Positions 1 to 41,063 of a stretch of DNA of 41,063 bases are shown here, in pieces (position 1 is the stretch's first letter; every line of letters starts with the position of its first letter). The position numbers were made by a program, and so were the translations under genes. Source of the stretch: a virus. Where the stretch lies: the IMG/VR virus record IMGVR_UViG_3300021197_001388, positions 1 through 41,063 of that record. One strand, 5' to 3'. Under the pieces are notes generated by a model that worked only from the letters and a program-made list of their open reading frames with translations, did no database searches and had not been told where the DNA came from.

Positions 1-2
1 AG

Positions 3-1247
3 AAAGATGCCATGATGCGTACTGCTGATATGATGAAGAAGGGTCAGATTAAAGATCTCAATATGTTCATGAAAGCTATGGACAAATCAACACACAAAGC
101 AGTAATGCCTTTCTTCGATAAGAAGCATGATAAAGCTCTGCATGAAGACATTGAGGATCTCAATGAAGCTAATCCTACTGGTTTAAAAATCTATCATAAA
201 GACAATCGAGGCAAAACTGGTAGTGCAATTGTCTTCACAGCTCAAGATGCACAACGTCGACACAACGAGTTGAAGAAAGCTGGACACAAGGCAACACATC
301 ATGCATTGATGTACGGCACAAAGGAAGGCCCCAAGAAGCCTATAAAAGAAGAGCTTGATCTCAGCTTTCTTGAAGAAAAGAAATTGACTCCGGCAGAACT
401 TAAGAAGCGTGAAGATGTTGCAAAAGCAATAGAGCGAGATGATCCTGACATGCCAATGGATAAGAAGATGGCTATTGCGACAGCCACAGCTAAGAAAGTA
501 GCTGAAGAAACAGAAGAAACTAATGAAGCTGTTGGCACTGCAGCCAAGTATGCTGGTCGATCTGGTTTCATGGGAGGTAAGTTTCAATCTCACGATCGCG
601 CAATGGAATTACCTCGTCAAAAACTTGACCAGTATCGAGCTAAACAACAAGGTAAAAAAGACGCTGCTCACAAGGCACAAGATCCTAGTATGGCAAAAAG
701 AGGTTATGCTCAGAATGTAGTGGATCGTAATAAAGCACAGAAAAAAGCTGCTAACAAAGGCCTTGGGCATCAGAGTATCTCATATCAGCAAGGTAACAGT
801 ATAAGACGTGGTAAGCTGCCTGAAGCAAATGATGTAAACGAAGTTCGAGGCGGTGCTGATGAGCCAGATAAGCATATTGTAATGCAACTAAGAAAGGCTC
901 AGGACGTCGACGGTAATCATCCTGTAACCTTTAGAGGTGGTAAGCAGGCCAAGGTAGCTAAGAAGCATATTGACAAGATTCTGAAGATTCATGATCATCC
1001 TTCAATGAAACCTGATCACAAGAGAAAGATCAGAGTAGCTATCAGCAAGTCGCCTAAACATCTCGCTACTTTCGCTGACAGACTAAAAGAAGATTTCACC
1101 CTTGATGAAGCCACACAGCTGATTGAAATGAATATTGATACTGATGTCCGTACTCCACGAGCAGACTATAAGCTCGGTAAAGTACGACTGCCTGATGGTA
1201 GAACAGTATACCGAAAAGTCAAGAGAGAAATCAAAGTAGAAAAGTAA
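3..1247 (+). CDS. virion-associated protein, 5' partial
   Basis: The reading frame is open from base 3 with no stop upstream, so the gene probably begins before the window; the first in-frame ATG is at 12. The product is lysine-rich and charged. Near residues 125-170 it has a segment (LTPAELKKRE ... MPMDKKMAIATATAKK) that I recognise as recurrent in virion-associated proteins of T4-like marine phages. The C-terminal part carries a KPDHKRKIRVAISKSPKH segment and ends in a basic tail. It is the first of a row of likely structural genes and ends 46 bases before the next one. The exact role (core, neck or internal protein) is not visible. Family membership is recalled, not searched. Confidence 0.75.
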   Translation, partial: KDAMMRTADMMKKGQIKDLNMFMKAMDKSTHKAVMPFFDKKHDKALHEDIEDLNEANPTGLKIYHKDNRGKTGSAIVFTAQDAQRRHNELKKAGHKATHHALMYGTKEGPKKPIKEELDLSFLEEKKLTPAELKKREDVAKAIERDDPDMPMDKKMAIATATAKKVAEETEETNEAVGTAAKYAGRSGFMGGKFQSHDRAMELPRQKLDQYRAKQQGKKDAAHKAQDPSMAKRGYAQNVVDRNKAQKKAANKGLGHQSISYQQGNSIRRGKLPEANDVNEVRGGADEPDKHIVMQLRKAQDVDGNHPVTFRGGKQAKVAKKHIDKILKIHDHPSMKPDHKRKIRVAISKSPKHLATFADRLKEDFTLDEATQLIEMNIDTDVRTPRADYKLGKVRLPDGRTVYRKVKREIKVEK

Positions 1248-1259
1248 GCTACGAAAACA

Positions 1260-1267
1260 GATAAATA
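1260..1267 (+). promoter_or_regulatory. T4-type late promoter variant GATAAATA
   Basis: GATAAATA lies in the short gap between two genes, one base from the T4 late consensus TATAAATA, with the next ATG at 1294. The same variant recurs at 10632. A transcript would start near 1273 and drive the downstream virion genes. Similarity to the gp55-type late box is seen; activity is inferred. Confidence 0.45.
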
Positions 1268-1293
1268 GAATATAAAACTCAAAGGAGAGAACA

Positions 1294-2295
1294 ATGTTCA
1301 CAAAGAATGGTATCTCTGATAGCTTACTGGATGCTGTCAAAGACGTTACAAAAGAAAACAAAGAAGTACGTCAGTACCGTGCTTTTGGTCTAACCACAGA
1401 AAGCAAAAATGCACCGTCAAAAGAGAATGGTGGTATTGCTCATATGTGTGCTTCTCATGTTCAGCATGCAACGTATGGTGAAGGTGTTTGTGTTCCTGGC
1501 GAACACACGATTGTTGAAACAGCACCTGGTGAAGGATATGTGACGCACTACGATGTCGACTTCAGCGGTAACATTGTTGAAGATGTCCCCGTAGAAGATC
1601 TCAAAGTCATCAAGGAAGGCAGTCACATGCATTCTAATGTCAAGAAAGACAAGAAGAAGATGATTGCTGGCCAGAAGATGGATGAGAAGATGTCTTCAAA
1701 AGAGAAAATGAAGCGTGGTCTCTACAATGGTAAAATGGATCCAGTCGGTAAGGCGGATGCAGATATCGACAATGATGGCGATGTAGATGACTCAGATGAT
1801 TATCTGAAGAATCGTCGTAAGGCTATCAAGAAGTCAATGGGTAAAGAAAAAGTTGAAATTAACCCAGAAGTTAAAGAAGAATATACAAATACTCACTTTC
1901 TGGGTGGAAATAAAGTTGTCAAAGTTAAAAGCACAGGTGCAACAGGAGAAGTTGTAGGGAGACATCGACAGGATGATGGAGATATTCATTTTACTGTACG
2001 CCACGATGGAGGTAAGACATCTAAGCATCCTGGAAGCAATCTTAAAGTGCATAAAGAAGAAACAAAGGTTGATTCTGGGTTAGAAAACCCGCATAATTGT
2101 GCTACGCATGTTTATAGTGAGTCGTGGGGCGATGGTAGAACTGTTCCAACTATGCACGCTGATCCAGATGAAATGGGCAATGTAGCATGGTATGATGTTA
2201 TGTTTGAGCATGGTGTCGAGAAGGGCGTACCTATCGAAGAACTTAAAGTTTTAAAATCAAGCCATCACGGTCATAAGAAAAGAGGATCAAAATAA
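1294..2295 (+). CDS. virion protein with duplicated SH3-like unit and Ca-loop
   Basis: A 333-residue protein with an internal repeat. Residues about 47-113 and 268-333 share the pattern of a Cys-x-(T/S)-H-V start, a YDVxF core, a VPxE(D/E)LKV ending and a His-rich tail. Between them, residues 157-168 form an acidic dockerin/EF-hand-like loop (D at 157, 159, 161, 163 and 168) followed by YLKNRRKAIKKS, a combination I recall from virion proteins of T4-like marine phages. A third small domain (about 205-255) has the pattern of a short beta-barrel. The start has an upstream AGGAGAG Shine-Dalgarno. The next gene begins inside the stop codon (TAATG). Probably a minor structural or core protein; calcium binding is inferred. 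Confidence 0.75.
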   Translation: MFTKNGISDSLLDAVKDVTKENKEVRQYRAFGLTTESKNAPSKENGGIAHMCASHVQHATYGEGVCVPGEHTIVETAPGEGYVTHYDVDFSGNIVEDVPVEDLKVIKEGSHMHSNVKKDKKKMIAGQKMDEKMSSKEKMKRGLYNGKMDPVGKADADIDNDGDVDDSDDYLKNRRKAIKKSMGKEKVEINPEVKEEYTNTHFLGGNKVVKVKSTGATGEVVGRHRQDDGDIHFTVRHDGGKTSKHPGSNLKVHKEETKVDSGLENPHNCATHVYSESWGDGRTVPTMHADPDEMGNVAWYDVMFEHGVEKGVPIEELKVLKSSHHGHKKRGSK

Positions 2296-2765
2296 TGTCT
2301 GCATGGGGAAATAAAGACGATGTTGCATCACCTGGCACAGTTGCTGTCAGTGGTACAACACTTACAGGTACTGGTACCTTCTTTGCAAATAACTATACAT
2401 CGGGTATGGTTGTCGATGTTGCAACTTTAGGAACTGGTGTAATTAATGTAATTGCAAGCGAAACTTCAATGACAATTACTTCAGCTGTTGAAATGAGTGA
2501 CGGTTCTGGTAAACAGTATACGGTTAGTGAGAAGCCTGGCTACGTTGTTGATTCTGATACCAACACACTTGGTACTGAAGTTTTCGGTGTGTCAGTAGCT
2601 GAGCAAGGTGTTACAACAGCAAACACTCATCACGCTGGTTGGGTAAAGATTGGCGATCGCTACACTGACGCGAATGGCGTTGTTCGTCAGAAGAGTGAAG
2701 TTCTTGTAGCTATGTCTACAATTACAGGCGATGCTGATGACGATGGCCAGTTGCCTGATTCATAA
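2295..2765 (+). CDS. putative virion structural protein
   Basis: A 156-residue Gly/Thr/Ser/Val-rich protein with the alternating beta pattern of phage head decoration or tail-associated proteins. It begins MSAWGNKDDVASPGTV, an opening I associate with small structural proteins of marine T4-like phages, and ends in an acidic D-x-D-D-D-G tail. Translation is coupled to the gene before it through a TAATG overlap. There are no cysteines and no signal peptide. Which virion component it is cannot be told from the sequence. Confidence 0.7.
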   Translation: MSAWGNKDDVASPGTVAVSGTTLTGTGTFFANNYTSGMVVDVATLGTGVINVIASETSMTITSAVEMSDGSGKQYTVSEKPGYVVDSDTNTLGTEVFGVSVAEQGVTTANTHHAGWVKIGDRYTDANGVVRQKSEVLVAMSTITGDADDDGQLPDS

Positions 2766-2782
2766 ACAATAGGATTTGAATA

Positions 2783-3163
2783 ATGGCTGACAGAAAGATA
2801 ACAGAGCTAGCTGCTCTTACAGCACCGAACCAGAAGGATCTTCTATACACAGTAGATGATCCTACTGGCACTCCGGTATCTAAAAAAGTTAGTTTGTATG
2901 ATTTATTTGGATCTGTTCCAGCCAATACATCTATCGCTGGGACACTGGCAGCGTCTGGTAACACTACAATTAGTGGAGCCAAGACTGTACTAAGTTCAGG
3001 TCAGATAACACTTTCAGCTACGACTAGCGTGGGAAGCAATAATGCTACCACAGTAGTTGGTCGAGCTGATGCCCAAGGAACTTTGTTTTGGGACGAGAAT
3101 TATCTGTATGTCGCAACTTCAAACACACAGGTTAAAAGGGTAGCTCTTTCAGTATTTTCTTAA
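2783..3163 (+). CDS. tail-fibre-like N-terminal structural protein
   Basis: A 126-residue protein opening with ADRKITELAALTAP and a VDDPTGTPVSKKV segment. This opening is common at the N terminus of tail-fibre or structural proteins of marine phages; here it is followed only by a Thr/Ser/Gly-rich beta segment and a short WDENYLYVAT module, so the protein is short and may be an adaptor or spike rather than a full fibre. It sits 17 bases after the preceding structural gene. No receptor-binding domain can be recognised. Confidence 0.7.
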   Translation: MADRKITELAALTAPNQKDLLYTVDDPTGTPVSKKVSLYDLFGSVPANTSIAGTLAASGNTTISGAKTVLSSGQITLSATTSVGSNNATTVVGRADAQGTLFWDENYLYVATSNTQVKRVALSVFS

Positions 3164-3187
3164 TAATTTTTCGTGAGTTGTAATTTA

Positions 3188-3574
3188 ATGTTTGATAATT
3201 TGACAGAGAAGAATTTTCTTCTCTTTGCTGCAAAGTACTATGAAGACCCTAACTGTGTAGATGTACTCGAGTTCCAGCAAGATCTGGATAGAATTAAGTA
3301 TATTAAGAGGCTTCTAAAAAGATATCAAGAAAGTGGTGAGTTAAAAGAAAGACTTATACTAAACCACTTAGTTGTATTGTATAATGTGTTTGAGCACAAA
3401 GCACTTACACGTATGCTAGCTCTAAAGCTCAACGACTACTTGCATCTTTTGAAGCCATTCTTACAGTATATGGAATATTGGCCACGAACTATAGACGGTA
3501 TCAATGAAGCGAATGTAGATTGTTTAGGAGTGCCAACTGACATATATATTCTGGGAGTACTAAAGGATCTATAA
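3188..3574 (+). CDS. conserved T4-like phage protein, unknown function
   Basis: A helical protein of about 128 residues with a central LKERLILNHLVVLYNVF motif. I recognise this pattern from hypothetical proteins of T4-like marine phages that sit beside structural genes. The start is uncertain: an in-frame GTG at 3173 would add five residues, but the ATG at 3188 gives an N terminus (MFDNLTEKNF) closer to what I remember of the family. It ends in a TAATG overlap with the next gene. The neighbourhood suggests a virion assembly role, which is inference. Confidence 0.75.
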   Translation: MFDNLTEKNFLLFAAKYYEDPNCVDVLEFQQDLDRIKYIKRLLKRYQESGELKERLILNHLVVLYNVFEHKALTRMLALKLNDYLHLLKPFLQYMEYWPRTIDGINEANVDCLGVPTDIYILGVLKDL

Positions 3575-4134
3575 TGGCATCGCAAACAGTAGACTTATTT
3601 GTACTATATCAAATAATTAAAAGACTGACCACACCTTTTGAAGAAAGTGAGGCCTTTAAGTTAGGGCTCATCGATAAGAAAGGTAAACGTCTCAAGAAAG
3701 CCTCCACTCCTGAAGAAAAGAAAGCGATGACGTATTTCGATCGCTTCATCTTCAATCTAAAGAGAGTAATGTCTAAAGCTGGTCTTAATACTAAGGCTGG
3801 AAGCTATGCAGCTGCCCTCTTCCTTTTGAAAGAATCGCAGACAGAAGAAGAACTGACTGACCAAGAAATACTCGAAGGTCTACTCATTGAATTCAACTAT
3901 CTCTGTGAAAATTCAAACAAAACGTATAAAGAACTTTTTACAGAGACATACAAAGAACTCTACAAAGAAGATGCTCCGGCTATGTCAACAGGAGCAGCCG
4001 TTGCAGGTACGGGAGATGATCCCGTACACTGGAAACAGAAGGGAAGACCTCGATCTAGAGGTAAACCAATTGATGCTTTAGCGTATATTAAGAGAATGGC
4101 TAGACAGCGTTCAGCTAACACGGCGATCAAGTAA
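3574..4134 (+). CDS. conserved T4-like phage protein, virion-region
   Basis: A 186-residue charged protein. Residues 5-60 carry the pattern (I-x-R-L-T-x-PFEESEAFKLGLIDKKGK), followed by a YFDRFIFNLKR helix; I recall both from conserved hypotheticals of marine myoviruses. The C terminus is rich in Gly, Ala and Arg and ends with a basic IKRMARQ helix. It is coupled by TAATG overlaps to the genes on both sides, which look structural. No catalytic motif is visible. Confidence 0.72.
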   Translation: MASQTVDLFVLYQIIKRLTTPFEESEAFKLGLIDKKGKRLKKASTPEEKKAMTYFDRFIFNLKRVMSKAGLNTKAGSYAAALFLLKESQTEEELTDQEILEGLLIEFNYLCENSNKTYKELFTETYKELYKEDAPAMSTGAAVAGTGDDPVHWKQKGRPRSRGKPIDALAYIKRMARQRSANTAIK

Positions 4135-4865
4135 TGGCATACCTCAAGCATATTGAATATAGCGAAGGCGTTAATATCTCTCGCGGTCTTGTGAGAGGCG
4201 CGATAGCGATAAACAAATTTGGTTATAACCCTAGTGTTCCAAATAATGGACATGAAACTATTTGGGATGGTTCGAATGTTTACACATACGCGTCAACTCC
4301 AGGTACCGCAGCTGTCACATCCGATGATTCAAATGACAATGGCGGTACAGTTGAGATCGAAGGCCTTGATGCTAACTACAATCTAGTTTCAGAAACATTG
4401 ACTATTGGTGGTTCAGCAGGCTCTGTTGTATTCAGAAGAGTCTTTAGAGCAATATTACGTACAGCAAATACAGGCACTACTAATCAAGGTAGTGTAACTG
4501 TGACTGTTGATTCAACAGCTGTAGCTATAATTAGCGAAGAGCGGGGCCAGACATTGATGGCTATGTATACGATACCTGTTGGTTATACAGGTTATATACT
4601 TCAAGTTGATATGGGAAGTAAAAAAGACACAGAGCACGAAGTTGCTTTAGTTATTAGAAACGGAATAGCGAACGCCCCCTGGCAAACAAAATCATTCGTT
4701 ACAACAAGAGGCGGGTTCTCAGAAAAAGATTTTAAACTACCAATAGCAATTCCAGAAAAATATGATATAGAAGTGAGAGCAAGAGCAAGCGCAACTAGCG
4801 CTGTATCAGCCGGATTTGAATTATTGCTCATTGATGAAAATTTTGTAGAAAGTAGAAGATCATAG
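4134..4865 (+). CDS. putative virion structural protein (beta-rich)
   Basis: A 243-residue beta-rich protein that starts MAYLKHIEYSEGVNISRG and has a long Thr/Ser/Gly/Val stretch followed by a C-terminal sandwich-like region. The lack of a signal peptide and the position between structural genes and the endolysin point to a virion protein, perhaps tail or baseplate associated. It starts within the previous stop codon (TAATG) and ends 7 bases before the lysozyme gene. Its exact role is unknown. Confidence 0.65.
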   Translation: MAYLKHIEYSEGVNISRGLVRGAIAINKFGYNPSVPNNGHETIWDGSNVYTYASTPGTAAVTSDDSNDNGGTVEIEGLDANYNLVSETLTIGGSAGSVVFRRVFRAILRTANTGTTNQGSVTVTVDSTAVAIISEERGQTLMAMYTIPVGYTGYILQVDMGSKKDTEHEVALVIRNGIANAPWQTKSFVTTRGGFSEKDFKLPIAIPEKYDIEVRARASATSAVSAGFELLLIDENFVESRRS

Positions 4866-4872
4866 GTGATTT

Positions 4873-5331
4873 ATGAATAGAGATGCGGTATACAAACAAT
4901 TGAAAATCGACGAAGGTGTTAAGTATGAGATCTATAAAGACCATCTCGGCTACCCCACATTTGGAGTCGGTCACCTCATCACAGAAGACGACCCTGAATA
5001 CAGAGAGCCAATTGGAGCCCCCATTACCGAAGACAGAGTACGAAGCTGTTTCGATAAAGATCTTGACACAGCAGTCAGCGAGTGTGAAGTACTATACGGA
5101 GAAAGGGATTTTAGTAGATTACCAGATGAAGTCCAGCAGATCTTGGTTAATATGATGTTCAACATGGGGCGTCCTCGTCTTTCTGGTTTCAAGAAGTTTA
5201 ATGCTGCAATCGAGAATTTCGACTGGACAACCGCAGCTATAGAAGGAAGAGATAGCCGCTGGCACAGACAAGTAGGTGACAGAGCTGAGCGATTAATGGT
5301 AAGATTGGAAGTCCTAGCCTCAGGAGCATAA
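4873..5331 (+). CDS. e: T4-type lysozyme (endolysin, GH24)
   Basis: A 152-residue protein aligned by eye over nearly its full length with T4 lysozyme (164 residues). It cleaves the N-acetylmuramic acid-N-acetylglucosamine bonds of peptidoglycan at the end of infection. The catalytic Glu14 (IDEG), Asp23 (YKDHLGYP) and Thr29 in the TFGVGHL segment correspond to T4 E11, D20 and T26. The C-terminal NMMFNMGRPRLSGF and SRWHRQVGDRAERL motifs are also typical. There is no signal peptide, so release would need a holin. It opens the lysis region and is followed two bases later by a lipase gene. A baseplate gp5-type role is unlikely because it stands alone. Confidence 0.93.
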   Translation: MNRDAVYKQLKIDEGVKYEIYKDHLGYPTFGVGHLITEDDPEYREPIGAPITEDRVRSCFDKDLDTAVSECEVLYGERDFSRLPDEVQQILVNMMFNMGRPRLSGFKKFNAAIENFDWTTAAIEGRDSRWHRQVGDRAERLMVRLEVLASGA

Positions 5332-5332
5332 C

Positions 5333-6052
5333 ATGGCAATATCAACAGAATTTTATCACCATGCCCTGATCTCAAGACTCGTCTACAAAGACGAAGATAT
5401 GAGTGTAAGAAATGAATTCAGAGAAATGGGCTACAAAGGAATAAAATTCTTTGATAAAAAAGGCGCACAAGCGTATGTACTTAATAACGATGATCGAATC
5501 ACCGTTGCCTTTAGAGGTACAGAACCTTCAGAAATGAGTGATGTTCTAGCAGATTTAGAATTCATACGCAGGAGGGGATTCCATCAAGGTTTCTTAGAAG
5601 AGTACGAAAAACTCGAAAACAAAATTACTGCTGAAGTTGCTAAACAGCAACAAATGAAAAGACGACCTGTATACATAACAGGTCACAGTCTTGGTGCTGC
5701 AATTGCTTGCATATTTGCCTATTACTACCCATCAGCAGTTGCATTGTATACATACGGGTGTCCACGTAATATGTCGTGGTCGATATCTAAAAATCTCAGA
5801 GTGCCCCATTACCGTTGCGTGAATAACAATGACATTGTTCCTAAAGTACCACCTGTAATCTTTGGATTTAAACATACAGGTCGGTTGAAATATATCAACT
5901 ATTATGGTAACATAAGAAAGATGACACCATGGCAGAGATTTAAAGATTCGTGGCGTGGTCGAATGCGTGCATTGAAAAAGGGGCAGCCCTTTGATGGAGT
6001 GTATGATCATAGTATGGATGAATATTGTAGATTTTTAGAGGATAATGAATAA
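5333..6052 (+). CDS. class 3 lipase-like alpha/beta hydrolase
   Basis: A 239-residue protein of the lipase class 3 fold. The nucleophile elbow GHSLG is at residues 117-121 (Ser119), preceded by a VAFRGTEP strand-turn at 58-65 typical of the family. Asp167 (NNNDIVP) and His226 (YDHSMDEY) complete a plausible Ser-Asp-His triad. It should hydrolyse acyl esters, perhaps membrane phospholipids. It has no secretion signal. Its start lies two bases after the lysozyme stop, so it may help lysis by attacking the membrane; that role is inferred from position. The next gene overlaps its stop (TAATG). Confidence 0.88.
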   Translation: MAISTEFYHHALISRLVYKDEDMSVRNEFREMGYKGIKFFDKKGAQAYVLNNDDRITVAFRGTEPSEMSDVLADLEFIRRRGFHQGFLEEYEKLENKITAEVAKQQQMKRRPVYITGHSLGAAIACIFAYYYPSAVALYTYGCPRNMSWSISKNLRVPHYRCVNNNDIVPKVPPVIFGFKHTGRLKYINYYGNIRKMTPWQRFKDSWRGRMRALKKGQPFDGVYDHSMDEYCRFLEDNE

Positions 6053-6249
6053 TGCGTGAAGAACTTCTTAAAGCAAGTGAACAACATTTCAAAGCTCTGG
6101 TAGAAAAGCATCGTATGAATGTTGAAGTGTATTTGACTAATCCAGCTGGTATTGGCGAGCACTCCGACATCATGGAAGCTATTGAAACCGAACTGGCTCA
6201 AATGGCTGAATATGATGATAAACTAGAAATGTTGAAGAAGCATTTCTAA
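6052..6249 (+). CDS. small conserved phage protein (EHSDIMEAI motif)
   Basis: A 65-residue protein with a NPAGIGEHSDIMEAIETEL core. I recognise it as a short protein widespread in marine T4-like phages and of unknown function. It is predicted to be fully helical and acidic. Both ends are coupled to neighbours by TAATG overlaps. Its place between lipase and a membrane protein puts it in the late lysis/structural region. Confidence 0.8.
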   Translation: MREELLKASEQHFKALVEKHRMNVEVYLTNPAGIGEHSDIMEAIETELAQMAEYDDKLEMLKKHF

Positions 6250-6512
6250 TGCCCTGGCTTGTCGTCCTAACACTTAAATCGATACTGGGTTCAATTATTG
6301 GATCCAGTTTTTACGCTTGGTTTAAAAATACGAAAGTAGGTGTTTGGTTTCAAGTTAAAGTCGACAACGCTATGAGTTATCTTGCTGAGAAGTATGATAT
6401 CAAAATAGCAGAAAGAGAAGATAAATGGTTACAGCAGTATCCTAGGTTGGCACAAAGGATTGTAAACCTTGAAAACGAAATAAAAGATCTCAAAAGAGAT
6501 CTAAAAACGTAA
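6249..6512 (+). CDS. small membrane-anchored coiled-coil protein
   Basis: An 87-residue protein with an N-terminal hydrophobic segment (about residues 2-24, LVVLTLKSILGSIIGSSFYAW) and a charged helical C terminus ending in a short coiled coil. I recall the same architecture from marine T4-like phages without a known function. The topology would suit a lysis accessory protein, but no holin family can be recognised. A late promoter box lies 9 bases after its stop. Confidence 0.75.
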   Translation: MPWLVVLTLKSILGSIIGSSFYAWFKNTKVGVWFQVKVDNAMSYLAEKYDIKIAEREDKWLQQYPRLAQRIVNLENEIKDLKRDLKT

Positions 6513-6520
6513 AAAAGACG

Positions 6521-6528
6521 TATAAATA
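6521..6528 (+). promoter_or_regulatory. T4-type late promoter TATAAATA
   Basis: A perfect TATAAATA in the 46-base gap between two genes. The transcript would start near 6534, leaving a leader of about 25 bases to the ATG at 6559. In T4 this box is recognised by gp55 sigma with the gp45 clamp; that factor lies outside the window. Confidence 0.8.
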
Positions 6529-6558
6529 TTTTTCGTCAACATATAGGATGAATCCAAA

Positions 6559-6756
6559 ATGAAACCTTTTGCTTTACTTGCATGTTTAATGTTTGTAGGG
6601 TGTGCAGCCGATACCACAAAAATAGATTATAGCCTCGAATTTCGCCCCCCTTCTGATTTTGATTGGATGCCCAATCCTTTATTATGGGAAAGAAATGTTA
6701 GAAATTGTAGAAGCCTACCTCAATGCAATCCAGCTGACTTGTTTTATAGAACATAG
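6559..6756 (+). CDS. small predicted lipoprotein
   Basis: A 65-residue protein with a lipoprotein signal peptide: hydrophobic residues 4-14 followed by a FVGC lipobox with Cys15. The mature part of about 50 residues is rich in Trp, Pro and Asn and has two further cysteines (CRSLPQC), which could form a disulfide in the periplasm. It follows directly behind a perfect late promoter. It could be an outer-membrane lysis or exclusion factor, but no family is recognised. Confidence 0.7.
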   Translation: MKPFALLACLMFVGCAADTTKIDYSLEFRPPSDFDWMPNPLLWERNVRNCRSLPQCNPADLFYRT

Positions 6757-6788
6757 AGCTTGTCTTCATATCTCCATTTGCAGTATAG

Positions 6789-6796
6789 TATAAATA
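6789..6796 (+). promoter_or_regulatory. T4-type late promoter of the redox cassette
   Basis: A second perfect TATAAATA in the 84-base gap before the cytochrome c-copper monooxygenase gene. The predicted start is near 6802, with a leader of about 39 bases that carries a GTGGAGAA ribosome site before the ATG at 6841. It implies that the whole 6841-10527 cassette is transcribed late. Confidence 0.82.
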
Positions 6797-6840
6797 CTAA
6801 ACCAATAGCAGTATTTGTATAACGACAGTGGAGAAAAGCC

Positions 6841-8157
6841 ATGAAGAAGTTTTTATTCCTATTACTATTGCCAATCAGCGCAATAGCTCAAACATACACA
6901 GATGATGTTGCAGAAATTATAAACAACAACTGTGTAACTTGTCACCGTCCTGGTGGTGTAGGCCCAATGAGTTTTGAATCTTACGATCAGGTAAGACCAT
7001 GGGCACCACTAATCCAATTGAAAGTCGCTTCAAGAGAAATGCCTCCTTATGCTTATGATCAGCATATCGGTATTCAAGACCTGGAAGGCGACTGGCGTTT
7101 AAGCGATGAGCAGATTGATACAATCGTTGCATGGGTAAATCAAGGTTCTCCTTACGGCGACCAAGATATAGTACCTCAGTTGCCAGAGATTCCAGATCCT
7201 GATGACTGGAGATTCTCTGCTATGTTCGGTCAACCTGATATGATTGTTGCTTCACAAGCATACGACATTCCTGCAAACGGAAATGACTTGTGGAGTAAGG
7301 AATTTGTAAACCCACAGCTTACAGAAAACAAGTGCATCAAAGCAGTACAAGTTAAGCCACGAGGCGATGCAGCAGCAGTTGTACATCACGCCAATTCAGA
7401 TGTGTATATGTATGACGAAGAAGGCGAGCTTGTTCCTTATGGTCAGTTGACTGAGTATGCAATGGGCAAATGGGGTGAAGTAATGCCCGAAGGTGTTTGT
7501 CGTACAATGCCAGCAGGTTCACTAGTACGTTGGGACATTCATATGTTCCCAGGTGGTGTTGGTGCAACTGCTGAAGGTGGCATGATCAAAGACAACGTAG
7601 TAGAGATTGGTCTTTGGTTCCACGAAGACGGATTTGAAGAGCAAGAAGATATCTACAATCAAGACCTTCGCTTGTATCCTCTAAGAGAGGGTTACGAAAA
7701 TGGTCACTTAATTGTACCCCCACATGGTTATGCTATGACTCAAGGGTTCCATAGTTTTGACCATCCTGTACGAATCGATAGCTTTCAGCCTCACGGACAC
7801 CTTCGTATGAATGCTGCCAGTTTAGAGATTTTTGATCCTAAGACAGGTCGTACAACGTCAGTTAGCCAAATTTCTAAATGGAGCGCAACCTGGCATCACA
7901 GCCATATCTATGCTGAAGATGTTGCTCCATTACTAGCACCTGGCGAGGTTTTAGTACTGAAGCAGTGGTATGATAATACTGCTGATAATCCCAACAACCC
8001 TGATCCTGATATGTGGGTAGTAGGTGGTAGCCGTACTGGTGATGAAATGTCACACGCATGGATTGCTGTTACCCATTTAGACGATGAAGGTTATGAAACA
8101 TTATTGGCCGAACGTAGAGAAAGTGAGGCAAGGAGTTTAGCAGGAAGTGATGATTAG
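6841..8157 (+). CDS. secreted cytochrome c-PHM copper monooxygenase fusion
   Basis: A 438-residue protein with a Sec signal peptide (residues 1-16, cut after AIA). A cytochrome c-like domain at about 20-110 holds one heme-binding CVTCH (Cys31, Cys34, His35). A copper type II, ascorbate-dependent monooxygenase-like domain (PHM fold) follows at about 120-420. All copper ligands of that fold can be placed: His182-His183 and His234 for the first copper, His318-x-His320 and Met403 for the second. Such enzymes hydroxylate C-H bonds with O2; the substrate here is unknown and the attached heme may deliver electrons. The protein would act in the periplasm. It lies behind a perfect late promoter, overlaps the next gene, and begins a six-gene cassette not expected in a phage. 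Confidence 0.88.
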   Translation: MKKFLFLLLLPISAIAQTYTDDVAEIINNNCVTCHRPGGVGPMSFESYDQVRPWAPLIQLKVASREMPPYAYDQHIGIQDLEGDWRLSDEQIDTIVAWVNQGSPYGDQDIVPQLPEIPDPDDWRFSAMFGQPDMIVASQAYDIPANGNDLWSKEFVNPQLTENKCIKAVQVKPRGDAAAVVHHANSDVYMYDEEGELVPYGQLTEYAMGKWGEVMPEGVCRTMPAGSLVRWDIHMFPGGVGATAEGGMIKDNVVEIGLWFHEDGFEEQEDIYNQDLRLYPLREGYENGHLIVPPHGYAMTQGFHSFDHPVRIDSFQPHGHLRMNAASLEIFDPKTGRTTSVSQISKWSATWHHSHIYAEDVAPLLAPGEVLVLKQWYDNTADNPNNPDPDMWVVGGSRTGDEMSHAWIAVTHLDDEGYETLLAERRESEARSLAGSDD

Positions 8158-8461
8158 AATTATTTTATTGATGGGTCTTTTGACTCATTTTGCAACAGCA
8201 CAAGAAACGGATTTTAGTAGTATTGAAACAAATTGGAGAGTATGTGCTACTTGCCATGGTAATAAAGGTGAGGGGAAGCCAGGCTTCCCTTCATTAAATA
8301 TATTAACGAGTGAGTACGTCATTGAAGCATTGACCGACTATAGAAACAATGTCTACCGAGGTGATATGAGTACTACTATGTTTGGTATGTCTGCTGCACT
8401 TACTGACGAACAAATTGAATTGTTTGGAAAATATGTTGAAGAGGTTTTGAGTAATGATTAG
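8150..8461 (+). CDS. small periplasmic cytochrome c
   Basis: About 103 residues, with a signal peptide (to about residue 18, FATAQ) and a class I cytochrome c domain: heme motif CATCH near residues 32-36, then GNKGEGKPGFPSL and a C-terminal helix (TDEQIELFGKYVEEV). Met residues at about 73, 77 and 80 (GDMSTTMFGM) can supply the axial ligand. It is the likely soluble electron carrier between the two copper monooxygenases and host redox partners. Heme attachment needs the host Ccm system. A GTG at 8147 is an alternative start one codon upstream. It overlaps the preceding gene by 8 bases and the following one by 8 bases. Confidence 0.88.
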   Translation: MIRIILLMGLLTHFATAQETDFSSIETNWRVCATCHGNKGEGKPGFPSLNILTSEYVIEALTDYRNNVYRGDMSTTMFGMSAALTDEQIELFGKYVEEVLSND

Positions 8462-9155
8462 AATATTATGTTTAATGATGTTGTCTTTTGCAGCATCGGC
8501 CCAAAATTTTGCCCTTCTTGATACAGAAGGCAATTATCATTTGATGAGATATTATGGTAACTATGATACAATTGCTATAATGACAGCATCAGCACAAAGT
8601 AGCGAAGAAGCAAAGCTGAGATTCTTTGCTACAGTCAATAGAGGAAGCACTGAGAAAACTAAATTTTTCTTACTAAATCCTACTGGCGAACCTAGGAACA
8701 CAGAACAAAACGCAGTACTTGAAGATGTTCCTATGTTGATGGATGATGCTAAAATAGTTTCAAAGGCTTTGGGTCTTACACAATTGAATGAAATTGTGTA
8801 CATGGATCCAATCACGGGTGAGATTGGCTTTAGGTCTATCATAGAAGAAGGTGAACCAATAGAAACTGATTGGGGTCAGCCTTCTTATACTAATGACATA
8901 GCACCTATACTTATTGACAATTGCGTTACATGTCATAGGTACGGTGGTATTGGACCATGGGCAATGACCGATCATGTGATTGTTCAAGCATTTGGTCCTG
9001 CAATAAGTGAAGCACTACTTACTAAACGTATGCCACCTGGACAATTAGATCCAACGATAGGTGAATTTACGAATGATATGAATTTAACTAACGAAGAACA
9101 ACAAAAACTTATTCAGTGGATCGCTAACGGTTCACCAGGAGACTACGATGAATAA
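8454..9155 (+). CDS. redoxin-like / cytochrome c two-domain protein
   Basis: A 233-residue exported protein (signal to about residue 16, SFAASA). Residues 18-135 resemble a thioredoxin/redoxin fold, but I see no CxxC pair there, so it may be structural or degenerate. Residues 140-230 repeat the cytochrome c-like domain of the first cassette gene, with heme motif CVTCH (Cys157, Cys160, His161), the same RxGGxGPW continuation and a shared MPP motif. From memory, some marine bacterial proteins join redoxin, this cytochrome c and a PHM domain in one chain; here the third domain is the next gene, overlapping by 8 bases. That suggests a split gene or a two-subunit form of the same enzyme. Confidence 0.85.
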   Translation: MIRILCLMMLSFAASAQNFALLDTEGNYHLMRYYGNYDTIAIMTASAQSSEEAKLRFFATVNRGSTEKTKFFLLNPTGEPRNTEQNAVLEDVPMLMDDAKIVSKALGLTQLNEIVYMDPITGEIGFRSIIEEGEPIETDWGQPSYTNDIAPILIDNCVTCHRYGGIGPWAMTDHVIVQAFGPAISEALLTKRMPPGQLDPTIGEFTNDMNLTNEEQQKLIQWIANGSPGDYDE

Positions 9156-10095
9156 ATGGCTAGCATTGTTAATATTGCCATCACTGGCTTTTGCACAAGA
9201 CCCATTGCGTCAATATGACGTACCTGAGACAAAGTGGACTGGAGCTTTGGAATTAAACAGAGAACCAGATTTGATCATTGACCTACCAGCACAAGAAATT
9301 CCAGCATCAGGCATGATTCCATATCGTTATGTTACAGTAGACGTTCCCTTAGATGAGGATCGTTGGGTTCAAGCAAGTGAGTGGCTGCCCGGTGACCGTA
9401 CTGTACTGCATCACACATTGAATCAATTAGTAGGACCTGAGTCAAAGCCCAGCTTTGGTGGCTTCTTAGGTAACCAGTCTGGTAGAGATGCGGACCAAGT
9501 TGATTTGGCTGCTTATGTACCCGGTGGCACAGCAACAGTATTCCCCGAGAACACAGGTGGCTTACTGAAAGCAGGTTCAAGTCTGCAACTACAACTTCAC
9601 TATACTACAAACGGTACTGCCGCAATTGACCGTAGTAAACTTGGTGTTTGGTTCTACCCAGAAGATCAAGTACCCGAAGAAAGAATGACGGGTATGTGTG
9701 CATGTATCTTCCCTGACTCATGGACAAACATTCCTCCAGGTGATCCTAACTTTGTACAGACAAAGAGTATTAAGACTCGCAACGATATTGAACTGCATAC
9801 TTTCTTACCACACATGCACTGGCGAGGTAAGAGCATGAAAGCAGTGGCTTACTATCCTGATGGTACACAAGAAAATCTAATCAATGTTGCTAACTACGAC
9901 TACGATTGGCAGCTTGCTTATACCTGGACAGAGCCTAAGTTTATTCCAGCGGGAACCACTATCACTGTAGATGGTGCGTTTGACAATTCAGCAATGAATC
10001 CTGCTAACCCGGATCCCGAGCGTTCAGTACCCTGGGGACAAATGTCAGAGGACGAAATGTTCTTTGGCGCAATGACATGGAAAAACCTGAAATAA
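9148..10095 (+). CDS. PHM-type copper monooxygenase subunit
   Basis: A 315-residue protein with a Sec signal (residues 1-16, SLAFA). It shows the copper type II monooxygenase ligands in good form: His88-His89 (VLHHTL), His151 (LHYTTNG), His222-x-His224 (LPHMHWRGKSM) and Met304 (QMSEDEMFF). Members of this fold use two separated copper atoms and O2 to hydroxylate substrates. There is no heme motif, so electrons probably come from the neighbouring cytochromes. The C-terminal QMSEDEM motif is closer to canonical PHM than that of the first cassette gene. The stop codon overlaps the strong ribosome site of pqqA. The substrate is unknown. Confidence 0.9.
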   Translation: MNKWLALLILPSLAFAQDPLRQYDVPETKWTGALELNREPDLIIDLPAQEIPASGMIPYRYVTVDVPLDEDRWVQASEWLPGDRTVLHHTLNQLVGPESKPSFGGFLGNQSGRDADQVDLAAYVPGGTATVFPENTGGLLKAGSSLQLQLHYTTNGTAAIDRSKLGVWFYPEDQVPEERMTGMCACIFPDSWTNIPPGDPNFVQTKSIKTRNDIELHTFLPHMHWRGKSMKAVAYYPDGTQENLINVANYDYDWQLAYTWTEPKFIPAGTTITVDGAFDNSAMNPANPDPERSVPWGQMSEDEMFFGAMTWKNLK

Positions 10096-10099
10096 GGAG
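10094..10099 (+). promoter_or_regulatory. strong Shine-Dalgarno AAGGAG of pqqA
   Basis: AAGGAG begins inside the TAA stop of the copper monooxygenase gene, 8 bases before the pqqA ATG at 10108. It is a strong ribosome site and fixes the start of the tiny gene. Confidence 0.75.
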
Positions 10100-10107
10100 A
10101 AAAAACT

Positions 10108-10179
10108 ATGTGGACCAAACCAACCTACCAAAAGATCCGTCTTGGATTTGAAGTTACTATGTACTTCAAGAACAGCTAA
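10108..10179 (+). CDS. pqqA: PqqA, coenzyme PQQ precursor peptide
   Basis: A 23-residue peptide, the usual PqqA length. It starts MWTKP, has RLGFEVTMYF in the middle and keeps Glu15 and Tyr19 in the E-V-T-x-Y motif, the two residues that PqqE cross-links to build pyrroloquinoline quinone. Pseudomonas and Klebsiella PqqA peptides begin MW(T/K)KP and carry the same G-(F/L)-E-V-T motif, so identification does not depend on a weak match. It has a strong AAGGAG ribosome site, and copC starts three bases after its stop. No pqqB, C, D or E is present in the window, so the host would have to process the peptide. The phage may raise PQQ supply for quinoprotein dehydrogenases late in infection; this is inference. 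Confidence 0.92.
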   Translation: MWTKPTYQKIRLGFEVTMYFKNS

Positions 10180-10182
10180 ACT

Positions 10183-10527
10183 ATGGAAAAAATAATAGCC
10201 TTTGTAGGACTGTGTTTATTAGCAGCACCTTTATTTGTACAGGCACATCCTAAGCTATTGGAGACTACCCCTGCCGCTGATTCTACTGTTGGGTCAGCAG
10301 CAGGGGTTTCCTTATCTTTCAATCAAGATGTGAGATTGCTCAAACTTTCTGTTACATCAGAAAACGGTATCGAGCTAGACAGCGATTTTAAAATAACACC
10401 AGAAAGTAAGAAAGATTATAATGTAGCTGTTGACAATATGGTTAAAGGAAAATTCACTGTAACTGCTTCTGTTGTAGGAGCAGATGGTCATACAGTTAGC
10501 AGGTCTTTTAGCTTTACCGTTGAATAG
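10183..10527 (+). CDS. copC: CopC-like periplasmic copper-binding protein
   Basis: A 114-residue protein with a signal peptide ending at VQA-21, leaving His22 as the mature N terminus. CopC proteins bind Cu(II) through the amino-terminal His plus an Asp and a His near the C terminus; here these are Asp101 and His103 in GADGHTVSRSFSF. The HPKLLETTPAADS opening and the beta-sandwich pattern fit the family. It probably delivers or buffers copper for the two copper monooxygenases upstream. It is translated directly after pqqA with a gap of three bases. Confidence 0.9.
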   Translation: MEKIIAFVGLCLLAAPLFVQAHPKLLETTPAADSTVGSAAGVSLSFNQDVRLLKLSVTSENGIELDSDFKITPESKKDYNVAVDNMVKGKFTVTASVVGADGHTVSRSFSFTVE

Positions 10528-10529
10528 CA

Positions 10530-10685
10530 ATGTCTCCTGCATTCTATGTGATGTATCTAGTACTCATTGTAGTGGACACTGCTATACACGTTATGATCCA
10601 AATGTACTTTGAAGGCCACCGAGCATTTGATGATAAATACAACGAATTCGAGGAAGAAGAGTTACTGAGATGGGATGGAAGTTAA
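10530..10685 (+). CDS. small single-span membrane protein
   Basis: A 51-residue protein: hydrophobic residues 3-26 (AFYVMYLVLIVVDTAIHVMI) form one membrane span, followed by an acidic tail (EFEEEELLRW). It starts two bases after the copC stop and overlaps the i-spanin-like gene by 16 bases. It may belong either to the redox cassette (a membrane anchor) or to the lysis genes. No family recognised. Confidence 0.65.
   Translation: MSPAFYVMYLVLIVVDTAIHVMIQMYFEGHRAFDDKYNEFEEEELLRWDGS
10632..10639 (+). promoter_or_regulatory. possible late promoter variant GATAAATA
   Basis: GATAAATA inside the preceding small gene, 31 bases before the i-spanin-like ATG at 10670. It is the same one-base variant as at 1260. 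It could separate spanin expression from the redox cassette, but may be chance within coding sequence. Confidence 0.3.
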
Positions 10686-11068
10686 GTGCATTGATGTTTG
10701 TTTTAATGAGCGCCATGGGTGGTGGCGGATACCTTTATTTCAAATCCACGCAGAACACAATTCGTCAGTTATCAGAAAACAATGCAGTCTTAGAAAGCGC
10801 TGCTCAAACTCAAAAGAATACTATAAGCACGCTTCAAGCAGACTACGAAAGATACAATGCTCTTAATCTTGATCTACAAAAAAGACTTCAAGAGTCTGAA
10901 GCACAAAAGAATGAACTGGAAGATAAACTTGGTAGGCACGATTTAACAGTATTGTCGTTACGCAAACCAGGATTGGTTGAGCGCACAGTAAATAGAGGCA
11001 CACAGGAAGTATTTAATGATTTTTCAGAACTTACGACTCCTACTGATCCTGACGCTCCTGATCAGTAG
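10670..11068 (+). CDS. i-spanin-like inner-membrane coiled-coil protein
   Basis: A 132-residue protein with one N-terminal membrane span (about residues 5-24) and a long periplasmic coiled coil (about 28-90) rich in Gln, Asn, Glu and Leu. This is the architecture of Rz-type i-spanins, which fuse inner and outer membranes in the last step of lysis. Its 3' end overlaps by 53 bases, in another frame, a gene for a lipoprotein with a proline-rich segment, as in Rz/Rz1 pairs. The assignment rests on topology and gene overlap rather than sequence identity. Confidence 0.72.
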   Translation: MGWKLSALMFVLMSAMGGGGYLYFKSTQNTIRQLSENNAVLESAAQTQKNTISTLQADYERYNALNLDLQKRLQESEAQKNELEDKLGRHDLTVLSLRKPGLVERTVNRGTQEVFNDFSELTTPTDPDAPDQ

Positions 11069-11408
11069 CACAGCATGCTCGACATTCGGCGCCTTCGGTA
11101 ACCGGGTTCAACAATTAGAAATATTTGCTGAGCCAGTTGAACGAGCACCGATACCTACGCAACCACCTCCCGCTCCTGTACGGCTGAAGGATGTCCAATG
11201 GTATGTTGTGTCAGAAGAGAACTTTGAAGGGTTCAAAGAAAGACTGGTAGATCGTCAAGGTCTCCTTGTGTGGTATGCTATAACTGTTGCAGACTATGAA
11301 AGCCTCTCGGTCAACCTTCAAGAGATTAGAAGATATATTGTACAGCAGCAAGAATTGATTAAATATTATGAAGATGCAATTGCAAACGATACCAAAGGTG
11401 ATGAATAA
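11016..11408 (+). CDS. o-spanin-like outer-membrane lipoprotein
   Basis: A 130-residue protein with a lipoprotein signal: hydrophobic residues 6-17 followed by the lipobox STAC with Cys21. A proline-rich stretch (PIPTQPPPAP) lies at about residues 46-55, a feature of o-spanins. The C-terminal part is helical. The gene begins inside the i-spanin-like gene in a different frame, as expected for a spanin pair. It is longer than lambda Rz1, so the o-spanin role is inferred from arrangement. Confidence 0.7.
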   Translation: MIFQNLRLLLILTLLISSTACSTFGAFGNRVQQLEIFAEPVERAPIPTQPPPAPVRLKDVQWYVVSEENFEGFKERLVDRQGLLVWYAITVADYESLSVNLQEIRRYIVQQQELIKYYEDAIANDTKGDE

Positions 11409-11415
11409 ATAAATA
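11404..11415 (+). promoter_or_regulatory. tandem late-promoter-like AATAAATA boxes
   Basis: Two overlapping AATAAATA boxes, each one base from TATAAATA, end 36 bases before the ATG at 11451 and overlap the stop of the o-spanin-like gene. A start near 11417-11421 would give a leader of about 30 bases containing ACCCGGAG. Confidence 0.4.
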
Positions 11416-11450
11416 TTGAAGAACCTTAAAGAAGTACCCGGAGTAAACCC

Positions 11451-11789
11451 ATGGCTGATGAAAAACTTACAGTAGACTCAACTGAAGATCTAAGAAAAGC
11501 AGACCTCAACAGCGATGGTCACATTTCCCAGGAAGAGATGGAAATGATGTTAGACGCTAAGAGAAAGCGTTTAGAAGACGAAGACGCTATGCGTGATGCT
11601 CAACGCAATATGGCATGGTTTGCTTTGTTTGGTATGCTACTGTACCCGTTGTCAGTAGTTATTGCTAGTTTTGTAGAACTCGAAAGCGCAGCTAATATAT
11701 TAGGCGACATGGCACCGACATACTTTGTCTCCGTAGCTGCAATCGTAGCAGCGTTCTATGGCAAGGAAGCATTTAGCAAGAAAGAATAA
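11451..11789 (+). CDS. EF-hand two-span membrane protein, holin candidate
   Basis: A 112-residue protein. Residues 18-29 form a complete EF-hand loop (DLNSDGHISQEE with Asp18, Asn20, Asp22 and Glu29), followed by a charged helix and two hydrophobic spans at about 53-77 and 90-105. The size, two spans and position between the spanin pair and another membrane protein make it a holin or antiholin candidate. A calcium-binding loop on such a protein is unusual. No known holin family was recognised, so the lysis role is inference. The next gene starts at its stop (TAATG). Confidence 0.72.
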   Translation: MADEKLTVDSTEDLRKADLNSDGHISQEEMEMMLDAKRKRLEDEDAMRDAQRNMAWFALFGMLLYPLSVVIASFVELESAANILGDMAPTYFVSVAAIVAAFYGKEAFSKKE

Positions 11790-12253
11790 TGGATACACAA
11801 CCCACCAAAACCGAACTTGAATTACTCAAGAAGGATGTTGATACGTTATCTGGCTTTATGATAAAGCTGGACACCGCTATCGATAAGCTCACGGACGTTG
11901 CTAACAGCCTTGATCGAGTAATTGCTGTCCACGAAGAAAAATTAGAAACTCACGAAAGAATTGATCAAGAATTATTCGCATTAATAGAGCAGCGCCGTAC
12001 TGAATCTAAAGAGCAATATGAGCTCTTGCATTTAAGGATTAGCGATATGAAAAGCGATATCGAAGATGACATGAAGGACGTCATCAAAGAGATCAATGAA
12101 AACATTAAAGAAATGAAAGAATTTAACTCTGCACATCATGACGATGTATCAGAGCGTCTAACCAAACTTGAAATGTGGAAATGGTATGTATTGGGAATGG
12201 CTACTTTTGGAGGGTTCTTGCTTTCCTTCATTCCTGAAGTGTTAATGCAGTAG
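11789..12253 (+). CDS. coiled-coil protein with C-terminal membrane anchor
   Basis: A 154-residue protein. Residues about 5-125 are continuous charged helices with a coiled-coil pattern; a single membrane span lies at about 131-150 (WYVLGMATFGGFLLSFIPEV). The arrangement is a cytoplasmic or periplasmic rod anchored at its C-terminal end. It is coupled by TAATG to the EF-hand gene and may be its partner in timing lysis. It is the last gene before the replication genes. Confidence 0.7.
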   Translation: MDTQPTKTELELLKKDVDTLSGFMIKLDTAIDKLTDVANSLDRVIAVHEEKLETHERIDQELFALIEQRRTESKEQYELLHLRISDMKSDIEDDMKDVIKEINENIKEMKEFNSAHHDDVSERLTKLEMWKWYVLGMATFGGFLLSFIPEVLMQ

Positions 12254-12255
12254 AT

Positions 12256-12295
12256 TTATTACATGGGTGGTAGTATAATATACCTATTGTAATAA
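12256..12295 (+). repeat. nested inverted repeat at lysis/replication boundary
   Basis: TTATTACA (12256-12263) is inverted at 12288-12295 (TGTAATAA). Inside lies a perfect 11-base palindrome GTATAATATAC (12273-12283). The structure fills the 57-base gap between the lysis region and primase. It could be a terminator or an operator over the -10-like TATAAT. It is AT-rich and has no U-tract immediately behind it. Confidence 0.5.
12274..12279 (+). promoter_or_regulatory. -10-like TATAAT before primase
   Basis: TATAAT is centred in the inverted repeat, 31 bases before the primase ATG. No good -35 is seen at 16-18 bases, so it would need an activator or be a weak promoter. Confidence 0.35.
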
Positions 12296-12310
12296 TTATG
12301 TTGCTATGTA

Positions 12311-13324
12311 ATGTCCCTTTTTATTGATGTTAAGTATGTGAATCTTTTAGCTCCTCGTCTGGAGCTGTTCAAAGTCAAAGATAACAATCCGTTCACAGCG
12401 AATTGTCGCTGCCCTATATGTGGCGATTCGAAAAAGAACAAGTGGAAAGCTCGGGGTTACTTCTTTACCCGCAAAGGCGGATTGTTCTATAAATGTCACA
12501 ACTGTGGCTACAGTTCTTCGTTGGGTAGTCTCATAAAAGAACTCGACGTCTTCCTGTACAATCAATACACGTTAGAAAGATATAAAGAAGGTACACATCG
12601 TAAGACGCATGCCAATGTATCATCTGTCATAGAATTTAGTGCACCAGACTTCAAGTCCAGAAAGAAGAATTCGCTTCTTGATACTCTCTTCGACAAAGTG
12701 TATAATACACCAGCTGAAGATTATCTACGAGAAAGAATGATTCCTGAAAGTAGATGGAGCGAACTTTACTATCTGGATGACCTACAAAAAGTCGAACAAC
12801 TGAATGAGAAGTATAAGGATAGGATTGTAGGAAACGACGAGAGACTCGTTATTCCTTTCTACGATAGAGATCGCAACTTCATAGGCGTAACGTGCAGAGC
12901 ACTAAGCTCAGAAGGTCTGAGATACGTTACAGTTCGCACTAATGAAGATACGTCTCTAGTGTATAACTTAGATAAAGTCGACATAACAAAGGACGTGTAT
13001 GTCACTGAAGGACCTTTAGACAGTCTGTTTTTAGATAATGCTGTAGCAGCAGGTTCAAGTGATTTGAACAGTGTTGAGAGGTCTGTACCTAAGAACAAAA
13101 TGGTATTGATATTTGATAACCAACCCCGCAACAAAGAGATTGTCAAACTGATATCTAAAGCCGTAGACGATGACTATCGAATAGTGATGTGGCCAGAAAA
13201 TATTTCTGGAAAAGATATTAACGACATGATTCTCGAAGGGGTTGCCGTTCAAAGTATTATAAATGATAATACCTTCCAAGGACTTGAATTGAAGCTGGAG
13301 TTTAGTAGATGGAGAAAAGTATAA
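12311..13324 (+). CDS. DNA primase, T4 gp61-like
   Basis: A 337-residue protein with a zinc-binding finger at the N terminus (Cys34-x2-Cys37 and Cys62-x2-Cys65, in RCPICGDS and YKCHNCGYSS) and a TOPRIM-like catalytic domain at about 175-290, with Glu233 in VTEGPLDSLF and Asp269 in LIFDNQPRN. It makes the RNA primers for lagging-strand synthesis with the phage helicase, as T4 gp61 does. The length fits gp61 (342 residues). It begins the nucleotide and replication block and overlaps the next small gene by one base (ATAATG). Confidence 0.88.
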   Translation: MSLFIDVKYVNLLAPRLELFKVKDNNPFTANCRCPICGDSKKNKWKARGYFFTRKGGLFYKCHNCGYSSSLGSLIKELDVFLYNQYTLERYKEGTHRKTHANVSSVIEFSAPDFKSRKKNSLLDTLFDKVYNTPAEDYLRERMIPESRWSELYYLDDLQKVEQLNEKYKDRIVGNDERLVIPFYDRDRNFIGVTCRALSSEGLRYVTVRTNEDTSLVYNLDKVDITKDVYVTEGPLDSLFLDNAVAAGSSDLNSVERSVPKNKMVLIFDNQPRNKEIVKLISKAVDDDYRIVMWPENISGKDINDMILEGVAVQSIINDNTFQGLELKLEFSRWRKV

Positions 13325-13452
13325 TGACAATAGAAGATATGTATAAACATGAGATTCGACAGCTCAATGAGCAACTATATAATGCTTATACTCGTATTAA
13401 AGAACTCAATGAACTGTTAGCTGAGCAGAAGAAAAACAATGGCAAAGACTGA
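13324..13452 (+). CDS. small coiled-coil protein between primase and nrdA
   Basis: A 42-residue protein (MTIEDMYKHEIRQL ... LNELLAEQKKNNGKD), a single leucine-zipper-like helix. I recall similar short proteins in this context in T4-like marine phages. It starts at the primase stop and overlaps nrdA by 14 bases. Function unknown. Confidence 0.7.
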   Translation: MTIEDMYKHEIRQLNEQLYNAYTRIKELNELLAEQKKNNGKD

Positions 13453-15241
13453 ATACCTCGGATTACAGATAGATTACTCACGCGATGAATTGTTTGACAG
13501 ACTCGGAATAGCTAGACTCAAAGAAAGTTACATGAAAGATGAAGAGACGAGCCCTCAAGAAAGGTTCGCTTTTGTTAGCAATGCTTTCGCATCCAATCCT
13601 GAGCATGCCCAGAGACTTTATGAGTACAGCAGTAAGCACTGGTTGTCGTACTCCACGCCTATACTCTCGTTTGGTCGTTCAAGCAGGGGAATGCCGATCT
13701 CATGCTTCCTCAACTACATTAATGATTCGAGAGAGGGACTGGTAGACAATCTGTCAGAGACAAACTGGCTGAGTATGTTAGGTGGTGGTGTCGGTATTGG
13801 TGTTGGTATTCGATCGTCTGACGACAAATCCGTTGGTGTGATGTCGCATCTTAAGACATATGATGCCTCATGCCTTGCTTATCGTCAAGGCCGTACTAGA
13901 CGAGGATCATACGCCACGTATCTGGACATATCGCATCCTGATATAATAATGTTTCTCGAGATGCGAAAACCCACTGGCGATCCAAATGTACGTTGTTTGA
14001 ATCTACACCATGGGATTAACATCACTGATCGCTTCATGGAAGTGGTTGAGCGTTGTATGACGGATCCTGATGCCGATGATGGTTGGAACTTAACAGATCC
14101 GCATAGTGGCGAGATCAAAGATACTGTTTCAGCAAAAGCATTGTGGCAGAAGATTCTTGAGCTTCGTATGGAGACAGGTGAGCCATATATTCATTATATT
14201 GATACCAGCAATAGGCATCTGCCACAGTTTCAGAAAGACTTGGGTCTCAAGATCCACCAGTCAAACCTATGCTCAGAGATCATTCTTCCCACCGACAAAG
14301 ATAGAACTGCTGTTTGCTGTCTTTCTTCTGTAAACTTAGAGCATTACGACTCATGGAGTAGGAACACAATGTTTCTACAAGACATGGCCGAGATGCTTGA
14401 CAACGTACTTCAATACTTTATTGATAATGCACCGAGTTCTGTTGAGCGAGCTAAGTTTTCTGCAATGCGGGAAAGAAGTATTGGTATTGGAGCTCTAGGT
14501 TTTCATGCCTATTTGCAAAAGAATAGCATCGCTTGGGAGAACTGGCAGGCAACTAGCGCTAACGTCAGAATGTTTAAGCACATTAGTACTAAACTAAACG
14601 AAGCTAATCTAGAGCTTGGTAAGCAAAGAGGTGAAGCCCCTGACGCAAAAGGTACTGGTCGAAGGTTCAGTCACGTTATGGCTATTGCTCCAAACGCTTC
14701 GAGCAGTATTATTATGGGTAACACGAGTCCGAGCATCGAACCTTTCAGAGCAAATGCATATAGACAAGATACAATGTCGGGTGCGTTCTTGAATAAGAAC
14801 AAGTACTTGAGCAAGTTGATTGACGAAAAGATAGAAACGAAAAAGACAAAACTGTCAGAGGATGAGATATGGTCTTCTATCATATCCAATGATGGCTCAT
14901 GTCAGCACCTCACTTTTCTTTCACAAGAAGAAAAGAATATTTTCAAAACGTCGATGGAAATAGATCAGCGCTGGTTAATCGATCATGCTGCTAAACGTCA
15001 AGAGTATATCGATCAGGCACAGTCGCTGAATTTATTCTTCAGGCCTGATGCAAATATTAAGTACCTCCATGCTGTACACTATCAAGCCTGGAAGCAAGGA
15101 TTGAAAACTCTGTACTACTGTCGATCAGAAAAGTTAGGTAAAGCAGATAAAGTTTCAAAACGCATAGAAAGAAATATCATTCAAGAAATAGATATAACCG
15201 CACTGGCAGAAGGAGAAGAGTGTCTCGCGTGCGAGGGCTAG
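13439..15241 (+). CDS. nrdA: class I ribonucleotide reductase, alpha subunit
   Basis: A 600-residue large subunit that reduces ribonucleotides to deoxyribonucleotides for phage DNA synthesis. Key residues are visible: Cys89 (ISCFLN), the NLCSEI active-site segment with Asn276, Cys278 and Glu280, a partner cysteine at 293 or 294 (AVCCLSSVNL), and a C-terminal CLACEG pair that is re-reduced by thioredoxin or glutaredoxin. It is much shorter than T4 or E. coli NrdA (about 750) and I see no N-terminal ATP-cone, so dATP feedback inhibition is probably lost. The nrdB gene follows after 6 bases. Confidence 0.95.
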   Translation: MAKTEYLGLQIDYSRDELFDRLGIARLKESYMKDEETSPQERFAFVSNAFASNPEHAQRLYEYSSKHWLSYSTPILSFGRSSRGMPISCFLNYINDSREGLVDNLSETNWLSMLGGGVGIGVGIRSSDDKSVGVMSHLKTYDASCLAYRQGRTRRGSYATYLDISHPDIIMFLEMRKPTGDPNVRCLNLHHGINITDRFMEVVERCMTDPDADDGWNLTDPHSGEIKDTVSAKALWQKILELRMETGEPYIHYIDTSNRHLPQFQKDLGLKIHQSNLCSEIILPTDKDRTAVCCLSSVNLEHYDSWSRNTMFLQDMAEMLDNVLQYFIDNAPSSVERAKFSAMRERSIGIGALGFHAYLQKNSIAWENWQATSANVRMFKHISTKLNEANLELGKQRGEAPDAKGTGRRFSHVMAIAPNASSSIIMGNTSPSIEPFRANAYRQDTMSGAFLNKNKYLSKLIDEKIETKKTKLSEDEIWSSIISNDGSCQHLTFLSQEEKNIFKTSMEIDQRWLIDHAAKRQEYIDQAQSLNLFFRPDANIKYLHAVHYQAWKQGLKTLYYCRSEKLGKADKVSKRIERNIIQEIDITALAEGEECLACEG

Positions 15242-15247
15242 AGGAAT

Positions 15248-16222
15248 ATGGCTAAAACAAACTTACGAGAAGAGAGAACATACTTCAAACCATTCAACTA
15301 TCAGTGGGCTTACGATGCTTGGTTAAAGCATGAACAATCACATTGGCTCCACACTGAAGTACCAATGATGGAAGATGTGAAGGACTGGAGCAGTAAACTG
15401 ACACCAGCAGAGAAGGGTTTCTTGACCAACATCTTTCGTTTCTTTACACAAGGAGATATTGATGTTGCTGGAGGTTATGTAAACAACTACTTACCTGTAT
15501 TCCCTCAACCTGAGATTCGTATGATGCTTGCTGGATTTGCTGCTCGTGAAGCTCTCCATGTTGCTGCATACTCTCATCTTATTGAGACACTCGGCATGCC
15601 AGAGTCAACATATAACGAGTTCCTCGAATACGAAGCGATGGCAGAAAAGCACGACTTCCTACAAGAGATGTCAACTGCTGCGCAAGATAAAACTACTGTC
15701 GCAACTAACATTGCTACGTTCTCTGCCTTCACGGAAGGCATGCAGTTGTTCAGTTCCTTTATCATGCTTCTCAACTTTCCACGACATGGTAAGATGAAAG
15801 GTATGGGGCAAATTGTTACGTGGTCGATTGTAGATGAGACACAACACGCTGAGAACATGATTAAGCTGTTCCGAGAATACATAAACGAGAACCTTGATAT
15901 CTGGAATGATGATTTGAAAGGTAAAATTTATACCATAGCAGAAAGGATGGTTGAACTTGAAGATAAGTTTATTGATCTTGCTTTTGCCATGGGCCCTATG
16001 GAAAACCTCTCAGCTGAGGAAGTTAAGAAATATATAAGGTACATTGCTGATAGACGTCTGATCAGCTTGGGATTAAAAGGAATATATAAAATTAAAAAGA
16101 ATCCTCTGCTGTGGGTAGAAGAGATGATAAACGCACCTACGCATACAAACTTCTTTGAAAATAGGGCAACAGATTATGCTCGAGGAGCTTTGTCAGGTAA
16201 CTGGGGAGACGTGTGGGCTTAA
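15248..16222 (+). CDS. nrdB: class I ribonucleotide reductase, beta subunit
   Basis: A 324-residue ferritin-like subunit that makes the radical used by NrdA. The metal ligands can be placed as Asp70 (TQGDID), Glu101 and His104 (REALHVAAY), Glu163 (FTEGMQ), Glu197 and His200 (DETQHAE). Tyr108, four residues after His104, matches the radical tyrosine of class Ia/Ib enzymes. The C terminus (GNWGDVWA) is the peptide that docks with NrdA. It forms an operon with nrdA and is followed by a zinc-ribbon protein. Confidence 0.95.
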   Translation: MAKTNLREERTYFKPFNYQWAYDAWLKHEQSHWLHTEVPMMEDVKDWSSKLTPAEKGFLTNIFRFFTQGDIDVAGGYVNNYLPVFPQPEIRMMLAGFAAREALHVAAYSHLIETLGMPESTYNEFLEYEAMAEKHDFLQEMSTAAQDKTTVATNIATFSAFTEGMQLFSSFIMLLNFPRHGKMKGMGQIVTWSIVDETQHAENMIKLFREYINENLDIWNDDLKGKIYTIAERMVELEDKFIDLAFAMGPMENLSAEEVKKYIRYIADRRLISLGLKGIYKIKKNPLLWVEEMINAPTHTNFFENRATDYARGALSGNWGDVWA

Positions 16223-16266
16223 GATGTACTATATAAGAGAACAGTTTATTAGAGGTATTTACTAAA

Positions 16267-16437
16267 ATGTCAAGCAAAGAAACAAGGGAATATACGTGTA
16301 GTAATTGTGGTGCCGAATACATATTGATATTCGATCACGATGAAATAACAGATGAGCCAACGAATTGTCCATTCTGCTCAGCATTAACAGACGAATCGAA
16401 TGAAATGGATTTAGATGGATTAGACTTTGACGAATGA
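16267..16437 (+). CDS. small zinc-ribbon protein
   Basis: A 56-residue acidic protein with two CxxC knuckles: CSNC at residues 11-14 and CPFC at about 34-37, a rubredoxin/zinc-ribbon type site, followed by an Asp/Glu-rich tail. It has an AGAGGT ribosome site at 16254-16259. Similar small proteins occur near ribonucleotide reductase genes in T4-like phages; it may bind nucleic acid or a polymerase subunit. It overlaps the next gene by 11 bases. Confidence 0.75.
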   Translation: MSSKETREYTCSNCGAEYILIFDHDEITDEPTNCPFCSALTDESNEMDLDGLDFDE

Positions 16438-16879
16438 TTGGCACTATCAGGGTGAAATATACACCGCTGATGACATTGATGATTATTATGGTTTTGTTTA
16501 TGAAATCACCGATCTCGAGCTCGGTAAAAAATACATAGGCAAAAAGTTCTTTTGGAATAAAAGAAAGCTACCCCCATTGAAAGGTAGGAAGAACAAAAGA
16601 ATAAAAACTGTAGAATCAGACTGGCGTAAGTATTACGGTTCAAGTGACACGGTTAAACAACTTGTTGAATCGAGTGGGCCAGAAAGATTTAAGAGAGAGA
16701 TTCTTGTCCTCTGCAAGACAAAAGGTGAGTGCTCGTACCACGAAGCCAAATTGCAGTTTGACAATGATGTACTTCTTAAAGATGAATATTATAATGAATT
16801 TATCGGAGTAAAAATACACTCCATCCATGTGAAGACATTGAGACCTGATTATGAAAGTGACGGAAACAAGAACACCTAA
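16427..16879 (+). CDS. SegE-like GIY-YIG protein
   Basis: A 150-residue protein with a GIY-YIG-type nuclease core: YGFVYEI at residues 21-27, KYIGKK at 35-40, a DWRKYYGSS segment and LCKTKGECSYHEAKLQFDNDVLL at about 95-117, which I recognise from the putative SegE-like proteins of T4-like phages. It may be a free-standing homing endonuclease or a domesticated relative, since it is found in fixed context beside nucleotide metabolism genes. The start is TTG at 16427; no ATG in frame fits better. It overlaps the next gene by 29 bases. Confidence 0.82.
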   Translation: MTNDWHYQGEIYTADDIDDYYGFVYEITDLELGKKYIGKKFFWNKRKLPPLKGRKNKRIKTVESDWRKYYGSSDTVKQLVESSGPERFKREILVLCKTKGECSYHEAKLQFDNDVLLKDEYYNEFIGVKIHSIHVKTLRPDYESDGNKNT

Positions 16880-17921
16880 TGGTGTTGAGGTTGAACCAGC
16901 ACAAAAAAGAAAATATGATGTTAGCGGTAGAACTTTTGAGTACACCGCCCCTTCTTGTGAAATCGTAACCTTCGAAGATTGTATACTGACTAGTGGTAGT
17001 TGGGAGTATGGTCTCGCAGGTATTGTTAAAGATAAAAAGTTCTATCACGAACGATTTACAAAGGACGCAAATAACTTCAGAATTAAAAGTCCTTTTTGGA
17101 CCAGTGCAAGAGGTAATTTTGATATTGAACTTGACGACGATTTCTTCTATAATTATGAGATGGATGAAGTTTTTACATGGTTCAATATTGGTCAATACTG
17201 GCACTGGTTCTTTGAGGATCTTCCCCTCATAAAGGCATTCAGAGAAAAGCCTGATATTCCTATTGTCACAAACAGTCTGATGCAATTCCAATTGGATTCG
17301 CTTTCGTTCTTTCCTGACATCAGGAATAGAATAGAAGCTGTCGACACACCTGCCGTGATCAAAGCAAATAAAGTTCATGCTGTAACATATCCAGCCATCT
17401 CGTATAGAGGTAAAGCTGCCTCATGGGCTGTCGAGTTCTTGAGAGACAATCTTATATCCGATGAGGAAGGTGAGCACAAACGAATTTACATATCACGTAA
17501 CGATGCAGTGGCAAGGAATGTCAAGAACGAACCTGCTGTCATCGACATGCTCGTTGAGGAGTTTGGCTTTGTACCTTTCAATACTCACAAAACAAACAGC
17601 ATGTCGAATATGCCTTTCAAAGAAAAGTTGCGACTCTTTACAACAGCCGATATTGTTGTATCACCAACTGGCGCTGGCTTAACTCACACACATGCTATGA
17701 AACCCGGTAGCACAGTTATCGACTTTAATCATAGTTTTGAAGTTACGGAAGAATGTGGTTGGAACAACATAGCAGACGTTTGCGATCTCAACTGGTATAC
17801 CATAGAAGCAGAAACGAAAGAGATTCCTACCGAGCGACCCAAGCCAAAGAATGCCCATATGGAAGTTGATGTTGAACTATTGAGAAAGACCGTAGATAAT
17901 GCAATTAATCAAAGAGCTTAA
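16851..17921 (+). CDS. GT61-family glycosyltransferase-like protein
   Basis: A 356-residue protein with the signature of the capsular/EGF-domain GT61 (DUF563) family: YWHWFFEDLPLI at 117-127, KRIYISRNDA near 210-219, and the nucleotide-sugar site VSPTGAGLTHTHAMKPGSTVIDF at 270-292. It would transfer a sugar to a surface glycan. It is the first gene of a 14-gene glycan island whose members overlap at nearly every junction, so they are probably cotranscribed. The donor and acceptor are unknown. Confidence 0.82.
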   Translation: MKVTETRTPNGVEVEPAQKRKYDVSGRTFEYTAPSCEIVTFEDCILTSGSWEYGLAGIVKDKKFYHERFTKDANNFRIKSPFWTSARGNFDIELDDDFFYNYEMDEVFTWFNIGQYWHWFFEDLPLIKAFREKPDIPIVTNSLMQFQLDSLSFFPDIRNRIEAVDTPAVIKANKVHAVTYPAISYRGKAASWAVEFLRDNLISDEEGEHKRIYISRNDAVARNVKNEPAVIDMLVEEFGFVPFNTHKTNSMSNMPFKEKLRLFTTADIVVSPTGAGLTHTHAMKPGSTVIDFNHSFEVTEECGWNNIADVCDLNWYTIEAETKEIPTERPKPKNAHMEVDVELLRKTVDNAINQRA

Positions 17922-18630
17922 CGGCCACAGTGGTGCTTCCGTATCTTTATACGATAATGGCACCGTTGTAAAGAATGGGTATAGCAAGGCTAGGCAGAGT
18001 GCTGAAATATTAGAAGCTCTGCCTTTCAACGCACCTAAGGTATACGAAGTGACTGACGAGAGTATAGTTATGGAATATATCAATGGTGACGACATGACAT
18101 CATTCTTAGAGCAAAATGGTAACGAAGGAGTAGATATGCTCCTTGCGTTTGTTGAAGAGTATTTCGACTGGTGCCTTTGTAACTCCGACGATTATAACTT
18201 CAGCAACGAGCTCGACGACAAAGTGTTTCAGATAGGTGATCATATAAACATAGCAAGCCTTGCTGATACATTAAAATTCAAAATGCCAAGAAGTTTGATC
18301 CACGGTGACTTTACATTCGACAATATACTGCATAAAAATGGGGAGTTTTATCTTATCGACGCTAACCCAACAGAGCTCAATAGTATCTACTTTGATGGAT
18401 CTAAACTGAGACAAGATATCGATGGCTTCTGGTTCTTGAGAGCAAGAGAAGATAAAATCAATTTTAAAATATCGTGTAAAAAGATAAGCGAGCAGTTACA
18501 GTCGAAGTATGATTTCATGAACAACAATTCATTATATTGCTTTATGCTTAGTCGAATACTACCTTACTGTAAAAATAAAGAAACAACAGAATTCCTTACT
18601 ATAGAGATGGATAGAATATGGCCGTTATAA
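17899..18630 (+). CDS. APH/choline-kinase-like phosphotransferase
   Basis: A 243-residue protein of the aminoglycoside phosphotransferase/choline kinase fold. The catalytic loop HGDFTFDN is at 135-142 (Asp137 base, Asn142 metal ligand) and the second metal Asp is Asp154 in LIDANP; Lys25 (VVKNGYSK) is the likely ATP lysine. It phosphorylates a small alcohol, sugar or polar head group. The next gene encodes a nucleotidyltransferase, so the two may form a kinase-nucleotidyltransferase pair as LicA and LicC do for phosphocholine. The substrate is not shown by the sequence. It overlaps both neighbours. Confidence 0.8.
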   Translation: MQLIKELNGHSGASVSLYDNGTVVKNGYSKARQSAEILEALPFNAPKVYEVTDESIVMEYINGDDMTSFLEQNGNEGVDMLLAFVEEYFDWCLCNSDDYNFSNELDDKVFQIGDHINIASLADTLKFKMPRSLIHGDFTFDNILHKNGEFYLIDANPTELNSIYFDGSKLRQDIDGFWFLRAREDKINFKISCKKISEQLQSKYDFMNNNSLYCFMLSRILPYCKNKETTEFLTIEMDRIWPL

Positions 18631-19649
18631 TACCATGTGCTGGTCAAAGCTCACGATACCCTGGTACGAGACCGAAGTACTTGCTAACTGTGGCAGATGG
18701 CGACTGCTTATTTGAGAAAGCTGCAAACCGGTATGTCGACGAAACTGATGTTCACTTCATAATCTTAAAAGAGCATGCGATAAAGTACGACGCTGAGATA
18801 GCCATTTCTAAGGTATATGGCTGGCGTGACAACGTTTTTATTCATATTTTGGACAATCCGACATCAGGTCCTGCTGAAACTTCATATCACGTTGCTAAGA
18901 AGCTAGGAGACCAACCTATCTTGATACAAGATTGTGACAGCTTCTTCACCTGTCCTTTGAGCGATGAGAACTACGTGTGTACTGTTGACCTAAGAGATAA
19001 CTTGGACGTAACAAACGTTGCAGCAAAGAGCTTTGCAGTTACTAATGAGCAAGGTGTCCTCACAAACATTGTTGAGAAGTCAGTTGTCAGTAATCATATA
19101 TGTGTAGGTGGTTATGGATTCAAGACAGCTAGTATGTTCTGTGATTCGTTTGACAGGCTGAGTGAGATACATGAAGGTGAGATATTCGTATCGCATATTA
19201 TAAAGGAGCTTTTGTCGTCCAATGTATTTGTTGCCAAGGACGTTGATAATTATGTCGACCTTGGAACGTACAAGGAATTTGTTGAATACAATAAACAACG
19301 ACAGACAATCTTTTGCGACATTGATGGCACTGTCTTTTACAATCAGTCCAAGCTCTTCAGTAACGACTATTCTAAAATGCCACGACCTATCCCCAACGCT
19401 GTCAACTATCTACTAGAGAAGCAAAGGAACGGAGCCACGATAATATTCACGACATCTCGTCCTGAAAGATTTGGCGATGTTACGGAAAAGGGACTAAAAG
19501 ACTGCGGCTTTAGGGACGTGAGAGTGCTCTATGACATACCTCATGCACCGAGAGTGCTGATAAACGACACAAGCAAGACGAATCCATACCCATCTGCATC
19601 AGCTATAAATATACCAAGAGATGATAATGATTATTGGGGTAAGATGTGA
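18618..19649 (+). CDS. sugar/choline-P nucleotidyltransferase-HAD phosphatase fusion
   Basis: A 343-residue two-domain protein. Residues 1-225 are a nucleotidyltransferase with the N-terminal CAGQSSRYPGTRPKYLL loop (Arg13, Lys20) and a metal-binding DCD at 105-107. Residues 229-343 are a HAD-family phosphatase with motif I DIDGT (Asp234, Asp236), motif II TTSR (278-281) and motif IV INDTSK (Asp317). It should activate a phosphorylated precursor to an NDP or CMP form and hydrolyse a phosphate. The previous gene is a kinase that could supply the precursor. It overlaps the next gene by 4 bases (GTGA). Confidence 0.82.
   Translation: MAVIIPCAGQSSRYPGTRPKYLLTVADGDCLFEKAANRYVDETDVHFIILKEHAIKYDAEIAISKVYGWRDNVFIHILDNPTSGPAETSYHVAKKLGDQPILIQDCDSFFTCPLSDENYVCTVDLRDNLDVTNVAAKSFAVTNEQGVLTNIVEKSVVSNHICVGGYGFKTASMFCDSFDRLSEIHEGEIFVSHIIKELLSSNVFVAKDVDNYVDLGTYKEFVEYNKQRQTIFCDIDGTVFYNQSKLFSNDYSKMPRPIPNAVNYLLEKQRNGATIIFTTSRPERFGDVTEKGLKDCGFRDVRVLYDIPHAPRVLINDTSKTNPYPSASAINIPRDDNDYWGKM
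19604..19611 (+). promoter_or_regulatory. possible internal late promoter TATAAATA
   Basis: A perfect TATAAATA inside the 3' end of the fusion gene, 34 bases before the GTG start at 19646. A start near 19617 would leave a leader of about 29 bases. It could switch on the second part of the glycan island late, or be a chance match in coding sequence (it encodes the residues AINIP). Confidence 0.4.
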
Positions 19650-20623
19650 AAACGTATCTGGCAAACTATCTACATGATAGAGGTATCATTGGACCACAAC
19701 TTGTCGATCAATTGAATGACATTGAGTATTTTCTAACCAAAGAAAACTTTGTCACCAAGTCAAGCGAGTATTATGAGTTGTTGTTTGACGAACAGCCTGA
19801 CCCAGTTGTGTTCACTGGTCACAAGTTCTTTCTCACAAAAGTAGTTCATCCACTTTTCGCACGTACTGATCTAATGGAGAGAGGCCTCCATCTTTTCAGA
19901 ATGATGTTCTCACGCCATGCCCATAATTTGAGAGGCAGAGGCATTGAGGAGCATGAGAAGAACGGTGTAATGGTTTTCGAAAACTTTTTTGAAACAGAAG
20001 ATGCCGAAAAGTTCAAAGAATTTATCCTCGCACAACCTAAGAGCGAGAATATACAGAACTTCAATAAGATTACAAATATATTACCTGATGATTTGTATGA
20101 GAAGGTTAAGCATGAGGTCTATCCCATCTGTGCCAAAGCTGTTCACAGGCCAAGTACGTCACCAGCAGCATGGGAACACTTTCAAGCTACATCATATGTC
20201 CAGCGATTAGATAACAGACCAAATGATGGCGACATACAAAAAGTATGCCATAGTGATGTATTCTATCCTTGCCTTAAATATTGGTACTTTCCTGAAGACG
20301 TTAATGACGGTACGTTCATGTATGCCAAAGGCAGCACAATGCTAGATGAGGATCAATTGGATTTCTATTTTAGAGAGTCACTTGCTGTCACTAATAATAC
20401 ATGGGACAGGAAAAGAAACAAAGGTCACGGAGAAGGTTCGTTCAGGGCTCTGCCTGACGACTTGGCTAGCATGAATCTTAAACTAGAACCTATAGTAGCT
20501 AAAGCGAACTCGCTAGTGATTGCTGACACAAGTGGTTTTCACTGTCGGGGTAATGTGAAAGAAATGTCAACAAGAAATGCACTGCATGGTGCGATAAGAG
20601 TGGAGACCCCTTTTGACACTTAA
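19646..20623 (+). CDS. PhyH-like 2-oxoglutarate/Fe(II) dioxygenase
   Basis: A 325-residue protein. The Fe(II) facial triad is His202 and Asp204 (CHSDVF) and His299 (SGFHCRG), with Arg310 (STRNALHG) placed to bind 2-oxoglutarate. This matches phytanoyl-CoA dioxygenase-like enzymes, which hydroxylate or oxidise C-H bonds. In a glycan island it may modify a sugar or lipid head group. The start is a GTG at 19646, since no ATG is near. It overlaps the radical SAM gene by 11 bases. Confidence 0.82.
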   Translation: MKTYLANYLHDRGIIGPQLVDQLNDIEYFLTKENFVTKSSEYYELLFDEQPDPVVFTGHKFFLTKVVHPLFARTDLMERGLHLFRMMFSRHAHNLRGRGIEEHEKNGVMVFENFFETEDAEKFKEFILAQPKSENIQNFNKITNILPDDLYEKVKHEVYPICAKAVHRPSTSPAAWEHFQATSYVQRLDNRPNDGDIQKVCHSDVFYPCLKYWYFPEDVNDGTFMYAKGSTMLDEDQLDFYFRESLAVTNNTWDRKRNKGHGEGSFRALPDDLASMNLKLEPIVAKANSLVIADTSGFHCRGNVKEMSTRNALHGAIRVETPFDT

Positions 20624-21548
20624 ACCAATAACATATGCGTATTTGGAAACAACCAACTACTGCAACCTTGACTGTAGCTTCTGTAATAGAAAGGAGGTAA
20701 TTGGTGACCTTGAGCATATGCCAATCGACAAATGGCGTACAATGCTTGATAACCTAAAGGACCAGCCTATCAAGGAAGCTAAGTTGATGGGCATGGGAGA
20801 ACCATTTCTCCATCCACAGTTCGATCAGATATGTAAGATATTTAAAGAGTACTTTCCGGAAGCGTTTCTGATTGTAGCTACTAACTGTCAATATAAGTTT
20901 ACAGACAAGATTGAAAATGCGTTTAAGTATATTGATCTCGTATACTTTAGTATAGATGGTTATAAAGAAAGTTACGAAAGAGACAGAGCTCCAGCAAAGT
21001 GGCCGAAGCTAATAAAGTTCCTTGATGAATTCAAGAAGCGTGAGCGTCACGGTTGTAGAGTGACATGCAATTATGTTGTGAATCCAGACAACGTACAAGA
21101 CATCCAAACTATTTACGATAACATTGTTGTCCCTTACGAGCTTGAGGAGTTAAGATTAAATATAGCTCAAGATTGGTCACCCGATACGTCAATGCCTGGT
21201 GGCTATACGTTAGAACAAATTCAGTACTTGAGAGAGAATTGGAAGGACAATATCAAAGGCAAGTCTGAGTGGAACTTCGATCAATGTTTCTGGCCACAGG
21301 AAGGAATATACACAACTGTGGATGGAAGAGTATTGATGTGTGCACTCAACACTGCCGAGCCTGGCTTTGGTAATTTGTTCGATCAAAGTATAGACGAAAT
21401 AAGATCCTCTGATCGATACTCGGGAATCAGATCCTCTTGTGAATTGAATCATCCAACGTCTCACTGTGAAAATTGCTCTTACAAAGAGCTTACTCCGTTA
21501 TTACAGAAATTGGAAGTACATAATGAATTGTCTGAATCATCTAAATGA
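20613..21548 (+). CDS. radical SAM/SPASM protein
   Basis: A 311-residue protein with the radical SAM cluster motif Cys17-x3-Cys21-x2-Cys24 (YCNLDCSFCN), the GMGEP motif at 60-64, and a SPASM-like C-terminal cluster region with Cys225, Cys243, Cys276, Cys285 and Cys288 (CENCSYKE). SPASM proteins often modify peptides or sugars. Here the neighbours (dioxygenase and aminotransferase) suggest a sugar modification such as carbon-skeleton or deoxy chemistry. It starts at TTG 20613 inside the previous gene and overlaps the next by 26 bases. Confidence 0.87.
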   Translation: MTLKPITYAYLETTNYCNLDCSFCNRKEVIGDLEHMPIDKWRTMLDNLKDQPIKEAKLMGMGEPFLHPQFDQICKIFKEYFPEAFLIVATNCQYKFTDKIENAFKYIDLVYFSIDGYKESYERDRAPAKWPKLIKFLDEFKKRERHGCRVTCNYVVNPDNVQDIQTIYDNIVVPYELEELRLNIAQDWSPDTSMPGGYTLEQIQYLRENWKDNIKGKSEWNFDQCFWPQEGIYTTVDGRVLMCALNTAEPGFGNLFDQSIDEIRSSDRYSGIRSSCELNHPTSHCENCSYKELTPLLQKLEVHNELSESSK

Positions 21549-22524
21549 TATTCAAAGAATAAAGGGCAACTATCCAAAACCAGGTCTAATTAGGCTAGGT
21601 TCTGCAGAACGTGATGAGCCCTTTCCTAAACTAATGTGGGAAAAGTTTCTTGACTGTTTGAGGGAGACTGATGTTAGGTACTATCCCGATTTTGATTATG
21701 CGTTACGAGTCTTGAGCGATCACGCAAAGGTTCCTACCGATTGTCTAACTATGGGTCATGGTTCAGACAGTGTAATTAAAAATGTTTTTGAATGCTTTGT
21801 AAGCGAAGGATCGAAAGTAGTAACAACAGATCCTTGCTTTCCTATGTATAAAATCTATGGCCAGATAAGGAATGCTAATGTTGAAGCAGTTCCCTACAAC
21901 AATAAACGTACAGATGTACCTGCAATAATAGATGCCATAGACGCGAACACCTCTCTTGTTATAGTTAGCAATCCAAACAGTCCGATGGGTGATTTGATTC
22001 ATGATATTAAAGACATTATCGAAGCTGCTGCAAAGAAAGATTGTATGGTTTTGGTAGACGAAGCGTATGGTGAGTTTGCCAACATGCCCAGCATGGTTAA
22101 TGAATATGAAAATTATTCTAATCTCATTGTTACAAAAACATTCTCCAAAGCAGTTGGGTCTGCAGGAATAAGATTTGGTTATGGCGTCTCAAACAGAGCC
22201 GTGACGGGTATACTCGCAAAGGTAAAGAGTATCTATGAGATAACAGGACCAACAATTAAGTGGATGGAAATGGTCATTCACAATTGGGATTTAGTTCTTG
22301 AATATACTAATCAAGTTGCTGTAAACAAATACGAAGTAATAAGAGAATACGAAAAACAGGGCCATGAAATACATCACGGATACTGCAACTGGATTCATAC
22401 AACAAAAACTGAATTTCACGAATCAATCGATACAAAACAATGTACCCTACCTTGGGATGACAGACAGTGGACGAGATTATGCATTCCATCTGATAAGCAA
22501 ACACTAGAGTTAATTCTTAAATGA
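21523..22524 (+). CDS. HisC-like PLP aminotransferase
   Basis: A 333-residue fold-type I aminotransferase of the class I/II (histidinol-phosphate aminotransferase) group. Visible residues: SNPNSPMG with Asn152, Asp179 and Tyr182 (VDEAYGEF), the PLP lysine Lys209 in TKTFSKAVG, and Arg217 (GIRFGY). I chose the ATG at 21523 with an upstream GGAAG; an earlier in-frame ATG at 21466 lies deep inside the radical SAM gene. The protein probably transfers an amino group to a phosphorylated or keto intermediate of the island, not to histidine. Confidence 0.88.
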   Translation: MNCLNHLNDIQRIKGNYPKPGLIRLGSAERDEPFPKLMWEKFLDCLRETDVRYYPDFDYALRVLSDHAKVPTDCLTMGHGSDSVIKNVFECFVSEGSKVVTTDPCFPMYKIYGQIRNANVEAVPYNNKRTDVPAIIDAIDANTSLVIVSNPNSPMGDLIHDIKDIIEAAAKKDCMVLVDEAYGEFANMPSMVNEYENYSNLIVTKTFSKAVGSAGIRFGYGVSNRAVTGILAKVKSIYEITGPTIKWMEMVIHNWDLVLEYTNQVAVNKYEVIREYEKQGHEIHHGYCNWIHTTKTEFHESIDTKQCTLPWDDRQWTRLCIPSDKQTLELILK

Positions 22525-23339
22525 AAATAGCATTGTGTCTAAGCGGTCAAATGAGAGCAAATCGCTTTTGTATTCATACACTCAATACTGCGTTCCCTGG
22601 ATGCAGTGTCGACATATATGCTACTGTGTGGGATTATGAGGACCGTACAAATATAGAAATGCTTAGAGAAATGGTCAATGTAGTGCACCTTCATAAAGTT
22701 ACAAATGACGATCTAAGTAAGTACAAAAATTTTGAGTCGTTTGCAATAAGGAACGGTTTTTTCGGTTTGAAAAACGTAAAGACCTGGAAGCAAATTCCTG
22801 TGTGGAACTTAACACGCATAGAACTGATGGCTCAAAAAAGTTTCGAACGAGTACCTGCCGAAGGGTATGACTTTATTGTACGCTCCCGCTTCGATACTCG
22901 TTACCTAAAAGATTTACGGCCATTACTTGACAAAGATATGCTATTGCTTTCAGACGACATAGGAGGGAGCGCTGAGTGGGATAATTGGAAGAGCACGCGT
23001 ATGGTGTTCGATGGATTTGCTGCCGGTACCTATCAAACTATGAAAGAATATTACAACTTTGTAGACTGGCTACCAAGATACTTCGAGTTTCATAAAGAAA
23101 CACTGAAAGCAGAGCGCACGCTAGGTTGGTATCTTAGTAAGCATACACAGCTTGTTCAAAAGCATGCTAGGGACATACTAGGTATACAAATTAACAAAAT
23201 TGAATGGTACAATAGATCTAGAAATCTCCCCACACAATCACTGCAAAATAAACAGCAATCAACATTCGATTTTTATATTAGAGATCTGAAAGAAAACCAC
23301 CCGGAGCTCTACGAGGGTGTGGCAGCTTGCCTTGATTAA
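22521..23339 (+). CDS. glycosyltransferase-like protein (SGQMR type)
   Basis: A 272-residue protein beginning MKIALCLSGQMRANRF, with the central motif YDFIVRSRFDTRYLKDL at about 115-132. I recognise this as an uncharacterised glycosyltransferase-like family common in marine phage and bacterial polysaccharide clusters. It is a paralogue of the gene at 23972, which shares the MKIA-x3-SG start and the YDYIVRLRYD motif. ATGA overlap with the gene before it. Donor and acceptor unknown. Confidence 0.7.
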   Translation: MKIALCLSGQMRANRFCIHTLNTAFPGCSVDIYATVWDYEDRTNIEMLREMVNVVHLHKVTNDDLSKYKNFESFAIRNGFFGLKNVKTWKQIPVWNLTRIELMAQKSFERVPAEGYDFIVRSRFDTRYLKDLRPLLDKDMLLLSDDIGGSAEWDNWKSTRMVFDGFAAGTYQTMKEYYNFVDWLPRYFEFHKETLKAERTLGWYLSKHTQLVQKHARDILGIQINKIEWYNRSRNLPTQSLQNKQQSTFDFYIRDLKENHPELYEGVAACLD

Positions 23340-23994
23340 TTTTACTGTATATTGTGCGCATCGTTCAGGCTCCAATTTTCTTCAAAGCCTCATTACAGAA
23401 AATTTTCATTCGTGTAGAGCGTGGGAGCTAACACGCTTGCATGTTGGTTGGAAGCACGGTGCTTTTCATCCTAGCTACATGAGGAGGAAAAACTTTTGTT
23501 TTGTGATGGCTAGGCATCCGATCAAATGGGTAAACTCGTGCATGAGATTCAATGCTGATATGTGGAAATGGTGGGATGTAAAAATAGATGAAGAAGACGG
23601 TATAGGTCTATCTTTTCCCTACAACGATGTGCATATCAGTGTCAAGCGAATGATTGATAAATGGAACGTATTCTACAAAGGATGGTTGGATCATAGTAAA
23701 TGTAAATTTATTTGGTATGCTGACCTCTTGAACATAGAGCTGAGAAATAGTATACTAGTGGATATAGAAAACGATAATAAACTCATAAGGTGTAGAAAGG
23801 AATGGGCTGTTCCAAACAAAGTACAGCATAGTGAGAGCTATACCGAACAAAAGAGACTGATGGAACGAGATCTATTTGAAAACAATATGCTCAACGACAA
23901 ACCTCATATTGTCGAATACATAAACAACAATATTGATAAAGACTTACTTAATAGAATGATGGAACTTAGTTATGAAAATTGCAGTCGTTTATAG
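23317..23994 (+). CDS. sulfotransferase-like protein
   Basis: About 225 residues. CAHRSGSNFLQSL near the N terminus resembles the 5'-phosphosulfate loop of PAPS sulfotransferases and FVMARHPIKWVNS the 3'-phosphate site. It would move sulfate from PAPS to a sugar. The start is uncertain: GTG at 23317 overlaps the previous gene by 23 bases; TTG at 23332 would remove five residues. It is the first of two sulfotransferase-like genes that alternate with two glycosyltransferase-like genes. Confidence 0.72.
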   Translation: MWQLALINFTVYCAHRSGSNFLQSLITENFHSCRAWELTRLHVGWKHGAFHPSYMRRKNFCFVMARHPIKWVNSCMRFNADMWKWWDVKIDEEDGIGLSFPYNDVHISVKRMIDKWNVFYKGWLDHSKCKFIWYADLLNIELRNSILVDIENDNKLIRCRKEWAVPNKVQHSESYTEQKRLMERDLFENNMLNDKPHIVEYINNNIDKDLLNRMMELSYENCSRL

Positions 23995-24823
23995 TGGCGA
24001 ACCAAGATCCTTTGAGCATGTAAAATCCCAACACGAAGAAGAGTTTCTTCAAGGATTGGATTACGATACATATCACTCAACGTGGATAAAGACTACTGAG
24101 GATGAGTGCAAGCTAATAGAGCAAGCTGCCAATTTCAAAGGTCTTAACAGGGTAGATTATAATTGCACTGAAAGACCTGATCTTTGGCACTTTGAAGCTA
24201 CGCTTCTAAACAGTAAGAAAAACCATCCTATATTCATGTTGGGTCGTATTCAGTATATGACATCAGCTGCACTGGATCTTATCTTGAAGTCACGTATCGA
24301 GTATGATTATATCGTCAGACTTAGATACGACTTTGAATTTAAAGGCAAGCTGAAAGATTATTTACCGATGGTTCAAAAAGGTAACGATATTGTAATAACC
24401 AGAAAGATGGGCGGCAAGTCCAGTCCGATAAATGTATGGGATGGCTTTGCATTTGGCGGGTACACAGCAATGTGCTGGTACTTTCATTTTAATCGATGGA
24501 TACCTTTTTCGTTATTCAACAGCGATGTAGCAAACTGGAAGTTCCAACCTGAGTTTGTTTATGGTACTTACTTGAGACACGTTGGATTGAATGTAGTAGA
24601 GAGCGATGTACAACCTACTCACATCTACCCGGATGACAATAAAGTCGACTGGCACAGGGAAAAGAGGACCATACAATACTATCGAGACCTCGCAAACTTC
24701 CATCCTCAGTTCTATACGCAACGAGATGGTAAGCTAACAATGGAGAATGATAGCCCCTGGGTGTCTGATGATCTTATAATAAATGTTTTGAGTGATGAAG
24801 GACTCGTGTGTAATGAAGTATAA
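23972..24823 (+). CDS. glycosyltransferase-like protein, paralogue
   Basis: A 283-residue paralogue of the protein at 22521: same opening (MKIAVVYSGEPR), same YDYIVRLRYDFEFKGKL motif at about 111-127, and a comparable WDGFAFGGY segment where the other has FDGFAAGTY. It begins 23 bases inside the sulfotransferase-like gene. The pair may add two related residues of one glycan. Confidence 0.7.
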   Translation: MKIAVVYSGEPRSFEHVKSQHEEEFLQGLDYDTYHSTWIKTTEDECKLIEQAANFKGLNRVDYNCTERPDLWHFEATLLNSKKNHPIFMLGRIQYMTSAALDLILKSRIEYDYIVRLRYDFEFKGKLKDYLPMVQKGNDIVITRKMGGKSSPINVWDGFAFGGYTAMCWYFHFNRWIPFSLFNSDVANWKFQPEFVYGTYLRHVGLNVVESDVQPTHIYPDDNKVDWHREKRTIQYYRDLANFHPQFYTQRDGKLTMENDSPWVSDDLIINVLSDEGLVCNEV

Positions 24824-25451
24824 CAGACAAACGCCATGCGTGTATAAAAAGATCAATGTTGTATATCACGGTGTTCCTAAAAATGCATCAACAAGTGTAA
24901 AGAACGCCCTGTACGAATACGAGCACGGTCATCCATTTGATGGTAACAAGCAATGGATCCACAAAGGCAATGAAAAAGGCGGGTCTATATATCCTAGCTT
25001 AGATAGTATACGATCTGACTTTGAAGACGCTCTACACTTTACTGTCGTACGTCATCCCTTCGAAAGGTTCAAAAGTTTTTATAGTGATATATTTGCAAGA
25101 ACTACGAACATAAGAGTGGGAGCCCCTCCGTTCTATACTGACAATCAAATAAAGATAGAAGAGAAACCCATAGACGAAGTGATAGATATGATCGAACAGT
25201 TTAGTGACGATGAAGCCGATGAGCACTTTGCATCGCAGTCGTCTTTCGTTCACCATGACAATTGTTGTATAGTGAAAATGGAAGACATGGAAGCTGGTTG
25301 GATCGATATTTGTGAACGGTTAAGTGTTGAACATAGACCGTTATCAGTATATAATAAGTCTGAAGATATAGTTATGTTAAACGATAATCAGAAGCAAAGA
25401 CTATACCAACGCTACTCTGATGACTTCAATAATTTTGATTATAAGGTGTAA
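24813..25451 (+). CDS. sulfotransferase-like protein, family 2 type
   Basis: A 212-residue protein with VVYHGVPKNASTSVKNAL, the phosphosulfate-binding loop of the sulfotransferase family 2, and VVRHPFERFKSFY, the 3'-phosphate-binding segment. I chose the ATG at 24813; an ATG at 24792 would extend seven residues into the previous gene. It probably sulfates a glycan. The next gene begins three bases after the stop. Confidence 0.78.
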   Translation: MKYNRQTPCVYKKINVVYHGVPKNASTSVKNALYEYEHGHPFDGNKQWIHKGNEKGGSIYPSLDSIRSDFEDALHFTVVRHPFERFKSFYSDIFARTTNIRVGAPPFYTDNQIKIEEKPIDEVIDMIEQFSDDEADEHFASQSSFVHHDNCCIVKMEDMEAGWIDICERLSVEHRPLSVYNKSEDIVMLNDNQKQRLYQRYSDDFNNFDYKV

Positions 25452-25454
25452 CCA

Positions 25455-26189
25455 ATGAGTGATCCGATTAGAATCTTTATAGGCACATCGGCGAACGGTG
25501 AAGACGCCGTTGCTGAAATGGTTTACGAATATTCGATTCGTAAGAATGCTTCTGTTGATGTTGAGATAACATGGATGAAGCAATCACATTGGGATTCATC
25601 TATATGGGGTTGTTGGGAAACGCAAATGTGGTCGACTCCGTTCTCAGGATTCCGTTGGGCAATACCAGAAGCCTGTGGATTTCAAGGACGAGCTATCTAT
25701 ACCGATTGCGACATGATCAACTTTAGAGACATTAACGAACTAATCAATATCGACTTAGAAGGTAAGCCTGTTGCTGCTCGACGTGGTAGTCGTTTCGGTG
25801 GTCACGAGTTCTGCGTTATGGTTTTTGATTGTGCAGCTTTTGATGATCATTCTATGCCTGCTTCACGAATGAAGGTTATACCAGAAGCTCATCATAGAAT
25901 GATACATAAGTTCTCGGGTTCCGATCTTGTTAAAGATTTGGATCCCAAATGGAATTGTCTTGATGGAGAAAACCTACCATTGGATGAGATTTGGCACTTA
26001 CATTATACAAATATGGCAACACAACCTTGGCAGCCAGGTTGGTATACAGGAGAAGTGAAAGAGCATCCTAGACCTGAGATTCGGGATATATGGTATGAAA
26101 TGAAAGACGAGGCAATCGCAGCTGGTTACAAAGTGAGTGATTACGAACCCGATGAACCATTTGGTGAATACAGTATAATTGGTAAATGA
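25455..26189 (+). CDS. glycosyltransferase, GT-A/GT8-like
   Basis: A 244-residue protein with a GT-A fold pattern: a beta-alpha N terminus (IRIFIGTSANGED), a metal-binding TDCDM at 83-87 and the C-terminal motif LHYTNMATQPWQPGWYTG. It transfers a sugar from a nucleotide donor. I recall close relatives in T4-like marine phages. It lies between a sulfotransferase-like gene and a capsule-type gene, with only one base before the next ATG. Confidence 0.82.
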   Translation: MSDPIRIFIGTSANGEDAVAEMVYEYSIRKNASVDVEITWMKQSHWDSSIWGCWETQMWSTPFSGFRWAIPEACGFQGRAIYTDCDMINFRDINELINIDLEGKPVAARRGSRFGGHEFCVMVFDCAAFDDHSMPASRMKVIPEAHHRMIHKFSGSDLVKDLDPKWNCLDGENLPLDEIWHLHYTNMATQPWQPGWYTGEVKEHPRPEIRDIWYEMKDEAIAAGYKVSDYEPDEPFGEYSIIGK

Positions 26190-26190
26190 C

Positions 26191-27108
26191 ATGAAAAACG
26201 AGAAAATAGGTATCTTTCTTAACAGTGCTAACGACAATGGATTCAGATCTCTGTTGTATGACTTCCAGTGGGGTATTACAGAACTGGCTGGAGATGCCTT
26301 CATAACACAAGATGATAACGACATTGATAAATGTGATGTCGCTGTATTCTTTGGATCGTGGAAAGATAGGAACACGCCGTGGCATAATTGCAAACGAAAG
26401 ATTGTTGCAAGTGGTAAACCATTCGTTTGTATAGAAACTCCTTTAATCGGCCGAGGTCCTGTTACTGACATTCTTCAAGACCAATGGTATCGAATAGGTG
26501 TCAATGGCTTCTTAGCTGACACTGGCCGATTCTATAGACAGAATCAAAATTATCCAGCAGATCGTTGGAACAAAATATCCAATGCTCTCGGTGTTCAATT
26601 GAAGTCTTGGAGCGACAGTGGCGATGTTGTTATCGTTGCATTGCAACTACCAGGCGATGCTTCGTTAAGAGGTACGAATATAACTGAATGGGCTGCCAAC
26701 ACAATAGAACAGCTGCGAGAGCACACCAACAGACCAATTATCTTACGTACACCACAATTGGATAGAGAGTTTGACCGTGATAACATATTACGTATCACAC
26801 GGGTCGATGGTGTATCAATGCAACAGGGTACAAAAGAAAATCTATTTGCGACTTTAGATGATGCTTACGCTACTGTAACTTATAGCTCTGGTTTTGGTAT
26901 CGACTCGGTTATTAGAGGTACGCCTACTATTGCTATGGATCCAGGTAACTTTGCCTACTCATTAGGTAACAATAAATTATCGCAGATAGAAAATCTAATT
27001 CGTTCCAATGACAGGCAGCAGTGGTTAAATAATCTGGCTTATGCTCAATGGTCACGTCAAGAGATTAAAAATGGCGAAGCCTGGGCACATATAAGACATC
27101 AGCTATGA
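26191..27108 (+). CDS. capsule-type glycosyltransferase-like protein
   Basis: A 305-residue protein with the sequence FFGSWKDRNTPWHNCKR, KPFVCIETPLIGRGPV and a C-terminal TYSSGFGIDSVIRGTPTIAMDPGNFAY. The last segment resembles the nucleotide-sugar site of KpsS/KpsC-type capsule proteins. I chose the ATG at 26191, right after the previous stop, over a TTG at 26179. It overlaps the methyltransferase by 4 bases (ATGA). Confidence 0.72.
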   Translation: MKNEKIGIFLNSANDNGFRSLLYDFQWGITELAGDAFITQDDNDIDKCDVAVFFGSWKDRNTPWHNCKRKIVASGKPFVCIETPLIGRGPVTDILQDQWYRIGVNGFLADTGRFYRQNQNYPADRWNKISNALGVQLKSWSDSGDVVIVALQLPGDASLRGTNITEWAANTIEQLREHTNRPIILRTPQLDREFDRDNILRITRVDGVSMQQGTKENLFATLDDAYATVTYSSGFGIDSVIRGTPTIAMDPGNFAYSLGNNKLSQIENLIRSNDRQQWLNNLAYAQWSRQEIKNGEAWAHIRHQL

Positions 27109-27785
27109 ACATTGAAGAGTTCCGAAATGTATTGTTAATAGATGATGGGTTTTATCCTCGTGATGTGAAAGAGAAGGAATTTGATTACTGTATACCGATG
27201 TGTAACCCCGATGGTTATTTTATGGAGTTTGGTGTATGGTTTGGTAGGAGTATCAATTACATAGCTAAAAATTTTCCTGAATATCATTATTACGGTTTTG
27301 ATACATTTGAAGGTGTCGATGAAATATGGGAGACCGGTGGTAAGACAGTTGATATGAGCCGGTTCAACGTAAGCGATCCCAATAACATTGATGACAAAAC
27401 AGGATTGCCTAAGGTTGAGAAGAATGTCAGTCTTGTTAAAGGATTGTTTCAGGACACGTTGGAGGGCTGGCTGGTCGATCACAAAGATACTGTTTCATTT
27501 ATAAACATGGATCCCGATCTTTACTCAGCCGCCATATATGTTCTTGAGACGTTGAATGAAAGGATAATACCAGGTACAATTATAAGGTTTGATGAGATAT
27601 GTGATTGGCGAACAGTAAACTTCCCTGGCTTCAATAGAAACAACCACCACACAATATCACAATATACAACATGGGAAGAAGGTGAATGGAAAGCACTTAA
27701 TGAGTGGATGGAAAAGTATGACAGAGAAGTTGAACCATTGTGGAGAAATTGGCACCAAGCTGGTGGCGTAAGGATTATAAAATGA
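27105..27785 (+). CDS. TylF/MycF-like sugar O-methyltransferase
   Basis: A 226-residue protein with the SAM-binding loop FMEFGVWFGRSINYI at about 39-53, then YGFDTFEGVDE, INMDPDLYSAA and IIRFDEICD, the order found in macrocin-O-methyltransferase (TylF) relatives, which are metal-dependent. Several Asp residues (INMDPD and RFDEI) fit the Mg site. It probably caps a sugar in the glycan made by the island. ATGA overlap with the next gene. Confidence 0.82.
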   Translation: MNIEEFRNVLLIDDGFYPRDVKEKEFDYCIPMCNPDGYFMEFGVWFGRSINYIAKNFPEYHYYGFDTFEGVDEIWETGGKTVDMSRFNVSDPNNIDDKTGLPKVEKNVSLVKGLFQDTLEGWLVDHKDTVSFINMDPDLYSAAIYVLETLNERIIPGTIIRFDEICDWRTVNFPGFNRNNHHTISQYTTWEEGEWKALNEWMEKYDREVEPLWRNWHQAGGVRIIK

Positions 27786-28567
27786 GTAAATATGAAGTTG
27801 TAACATCTATGAGCCAGTCTTACTATGATAGGATTGGTAGTGTAATGCTTGAGAGCTTTGTTGAACGATGGCCTGACGATATAAAACTCAGAATCTATAC
27901 TGAGGATGGACTAACTCTTCCTGAGCACCCTCAGTATGATGTCTATGACCTGTATGAAGCTGAGCCAGCAGCAGCTAAGTTTGTTGAGCGTAACAAAGAC
28001 AGACCTGATCAGCAGAATCCAAAAGAACTACATCTAGGTGCCGTGAGGTTCTCATATAAGACATTTAGTATTATCAATGCATGCTTAACGTCATCTGCTG
28101 ATTATATGATTTGGTTAGACGCCGACACGTTTACCCATACAAACATGACTCATGAGTTTCTCGATACCCTAGTAGACCAAAAAAATTATCTAACATATCT
28201 GGGACGAGATAACAACTATAGTGAATGCGGTTTTGTGATTTACAATCTCAGACACGAAATAAACCAGAGCTTTATATCAGGCTGGAAGAAATTGTATGTT
28301 TCCGATACTGTCTTTGAATTACCTCAGTGGCATGACAGCTTTGTATTCGATACGCTACGCAAGTCATATGAACAGTTCCAGAGCATAACCAACAACAATC
28401 TTAGCCCTTGGGGTAAGAATTATGATCATGTTTTCATCAATAGCATACTTGGTGAATACATGGACCATATGAAAGGTGACAGAAAAGATCACGGCAAGAG
28501 CAGAAAAGAAGACATAACAAGAGAACGTAAATCCGAATACTGGGGCTATCTGAGTAAATACCAATGA
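27782..28567 (+). CDS. DxD glycosyltransferase-like protein
   Basis: A 261-residue protein with DYMIWLDADTFTH, whose DAD is the DxD metal site of GT-A transferases, and a lysine-rich C terminus (GDRKDHGKSRK) that I recall from relatives in marine phages. The start chosen is the ATG at 27782 inside the methyltransferase stop; an upstream ATG at 27740 lies within the previous gene. It is the last gene of the 11.7-kb island. Confidence 0.78.
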   Translation: MSKYEVVTSMSQSYYDRIGSVMLESFVERWPDDIKLRIYTEDGLTLPEHPQYDVYDLYEAEPAAAKFVERNKDRPDQQNPKELHLGAVRFSYKTFSIINACLTSSADYMIWLDADTFTHTNMTHEFLDTLVDQKNYLTYLGRDNNYSECGFVIYNLRHEINQSFISGWKKLYVSDTVFELPQWHDSFVFDTLRKSYEQFQSITNNNLSPWGKNYDHVFINSILGEYMDHMKGDRKDHGKSRKEDITRERKSEYWGYLSKYQ

Positions 28568-28758
28568 GCATTCAATACTATCATCCAACACTAAACAAAA
28601 CAATTACAATCGAAGAAGGTTTCAATGGTGGTGTTACTACCGTAACAGAGACCAACGGAGGCCAGCACACACAGTCACTTACGATGCGTGAGGACGATGT
28701 GAACCATTTCGTTGAAGGTCTCATAAGTAACGGCTGGCTGAAAAGGCAGCAACTCTGA
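28564..28758 (+). CDS. small hypothetical protein
   Basis: A 64-residue protein with a Thr/Gly-rich N-terminal half and a helical C terminus (VNHFVEGLISNGWLKRQQ). It overlaps the glycosyltransferase stop by 4 bases (ATGA), so it is translated with the island, but its composition does not suggest an enzyme. No family recognised. Confidence 0.65.
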   Translation: MSIQYYHPTLNKTITIEEGFNGGVTTVTETNGGQHTQSLTMREDDVNHFVEGLISNGWLKRQQL

Positions 28759-28759
28759 G

Positions 28760-28788
28760 TTGTCTTTTACACCGACATACCTTATAAT
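28760..28788 (+). promoter_or_regulatory. sigma70-like promoter TTGTCT-17-TATAAT
   Basis: -35 TTGTCT (28760-28765), 17-base spacer and a consensus -10 TATAAT (28783-28788), between two genes. The predicted start, near 28795, coincides with the ATG of the next gene, so the transcript may be leaderless. Confidence 0.7.
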
Positions 28789-28794
28789 ATTGTT

Positions 28795-29229
28795 ATGTGG
28801 TTAGAGATTAAAGGTACACGAAGCAGACGTATTCGCAAACTTGTCGAAGACGCTGCGTTCTTCTTCGAGAGCGAGTTGATCCATCCAAGGACAGCGAGTA
28901 TACTTGAGATTACTTTCCTCTTTAAGAAACTTAACGGTGCACATGGCTTTTGTGTTTATGAAGGTGACCATGTCAGACCTAGAGAGTTTACGATAGAAAT
29001 AAACAAGGGTCAGAGTGATGAAGATATCATTCGAACCATTGCGCACGAGCTAGTACATGTTAAGCAGTATGTGAAAGGCGAGCTGAAAGAAAAGCATCGT
29101 CCGGACTATCATATGTGTTGGCTTGAAGAAAGAATAGATGTCGGACTGAGCGACTTTTATGATGTTCCTTGGGAAGTGGAAGCTCGGGATCTTGAAGATA
29201 AGCTATATTTGAAATACGAGAATAGGTGA
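28795..29229 (+). CDS. zinc metallopeptidase-like protein (HELVH)
   Basis: A 144-residue protein with AHELVHVKQ (His84, Glu85, His88), the zinc-binding motif of metallopeptidases, and YDVPWEVEA near 122-130, which may give the third ligand. It is a paralogue of the gene at 35048, which shares HEFVHVKQ and SPWEIEA. It is comparable in size to SprT-like domains. The substrate is unknown; a role in host takeover or DNA-protein processing is inference. A strong promoter ends 6 bases before its ATG. Confidence 0.75.
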   Translation: MWLEIKGTRSRRIRKLVEDAAFFFESELIHPRTASILEITFLFKKLNGAHGFCVYEGDHVRPREFTIEINKGQSDEDIIRTIAHELVHVKQYVKGELKEKHRPDYHMCWLEERIDVGLSDFYDVPWEVEARDLEDKLYLKYENR

Positions 29230-29230
29230 T

Positions 29231-30274
29231 ATGACTAAACTAACTATTGAAGAAACACAACCCGTACAAGAAGAACAAGTGCAAGACGAAGCAGGCTTTA
29301 GCTTAGGCGAGAGCACTGACGAAGGCGTTGCTGTCGATGAGCTGTCCAAGAATGCTATGGGTGGCACAGAGATGATGAAGTACGGTCTATATGAACGTCT
29401 TGCTGATGATATCAAAGACGAGGTTCAGATTATCTGCTCACGCGTCCGAGAAATAGATGAGCATAGACCTTCTATCTTGTGGCTGCACGATCTCTTCAAC
29501 GATCCCGAAGCTGTGCACCTCAAGGACCCTGAATCAAGAGCGAGATTTGATAGGCTTGTTTTTGTATCCAACTATCAATTCAACACCTATCAGATGTCTA
29601 TGGGTGTACCATACTCAGAGTCTCTTATTTTGCGCAATGCAATTGAACCCATTGAATGGAAAGATAAGGACTATGATGGCACTATCAAGATGATCTATCA
29701 TACGACTCCGCATCGAGGCCTTGAGCTGCTTGTACCTACGTTTGAATACTTGCAGCAGCACCATGATAATATTCATCTTGATGTGTACTCCTCTTTTGAA
29801 GCATACGGATGGCCTCAACGTGACGAGCCATACAAAGAGTTGTTCGCGAAGATTGATGACAATCCTCAGATGACATACCATGGCTATCAGCCAAACGATG
29901 TTGTACGTAGAGCTCTACAACAAGCTCACATCTTTCCTTATCCTTGTATATGGCAAGAGACATCTTGTATTGCTGCAATTGAAGCAATGAGTGCTGGAGT
30001 TAACATTGTATGTCCTAACTATGCAGCGCTTCCTGAGACTACATCGAACTTCGCTTACATGTATCACTGGCATGAAGATATGCAGCAGCATGTAAACATC
30101 TTTGCCAATGCACTGAGCAGTGTTATTGACATGGTAGGTCGTAAAGAACAAAATATGATCAATCGTCTCGCATTCCAGAAGAACTATACTGACTCGTTCT
30201 ACAGTTGGGATCAGAGAGTGCGCGAGTGGGACGGTCTGATTCGTGGTGTCCTTGCACAATCCAAAGCTAGTTGA
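29231..30274 (+). CDS. GT4-like (GT-B) glycosyltransferase
   Basis: A 347-residue protein with an acidic N-terminal extension (about 1-40) and a GT-B fold. The C-terminal half carries MIYHTTPHRGLELLVP, YHGYQPNDVVRRALQQAHIFPYPCIWQETSCIAAIEAMSAG and CPNYAALPETT, the EX7E-type donor site of GT4 transferases. I recall relatives in T4-like marine phages outside glycan islands. It could glycosylate phage DNA bases, virion or host molecules; nothing in the sequence decides this. It begins one base after the metallopeptidase stop. Confidence 0.85.
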   Translation: MTKLTIEETQPVQEEQVQDEAGFSLGESTDEGVAVDELSKNAMGGTEMMKYGLYERLADDIKDEVQIICSRVREIDEHRPSILWLHDLFNDPEAVHLKDPESRARFDRLVFVSNYQFNTYQMSMGVPYSESLILRNAIEPIEWKDKDYDGTIKMIYHTTPHRGLELLVPTFEYLQQHHDNIHLDVYSSFEAYGWPQRDEPYKELFAKIDDNPQMTYHGYQPNDVVRRALQQAHIFPYPCIWQETSCIAAIEAMSAGVNIVCPNYAALPETTSNFAYMYHWHEDMQQHVNIFANALSSVIDMVGRKEQNMINRLAFQKNYTDSFYSWDQRVREWDGLIRGVLAQSKAS

Positions 30275-30291
30275 AGGAGAGACGCACGCTC

Positions 30292-30645
30292 ATGCCAATT
30301 ATAAATAGCAGTATGGCAAGAGATAGAGCAACTATAATTCCATTCCCTTCTGACCGCATGGTGGAAGGTAGATATGAAATGATCAAAGAGCTCAATAGAA
30401 CGAGCATGAGCGTGCGCCTTGCTAAACAAGACAAATTCGTCGAAGGTCTTGTCGACTTGTACAGTAGTCGTATTGTCAGCAAACTCGAATATCACGGTTT
30501 CGATGTTGACTCGGAAGAGTTTATACGAGATTATTCTTTAGTCTCTGAAGCTCTTGCGTCTTGCCTAATGCGTTCTCTCGGCCGAGAACATCCCCTCCAG
30601 AAAATCCAACACAAACTTGAAGAGATGATTGGCGAAGACACGTAA
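30292..30645 (+). CDS. conserved T4-like phage protein, unknown function
   Basis: About 117 residues, helical, with IKELNRTSMSVRLAKQDKFVEGLVDLY and a C-terminal acidic tail; I recall similar proteins before RNase H-type genes in marine myoviruses. The start is not certain: ATG 30292 has a GGAGAG ribosome site, ATG 30313 follows a late-promoter box, and a TTG at 30271 overlaps the previous gene. Confidence 0.72.
   Translation: MPIINSSMARDRATIIPFPSDRMVEGRYEMIKELNRTSMSVRLAKQDKFVEGLVDLYSSRIVSKLEYHGFDVDSEEFIRDYSLVSEALASCLMRSLGREHPLQKIQHKLEEMIGEDT
30300..30307 (+). promoter_or_regulatory. possible late promoter TATAAATA overlapping gene start
   Basis: A perfect TATAAATA inside the first codons of the 30292 gene. 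A start six bases downstream would fall on the ATG at 30313, giving a leaderless message. It may be functional or chance. Confidence 0.4.
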
Positions 30646-30650
30646 GGCTG

Positions 30651-30679
30651 TTGACTTTAGTAGTGTGATGTTAGATAAT
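30651..30679 (+). promoter_or_regulatory. sigma70-like promoter TTGACT-17-GATAAT
   Basis: -35 TTGACT (30651-30656), 17-base spacer, -10 GATAAT (30674-30679), in the 65-base gap before the RNase H gene. Predicted start near 30686. It matches the pattern of the other early-type promoters in the window. Confidence 0.75.
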
Positions 30680-30710
30680 TTGATAATAAACTAAAAATTG
30701 GATTAACATT

Positions 30711-31574
30711 ATGATACTAGTTGACTTCAATCAAGTTGTTATCAGCAACTTTATGGTGCAAGTTGGTGCACACACAAACATACCTCTCGAGGAGAGTATG
30801 CTCAGGCATATGATCCTCAACACTATCAGATACTATCGTCAGAAGTTCACCGATGATTACGGTGAGCTCGTTATCTGCTGCGACAGTAAGAAGTATTGGC
30901 GTAAGGAAATATTCCCTTTCTACAAAGCAGGACGGAAGAAAGACAGACAGTCTTCCGGAGTTGATTGGAGCACTATGTTTCATGCCTTAGACACCGTCAG
31001 AGGAGAGCTGAAGGACATTTTTCCTTACGTTACTCTTATGATAGAAGGTGCGGAAGCTGACGACATCATTGCCACTATTGTTCAAGAGGTACGAGACGAG
31101 AAAATCTTAGTACTATCAAGCGATAAAGACTTCATACAACTACACGCATACGATAATGTCGAACAGTACAGTCCTGTACTCAAGAAGTTTCTTCGTCACG
31201 AAGATCCTGAGATGTATCTAAAAGAGCATATCATCAAAGGTGACAGAGGTGATGGCATACCGAATATTAATTCACCTGATGGTGTTTTCGTTGATGGAGG
31301 CCGGCAGAAGCCAGTGAGAAGGAATATGATTGAGTCAGTTGCCAATCTCAACATTGAGCTCATTGAAGGTTATGATGCATTCTCTAAAGAAGAGATGAAA
31401 CGTAATTGGTTACGCAATCGACAGTTGATTGATCTCAGTCTTATACCAGATAATATAAGAGATCAAATAGTTGAAGAATATACGAATTATAAAATTAACG
31501 ACAGAAGTAAGCTGTTCAACTTCTTTATTGAGAAGAAGCTGAGCAACTTAATGGAAAGCATAGGTGAGTTCTAA
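30711..31574 (+). CDS. rnh: T4-type RNase H / 5'-3' exonuclease
   Basis: A 287-residue flap-endonuclease-like protein that removes RNA primers and flaps during lagging-strand synthesis. The FEN acidic residues are visible: Asp5 (LVDFNQ), the CDSKKYWRKEIFPFYKAGRKKDR segment, EGAEADDI (Glu and two Asp) and LSSDKDF. The GDRGDGIPN loop matches the helix-hairpin-helix region of T4 RNase H. T4 Rnh is 305 residues. The next gene begins at its stop (TAATG). Confidence 0.9.
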   Translation: MILVDFNQVVISNFMVQVGAHTNIPLEESMLRHMILNTIRYYRQKFTDDYGELVICCDSKKYWRKEIFPFYKAGRKKDRQSSGVDWSTMFHALDTVRGELKDIFPYVTLMIEGAEADDIIATIVQEVRDEKILVLSSDKDFIQLHAYDNVEQYSPVLKKFLRHEDPEMYLKEHIIKGDRGDGIPNINSPDGVFVDGGRQKPVRRNMIESVANLNIELIEGYDAFSKEEMKRNWLRNRQLIDLSLIPDNIRDQIVEEYTNYKINDRSKLFNFFIEKKLSNLMESIGEF

Positions 31575-32005
31575 TGAATCTTAGCATATACGAAATGTTA
31601 GAGAACGTACATAAAGAGAAAACGAAAGCGAAGAAGATCGCTAAGCTCCGCGAGTATGGCGATCAAAAGCCATTACTCACTATTCTCGACTTTACTTTTG
31701 ATCCTGGTTGGAAGTGGCTGTTGCCTGAAGGCGCTCCGCCCTACACCCCTTCACCGAAAGAAGCAGATCTGCAACATAACCTCAAGTCTGATTACAGACG
31801 ACTGCAATATTTTGTGAACACACCGCAGGGTTCAGCAATGAAATCACTGCGCCGTGAGACAATGTTTATTGAGATGCTTGAAGCGATAGATTTCAACGAT
31901 GCAAAACTTCTAGTCGCCGCTAAGGATAAGAAGTTGCCATTTAAGTCTGTTACAAAGAAACTTGTTATGGAAGCATTTCCAGAGGCAACGAAGGGTTGGG
32001 CATGA
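31574..32005 (+). CDS. conserved T4-like phage protein (FDPGWKWLLPEG)
   Basis: A 143-residue protein with FDPGWKWLLPEGAPPY near residues 42-57 and a C-terminal LPFKSVTKKLVMEAFPEATKGW. I recognise this as a conserved hypothetical of T4-like marine phages, probably DUF6433. It sits between RNase H and the next gene with TAATG and ATGA couplings, so a replication or repair role is possible but unproven. Confidence 0.82.
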   Translation: MNLSIYEMLENVHKEKTKAKKIAKLREYGDQKPLLTILDFTFDPGWKWLLPEGAPPYTPSPKEADLQHNLKSDYRRLQYFVNTPQGSAMKSLRRETMFIEMLEAIDFNDAKLLVAAKDKKLPFKSVTKKLVMEAFPEATKGWA

Positions 32006-32586
32006 GTACTTCTTTTATTATTGGAAACGGTAAGTCTCGAGACGGATTCGATCTCGAGCAACTACGCAAACATGGAACGATATATGGCTGCAATGCTTTG
32101 TATCGTGACTTTGAACCAGACTTTCTTGTTGCTATAGACGAAGCGATAATCAAAGAGATTACACATAGTGATTTTGATATGGAGCACTTCATAGTACCTC
32201 CTCACGAGGAGCAGTTCGAACATCCAGAGTTCAATCCATTCACCAGACTTCGATCGAATGCTGGTATGAATGCCATGATAGAGTCTATTCGAGCTGGTAA
32301 CAAGGAACTCATTTGCTTAGGCTTCGATTTCATCATACAAAACGAGCTTGCAACAGACAATATGTATGCTGGTACTGAATGCTACGGGAAAGAAACCTAT
32401 ACGAGTCTGGCTGATGGTTTGAGACGAGCCAAGTATCTCGATTGGTTTGCTGATAAACATCCTGGACACATATTCAGAATAATTCTACCTCGCATAGAAA
32501 AACTGACTGTACATCCATTTTCTTCTAAAAATATCCGTGGAATGTTCCTTGACGAACTCATGTCTTACCTAAATACTAAGGCATAA
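32002..32586 (+). CDS. DUF115/MptE-like or glycosyltransferase-like protein
   Basis: A 194-residue protein whose opening SFIIGNGKSRDGFDLEQLRKHG and YGCNALYRDFEPDFLVAIDE recall DUF115/MptE-like folds and phage glycosyltransferase-like proteins. The ATG at 32002 overlaps the previous stop by 4 bases; a TTG at 31996 would add two residues. It sits among DNA metabolism genes, so a nucleotide-related role is equally possible. Confidence 0.65.
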   Translation: MSTSFIIGNGKSRDGFDLEQLRKHGTIYGCNALYRDFEPDFLVAIDEAIIKEITHSDFDMEHFIVPPHEEQFEHPEFNPFTRLRSNAGMNAMIESIRAGNKELICLGFDFIIQNELATDNMYAGTECYGKETYTSLADGLRRAKYLDWFADKHPGHIFRIILPRIEKLTVHPFSSKNIRGMFLDELMSYLNTKA

Positions 32587-32594
32587 GGAGATTT

Positions 32595-32906
32595 ATGCCG
32601 ATCTATACATTTAAAGACACTCAATCTGGCGAAACTTGGGACGAACTTTGTTCCTGGGATGATCGCTGCTCTTACCTCGAAGAAAACTCTCACATTACTA
32701 CTATTATTGATGGGGCTCCCAGCCTTGTCAGTTCTCAGTACACTAGTGGTTTGAAGAATGATGAGGGTTGGCAGGAAAATTTAAGTCGCATTGCTGAAGC
32801 TCACCCCACTAGTGATCTAGCGGATCGCTATGGTTCGAAATCTGTCAAGGCGGCTGGAACGAGGAATGCTGTGAAGAGGTGGAGGGACCAAACGGGTAGA
32901 ACCTAA
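32595..32906 (+). CDS. conserved small protein (FmdB-like start)
   Basis: A 103-residue protein opening MPIYTFKDTQSGETWDELC, like the FmdB/zinc-ribbon family that begins MPxYxF, but lacking the four CxxC cysteines, so it does not bind zinc that way. The C terminus (RIAEAHPTSDLADRYG ... VKAAGTRN) is a conserved phage extension. It has a clear AAGGAG ribosome site. I recall it from marine T4-like phages; function unknown. Confidence 0.75.
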   Translation: MPIYTFKDTQSGETWDELCSWDDRCSYLEENSHITTIIDGAPSLVSSQYTSGLKNDEGWQENLSRIAEAHPTSDLADRYGSKSVKAAGTRNAVKRWRDQTGRT

Positions 32907-32916
32907 GAGGAATACA

Positions 32917-33699
32917 ATGAGCAATCTTGCTGTCGAATACATTGAAGATTTTTATAATGCTCAGGAACAGAAACAACTCTTTAAACATAACCGAAAAAGG
33001 AAAAGAAAAGCCCAAGCTCAAGCTAAAAATAGACAAACATTGCAACTACAAGACATAACACCAATGACTGCCAATCAAAAACTGGCATTCACTCACTACG
33101 ACAACGGAGACAATATACTTCTCCATGGTGTGGCGGGCACTGGTAAAACATTTCTCTCTATGTACCTCGCGCTTGAGGAAATAATGCAGAGAGATAGTGC
33201 AAGAGAGAAAGTAGTTATAGTACGTTCTGTCGTACCAACAAGAGACATGGGGTTCTTACCAGGTAAAGAGCACGAAAAGACAGCAGTTTACGAGCAACCT
33301 TACAAAGCAATATGCTCAGAGATAGCAAATAGAGGAGATGCTTACGATCTCTTCAAAGCAAAAGGAATGATTGAATTTATATCCACATCATTCATTAGAG
33401 GCACAACACTCGACAATGCTATTGTCATTGTAGATGAGTGTCAAAACATGACGTTCCATGAGCTCGACAGTATTATTACTCGAGTCGGTGTCAATACAAA
33501 GATACTATTTTGTGGTGACTTCAGACAGACAGATCTGACAAAGCCATACGAACAGTCTGGTATCAAAGAGTTTATGAAGATACTAGATAATATGCACTAC
33601 TTTGAAAAAGTAGAGTTTGACTTTGATGATATTGTTAGATCAAGTCTTGTTAAAGATTATATAATAGCGAAAGAAAATATTAATGAAGTTCATACATGA
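32917..33699 (+). CDS. phoH: PhoH-like ATPase
   Basis: A 260-residue PhoH-family P-loop ATPase. Walker A is GVAGTGKT at 71-78, Walker B is IVIVDECQNM (DECQ at 173-176), followed by a FCGDFRQTDL sensor segment at about 198-207. The N terminus has a basic coiled segment (HNRKRKRKAQAQAK). PhoH is common in marine phages; its function is not settled, RNA metabolism and stress response being suggested. The nuclease gene behind it overlaps by 17 bases. Confidence 0.93.
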   Translation: MSNLAVEYIEDFYNAQEQKQLFKHNRKRKRKAQAQAKNRQTLQLQDITPMTANQKLAFTHYDNGDNILLHGVAGTGKTFLSMYLALEEIMQRDSAREKVVIVRSVVPTRDMGFLPGKEHEKTAVYEQPYKAICSEIANRGDAYDLFKAKGMIEFISTSFIRGTTLDNAIVIVDECQNMTFHELDSIITRVGVNTKILFCGDFRQTDLTKPYEQSGIKEFMKILDNMHYFEKVEFDFDDIVRSSLVKDYIIAKENINEVHT

Positions 33700-34351
33700 A
33701 AACCCTTATGAGATAGCAAAGCTAGAGGGTGTTACAAAAGACGGTAAGCGGTACTATGTTACTCCAGAAGGTAACAAGTACCCTTCCGTCACTACTGTGG
33801 CTGGTATCTTTGCCAAAGACGGTATACTTAAATGGCGTAAGAGAGTTGGTGAAGAGACAGCTAACAAGATAACAAATCAAGCCTCGGTCAGAGGTACAGC
33901 TGTACACAAGATATGTGAAGACTATATTAACAACGATTCAAACTATCTCAAAGGGCAGATGCCCTCCAATATCCAATCATTCAATAGCATCAAGCCTATC
34001 ATTGATGACAAGATAGATAATGTCATAATGCAAGAATGTCCACTCTACTCAGACTACCTCAAAGTAGCTGGTACAGTCGACTGTATAGCAGAGTGGGATG
34101 ACAAACTTTCTATTATAGATTTCAAGACCTCTCGCAAAGTGAAGAAGAGGGAATGGATCGATAACTACTTTATGCAGACAGCTGCTTATGCAGTCATGTT
34201 TGAAGAGAGAACGAAAAGACCGATCGATCAGATAGTGATCTTAATTACTGTCGACAACGAAGAACCTCAAATCTTTATTGAGAAGCGTGACAATTGGATA
34301 TGGAAATTTGTAGATGCTAGAAGTGAGTTTGAAAGACGAAATGGTTATTGA
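33683..34351 (+). CDS. PD-(D/E)XK nuclease, RecB/Cas4-like
   Basis: A 222-residue nuclease of the PD-(D/E)XK superfamily. Active-site residues: His75 (RGTAVHKI), Asp133 (VAGTVDCIAEW), Asp146-x-Lys148 (IIDFKTSRK), and the Q-x3-Y helix (MQTAAYAVMF, Gln165 and Tyr169). This is the layout of the Cas4/AddB-type exonucleases. It probably processes DNA ends during recombination or host DNA breakdown. It overlaps phoH; its stop overlaps the 3' end of the minus-strand gene by 7 bases. Confidence 0.87.
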   Translation: MKFIHENPYEIAKLEGVTKDGKRYYVTPEGNKYPSVTTVAGIFAKDGILKWRKRVGEETANKITNQASVRGTAVHKICEDYINNDSNYLKGQMPSNIQSFNSIKPIIDDKIDNVIMQECPLYSDYLKVAGTVDCIAEWDDKLSIIDFKTSRKVKKREWIDNYFMQTAAYAVMFEERTKRPIDQIVILITVDNEEPQIFIEKRDNWIWKFVDARSEFERRNGY

Positions 34352-34893
34352 CGGCGTTGTAGATAGTTGTGAAGACGTCCTCTGCGAAAGCCTTCGGGGA
34401 TCTCTCCGAAGCACCTCCTCTCTTCGTCCGTTGCACGATTACATATCCAGAACCATCCGCCTTTGTTACAATTGTTCTCTGACTTCTTTCTACGAGTCTC
34501 TTCAGAGTCTTTGTAATCCTTCTTACCGTGTACATTATATTTGTAATAGAACTTAAGTTTTTCTGACTTTGATTTTCGTATATGTTCTGGATCAACCGCA
34601 CCATACCTACCATTTCTTTCACCGGTAACTCCTTCAGAGATCTTACGCTTCGTCTCATCAGACAGACGCCGTTTGACGTTTTTGTTCTTGATCTGGTTGA
34701 TGGCCATTTTGTTAACTTTGTCAGCACACTTATTGACAAGCTCACACTTGTACGTCTTCTTGTACATTTCAGATCTCACAACCAAAGACTCAAGCGATTG
34801 ATTCGTCTCGAGGATCTCGAGTCCACGACCAACAGGCTTCTCGTCTGCAATCTCTATGTGTTTGTCAATGCTGTTGTGATAAAGGTAGTACAT
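34345..34893 (-). CDS. NUMOD-type homing-endonuclease-like protein
   Basis: A 182-residue minus-strand protein, the only gene on this strand. Residues about 70-98 (KRRLSDETKRKISEGVTGERNGRYG) match the NUMOD3 DNA-binding repeat of homing endonucleases, with a second partial copy at about 128-140, and the C terminus (GWFWICN ... IPEGFRRGR) is typical of the same proteins. I see no HNH or GIY-YIG catalytic motif, so it may be a nuclease-less relative or have a diverged domain in the first 70 residues. A minus-strand late box lies 89 bases upstream. Its tail overlaps the PD-(D/E)XK gene by 7 bases, as after an insertion between genes. Confidence 0.78.
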   Translation of the reverse strand: MYYLYHNSIDKHIEIADEKPVGRGLEILETNQSLESLVVRSEMYKKTYKCELVNKCADKVNKMAINQIKNKNVKRRLSDETKRKISEGVTGERNGRYGAVDPEHIRKSKSEKLKFYYKYNVHGKKDYKDSEETRRKKSENNCNKGGWFWICNRATDEERRCFGEIPEGFRRGRLHNYLQRRQ

Positions 34894-34981
34894 AACGGTA
34901 ACTTGTTGATATCTAAGGATTTGTAACTGCTTGATTTCACAGGTAATGATAAATTAGTTATAACTTGCTGATTACAATGAG

Positions 34982-34989
34982 TATTTATA
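34982..34989 (-). promoter_or_regulatory. minus-strand T4-type late promoter TATAAATA
   Basis: On the minus strand this reads TATAAATA, starting near 34976 and leaving about 80 bases to the ATG at 34893. It supplies the homing-type gene with its own late promoter. It lies 2 bases from the -35 of a divergent plus-strand promoter. Confidence 0.72.
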
Positions 34990-34990
34990 G

Positions 34991-35019
34991 TTGATTTTAT
35001 GACTGAATGTTTGGATAAT
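34991..35019 (+). promoter_or_regulatory. sigma70-like promoter TTGATT-17-GATAAT
   Basis: -35 TTGATT (34991-34996), 17-base spacer, -10 GATAAT (35014-35019) before the metallopeptidase-like gene at 35048, with an AAAGG ribosome site at 35036-35040. The 154-base gap 34894-35047 holds this promoter and the divergent late box, and no further gene is seen in it. Confidence 0.72.
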
Positions 35020-35047
35020 ATGTGCTTAATATGAGAAAGGTAACTGA

Positions 35048-35518
35048 ATGAAGATCAATTATACTAACAGAACTAAGCTCGGATTGCGCAAAGTGCTTAA
35101 CAGCGCTGCTCATTTCTATGCCGACAAGCTAGAAATTAGTAAGGCGATCCAAAACAGATTGCAGTTGAATATCTTCGTGCGGAAAGGACCCAATCGTGGT
35201 TCGTGCGCTGTTGACTGTCATCCGGTCCGACTGCCTACAGAGTTTGATATTGAGATCCACCCTACCGAAGACCTCAATGAAATGCTTTCATCTTTTGCAC
35301 ACGAGTTTGTTCATGTAAAGCAATTTGCGATAGGTGAGCTCAGGATGTTGAAAAAGTGCAACAAGTGGAAGGATAATATATGGGTCAACAAGAAAAATGA
35401 GATTGACGACTACTACGACTCGCCTTGGGAAATAGAAGCCTTCGGCCGCGAAGAAGGTCTATACTTGAGATTTATTAATGATAACACTGACATGATAGAG
35501 GATTGGAAGAATGGCTAA
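35048..35518 (+). CDS. zinc metallopeptidase-like protein (HEFVH)
   Basis: A 156-residue protein with AHEFVHVKQ (His85, Glu86, His89) and SPWEIEAFGRE at about 125-135. It is a paralogue of the protein at 28795, sharing the zinc motif, the PWE(V/I)EA motif and the N-terminal alignment (LRKVLNSAAHFY against IRKLVEDAAFFF). Both genes start behind their own sigma70-like promoter, so they are probably early. The target is unknown. It overlaps the next gene by 8 bases. Confidence 0.75.
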   Translation: MKINYTNRTKLGLRKVLNSAAHFYADKLEISKAIQNRLQLNIFVRKGPNRGSCAVDCHPVRLPTEFDIEIHPTEDLNEMLSSFAHEFVHVKQFAIGELRMLKKCNKWKDNIWVNKKNEIDDYYDSPWEIEAFGREEGLYLRFINDNTDMIEDWKNG

Positions 35519-35984
35519 GAAACTTGTTGAATTGACATGGCAAGAGATGCAGGAACATCTCGACAAGGATCCTATCCGACCACATATAACTGCAAAGTTC
35601 AGGACCGACTCACCTCACCGAGCAGCTTGTGCTCTCGAGAATAAAGGCGATATAGAAGCAATCGTATGCTTGTCGTTTGGTTATGGTGTACCGATCGATG
35701 AAGGTAAGCTGGCGATACACAACATCATGGGTCACATGGGCCCAGACTTCGTCATCGTGCCGTACACGATGTGGTCGTACAAGAAAGGTGCTGGATCAGA
35801 CATAATAAATAGACTCCTTAAACAGCTTAAGAGAGAGTATAAAGGCATGGATAAGTCTGAGTGGCCACGATTGGTAACCATGTCACCCAAGACAGAGATG
35901 GCTCAAAACTTTCATATCAAGAATGGAGCTGAGCTTCTGGCAGAGAATGAATCTAGCAATAATTTTGAATATAAACTTTACTAA
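35511..35984 (+). CDS. GNAT-like acetyltransferase, probable
   Basis: A 157-residue protein. The central strands (AIVCLSFGYG ... DFVIVPYTMWS) are followed by a pyrophosphate-loop-like KKGAGSDIINRLLKQLKREY helix and a RLVTMSPKTEMAQNFHIKNGAELL segment, the order of GNAT N-acetyltransferases. The assignment is by pattern only; it could be an inactive relative. It overlaps the metallopeptidase-like gene by 8 bases. Confidence 0.6.
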   Translation: MAKKLVELTWQEMQEHLDKDPIRPHITAKFRTDSPHRAACALENKGDIEAIVCLSFGYGVPIDEGKLAIHNIMGHMGPDFVIVPYTMWSYKKGAGSDIINRLLKQLKREYKGMDKSEWPRLVTMSPKTEMAQNFHIKNGAELLAENESSNNFEYKLY

Positions 35985-35993
35985 GGAAGTGCA

Positions 35994-36128
35994 ATGGCTA
36001 AGAAAACCACAGTAACAACTATTGAATCAGTGAACAAAGGAACCAGCATCGGCCGCAGGAATGTAAAGATGTCTTCCATGAATAAGAATAAGAAGGGATC
36101 GTTCAAAGCGTACAGAGGACAAGGATAA
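35994..36128 (+). CDS. small basic conserved phage protein
   Basis: A 44-residue basic protein (MAKKTTVTTIESVNKG ... RRNVKMSSMNKNKKG). I recall nearly the same peptide in marine T4-like phages. AAGGAAG lies upstream, and the next gene begins at its stop (TAATG). Possibly nucleic-acid binding; unknown. Confidence 0.72.
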   Translation: MAKKTTVTTIESVNKGTSIGRRNVKMSSMNKNKKGSFKAYRGQG

Positions 36129-36310
36129 TGAATATTATAAAGGAAACTATGTCTGTAGAAGTGCATGCATTTCTTAAGAGCTTGATTAACCCAGATATGT
36201 ACGGTCATGCTGTAACAGCAGAAGTAAGAGATGAAGCACGTGTGTTGTTGGGTATGAAAAAAGTAGAGACAAAACGAAAGAAAAAGGGTTTTGCTCTCGA
36301 GGAATATTAA
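36128..36310 (+). CDS. small conserved phage protein
   Basis: A 60-residue protein with SVEVHAFLKSLINPDMYGHAVTAEVRDEARVLLG, a segment I associate with short T4-like phage proteins, and a basic tail (KRKKKGF). An in-frame ATG at 36149 could be the true start. TAATG overlap with the gene before. Function unknown. Confidence 0.68.
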   Translation: MNIIKETMSVEVHAFLKSLINPDMYGHAVTAEVRDEARVLLGMKKVETKRKKKGFALEEY

Positions 36311-36313
36311 TAA

Positions 36314-36502
36314 ATGAGTGATGATAATCAGATCATATTGATCTCTGATGTCATCGAGCAGAAGTTGAGAAAAGAGAAAGAGCTCGAGTTCTATCTTGAT
36401 GAGTTGGAGAAGCTCCAGCAGAAAATATTTTGGTTGAGACGAGAAGTTGATCTTACCGAATCAATTATTGAGATGATAAAGAAAGAAAAAGATGAAAGAT
36501 GA
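36314..36502 (+). CDS. small coiled-coil protein
   Basis: A 62-residue protein forming one long charged coiled coil (VIEQKLRKEKELEFYLDELEKL). It resembles short proteins of marine T4-like phages that begin MSDDN. It overlaps the next gene by 11 bases. Function unknown. Confidence 0.7.
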   Translation: MSDDNQIILISDVIEQKLRKEKELEFYLDELEKLQQKIFWLRREVDLTESIIEMIKKEKDER

Positions 36503-36809
36503 AAACCTAAAGCGCGCTATCGCAGCCACTAAGATCAAATGGGCTACTGTAGAAAAATGGAGAAGCCGACTCAAATATAATAACAATGAGGAAATGCTTC
36601 TCGATTGGATACACAATCGTGATGAGGTATATTACAGGGGGCTCTTTCCAAAACCTAATCCTTTCCACAAGCATGTCAGAGTTTACCTAGATACTATGGA
36701 ATACCTTGGTATATCGAGTATTGAGATGTTAATCGATCAAGGTTTGAAACTAACAAAGAAACAAATCAAAGAGTATAAGGATAAGATCGACGAAGATGAG
36801 CAAGAATAA
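36492..36809 (+). CDS. hypothetical helical protein
   Basis: A 105-residue charged, helical protein (LKRAIAATKIKWATVEKW, then NPFHKHVRVYLDTMEYLG). No family recognised. It overlaps the coiled-coil gene by 11 bases. Its last bases (ATGAGCAAGAATAA) contain the start of the possible 36796 gene. Confidence 0.65.
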   Translation: MKDENLKRAIAATKIKWATVEKWRSRLKYNNNEEMLLDWIHNRDEVYYRGLFPKPNPFHKHVRVYLDTMEYLGISSIEMLIDQGLKLTKKQIKEYKDKIDEDEQE

Positions 36810-36993
36810 ATTCAATCAGCGCGACTGGAGCGATTATGACGAAGAAGTATATCCATGTGAATCAACACAAGATTCGGGCAAACAAGAAACATGGGACGAA
36901 CGAGCCAGTATTAACGGTAAAAGAGGGAAGAAAGAACACATACGGTCACTCCGTAAAAATAAACGGTCCAAGCGAGGTGATATATGGGGGTAA
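36796..36993 (+). CDS. possible overlapping small ORF
   Basis: A 65-residue ORF that starts inside the previous stop and opens with NQRDWSDYDEEVYPCES, then becomes very basic. About 80 per cent of it overlaps the better-supported gene at 36836 in another frame. It may be real only in its first part, or spurious. Confidence 0.3.
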   Translation: MSKNKFNQRDWSDYDEEVYPCESTQDSGKQETWDERASINGKRGKKEHIRSLRKNKRSKRGDIWG

Positions 36994-37063
36994 CGACAAA
37001 CCAATACTTTCGTGTGGTGCCAGAGTTGTCATAATGACAGAAGCTGATGTGGAGATTGTGTAA
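36836..37063 (+). CDS. conserved phage protein (IHVNQHKIRAN)
   Basis: A 75-residue protein with IHVNQHKIRANKKHGTNEPVLTV, a NTYGHSVKINGPSEVIYGG segment and a C-terminal PILSCGARVVIMTEADV. I recognise this set from a small conserved protein of marine T4-like phages, and it is the more credible of two overlapping ORFs here. The pattern suggests a small beta-barrel. The next gene starts at its stop (TAATG). Function unknown. Confidence 0.78.
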   Translation: MTKKYIHVNQHKIRANKKHGTNEPVLTVKEGRKNTYGHSVKINGPSEVIYGGNDKPILSCGARVVIMTEADVEIV

Positions 37064-37209
37064 TGAACAGAAATATTGTAAACCAACATAGAAATAGTCA
37101 TCAGTCAAACGATAGAATGCGCGCTGTACGCCGTGAAGAAACCCAACAAAAACAAGAAGTTACTAACTCGTTGAAATCTAAGGAAGTATCCGCTCAAAAA
37201 CAGCGTTGA
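37063..37209 (+). CDS. small basic hypothetical protein
   Basis: A 48-residue, Gln/Asn/Arg-rich basic protein (MNRNIVNQHRNSHQSNDRM). It is linked to the preceding gene by TAATG; its stop overlaps the -35 of a strong promoter. No family recognised. Confidence 0.55.
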   Translation: MNRNIVNQHRNSHQSNDRMRAVRREETQQKQEVTNSLKSKEVSAQKQR

Positions 37210-37234
37210 CATTATGAATTACATCCCTGATAAT
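37206..37234 (+). promoter_or_regulatory. sigma70-like promoter TTGACA-17-GATAAT
   Basis: Consensus -35 TTGACA (37206-37211), 17-base spacer, -10 GATAAT (37229-37234); the predicted start is near 37241, about 19 bases before the ATG at 37260. It is the strongest early-type promoter in the window. Confidence 0.78.
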
Positions 37235-37259
37235 GTTTATATTGAGTGAGGGAATGATT

Positions 37260-37601
37260 ATGCAAAGACGAACTACTGACGAATATGGCTACACTGTTAT
37301 CTTTAGAGGCGTTGATGCCGGCCGGTATGCTACTCCTGAGGTAGCAATTCAATCCTATGCAGACGAGCTGCATGGGCTTATTAGCGATCTGTCTAAGGAC
37401 GCTACTGGTCATCGTTGTCGTATGGATTTCTCAGACGCTAGTTTCTTCCAGATGGAGATGGAAGCCGACTACTGGGCTTCGTGTATTGAGCGTGAGCTCA
37501 ATGGTGATCAGCAAGCGAAAGAAGAGTCTCTCGAGGTCTTCATGCATTATGCACCAGATGTCGATACTGCTAATCGTTGGTTGAAGGAGGTGTTGAAATG
37601 A
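37260..37601 (+). CDS. hypothetical early protein
   Basis: A 113-residue acidic protein (YGYTVIFRGVDAGRYATPEVAI, then an EADYWASCIEREL helix). ATGs at 37233 and 37254 are in frame, but the promoter start near 37241 and the GAGGG ribosome site favour 37260 or 37254. It overlaps the next gene by 4 bases. No family recognised. Confidence 0.65.
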   Translation: MQRRTTDEYGYTVIFRGVDAGRYATPEVAIQSYADELHGLISDLSKDATGHRCRMDFSDASFFQMEMEADYWASCIERELNGDQQAKEESLEVFMHYAPDVDTANRWLKEVLK

Positions 37602-37855
37602 TTGCTTGGTATATGGAAGAATGTGAACCTGCTCATGTTGATTATGAACGTCATGGTGGAGCTTATGATCGAGGTACTGCAGATAGTTATTATGGTCGTG
37701 GAGAGAATCCACACTACTATAAAGGAGCTACAGGCTCATCAGAACGTGTAGATATTCCTAAGGATCAGAAAGATTCCAATGTCTACAAAGCCTACATGGC
37801 TGGCTTTAATCAGAATGAGAAAGACGAATTCTTCAAAGACTGGGGTGATAAGTAA
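37598..37855 (+). CDS. hypothetical early protein
   Basis: An 85-residue protein rich in Tyr, Gly and His in the first half (HVDYERHGGAYDRGTADSYY) and ending KAYMAGFNQNEKDEFFKDWGDK. GGAGG lies 8 bases before the ATG at 37598. Function unknown. TAATG overlap with the next gene. Confidence 0.68.
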   Translation: MIAWYMEECEPAHVDYERHGGAYDRGTADSYYGRGENPHYYKGATGSSERVDIPKDQKDSNVYKAYMAGFNQNEKDEFFKDWGDK

Positions 37856-37998
37856 TGATTGTTCTTAGTAATGGTTACGTTCAGGAGTTGTTCAGCTGCT
37901 ACCTGGAGCTGGAGGAATTTATTGGGCAGGATGATTTTGATGCTGTGATGTCAGGTATACATTCACAGTACACTTTAAGCTACATTAACATAACATGA
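37855..37998 (+). CDS. small hypothetical protein
   Basis: A 47-residue acidic protein (MIVLSNGYVQELFSCYLELEE). It starts at the previous stop (TAATG) and ends 19 bases before the next gene. No family recognised. Confidence 0.5.
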   Translation: MIVLSNGYVQELFSCYLELEEFIGQDDFDAVMSGIHSQYTLSYINIT

Positions 37999-38017
37999 TA
38001 TTGATTGAGAGTATGAC

Positions 38018-38626
38018 ATGAAATTAGAAAAACGAGAACCTTTTTATGTTAAGGACGAGGCTCTTCGAAAGTTCTATGAGAAGGAACTCAAGGCCAAGTA
38101 CTTAGGATACTTCTGTGCGCGCAAGCCAACAGGAGAAGAAGATGTTGATCCCGTTGATGTCTTCTATAAAGCTAAGCCTGCAAAGGGCGAGAGTAGCTAT
38201 GTCGGTGTGTTGGTCAGAGACGGATCACAGATTGTAGTTGATGCAAAGAGCTGCTTCACTGAACCGATGATAGGTATCTGCGAGAACAACATTGTATATA
38301 TCAGTCGCTATCCTGACGAAGTAATTCGAACTCCTCAGGGTGTTGAGATCACTGGTGGTCCTTTCAATACACAGGTGAAGGGTAGCCAGTTGGCACCAGA
38401 ACGTAAGAGCGAGCTGACCAAGAACATCATGTATCTTAATAAGCTAATCAACGAACTCCATACTGGATATGATAGAAAAGAGCTTCAAGGTGAGTTACGT
38501 ATCTGGAAAGATGAGCTTGAGAAAGAGTTGAAGGAAGGACCTAAGGCTGTTGAGATCAAGGTCGTCAATGCTACTGTCAAGAAGTCCCGGTTCTATTTCA
38601 AGACAGTGAGAAGCCAGCAGATATGA
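38018..38626 (+). CDS. hypothetical protein
   Basis: A 202-residue charged protein with a beta-rich middle (SYVGVLVRDGSQIVVDAK, then IVYISRYPDEVIRTPQGVEITGG), a helical segment (about 130-172) and a basic C-terminal strand. No catalytic motif seen. It is the largest gene of the early cluster and overlaps the next by 4 bases. Confidence 0.68.
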   Translation: MKLEKREPFYVKDEALRKFYEKELKAKYLGYFCARKPTGEEDVDPVDVFYKAKPAKGESSYVGVLVRDGSQIVVDAKSCFTEPMIGICENNIVYISRYPDEVIRTPQGVEITGGPFNTQVKGSQLAPERKSELTKNIMYLNKLINELHTGYDRKELQGELRIWKDELEKELKEGPKAVEIKVVNATVKKSRFYFKTVRSQQI

Positions 38627-38883
38627 TCGACGTCATAGACTATCTTTGCCAGGGTGTTATCATCTGCACAGGATTCACATCCCTCTACCTATTCGCCTCG
38701 CAAGATGCCAAGACACGAATGTGGGCTGGTGTGATTGGTTTGATAGGAGAACCGTTCTGGCTAACGACAGCATTCATTAACGGTCAGTGGGGTGTCGTTC
38801 TACTTGCAATGGTGTATGGCGTTAACTGGGTACGTGTTATCTATTCAAACTACCGGTGCACGGACTACTACTATGCAACCTAG
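38623..38883 (+). CDS. small multi-span membrane protein
   Basis: An 86-residue protein with two to three hydrophobic segments (about 8-24, 33-50 and 56-72). Similar small membrane proteins occur in T4-like phages. It overlaps the neighbours on both sides. It could act on the host membrane or in superinfection exclusion; no direct evidence. Confidence 0.7.
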   Translation: MIDVIDYLCQGVIICTGFTSLYLFASQDAKTRMWAGVIGLIGEPFWLTTAFINGQWGVVLLAMVYGVNWVRVIYSNYRCTDYYYAT

Positions 38884-39031
38884 AGACACAAGCAAGAGAC
38901 ATTTTTACATCAGTCTGATAAAGAGTGGGTTTAGAATTGTTGCTGCAGGAGCTCTTGTTCTTGGAAGTTTTGTTGCTGCGGGTGTATTTTTATTTGTAGC
39001 TGAGCTACTTGGTATATTAGAGGAATTGTAA
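38873..39031 (+). CDS. small single-span membrane protein
   Basis: A 52-residue protein with one strong membrane span (about 21-46, IVAAGALVLGSFVAAGVFLFVAEL cut short here) after a basic N-terminal stretch. An in-frame ATG at 38792 lies inside the previous gene and looks less likely. TAATG overlap with the next gene. Confidence 0.6.
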   Translation: MQPRDTSKRHFYISLIKSGFRIVAAGALVLGSFVAAGVFLFVAELLGILEEL

Positions 39032-39207
39032 TGAACCGAACAACACTAACTAAAGAGACCGATTATAGCGTGGTTGTCGTTCTTTACGAGGACAATGTCA
39101 AGATGGGTGAAGTAGATTGTACCGACAAGTCGATTCATTGGGTTAACAGTGTGATCGAAAACTGGGAAGATGGTATACTGAATATTAAAAATGGAGCCAA
39201 GGTATGA
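39031..39207 (+). CDS. small hypothetical protein
   Basis: A 58-residue acidic protein with a beta-strand-rich start (DYSVVVVLYEDNVKMGEVD) and a helix (WVNSVIENWEDG). It starts at the previous stop (TAATG) and overlaps the next by 4 bases (ATGA). No family recognised. Confidence 0.55.
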   Translation: MNRTTLTKETDYSVVVVLYEDNVKMGEVDCTDKSIHWVNSVIENWEDGILNIKNGAKV

Positions 39208-39569
39208 GCTTAAGTAGACTAGAAGAAGCGTCATTGATGATCGCACAAGCATTAGTGCAAAAGGATTCGATGACTAACATGTATGAGATAGCTCAGAAGG
39301 CTACAGAGATTGCTCAAGAGGTACTCGTTCAGGCAGCCGGAGCAGAAGCGATGCCATCCGAGATGGATGATGATATGTTTGATGATGTTGATGATCTAAT
39401 TTCAACTGACGTTGCGTATGGTATCGATATCGACAACGGTGCTGTAATTGATTCAATGCAGTCGATTGGTGACATATCTATCTCAACAAGTGATGCTGAT
39501 AGTTCGACTGTGACAGTAGATACAACATTCGACGTCGACGACCTCACCATAACGACTATGGATTCATGA
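39204..39569 (+). CDS. acidic hypothetical protein
   Basis: A 121-residue strongly acidic protein: an N-terminal helix (about 1-48, LEEASLMIAQALVQKDSM), then an Asp-rich segment (MDDDMFDDVDDL) and a Thr/Asp/Val-rich C terminus. Such acidic proteins can mimic DNA and inhibit host DNA-binding proteins; that is speculation. Overlaps both neighbours by 4 bases. Confidence 0.65.
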   Translation: MSLSRLEEASLMIAQALVQKDSMTNMYEIAQKATEIAQEVLVQAAGAEAMPSEMDDDMFDDVDDLISTDVAYGIDIDNGAVIDSMQSIGDISISTSDADSSTVTVDTTFDVDDLTITTMDS

Positions 39570-39670
39570 GTGCCGAAGAGCTAGTTGGGTCGTTCTTTAT
39601 ATTGTCGATGTGTTACTTTGGTTTTGCTGTGACGCTGTATATTATTATGAGTAGGAAGAATGATGAATAA
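39566..39670 (+). CDS. tiny membrane protein
   Basis: A 34-residue peptide with one hydrophobic span (FFILSMCYFGFAVTLYIIM, about residues 10-28) and a charged tail. It overlaps the genes before and after it. Small size lowers certainty. Confidence 0.45.
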   Translation: MSAEELVGSFFILSMCYFGFAVTLYIIMSRKNDE

Positions 39671-39917
39671 GAAACAACAGGAAGAGATGGCTAACATTCA
39701 GGATACAATCTATGACCTTGCCGGTCGACTTATTATTGAGCAAGAATCAGAACCTTTACTTGTAGCAGCAGCTCTTGCAGCAACGGCAATGGGATTATAC
39801 AAGTCGGTATTATCACCAGATGACTATGATAGCATGATTGACGTGATATCGAACAACAGAGACATCATTAAGCCATTCATGCAAGTAGAACCAACTCAAA
39901 CAGGACCTTTACACTAG
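39660..39917 (+). CDS. hypothetical helical protein
   Basis: An 85-residue protein: amphipathic helices with an Ala-rich middle (LLVAAALAATAMGLYKSVL). ATG codons at 39660 and 39663 are adjacent. It overlaps the tiny membrane protein gene by 11 bases. I recall similar small proteins in marine phages; function unknown. Confidence 0.65.
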   Translation: MMNKKQQEEMANIQDTIYDLAGRLIIEQESEPLLVAAALAATAMGLYKSVLSPDDYDSMIDVISNNRDIIKPFMQVEPTQTGPLH

Positions 39918-39926
39918 GAGAGAAAG

Positions 39927-40106
39927 ATGAGTAATGTAATTGACATCGCAACAAGAGAGCAAGTCGTCGACTACACAATGAATAGTTACGAGGTTGATCA
40001 GTTTACTGTGACATGGGAAAACTTGGGGTTATCGCATCAGGGAACCTTACAAATAGATTATCTCCTCAAGTGTCTCGAGAACATCACGTATGATAACAAA
40101 GATTAA
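39927..40106 (+). CDS. small hypothetical protein
   Basis: A 59-residue acidic protein (MSNVIDIATREQVVDY). AGGAGAG lies upstream of the ATG. It overlaps the next gene by 17 bases. Function unknown. Confidence 0.6.
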   Translation: MSNVIDIATREQVVDYTMNSYEVDQFTVTWENLGLSHQGTLQIDYLLKCLENITYDNKD

Positions 40107-40317
40107 GTGGCTAGCTACTATTGCTGTGATTACGGGAACAGCATTCAATAGTTTAGGTATGTATCCGCAAGGTCCTATGGTGCTAGTAGTAGCTGGTATT
40201 CTTTGGGTGATAGTATCTGTTCACTGGAAAGACAAAGCTCTGATCATTACCAATGGGACTTTGACTATTGTATCGGTCACAGGACTTGCTATTAACTACT
40301 TTGGATTATTTCAATGA
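40090..40317 (+). CDS. small membrane protein, two spans
   Basis: A 75-residue protein with hydrophobic spans at about 7-44 (possibly two) and 51-70. The WLATIAVITGTAFNSLGMYPQGP start matches a small membrane protein I recall from marine T4-like phages. It overlaps the following lipoprotein gene by 4 bases (ATGA). Confidence 0.72.
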   Translation: MITKIKWLATIAVITGTAFNSLGMYPQGPMVLVVAGILWVIVSVHWKDKALIITNGTLTIVSVTGLAINYFGLFQ

Positions 40318-40547
40318 GAATAATGATATTTGCATTACTAGTCACATTACAATCGTGCTCTAGTATACGAGAAGAGAACGTATTGCCTGCTGTTGTAGGG
40401 ATTGGACTATCAGTGACAGCAGAGCCCGCAGCTGGATTATTCGTGTCTGCTGCAATGAGATATGCGTATTGGATGAGAGGAAAAGAGAATGCCCGAGCAC
40501 AAGCTGAAGAGAAAGGACTACTCGAGTCTCAGTCAATTGAAGAATGA
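40314..40547 (+). CDS. small predicted lipoprotein
   Basis: A 77-residue protein with a lipoprotein signal: residues 4-12 hydrophobic, lipobox LQSC with Cys15. The mature part has a hydrophobic middle (VGIGLSVTAEPAAGLFVSAAM) and an acidic C-terminal helix. It may be attached to the host envelope early in infection. Overlaps both neighbours. Confidence 0.65.
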   Translation: MRIMIFALLVTLQSCSSIREENVLPAVVGIGLSVTAEPAAGLFVSAAMRYAYWMRGKENARAQAEEKGLLESQSIEE

Positions 40548-40674
40548 GATTGAGAAGAAGGGAGATGAGAAGGTAACAGAGTTCATCGGCGAATATCTAT
40601 ATACTAAACGCGGAAGAAAGGAAATCCGTTATGGACTCTATCAAGGAAACGTCTCAATCACGATCATCAAGTAA
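40489..40674 (+). CDS. small basic hypothetical protein
   Basis: A 61-residue basic protein (MPEHKLKRKDYSSLSQLKNEI, then GEYLYTKRGRKEIRYGLY). It overlaps the lipoprotein gene by 59 bases in another frame, so it is less certain than its neighbours. Possibly a nucleic-acid-binding protein. Confidence 0.5.
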   Translation: MPEHKLKRKDYSSLSQLKNEIEKKGDEKVTEFIGEYLYTKRGRKEIRYGLYQGNVSITIIK

Positions 40675-40675
40675 A

Positions 40676-40846
40676 ATGGTGGTAATAGTTATGTTAGACG
40701 CTTTACTACGAGGATTGCAGGTAGGATTAGTATTCTACATTGGTTTAACCATATGGGCTATACAACTAGAACTATATGCAGCCGCTCCTTTGTTTATGTT
40801 AGCAGGAGTATCATGCGGGCTTCTATGGGTTATAATTAAACGATGA
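40676..40846 (+). CDS. small membrane protein
   Basis: A 56-residue protein with two hydrophobic spans (about 11-28 and 34-53). The start could also be ATG 40691, which has a GGTGG upstream. It overlaps the next gene by 4 bases (ATGA). Confidence 0.58.
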   Translation: MVVIVMLDALLRGLQVGLVFYIGLTIWAIQLELYAAAPLFMLAGVSCGLLWVIIKR

Positions 40847-41063
40847 AAGCAGTATTGAATATAGATGTGACCGCAGACTTGGATCCTGAAGGTATTCGTA
40901 AACTTGTATGGATTGGAGATAGTGATTGTGAGCAAGTCAATGAAGTAGAGACATGGGAAGAGATTGTTCAAAGGACTATTGAGTATTATACTTTCGGTGG
41001 AACGATTAAAGAGGACCATCGAGATGAAGTCGAGGCTCTTCGTAAAGGACTTAAGAAGGCTCT
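40843..41063 (+). CDS. hypothetical protein, 3' partial
   Basis: An ORF that runs off the window end (73 codons visible, no stop). It starts MKAVLNIDVTADLDPEGIRK and has an acidic middle with a C-terminal helix (DEVEALRKGLKKA). No family recognised. Confidence 0.6.
   Translation, partial: MKAVLNIDVTADLDPEGIRKLVWIGDSDCEQVNEVETWEEIVQRTIEYYTFGGTIKEDHRDEVEALRKGLKKA

Follow-up and report, generated by a model that had tools for sequence, protein, structure and literature searches.

A stretch of viral DNA of 41,063 bases, corresponding to an IMG/VR virus record with both ends open and hereafter termed the window, contains at positions 6841-10527 six adjacent genes encoding proteins A, B, C, D, PqqA and CopC. 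The reading favored here, with a probability of roughly 0.6, is that these genes form a late auxiliary metabolic cassette that originated in Pseudohongiella/OM182-type bacteria and that sustains periplasmic oxidation and host respiration. The phage would add to the host periplasm two cytochrome c-linked PHM-fold copper monooxygenases, one being A and the other C together with D, along with B as a mobile cytochrome c and CopC as a copper-binding protein; it would also provide PqqA for PQQ synthesis. In the pathway envisaged, a PHM protein would use O2 for periplasmic hydroxylation of a carbon substrate, a host PQQ dehydrogenase would oxidize the resulting alcohol, and the electrons would pass to c-type cytochromes, from which some would return to the PHM copper and the remainder would reach a terminal oxidase. 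Host respiration would in this manner be kept going during virion production. It is inferred that the enzymes are catalytically active, that cytochromes serve as their reductant, that PQQ is limiting and that there is an energetic benefit.

Table 1. Features of the cassette and its immediate surroundings in the window.
Feature	Position	Strand	Description
TATAAATA, T4-type late promoter -10 element	6789..6796	+	exact match, 44 bases upstream of ORF A
ORF A	6841..8157	+	signal peptide, cytochrome c (CVTCH) and PHM-fold copper monooxygenase (predicted); 438 aa
ORF B	8150..8461	+	small secreted cytochrome c (CATCH); ATG at 8150
ORF C	8454..9155	+	signal peptide, redoxin-like domain and cytochrome c (CVTCH)
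ORF D	9148..10095	+	signal peptide and PHM-fold copper monooxygenase (predicted); 315 aa
PqqA	10108..10179	+	23 aa, MWTKPTYQKIRLGFEVTMYFKNS; Shine-Dalgarno AAGGAG in front
CopC-domain copper-binding protein	10183..10527	+	PF04234
Small membrane protein	10530..10685	+	directly 3' of the cassette, conserved with it

The six ORFs all lie on the plus strand and either overlap their neighbors or are separated by 3-12 bases (Table 1). Each of the genes reported in the preliminary description is present where it was placed, and the identities proposed for them were upheld. The three CxxCH heme motifs reported there correspond to one each in A, B and C, while the five Sec-type signal peptides are those of A, B, C, D and CopC, whose N-termini are Sec-like as judged by eye, in support of a periplasmic destination for the products. 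Assignment of the cassette to the lysis region likewise holds, with lysozyme (position 4873) and lipase-like (5333) genes before it and Rz-like (10670) and Rz1-like (11016) genes after it; past the latter, the window encodes a primase, ribonucleotide reductase, exonucleases and PhoH. Homologues of the small membrane protein that follows the cassette adjoin D in many viral loci.

In searches of Pfam, A and B matched the cytochrome c family PF00034 with 22.6 and 27.7 bits, respectively, against a cut-off of 21.3, the margin for A being modest, while PqqA matched PF08042 (36.8 bits; cut-off 21.1) as well as TIGR02107 (40.9 bits; cut-off 20). CopC exceeded the gathering score of PF04234 (58.8 vs. 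23.3 bits) and fell under the cut-off of the NCBIfam equivalog NF033814 (52.4 vs. 95 bits), and is thus considered a CopC-domain protein, not the equivalog. The PHM parts of A and D missed the Pfam cut-off, D scoring 11.6 bits with PF03712 (gathering score 23), and the Pfam match of C itself was also under the cut-off. No family was found for A, C or D in NCBIfam or for any of A-D, PqqA and CopC in PHROGs, and a search of PDB sequences with the A and D profiles returned nothing meaningful. Of the profile assignments anticipated earlier, those to cytochrome c and CopC were obtained, whereas that to PHM fell short by sequence and was recovered by structure.

AlphaFold2 models of A and D, built from alignments of 14 homologues of each and of modest confidence (pLDDT of 66 for A and 62 for D), served as queries in Foldseek. 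With A, the top 30 matches were all to PHM or dopamine beta-hydroxylase (DBH; best E-value 2e-9, probability 1.00), and with D, the top 29 were all to PHM. VIA-align, run on D only, aligned this protein with DBH at a Z-score of 16.0 (3.5 A over 262 residues) and with PHM at Z-scores of 13-15.5, unrelated entries scoring about 8 or below. As such, D can be regarded as a relative by fold that lies outside the Pfam family as curated. A and D are, moreover, paralogues (hhalign, 99.9%). The full set of PHM copper ligands ascribed to these proteins was found to be kept in their homologues. In A, the ligand motif H182 H183 H234 H318 H320 M403 shows no variation among 71 rows from phages and 131 from hosts, while in D, H88, H89, H151, H222 and H224 are invariant in 61 phage rows and M304 is present in all 59 rows that reach this position, two fragments stopping short of it. 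The CxxCH motif proved invariant as well. Taking these models together with an assignment of ligands to CuH and CuM that rests on motif order (HH, H; HxH, M), without residue-level superposition, A and D are predicted PHM-fold copper monooxygenases, each with six candidate copper ligands.

Homologues of B were detected in 24 viral loci. C and D had been listed as separate proteins. Although they are indeed encoded by two ORFs, they jointly match a single host redoxin-cytochrome c-PHM protein of 575 residues (L303:6778-8502), which matches AhpC-TSA/Redoxin in Pfam. C aligns with the first half of this protein (36% identity over the length of C) and D with the second (58% identity), such that C and D together represent a split form of one host protein. 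D of most phages is a fusion of cytochrome c and PHM, the redoxin part having been lost; among kin of the window, C bears the cytochrome part, joined to the redoxin-like domain.

Relatives of A and D are encoded in 150 and 104 stretches of IMG/VR, respectively, on contigs that carry genes for major head protein, portal, scaffold, protease, tail tube and helicase. Of the 38 distinct viral loci in which the order could be tested, 35 have A immediately before D. A tblastn search of 50,697 phage records with A, D and the cytochrome c-D variant yielded no match.

The cassette had also been described as following a late promoter. The count of TATAAATA within the 41-kb AT-rich window alone is unremarkable, with five sites against 2.6 expected and five being reached in 10 of 100 shuffles. 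In 23 out of 64 different viral loci, the element falls in the 120 bp that precede A, as compared to a mean of 1.4 and a maximum of 6 for random windows, and sits 33-72 bases before the start codon. In a stricter comparison, involving a slightly different start rule and loci that are related to each other (Fisher p 2e-4), the element preceded 31% of A genes, 12% of the other ORFs there and not one of the 57 D genes. This distribution is consistent with an A-D operon that has a T4-type late promoter at its head, and the comparison across loci supports the promoter originally proposed. The cassette would, judging from this motif, be transcribed late.

The mechanism outlined above draws mainly on the organization of related genes in hosts. 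In 20 host genomes, PHM-like matches number 19-54 per genome (one protein may count twice), and PQQ alcohol dehydrogenases scoring over the curated cut-off are found in all 20, along with many further PQQ-propeller matches. In nine host genomes (loci L298, L299, L306, L307, L320 and L324-L327), a divergent PQQ dehydrogenase gene is followed by genes for a c1-like product, a cytochrome c-PHM protein and a quinohaemoprotein PQQ dehydrogenase, the c1-like product being secreted and related to 'c1'. The connection with host PQQ dehydrogenases suggested in the preliminary description is hence strengthened by a cytochrome c-PHM gene lying between two PQQ dehydrogenase genes. Host A-type genes, in turn, form arrays of 2-5 paralogues with c1, and at 17-19 of the 73 host loci, such arrays have genes for a GMC dehydrogenase and a Gluconate_2-dh3 subunit next to them. 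Such gene sets have the anatomy of a system that hydroxylates and then dehydrogenates to cytochrome c, and constitute the main support for the mechanism. As the operons encoding host monooxygenases of this kind also encode alcohol dehydrogenases of the PQQ or GMC flavin type, the pathway is likely, and direct wiring from a PQQ dehydrogenase through a cytochrome to a copper monooxygenase is, on the basis of these operons, plausible. Counting against this, the host operons inspected combine PHM genes with a c1-like gene that the phages lack; when the host neighbor genes c1, GMC, MFS and cupin were sought in viral loci, none was found.

The PqqA peptide is consumed one-for-one in the making of PQQ. 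PqqA of the window retains the cross-linked Glu and Tyr (E-x3-Y motif, GFEVTMY) and is near-identical to host PqqA MWTKPTYQKIRLGFEVTMYFKTV, with the host peptides of two pqqA-positive genomes being two or three residues removed from it, rendering a PQQ-making host plausible. Across the 20 host genomes, pqqA, pqqC and pqqE occur in seven, always as a set, with the other 13 containing none of the three; among G017 and its relatives, pqqC was found in 17 of 58 genomes. Host genomes without the three genes, including the single-chromosome assemblies G008, G015 and G019, probably scavenge PQQ. In such hosts, phage PqqA would be useless, unless the true host resembles the seven positives.

Among the 59 phage D loci that could be tested, 11 have PqqA next to D, mostly beginning 1-12 bases past the D stop codon, and in nine distinct viral loci PqqA lies within 12 bp after D. 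A degenerate PqqA pattern retrieved 24 IMG/VR contigs, of which about ten are without PHM genes in the DNA covered. In an annotated phage collection, credible PqqA matches were obtained in ten records, namely, the methylophages Venkman, MEP301, MEP401, MEP402 and P19250A, four Melnitz strains and one uncultured podovirus. The ORF is complete (23-24 codons) and preceded by a ribosome-binding site in each representative inspected; it is either unannotated or, in Melnitz and the uncultured podovirus, overlaid by a CDS called on the opposite strand. Methanol oxidizers depend on a PQQ enzyme, and the presence of pqqA in cultured phages of such bacteria supports the proposed role. P19250A does carry pqqA, contrary to the statement that this phage carries none of the auxiliary genes considered in a study that reported PqqA and methanol dehydrogenase genes in the Lake Baikal viruses VP_266 and VP_139 (PMC7678222, 2020).

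These distributions bear on whether the window contains two separate modules that merely lie side by side, with PqqA serving any host quinoprotein and the PHM pair serving an unrelated oxidation, and with no common chain. Counting against the favored reading, phages may carry PqqA and PHM genes independently of each other: PqqA adjoins a minority of D loci, is absent from most PHM phages and is found by itself in further phages, among them methylophages that have no PHM. On the other hand, operons of nine host genomes join cytochrome c-PHM to PQQ dehydrogenases, and in the nine viral loci noted above PqqA comes right after D. The existence of two independent modules is accordingly deemed unlikely, if still a serious contender. 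A broader proposal can be made only tentatively, its odds being judged somewhat short of even. Here, the phage would possess self-contained, cytochrome-driven (i.e., ascorbate-free) copper hydroxylation coupled to host PQQ dehydrogenases, and the supply of PqqA would represent a general phage strategy against quinoprotein-oxidizing hosts, shared by unrelated methylotroph and Pseudohongiella-type phages.

Alternatively, the monooxygenases could modify a peptide or lipid of the cell surface or outer membrane through hydroxylation, or perhaps amidation of the type known from animal PHM, for instance to block superinfection or prepare for lysis. Such modification would be in line with the PHM/DBH fold and with the placement of the cassette between lysozyme/lipase and Rz genes, as well as with the proximity of lysozyme to the A-D pair in several other phages. 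Yet, the pair is found elsewhere in some phages, in the tail or RNR region, no PAL lyase gene was seen within the block, and the host relatives, residing as they do in alcohol dehydrogenase operons and paralogue arrays, suggest catabolism. A role in surface modification is thus considered improbable.

The predicted mature N-terminus of CopC is a His, and a DGH motif is found near the C-terminus. The protein is 73% identical to the CopC ORF of one viral locus (L005) and, among viral loci, is confined to the window's close kin. Matches to CopC and pqqABC in 'Acinetobacter phage MD-2021a' were set aside, as the sequences involved resemble bacterial contigs deposited under a phage name. The pairing of CopC with copper enzymes might indicate that the late-infection role of the cassette is to manage copper, oxygen or redox stress, and not to provide metabolic supply. 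However, the limited distribution of CopC and the fact that all of the monooxygenases keep their catalytic residues, beyond the needs of copper storage, render this explanation very improbable.

Returning to the reading of the cassette as host-derived metabolic genes, the bacterial proteins closest to A, with identities of up to 83%, are from Pseudohongiella/OM182-type marine gammaproteobacteria. In quick trees prepared without bootstrap, phage A sequences fall into two main clades, one with 13 rows and one with 28, inside host sequences (support of 97 and 100), such that cassette A genes were probably acquired from hosts twice, while phage D sequences form a single clade (support of 99) among host redoxin-cytochrome c-PHM proteins. 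One 'viral' A row clusters with host sequences and is probably a bacterial contig. A and D are under strong purifying selection, with dN/dS relative to the nearest relatives (L001 and L002) of 0.09-0.10 for A, 0.09-0.12 for C and 0.03-0.04 for D, and relative to more distant kin, where dS is near saturation, of 0.04-0.10 for A and 0.05-0.06 for same-type D. The preliminary description had raised the prospect of an assembly chimera absent from related phages; that host DNA was wrongly assembled into a viral contig is, despite the proteins being host-derived and a few IMG/VR entries (L104 and L105) looking bacterial, scarcely credible, given the near-identical blocks (97-99%) in the independent contigs L001, L002 and L003, the phage genes on either side and the phage-specific clades with support of 97-100. 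The cassette comprises genuine host-derived, recurrent auxiliary metabolic genes within phage genomes, maintained by purifying selection.

PqqA in phages was already known. In the freely accessible literature covered, no earlier description of a PHM cassette in phages was found, an absence that is weak evidence. If the favored reading is true, then phages reprogram the periplasmic respiration of an uncultured marine lineage, extending such intervention beyond photosynthesis, sulfur and carbon metabolism. The cassette also suggests, for an uncharacterized enzyme family of very large size, a function that can be tested, given the number of PHM-like matches per host genome. Moreover, with the 23-codon pqqA having been overlooked in cultured methylophages, the control that phages exert on PQQ supply is open to testing with laboratory phage-host pairs that already exist.

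In terms of known systems, the cassette resembles VP_266 and VP_139, where phage-borne PqqA was proposed to boost a host PQQ enzyme (PMC7678222). There, however, the enzyme is methanol dehydrogenase, the viruses are methylotroph phages, and neither a monooxygenase nor a cytochrome appears in the main text, whereas the window presents copper monooxygenase and cytochrome genes in phages of other gammaproteobacteria. According to work cited in PMC5987398, a fungal PQQ-dependent pyranose dehydrogenase drives LPMO, and thus a PQQ dehydrogenase feeds a copper monooxygenase outside the cytoplasm; this is an analogy only, involving another monooxygenase fold, fungi and a polysaccharide substrate. The host cytochrome c-PHM and redoxin-cytochrome c-PHM proteins of Pseudohongiella/OM182-type bacteria are direct relatives of A (up to 83%), D (58%) and C (36%), yet C and D of the window are separate pieces of what is a three-domain protein in hosts, and the phages are without the c1-like partner gene. 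With the PHM/DBH family, A and D share the two-domain fold and matching candidate copper ligands (HH..H, HxH..M), while differing in being less than 20% identical, bacterial or viral, and fused to or encoded beside c-type cytochromes. Finally, viral pmoC and amoC are also phage-borne parts of a copper monooxygenase system, each being a membrane subunit of another enzyme family, as compared to the complete soluble enzymes plus electron carriers that the window encodes.

Examination of 20 Pseudohongiella/OM182-type host genomes (2-6.6 Mb) revealed 19-54 matches per genome resembling peptidylglycine alpha-hydroxylating monooxygenase (PHM), where one protein can give two, and dozens to the PQQ propeller, whereas pqqA/C/E were missing from 13 of the 20. 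These 13 are apparent PQQ scavengers containing many PQQ enzymes. In each of the 19 regions examined, the host PHM gene adjoined c1, whose product matched no Pfam family and which was not found in phages.

A, the phage cytochrome c-PHM fusion, also occurs on host contig L218; this copy, placed within a phage clade, may reflect a prophage or transfer back. The A protein of IMG/VR contig L104 clusters with host sequences, and no recognised phage genes neighbour A in L104 or L105, both probably bacterial.

Elsewhere in the window, a gene run resembles a cluster for surface glycans or modification; several of its members lack a PHROG match.

Coordinates of features
Feature	Location	Description
Gene run	window 16851-30274	~12 genes, 200-350 aa each; products include radical SAM, glycosyltransferase, methyltransferase, sulfotransferase-like
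c1	L220:1203-2141	secreted protein, ~300 aa
c1	L201:6769-7722	as above
c1	L298:5638-6522	as above
A copy	L218:6456-7799	

In two 'Acinetobacter phage MD-2021a' records (CAKLQF020000010.1, CAKLQH020000055.1), pqqA adjoins annotated polyphosphate kinase and pqqB/pqqC genes; these are probably bacterial contigs misfiled as phage. Complete pqqA genes, unannotated or overlaid by an antisense CDS call, are present in cultured methylophages MT375522, KX815270, MW452941, OP830906, OP830907 and MZ577095-MZ577098 (loci L309-L313, L316), the hosts of which are methanol-oxidising bacteria.

Follow-up and report, generated by a model that had tools for sequence, protein, structure and literature searches.

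Organization of the cassette

The window, by which we mean the whole stretch of DNA analysed, is an IMG/VR virus record of 41,063 bases and not a bacterial genome, so the gene pair considered here belongs to a phage and not to a bacterium. Five genes follow one another in a single tight run (Table 1), in the order gene A, small cytochrome c, redoxin-cytochrome c, PHM and CopC, and the genes for spanins, primase and ribonucleotide reductase lie downstream. An earlier note, made from the sequence alone, had taken the redoxin-cytochrome c and PHM genes for a three-domain bacterial enzyme divided over two genes, the one at 8454 being redoxin-like plus cytochrome c and the one at 9148 being PHM. 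AlphaFold models and fold comparison agree with these domains, and the coordinates, the 8-base overlap and the combined length (233 + 315 = 548 residues) were also right. A fused bacterial form does exist, but the pair in the window is a phage's own.

Table 1. Features of the cassette in the window, and of the gene inserted between the two halves in related phages
Feature	Position	Strand	Support
Gene A: cytochrome c and PHM-type domain, with signal peptide	6841..8157	+	ORF; cytochrome c Pfam E 2e-5
Small stand-alone c-type cytochrome, 104 aa	8147..8461	+	Pfam Cytochrom_C E 7e-6
Split first half: signal peptide, thioredoxin-like, cytochrome c; 233 aa	8454..9155	+	
AGGAG, likely ribosome-binding site of the PHM gene	9137..9141	+	Read from the sequence
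Overlap of both halves, 8 bp, ATGAATAA (PHM start and redoxin-cytochrome stop)	9148..9155	+	
Split second half: signal peptide (1-16), PHM/DBH-type copper monooxygenase; 315 aa	9148..10095	+	
CopC-family protein, exported	10183..10527	+	Pfam CopC E 1.1e-15
SOUL-type inserted gene	L006:9338-9991; L084:6899-7552; L007 (start)		

Gene A carries the haem motif CVTCHR and the PHM copper-ligand pattern HH, IH, HGH and DEM, and when it was aligned with gene B, the other PHM-type gene of such loci, the copper ligands were invariant in 15 of 15 rows. The small cytochrome starts with GTG at 8147 or, alternatively, with ATG at 8150. Given the ATG start it shares 8 bp (ATGATTAG) with each of its two neighbours, gene A and the first half of the split, and the run holds three 8-bp overlaps, ATGATTAG twice and ATGAATAA once. 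Homologues of this small cytochrome sit between genes A and B in other viral loci. The AGGAG lies within the last codons of the first half, ahead of the PHM start. CopC adjoins the PHM gene in the window-clade loci L003, L004, L005, L007 and L008, and a role in delivering copper to the monooxygenases is possible.

The PHM protein

The AlphaFold model of the second half, built from a 33-row alignment of phage and bacterial sequences, has a mean pLDDT of 81.9. When residues 37-315 were compared by VIA-align, human DBH was matched with Z 18.7 (270 aligned, rmsd 3.7) and the rat PHM entries with Z 15.0-18.0; the top 26 matches were all DBH or PHM and the next, an unrelated fold, stood at Z 10.0. 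Foldseek gave E 2e-12 for the same model, and the criterion of a double jelly-roll PHM fold is met. The ligands are H88, H89 and H151 for CuH and H222, H224 and M304 for CuM, so a CuH site of three histidines and a CuM site of two histidines and a methionine are both present as required of such an enzyme. Over the 33 rows H88, H89, H151 and M304 are invariant and H222 and H224 are conserved in at least 90%. The five histidines (HH, the third His and HxH) fall in stretches aligning with rat PHM, and M304 was matched through the DEM motif to what we take to be the corresponding motif of the rat enzyme.

The protein was not recognised by sequence. Pfam at 1e-3 assigned no family to either half, and Pfam, NCBIfam and PHROGs gave neither half a name at threshold; the Cu2_monoox_C hit of the second half was sub-threshold (E 0.19, 11.6 bits against a cut-off of 23). 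A single PHM sequence found no match in the PDB with phmmer, and a PHM profile found PHM entries only, at E 0.75-1.1. Since the HMM scores to known PHMs are sub-threshold, the homology rests on the fold and the ligands. In BFVD no convincing PHM-like viral protein was seen among the 50 matches listed (highest TMq 0.36), a result that does not rule out such a protein.

Each protein of the pair begins with a short run of charged and hydrophobic residues that ends in A-x-A before a Q (MIRILCLMMLSFAASA in one and MNKWLALLILPSLAFA in the other, each followed by Q). These signal peptides were judged by eye, with no prediction program behind them, and on that footing the second gene does have one of its own, as had been proposed.

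The redoxin-cytochrome c protein

The first half (model pLDDT 82.2) consists of a thioredoxin-like domain at about residues 17-138 and a cytochrome c domain at about 144-233 with CVTCH. In the fold comparison residues 13-132 matched ResA and other thioredoxin-like proteins with Z up to 14.0, and the first-half profile matched thioredoxin-like proteins by sequence as well (E 1.8e-11). There is no cysteine between the signal peptide and CVTCH; the thioredoxin-like fold is thus met, though the catalytic cysteine criterion for an active thioredoxin or peroxiredoxin is not. This Cys-less redoxin may be a docking or folding module and would not be a thiol enzyme.

The haem motif residues C157, C160 and H161 are invariant in 26 rows, and in the model the helices of the cytochrome c domain lie between 145 and 224. 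A CxxCH in an exported helical domain, as expected of a c-type cytochrome, is therefore present, and Pfam gives Cytochrom_C only below threshold (E 0.15).

Bacterial relatives

One genome per species (84,980 species) was scanned with the phage alignment, giving at least 569 relatives in 595 stretches, and the analysis went on with the best 80. At 72 of these 80 loci there are 74 intact ORFs in which redoxin, cytochrome c and PHM follow one another in that order. The record titles are mostly of Gammaproteobacteria (Pseudohongiella, OM182, Pseudomonadales), and the domain order that the earlier note gave for marine bacterial proteins does exist in marine Gammaproteobacteria. Two of the other eight loci lack the redoxin (L087, L165) and three are at contig ends (L156, L158, L161); the apparent bacterial splits L116, L132 and L160 were rejected, being frameshifts (L116, L160) or a run of N (L132).

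The bacterial redoxin is without cysteine in 68 of the 74 ORFs and has CxxC in none of them (0/74). The first half of the window pair aligns end to end with the bacterial fused proteins at 31-41% identity, its redoxin lacking about 40 residues at the redoxin end, and the PHM half, past its signal peptide, begins at the conserved DPL of the linker; the split point thus maps to the cytochrome/PHM linker, just before DPL. The Pseudohongiella/OM182-type fused proteins share with the window the three domains, their order and a redoxin that is mostly Cys-less, and the nearer ones are mostly 51-62% identical to it in PHM. They differ in being a single chain of about 570-660 residues, in a redoxin about 40 residues longer and in a PHM without a signal peptide of its own. 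One three-domain gene of this marine type, on L129 (CAMCRC010000044.1), groups with Gammaproteobacteria such as Pseudohongiella and is titled Klebsiella pneumoniae, a title that is probably wrong.

In the family of G003, P0002 matched 38 of 59 genomes at 1e-40, among the matches listed. Those of at least 50% identity, again among the matches listed, are long fused-type ORFs, with the exceptions of the phage-like contig G004, the contig end L309 and the N-run L310, and paralogues of about 37-40% identity are stand-alone PHMs. At L305-L308 and L312 such stand-alone PHMs lie beside a separate redoxin-cytochrome gene with a linker end such as WINAGSPRN, one donor gene being accompanied by 2-4 PHM genes; the same boundary has thus been cut in bacteria too. 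In these split operons the boundary is that of the window and the PHMs likewise have their own signal peptide followed by (GV)DPL. Unlike the window pair, they belong to a different paralogue clade (about 37% to the window PHM), keep cysteine in the redoxin and have several PHM genes for each donor gene. They form a clade of their own in both trees, with the phage PHM1 nested inside. By eye, old-yellow-enzyme-type oxidoreductase-like genes follow the PHM genes in L305-L308, and there is a large transporter in L305-L307.

Gene A also has bacterial relatives, with 16-17 gene-A-like matches in three of seven genomes (G001, G003, G006). A three-domain-type gene is present in 12 of 42 gene A loci, many of which are short and some overlapping, and the pairing therefore probably predates the cassette of the phages. 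The bacterial gene A is accompanied at L164 (4296-5249) by a gene for an exported protein of some 317 aa without a Pfam family, with homologues in many gene A loci; it is possibly a partner protein. The Pseudomonadales MAG contig L087 (JALRBG010000283.1) carries a phage-type gene A and a redoxin-less gene B, 73-75% identical, and is perhaps a phage contig binned with its host.

Distribution in phages

The P0002 search of viral contigs gave at least 104 relatives, and 80 were kept. In 69 of these loci cytochrome c and PHM form one fused ORF and the locus shows no match to the redoxin; six (L003-L008) hold a PHM ORF without cytochrome and five are truncated. Gene A is directly upstream of gene B in all 61 fused loci that extend more than 600 nt upstream, the remaining eight of the 69 having too little to be counted, and a viral scan with gene A itself gave 150 relatives. 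When both halves and gene A were compared by tblastn with 50,697 phage records, none of them gave a match.

The split was found on eight viral contigs including the window (L003-L008 and L084 being the others), the pair being only partly covered on L007 and L084. The junction in L003, L004, L005 and L008 is the same as in the window. Three of the eight (L006, L007, L084) have a gene between the halves, of 217 aa in L006 and L084, and the one in L006 is a SOUL haem-binding gene (Pfam E 2e-44). The AGGAG before the PHM gene is kept in L003, L004, L005 and L008 and, past the inserted gene, in L006, L007 and L084. In L006 and L084 the SOUL-type gene overlaps the gene upstream of it by the same 8 bp.

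The DNA of the first-half signal peptide in the window is similar to the corresponding DNA of the small cytochrome c (score 24.0; starts 8454 and 8150), and that of L006 differs. The PHM signal peptide might have been copied from the SOUL-type gene: between that gene and the window PHM the signal-peptide DNA scored 20.5-22.5, a comparison chosen after the sequences had been seen; for 3922 non-independent signal-peptide pairs of genes A and B the 99% point was 16.0 and the maximum 20.5, and the SOUL and PHM signal sequences of L006 itself scored 12.5 only. The signal sequences of the cassette may have been copied or swapped.

A T4-like major head protein (phrog_138) is encoded upstream of the cassette in L003 and L084. 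A near-identical cassette lies beside this major head protein in L003 (5984-11380) and between lysis-type genes in the window (4873-11408), and an HNH-like gene, recognised by eye, adjoins it in L003. The cassette seems to move. It meets the criterion of a phage auxiliary metabolic gene, that is of host origin in a real phage genome, on the basis of the virus record, the ribonucleotide reductase, primase and spanins, the head protein nearby in relatives and a PHM nested among bacterial rows.

A scan with the redoxin-cytochrome alignment profile gave 21 loci, among which L182 is the only contig of the window clade with a fused three-domain gene. Its redoxin-cytochrome c-PHM protein has 534 aa, with a short redoxin as in the window, and is 50% identical to the first half of the window pair and 61% to the second. 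The gene comes directly after a small cytochrome c gene, and the contig also carries a phage tail-tube gene and a helicase. L186-L188 hold a more distant fused form. On L183 and L184 a redoxin-cytochrome c gene lies between two PHM genes, PHM1 before it and PHM2 after it, and there is one more thioredoxin-like gene; one PHM of theirs is 93% and 87% identical, respectively, to a PHM of the bacterial split operons. The 93% identity of L183 PHM1 to an L307 protein points to recent transfer and to hosts of that kind. L183 and L184 were dropped as a clean independent phage split because their first PHM comes from the bacterial split operon; a second phage split, resting on their second PHM and the donor gene alone, is possible. 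In L182 (1795-2487) and L183 (6635-7216) a separate thioredoxin-like protein with GCP(I) cysteines is encoded after the PHM gene.

Proposed function

It is probable that the window derives from a T4-like marine phage with a periplasmic copper-monooxygenase cassette of Pseudohongiella/OM182-type origin, in which the redoxin-cytochrome c-PHM protein was cut in the phage and its donor now acts in trans. The cassette would have been taken from Gammaproteobacteria of that type. From the sequences, its third and fourth genes answer to a single three-domain protein cut at the cytochrome/PHM linker, most probably within the phages, the PHM half having gained a start, a ribosome-binding site and a signal peptide. 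Both halves are inferred to be exported, the host to load haem onto the cytochrome and the copper to come from CopC. The redoxin-cytochrome protein would then be the electron donor in trans that reduces CuH of the PHM subunit, standing in for the ascorbate of the animal enzyme, and CuM with O2 would hydroxylate a periplasmic substrate that is unidentified. One such donor could serve several PHM subunits, and that it works in trans is plausible in view of the bacterial operons with one donor and several PHM genes. A periplasmic copper oxygenase supplied with electrons by a cytochrome protein of its own is what the export, the haem motif, the copper ligands and CopC point to; the electron transfer and the substrate are inferred, with no biochemistry behind them.

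The neighbourhood did not name the substrate. Among the clusters linked to the phage cassette none was conspicuous as belonging to a substrate pathway, and those near the bacterial three-domain genes (DUF3237, MMPL transporter, MFS, esterase and others) pointed to no substrate. Nor was a PAL lyase domain or gene, which in a peptide-amidating enzyme (PAM) acts after PHM, noticed in the cassette. The proteins might instead be an electron or copper sink, reducing O2 without oxidizing a substrate or handling copper or haem, and no hydroxylase. Such a role would suit the cytochrome, the CopC and, in sister phages, the SOUL haem-binding gene around it, as well as the lack of a prominent substrate pathway gene in the linked phage clusters. 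However, both PHM proteins retain the set of copper ligands typical of PHM, and a sink would not need a pair of paralogous PHM domains kept together, so a sink appears unlikely.

Origin and maintenance of the split

In the widest PHM tree the window split clade groups with the fused no-redoxin phage genes (97/91), L182 joins them at 100/98, and PHM2 of L183 and L184 comes next, adjoining bacterial fused proteins, at 92/82, a modest support for the phage clade as a whole. In the redoxin-cytochrome tree, where the no-redoxin genes are not included, L182 is sister to the window clade (100/99). The fused L182 being next of kin in both domain trees, the split most likely arose in phages. The trees are unrooted, and the direction of change was taken from parsimony and the L182 linker. 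On the simplest reading of these sequences the phage ancestor had the fused three-domain form; most phages would then have lost the redoxin, and in the window clade the protein would have been cut just ahead of DPL.

The reverse history, with the phage ancestor split first and L182 and the no-redoxin genes being re-fusions, draws on L183 and L184, the outermost phage branch for PHM2, being split and on the fused three-domain contig having been found once in the clade. It has to account, however, for the bacterial-type linker kept by L182 (DAGSPSDATSVDPLAEL against EAGAPKDGTTDPLAQL), which re-fusion would hardly restore, and needs more events than two separate splits. A tree holding the two phage split groups together, that is the window split with PHM2 of L183 and L184, was moreover rejected (p-AU 0.0024, the group having been named after the tree was seen), and this order of events is rather improbable.

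The earlier note had held that bacterial homologues already divided at the same boundary would refute its reading. Such homologues do exist, in the paralogous clade, but the window pair falls outside that clade in both trees. The phage could in principle have taken over an operon in which redoxin-cytochrome c and a stand-alone PHM were separate genes beforehand, as these operons occur in the host family (L305-L308, L312) and the phages L183 and L184 hold a PHM close to the bacterial split one. That the window split was inherited in this way is nevertheless quite improbable: its PHM has about 62% identity with a fused protein of bacteria against about 37% with a bacterial split one, and in both domain trees the pair stands beside the fused L182 and apart from the split clade of the bacteria. 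Among the matches listed for the G003 family, in which 38 of the 59 genomes had matches, there was no bacterial split pair that is sister to that of the window.

Both halves are under purifying selection, with dN/dS of 0.07-0.13 for the first (pairs with dS > 0.8) and 0.03-0.05 for the second; gene A has 0.05-0.07. The junction is kept between contigs at synonymous distances above 0.8 and is thus not a chance ORF pair. A sequencing or assembly frameshift, or a decaying gene, can also leave two ORFs overlapping by 8 bp in different frames, but it could scarcely repeat the junction on L003, L004, L005 and L008 or separate the halves by a 217-aa gene, as in L006 and L084 (and likewise seen in L007). 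Nor would it give the PHM half its own start, AGGAG and signal peptide, with about 16 residues at the start that have no counterpart in the fused linker, or dN/dS of 0.05 and about 0.1 at dS near 1; such an artefact is hardly credible. The evidence indicates that the split is derived and maintained, rather than decay or a read error. The earlier claim of a working split and not a decayed frameshift thus stands as regards maintenance (eight contigs, dN/dS, L182), the word working being inferred from selection and not from biochemistry; it is further limited by the Cys-less redoxin and by the 69 of 80 phage relatives in which cytochrome c and PHM are fused without redoxin.

A virion protein with a double jelly-roll, and no enzyme, is a scarcely tenable reading of the PHM-like protein, for although PHM is described as sharing this fold with some capsid proteins (PMC8812541), and some capsid proteins appear low in the fold lists, Z is 15-18.7 to PHM/DBH against < 8 to capsid proteins, the protein has copper ligands and a signal peptide, and L003 and L084 have their own T4-like major head gene close to the cassette.

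Returning to the phage cassette as a cytochrome-fed oxygenase, a broader interpretation can be offered only tentatively. Many T4-like marine phages may carry a two-component, cytochrome-fed PHM-type oxygenase of an undescribed kind, obtained from Gammaproteobacteria that can have a dozen or more paralogues. The donor would have been cut repeatedly at one linker (in bacteria, and in phages once or perhaps twice, if not more often), the reason being that it acts in trans and is able to serve several PHMs, and in infection the system would redirect periplasmic electrons and O2 to an unidentified oxidation.

Significance and comparison with known systems

The proteins represent an unannotated bacterial PHM branch with built-in haem donors, expanded in marine Gammaproteobacteria and carried by many uncultured phages, which keep two PHM paralogues side by side. 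With the fused, redoxin-less and split versions, nature offers constructs for testing how a cytochrome could feed the PHM copper site. If expressed during infection, they would be a new phage route to change host oxygen and electron use. A literature search of titles and abstracts, most subscription papers being beyond reach, returned nothing about a PHM encoded by a phage or about the three-domain proteins of bacteria.

It is chiefly from animals that PHM-type oxygenases are known. The window PHM is like the hydroxylase domain of rat PAM and human dopamine beta-hydroxylase in its fold, its CuH site (H, H, H) and its CuM site (H, H, M), at about 18% identity. The reductant of the animal enzymes is ascorbate, and they are not known to have a cytochrome c partner; in the window the presumed donor is, unlike this, a cytochrome c protein of the same operon. 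The PHM fold and the presumed chemistry are known already, and what is new is an architecture fed by a presumed cytochrome donor, its carriage by phages and a split that took place more than once.

The pmoC-phages are large phages with a copper-monooxygenase gene of their host (Chen et al. 2020, PMC7674155), which is reported there to be co-expressed with structural genes. Their pmoC is one subunit of methane monooxygenase, whereas the cassette in the window encodes whole soluble PHM-type enzymes together with their donors and CopC.
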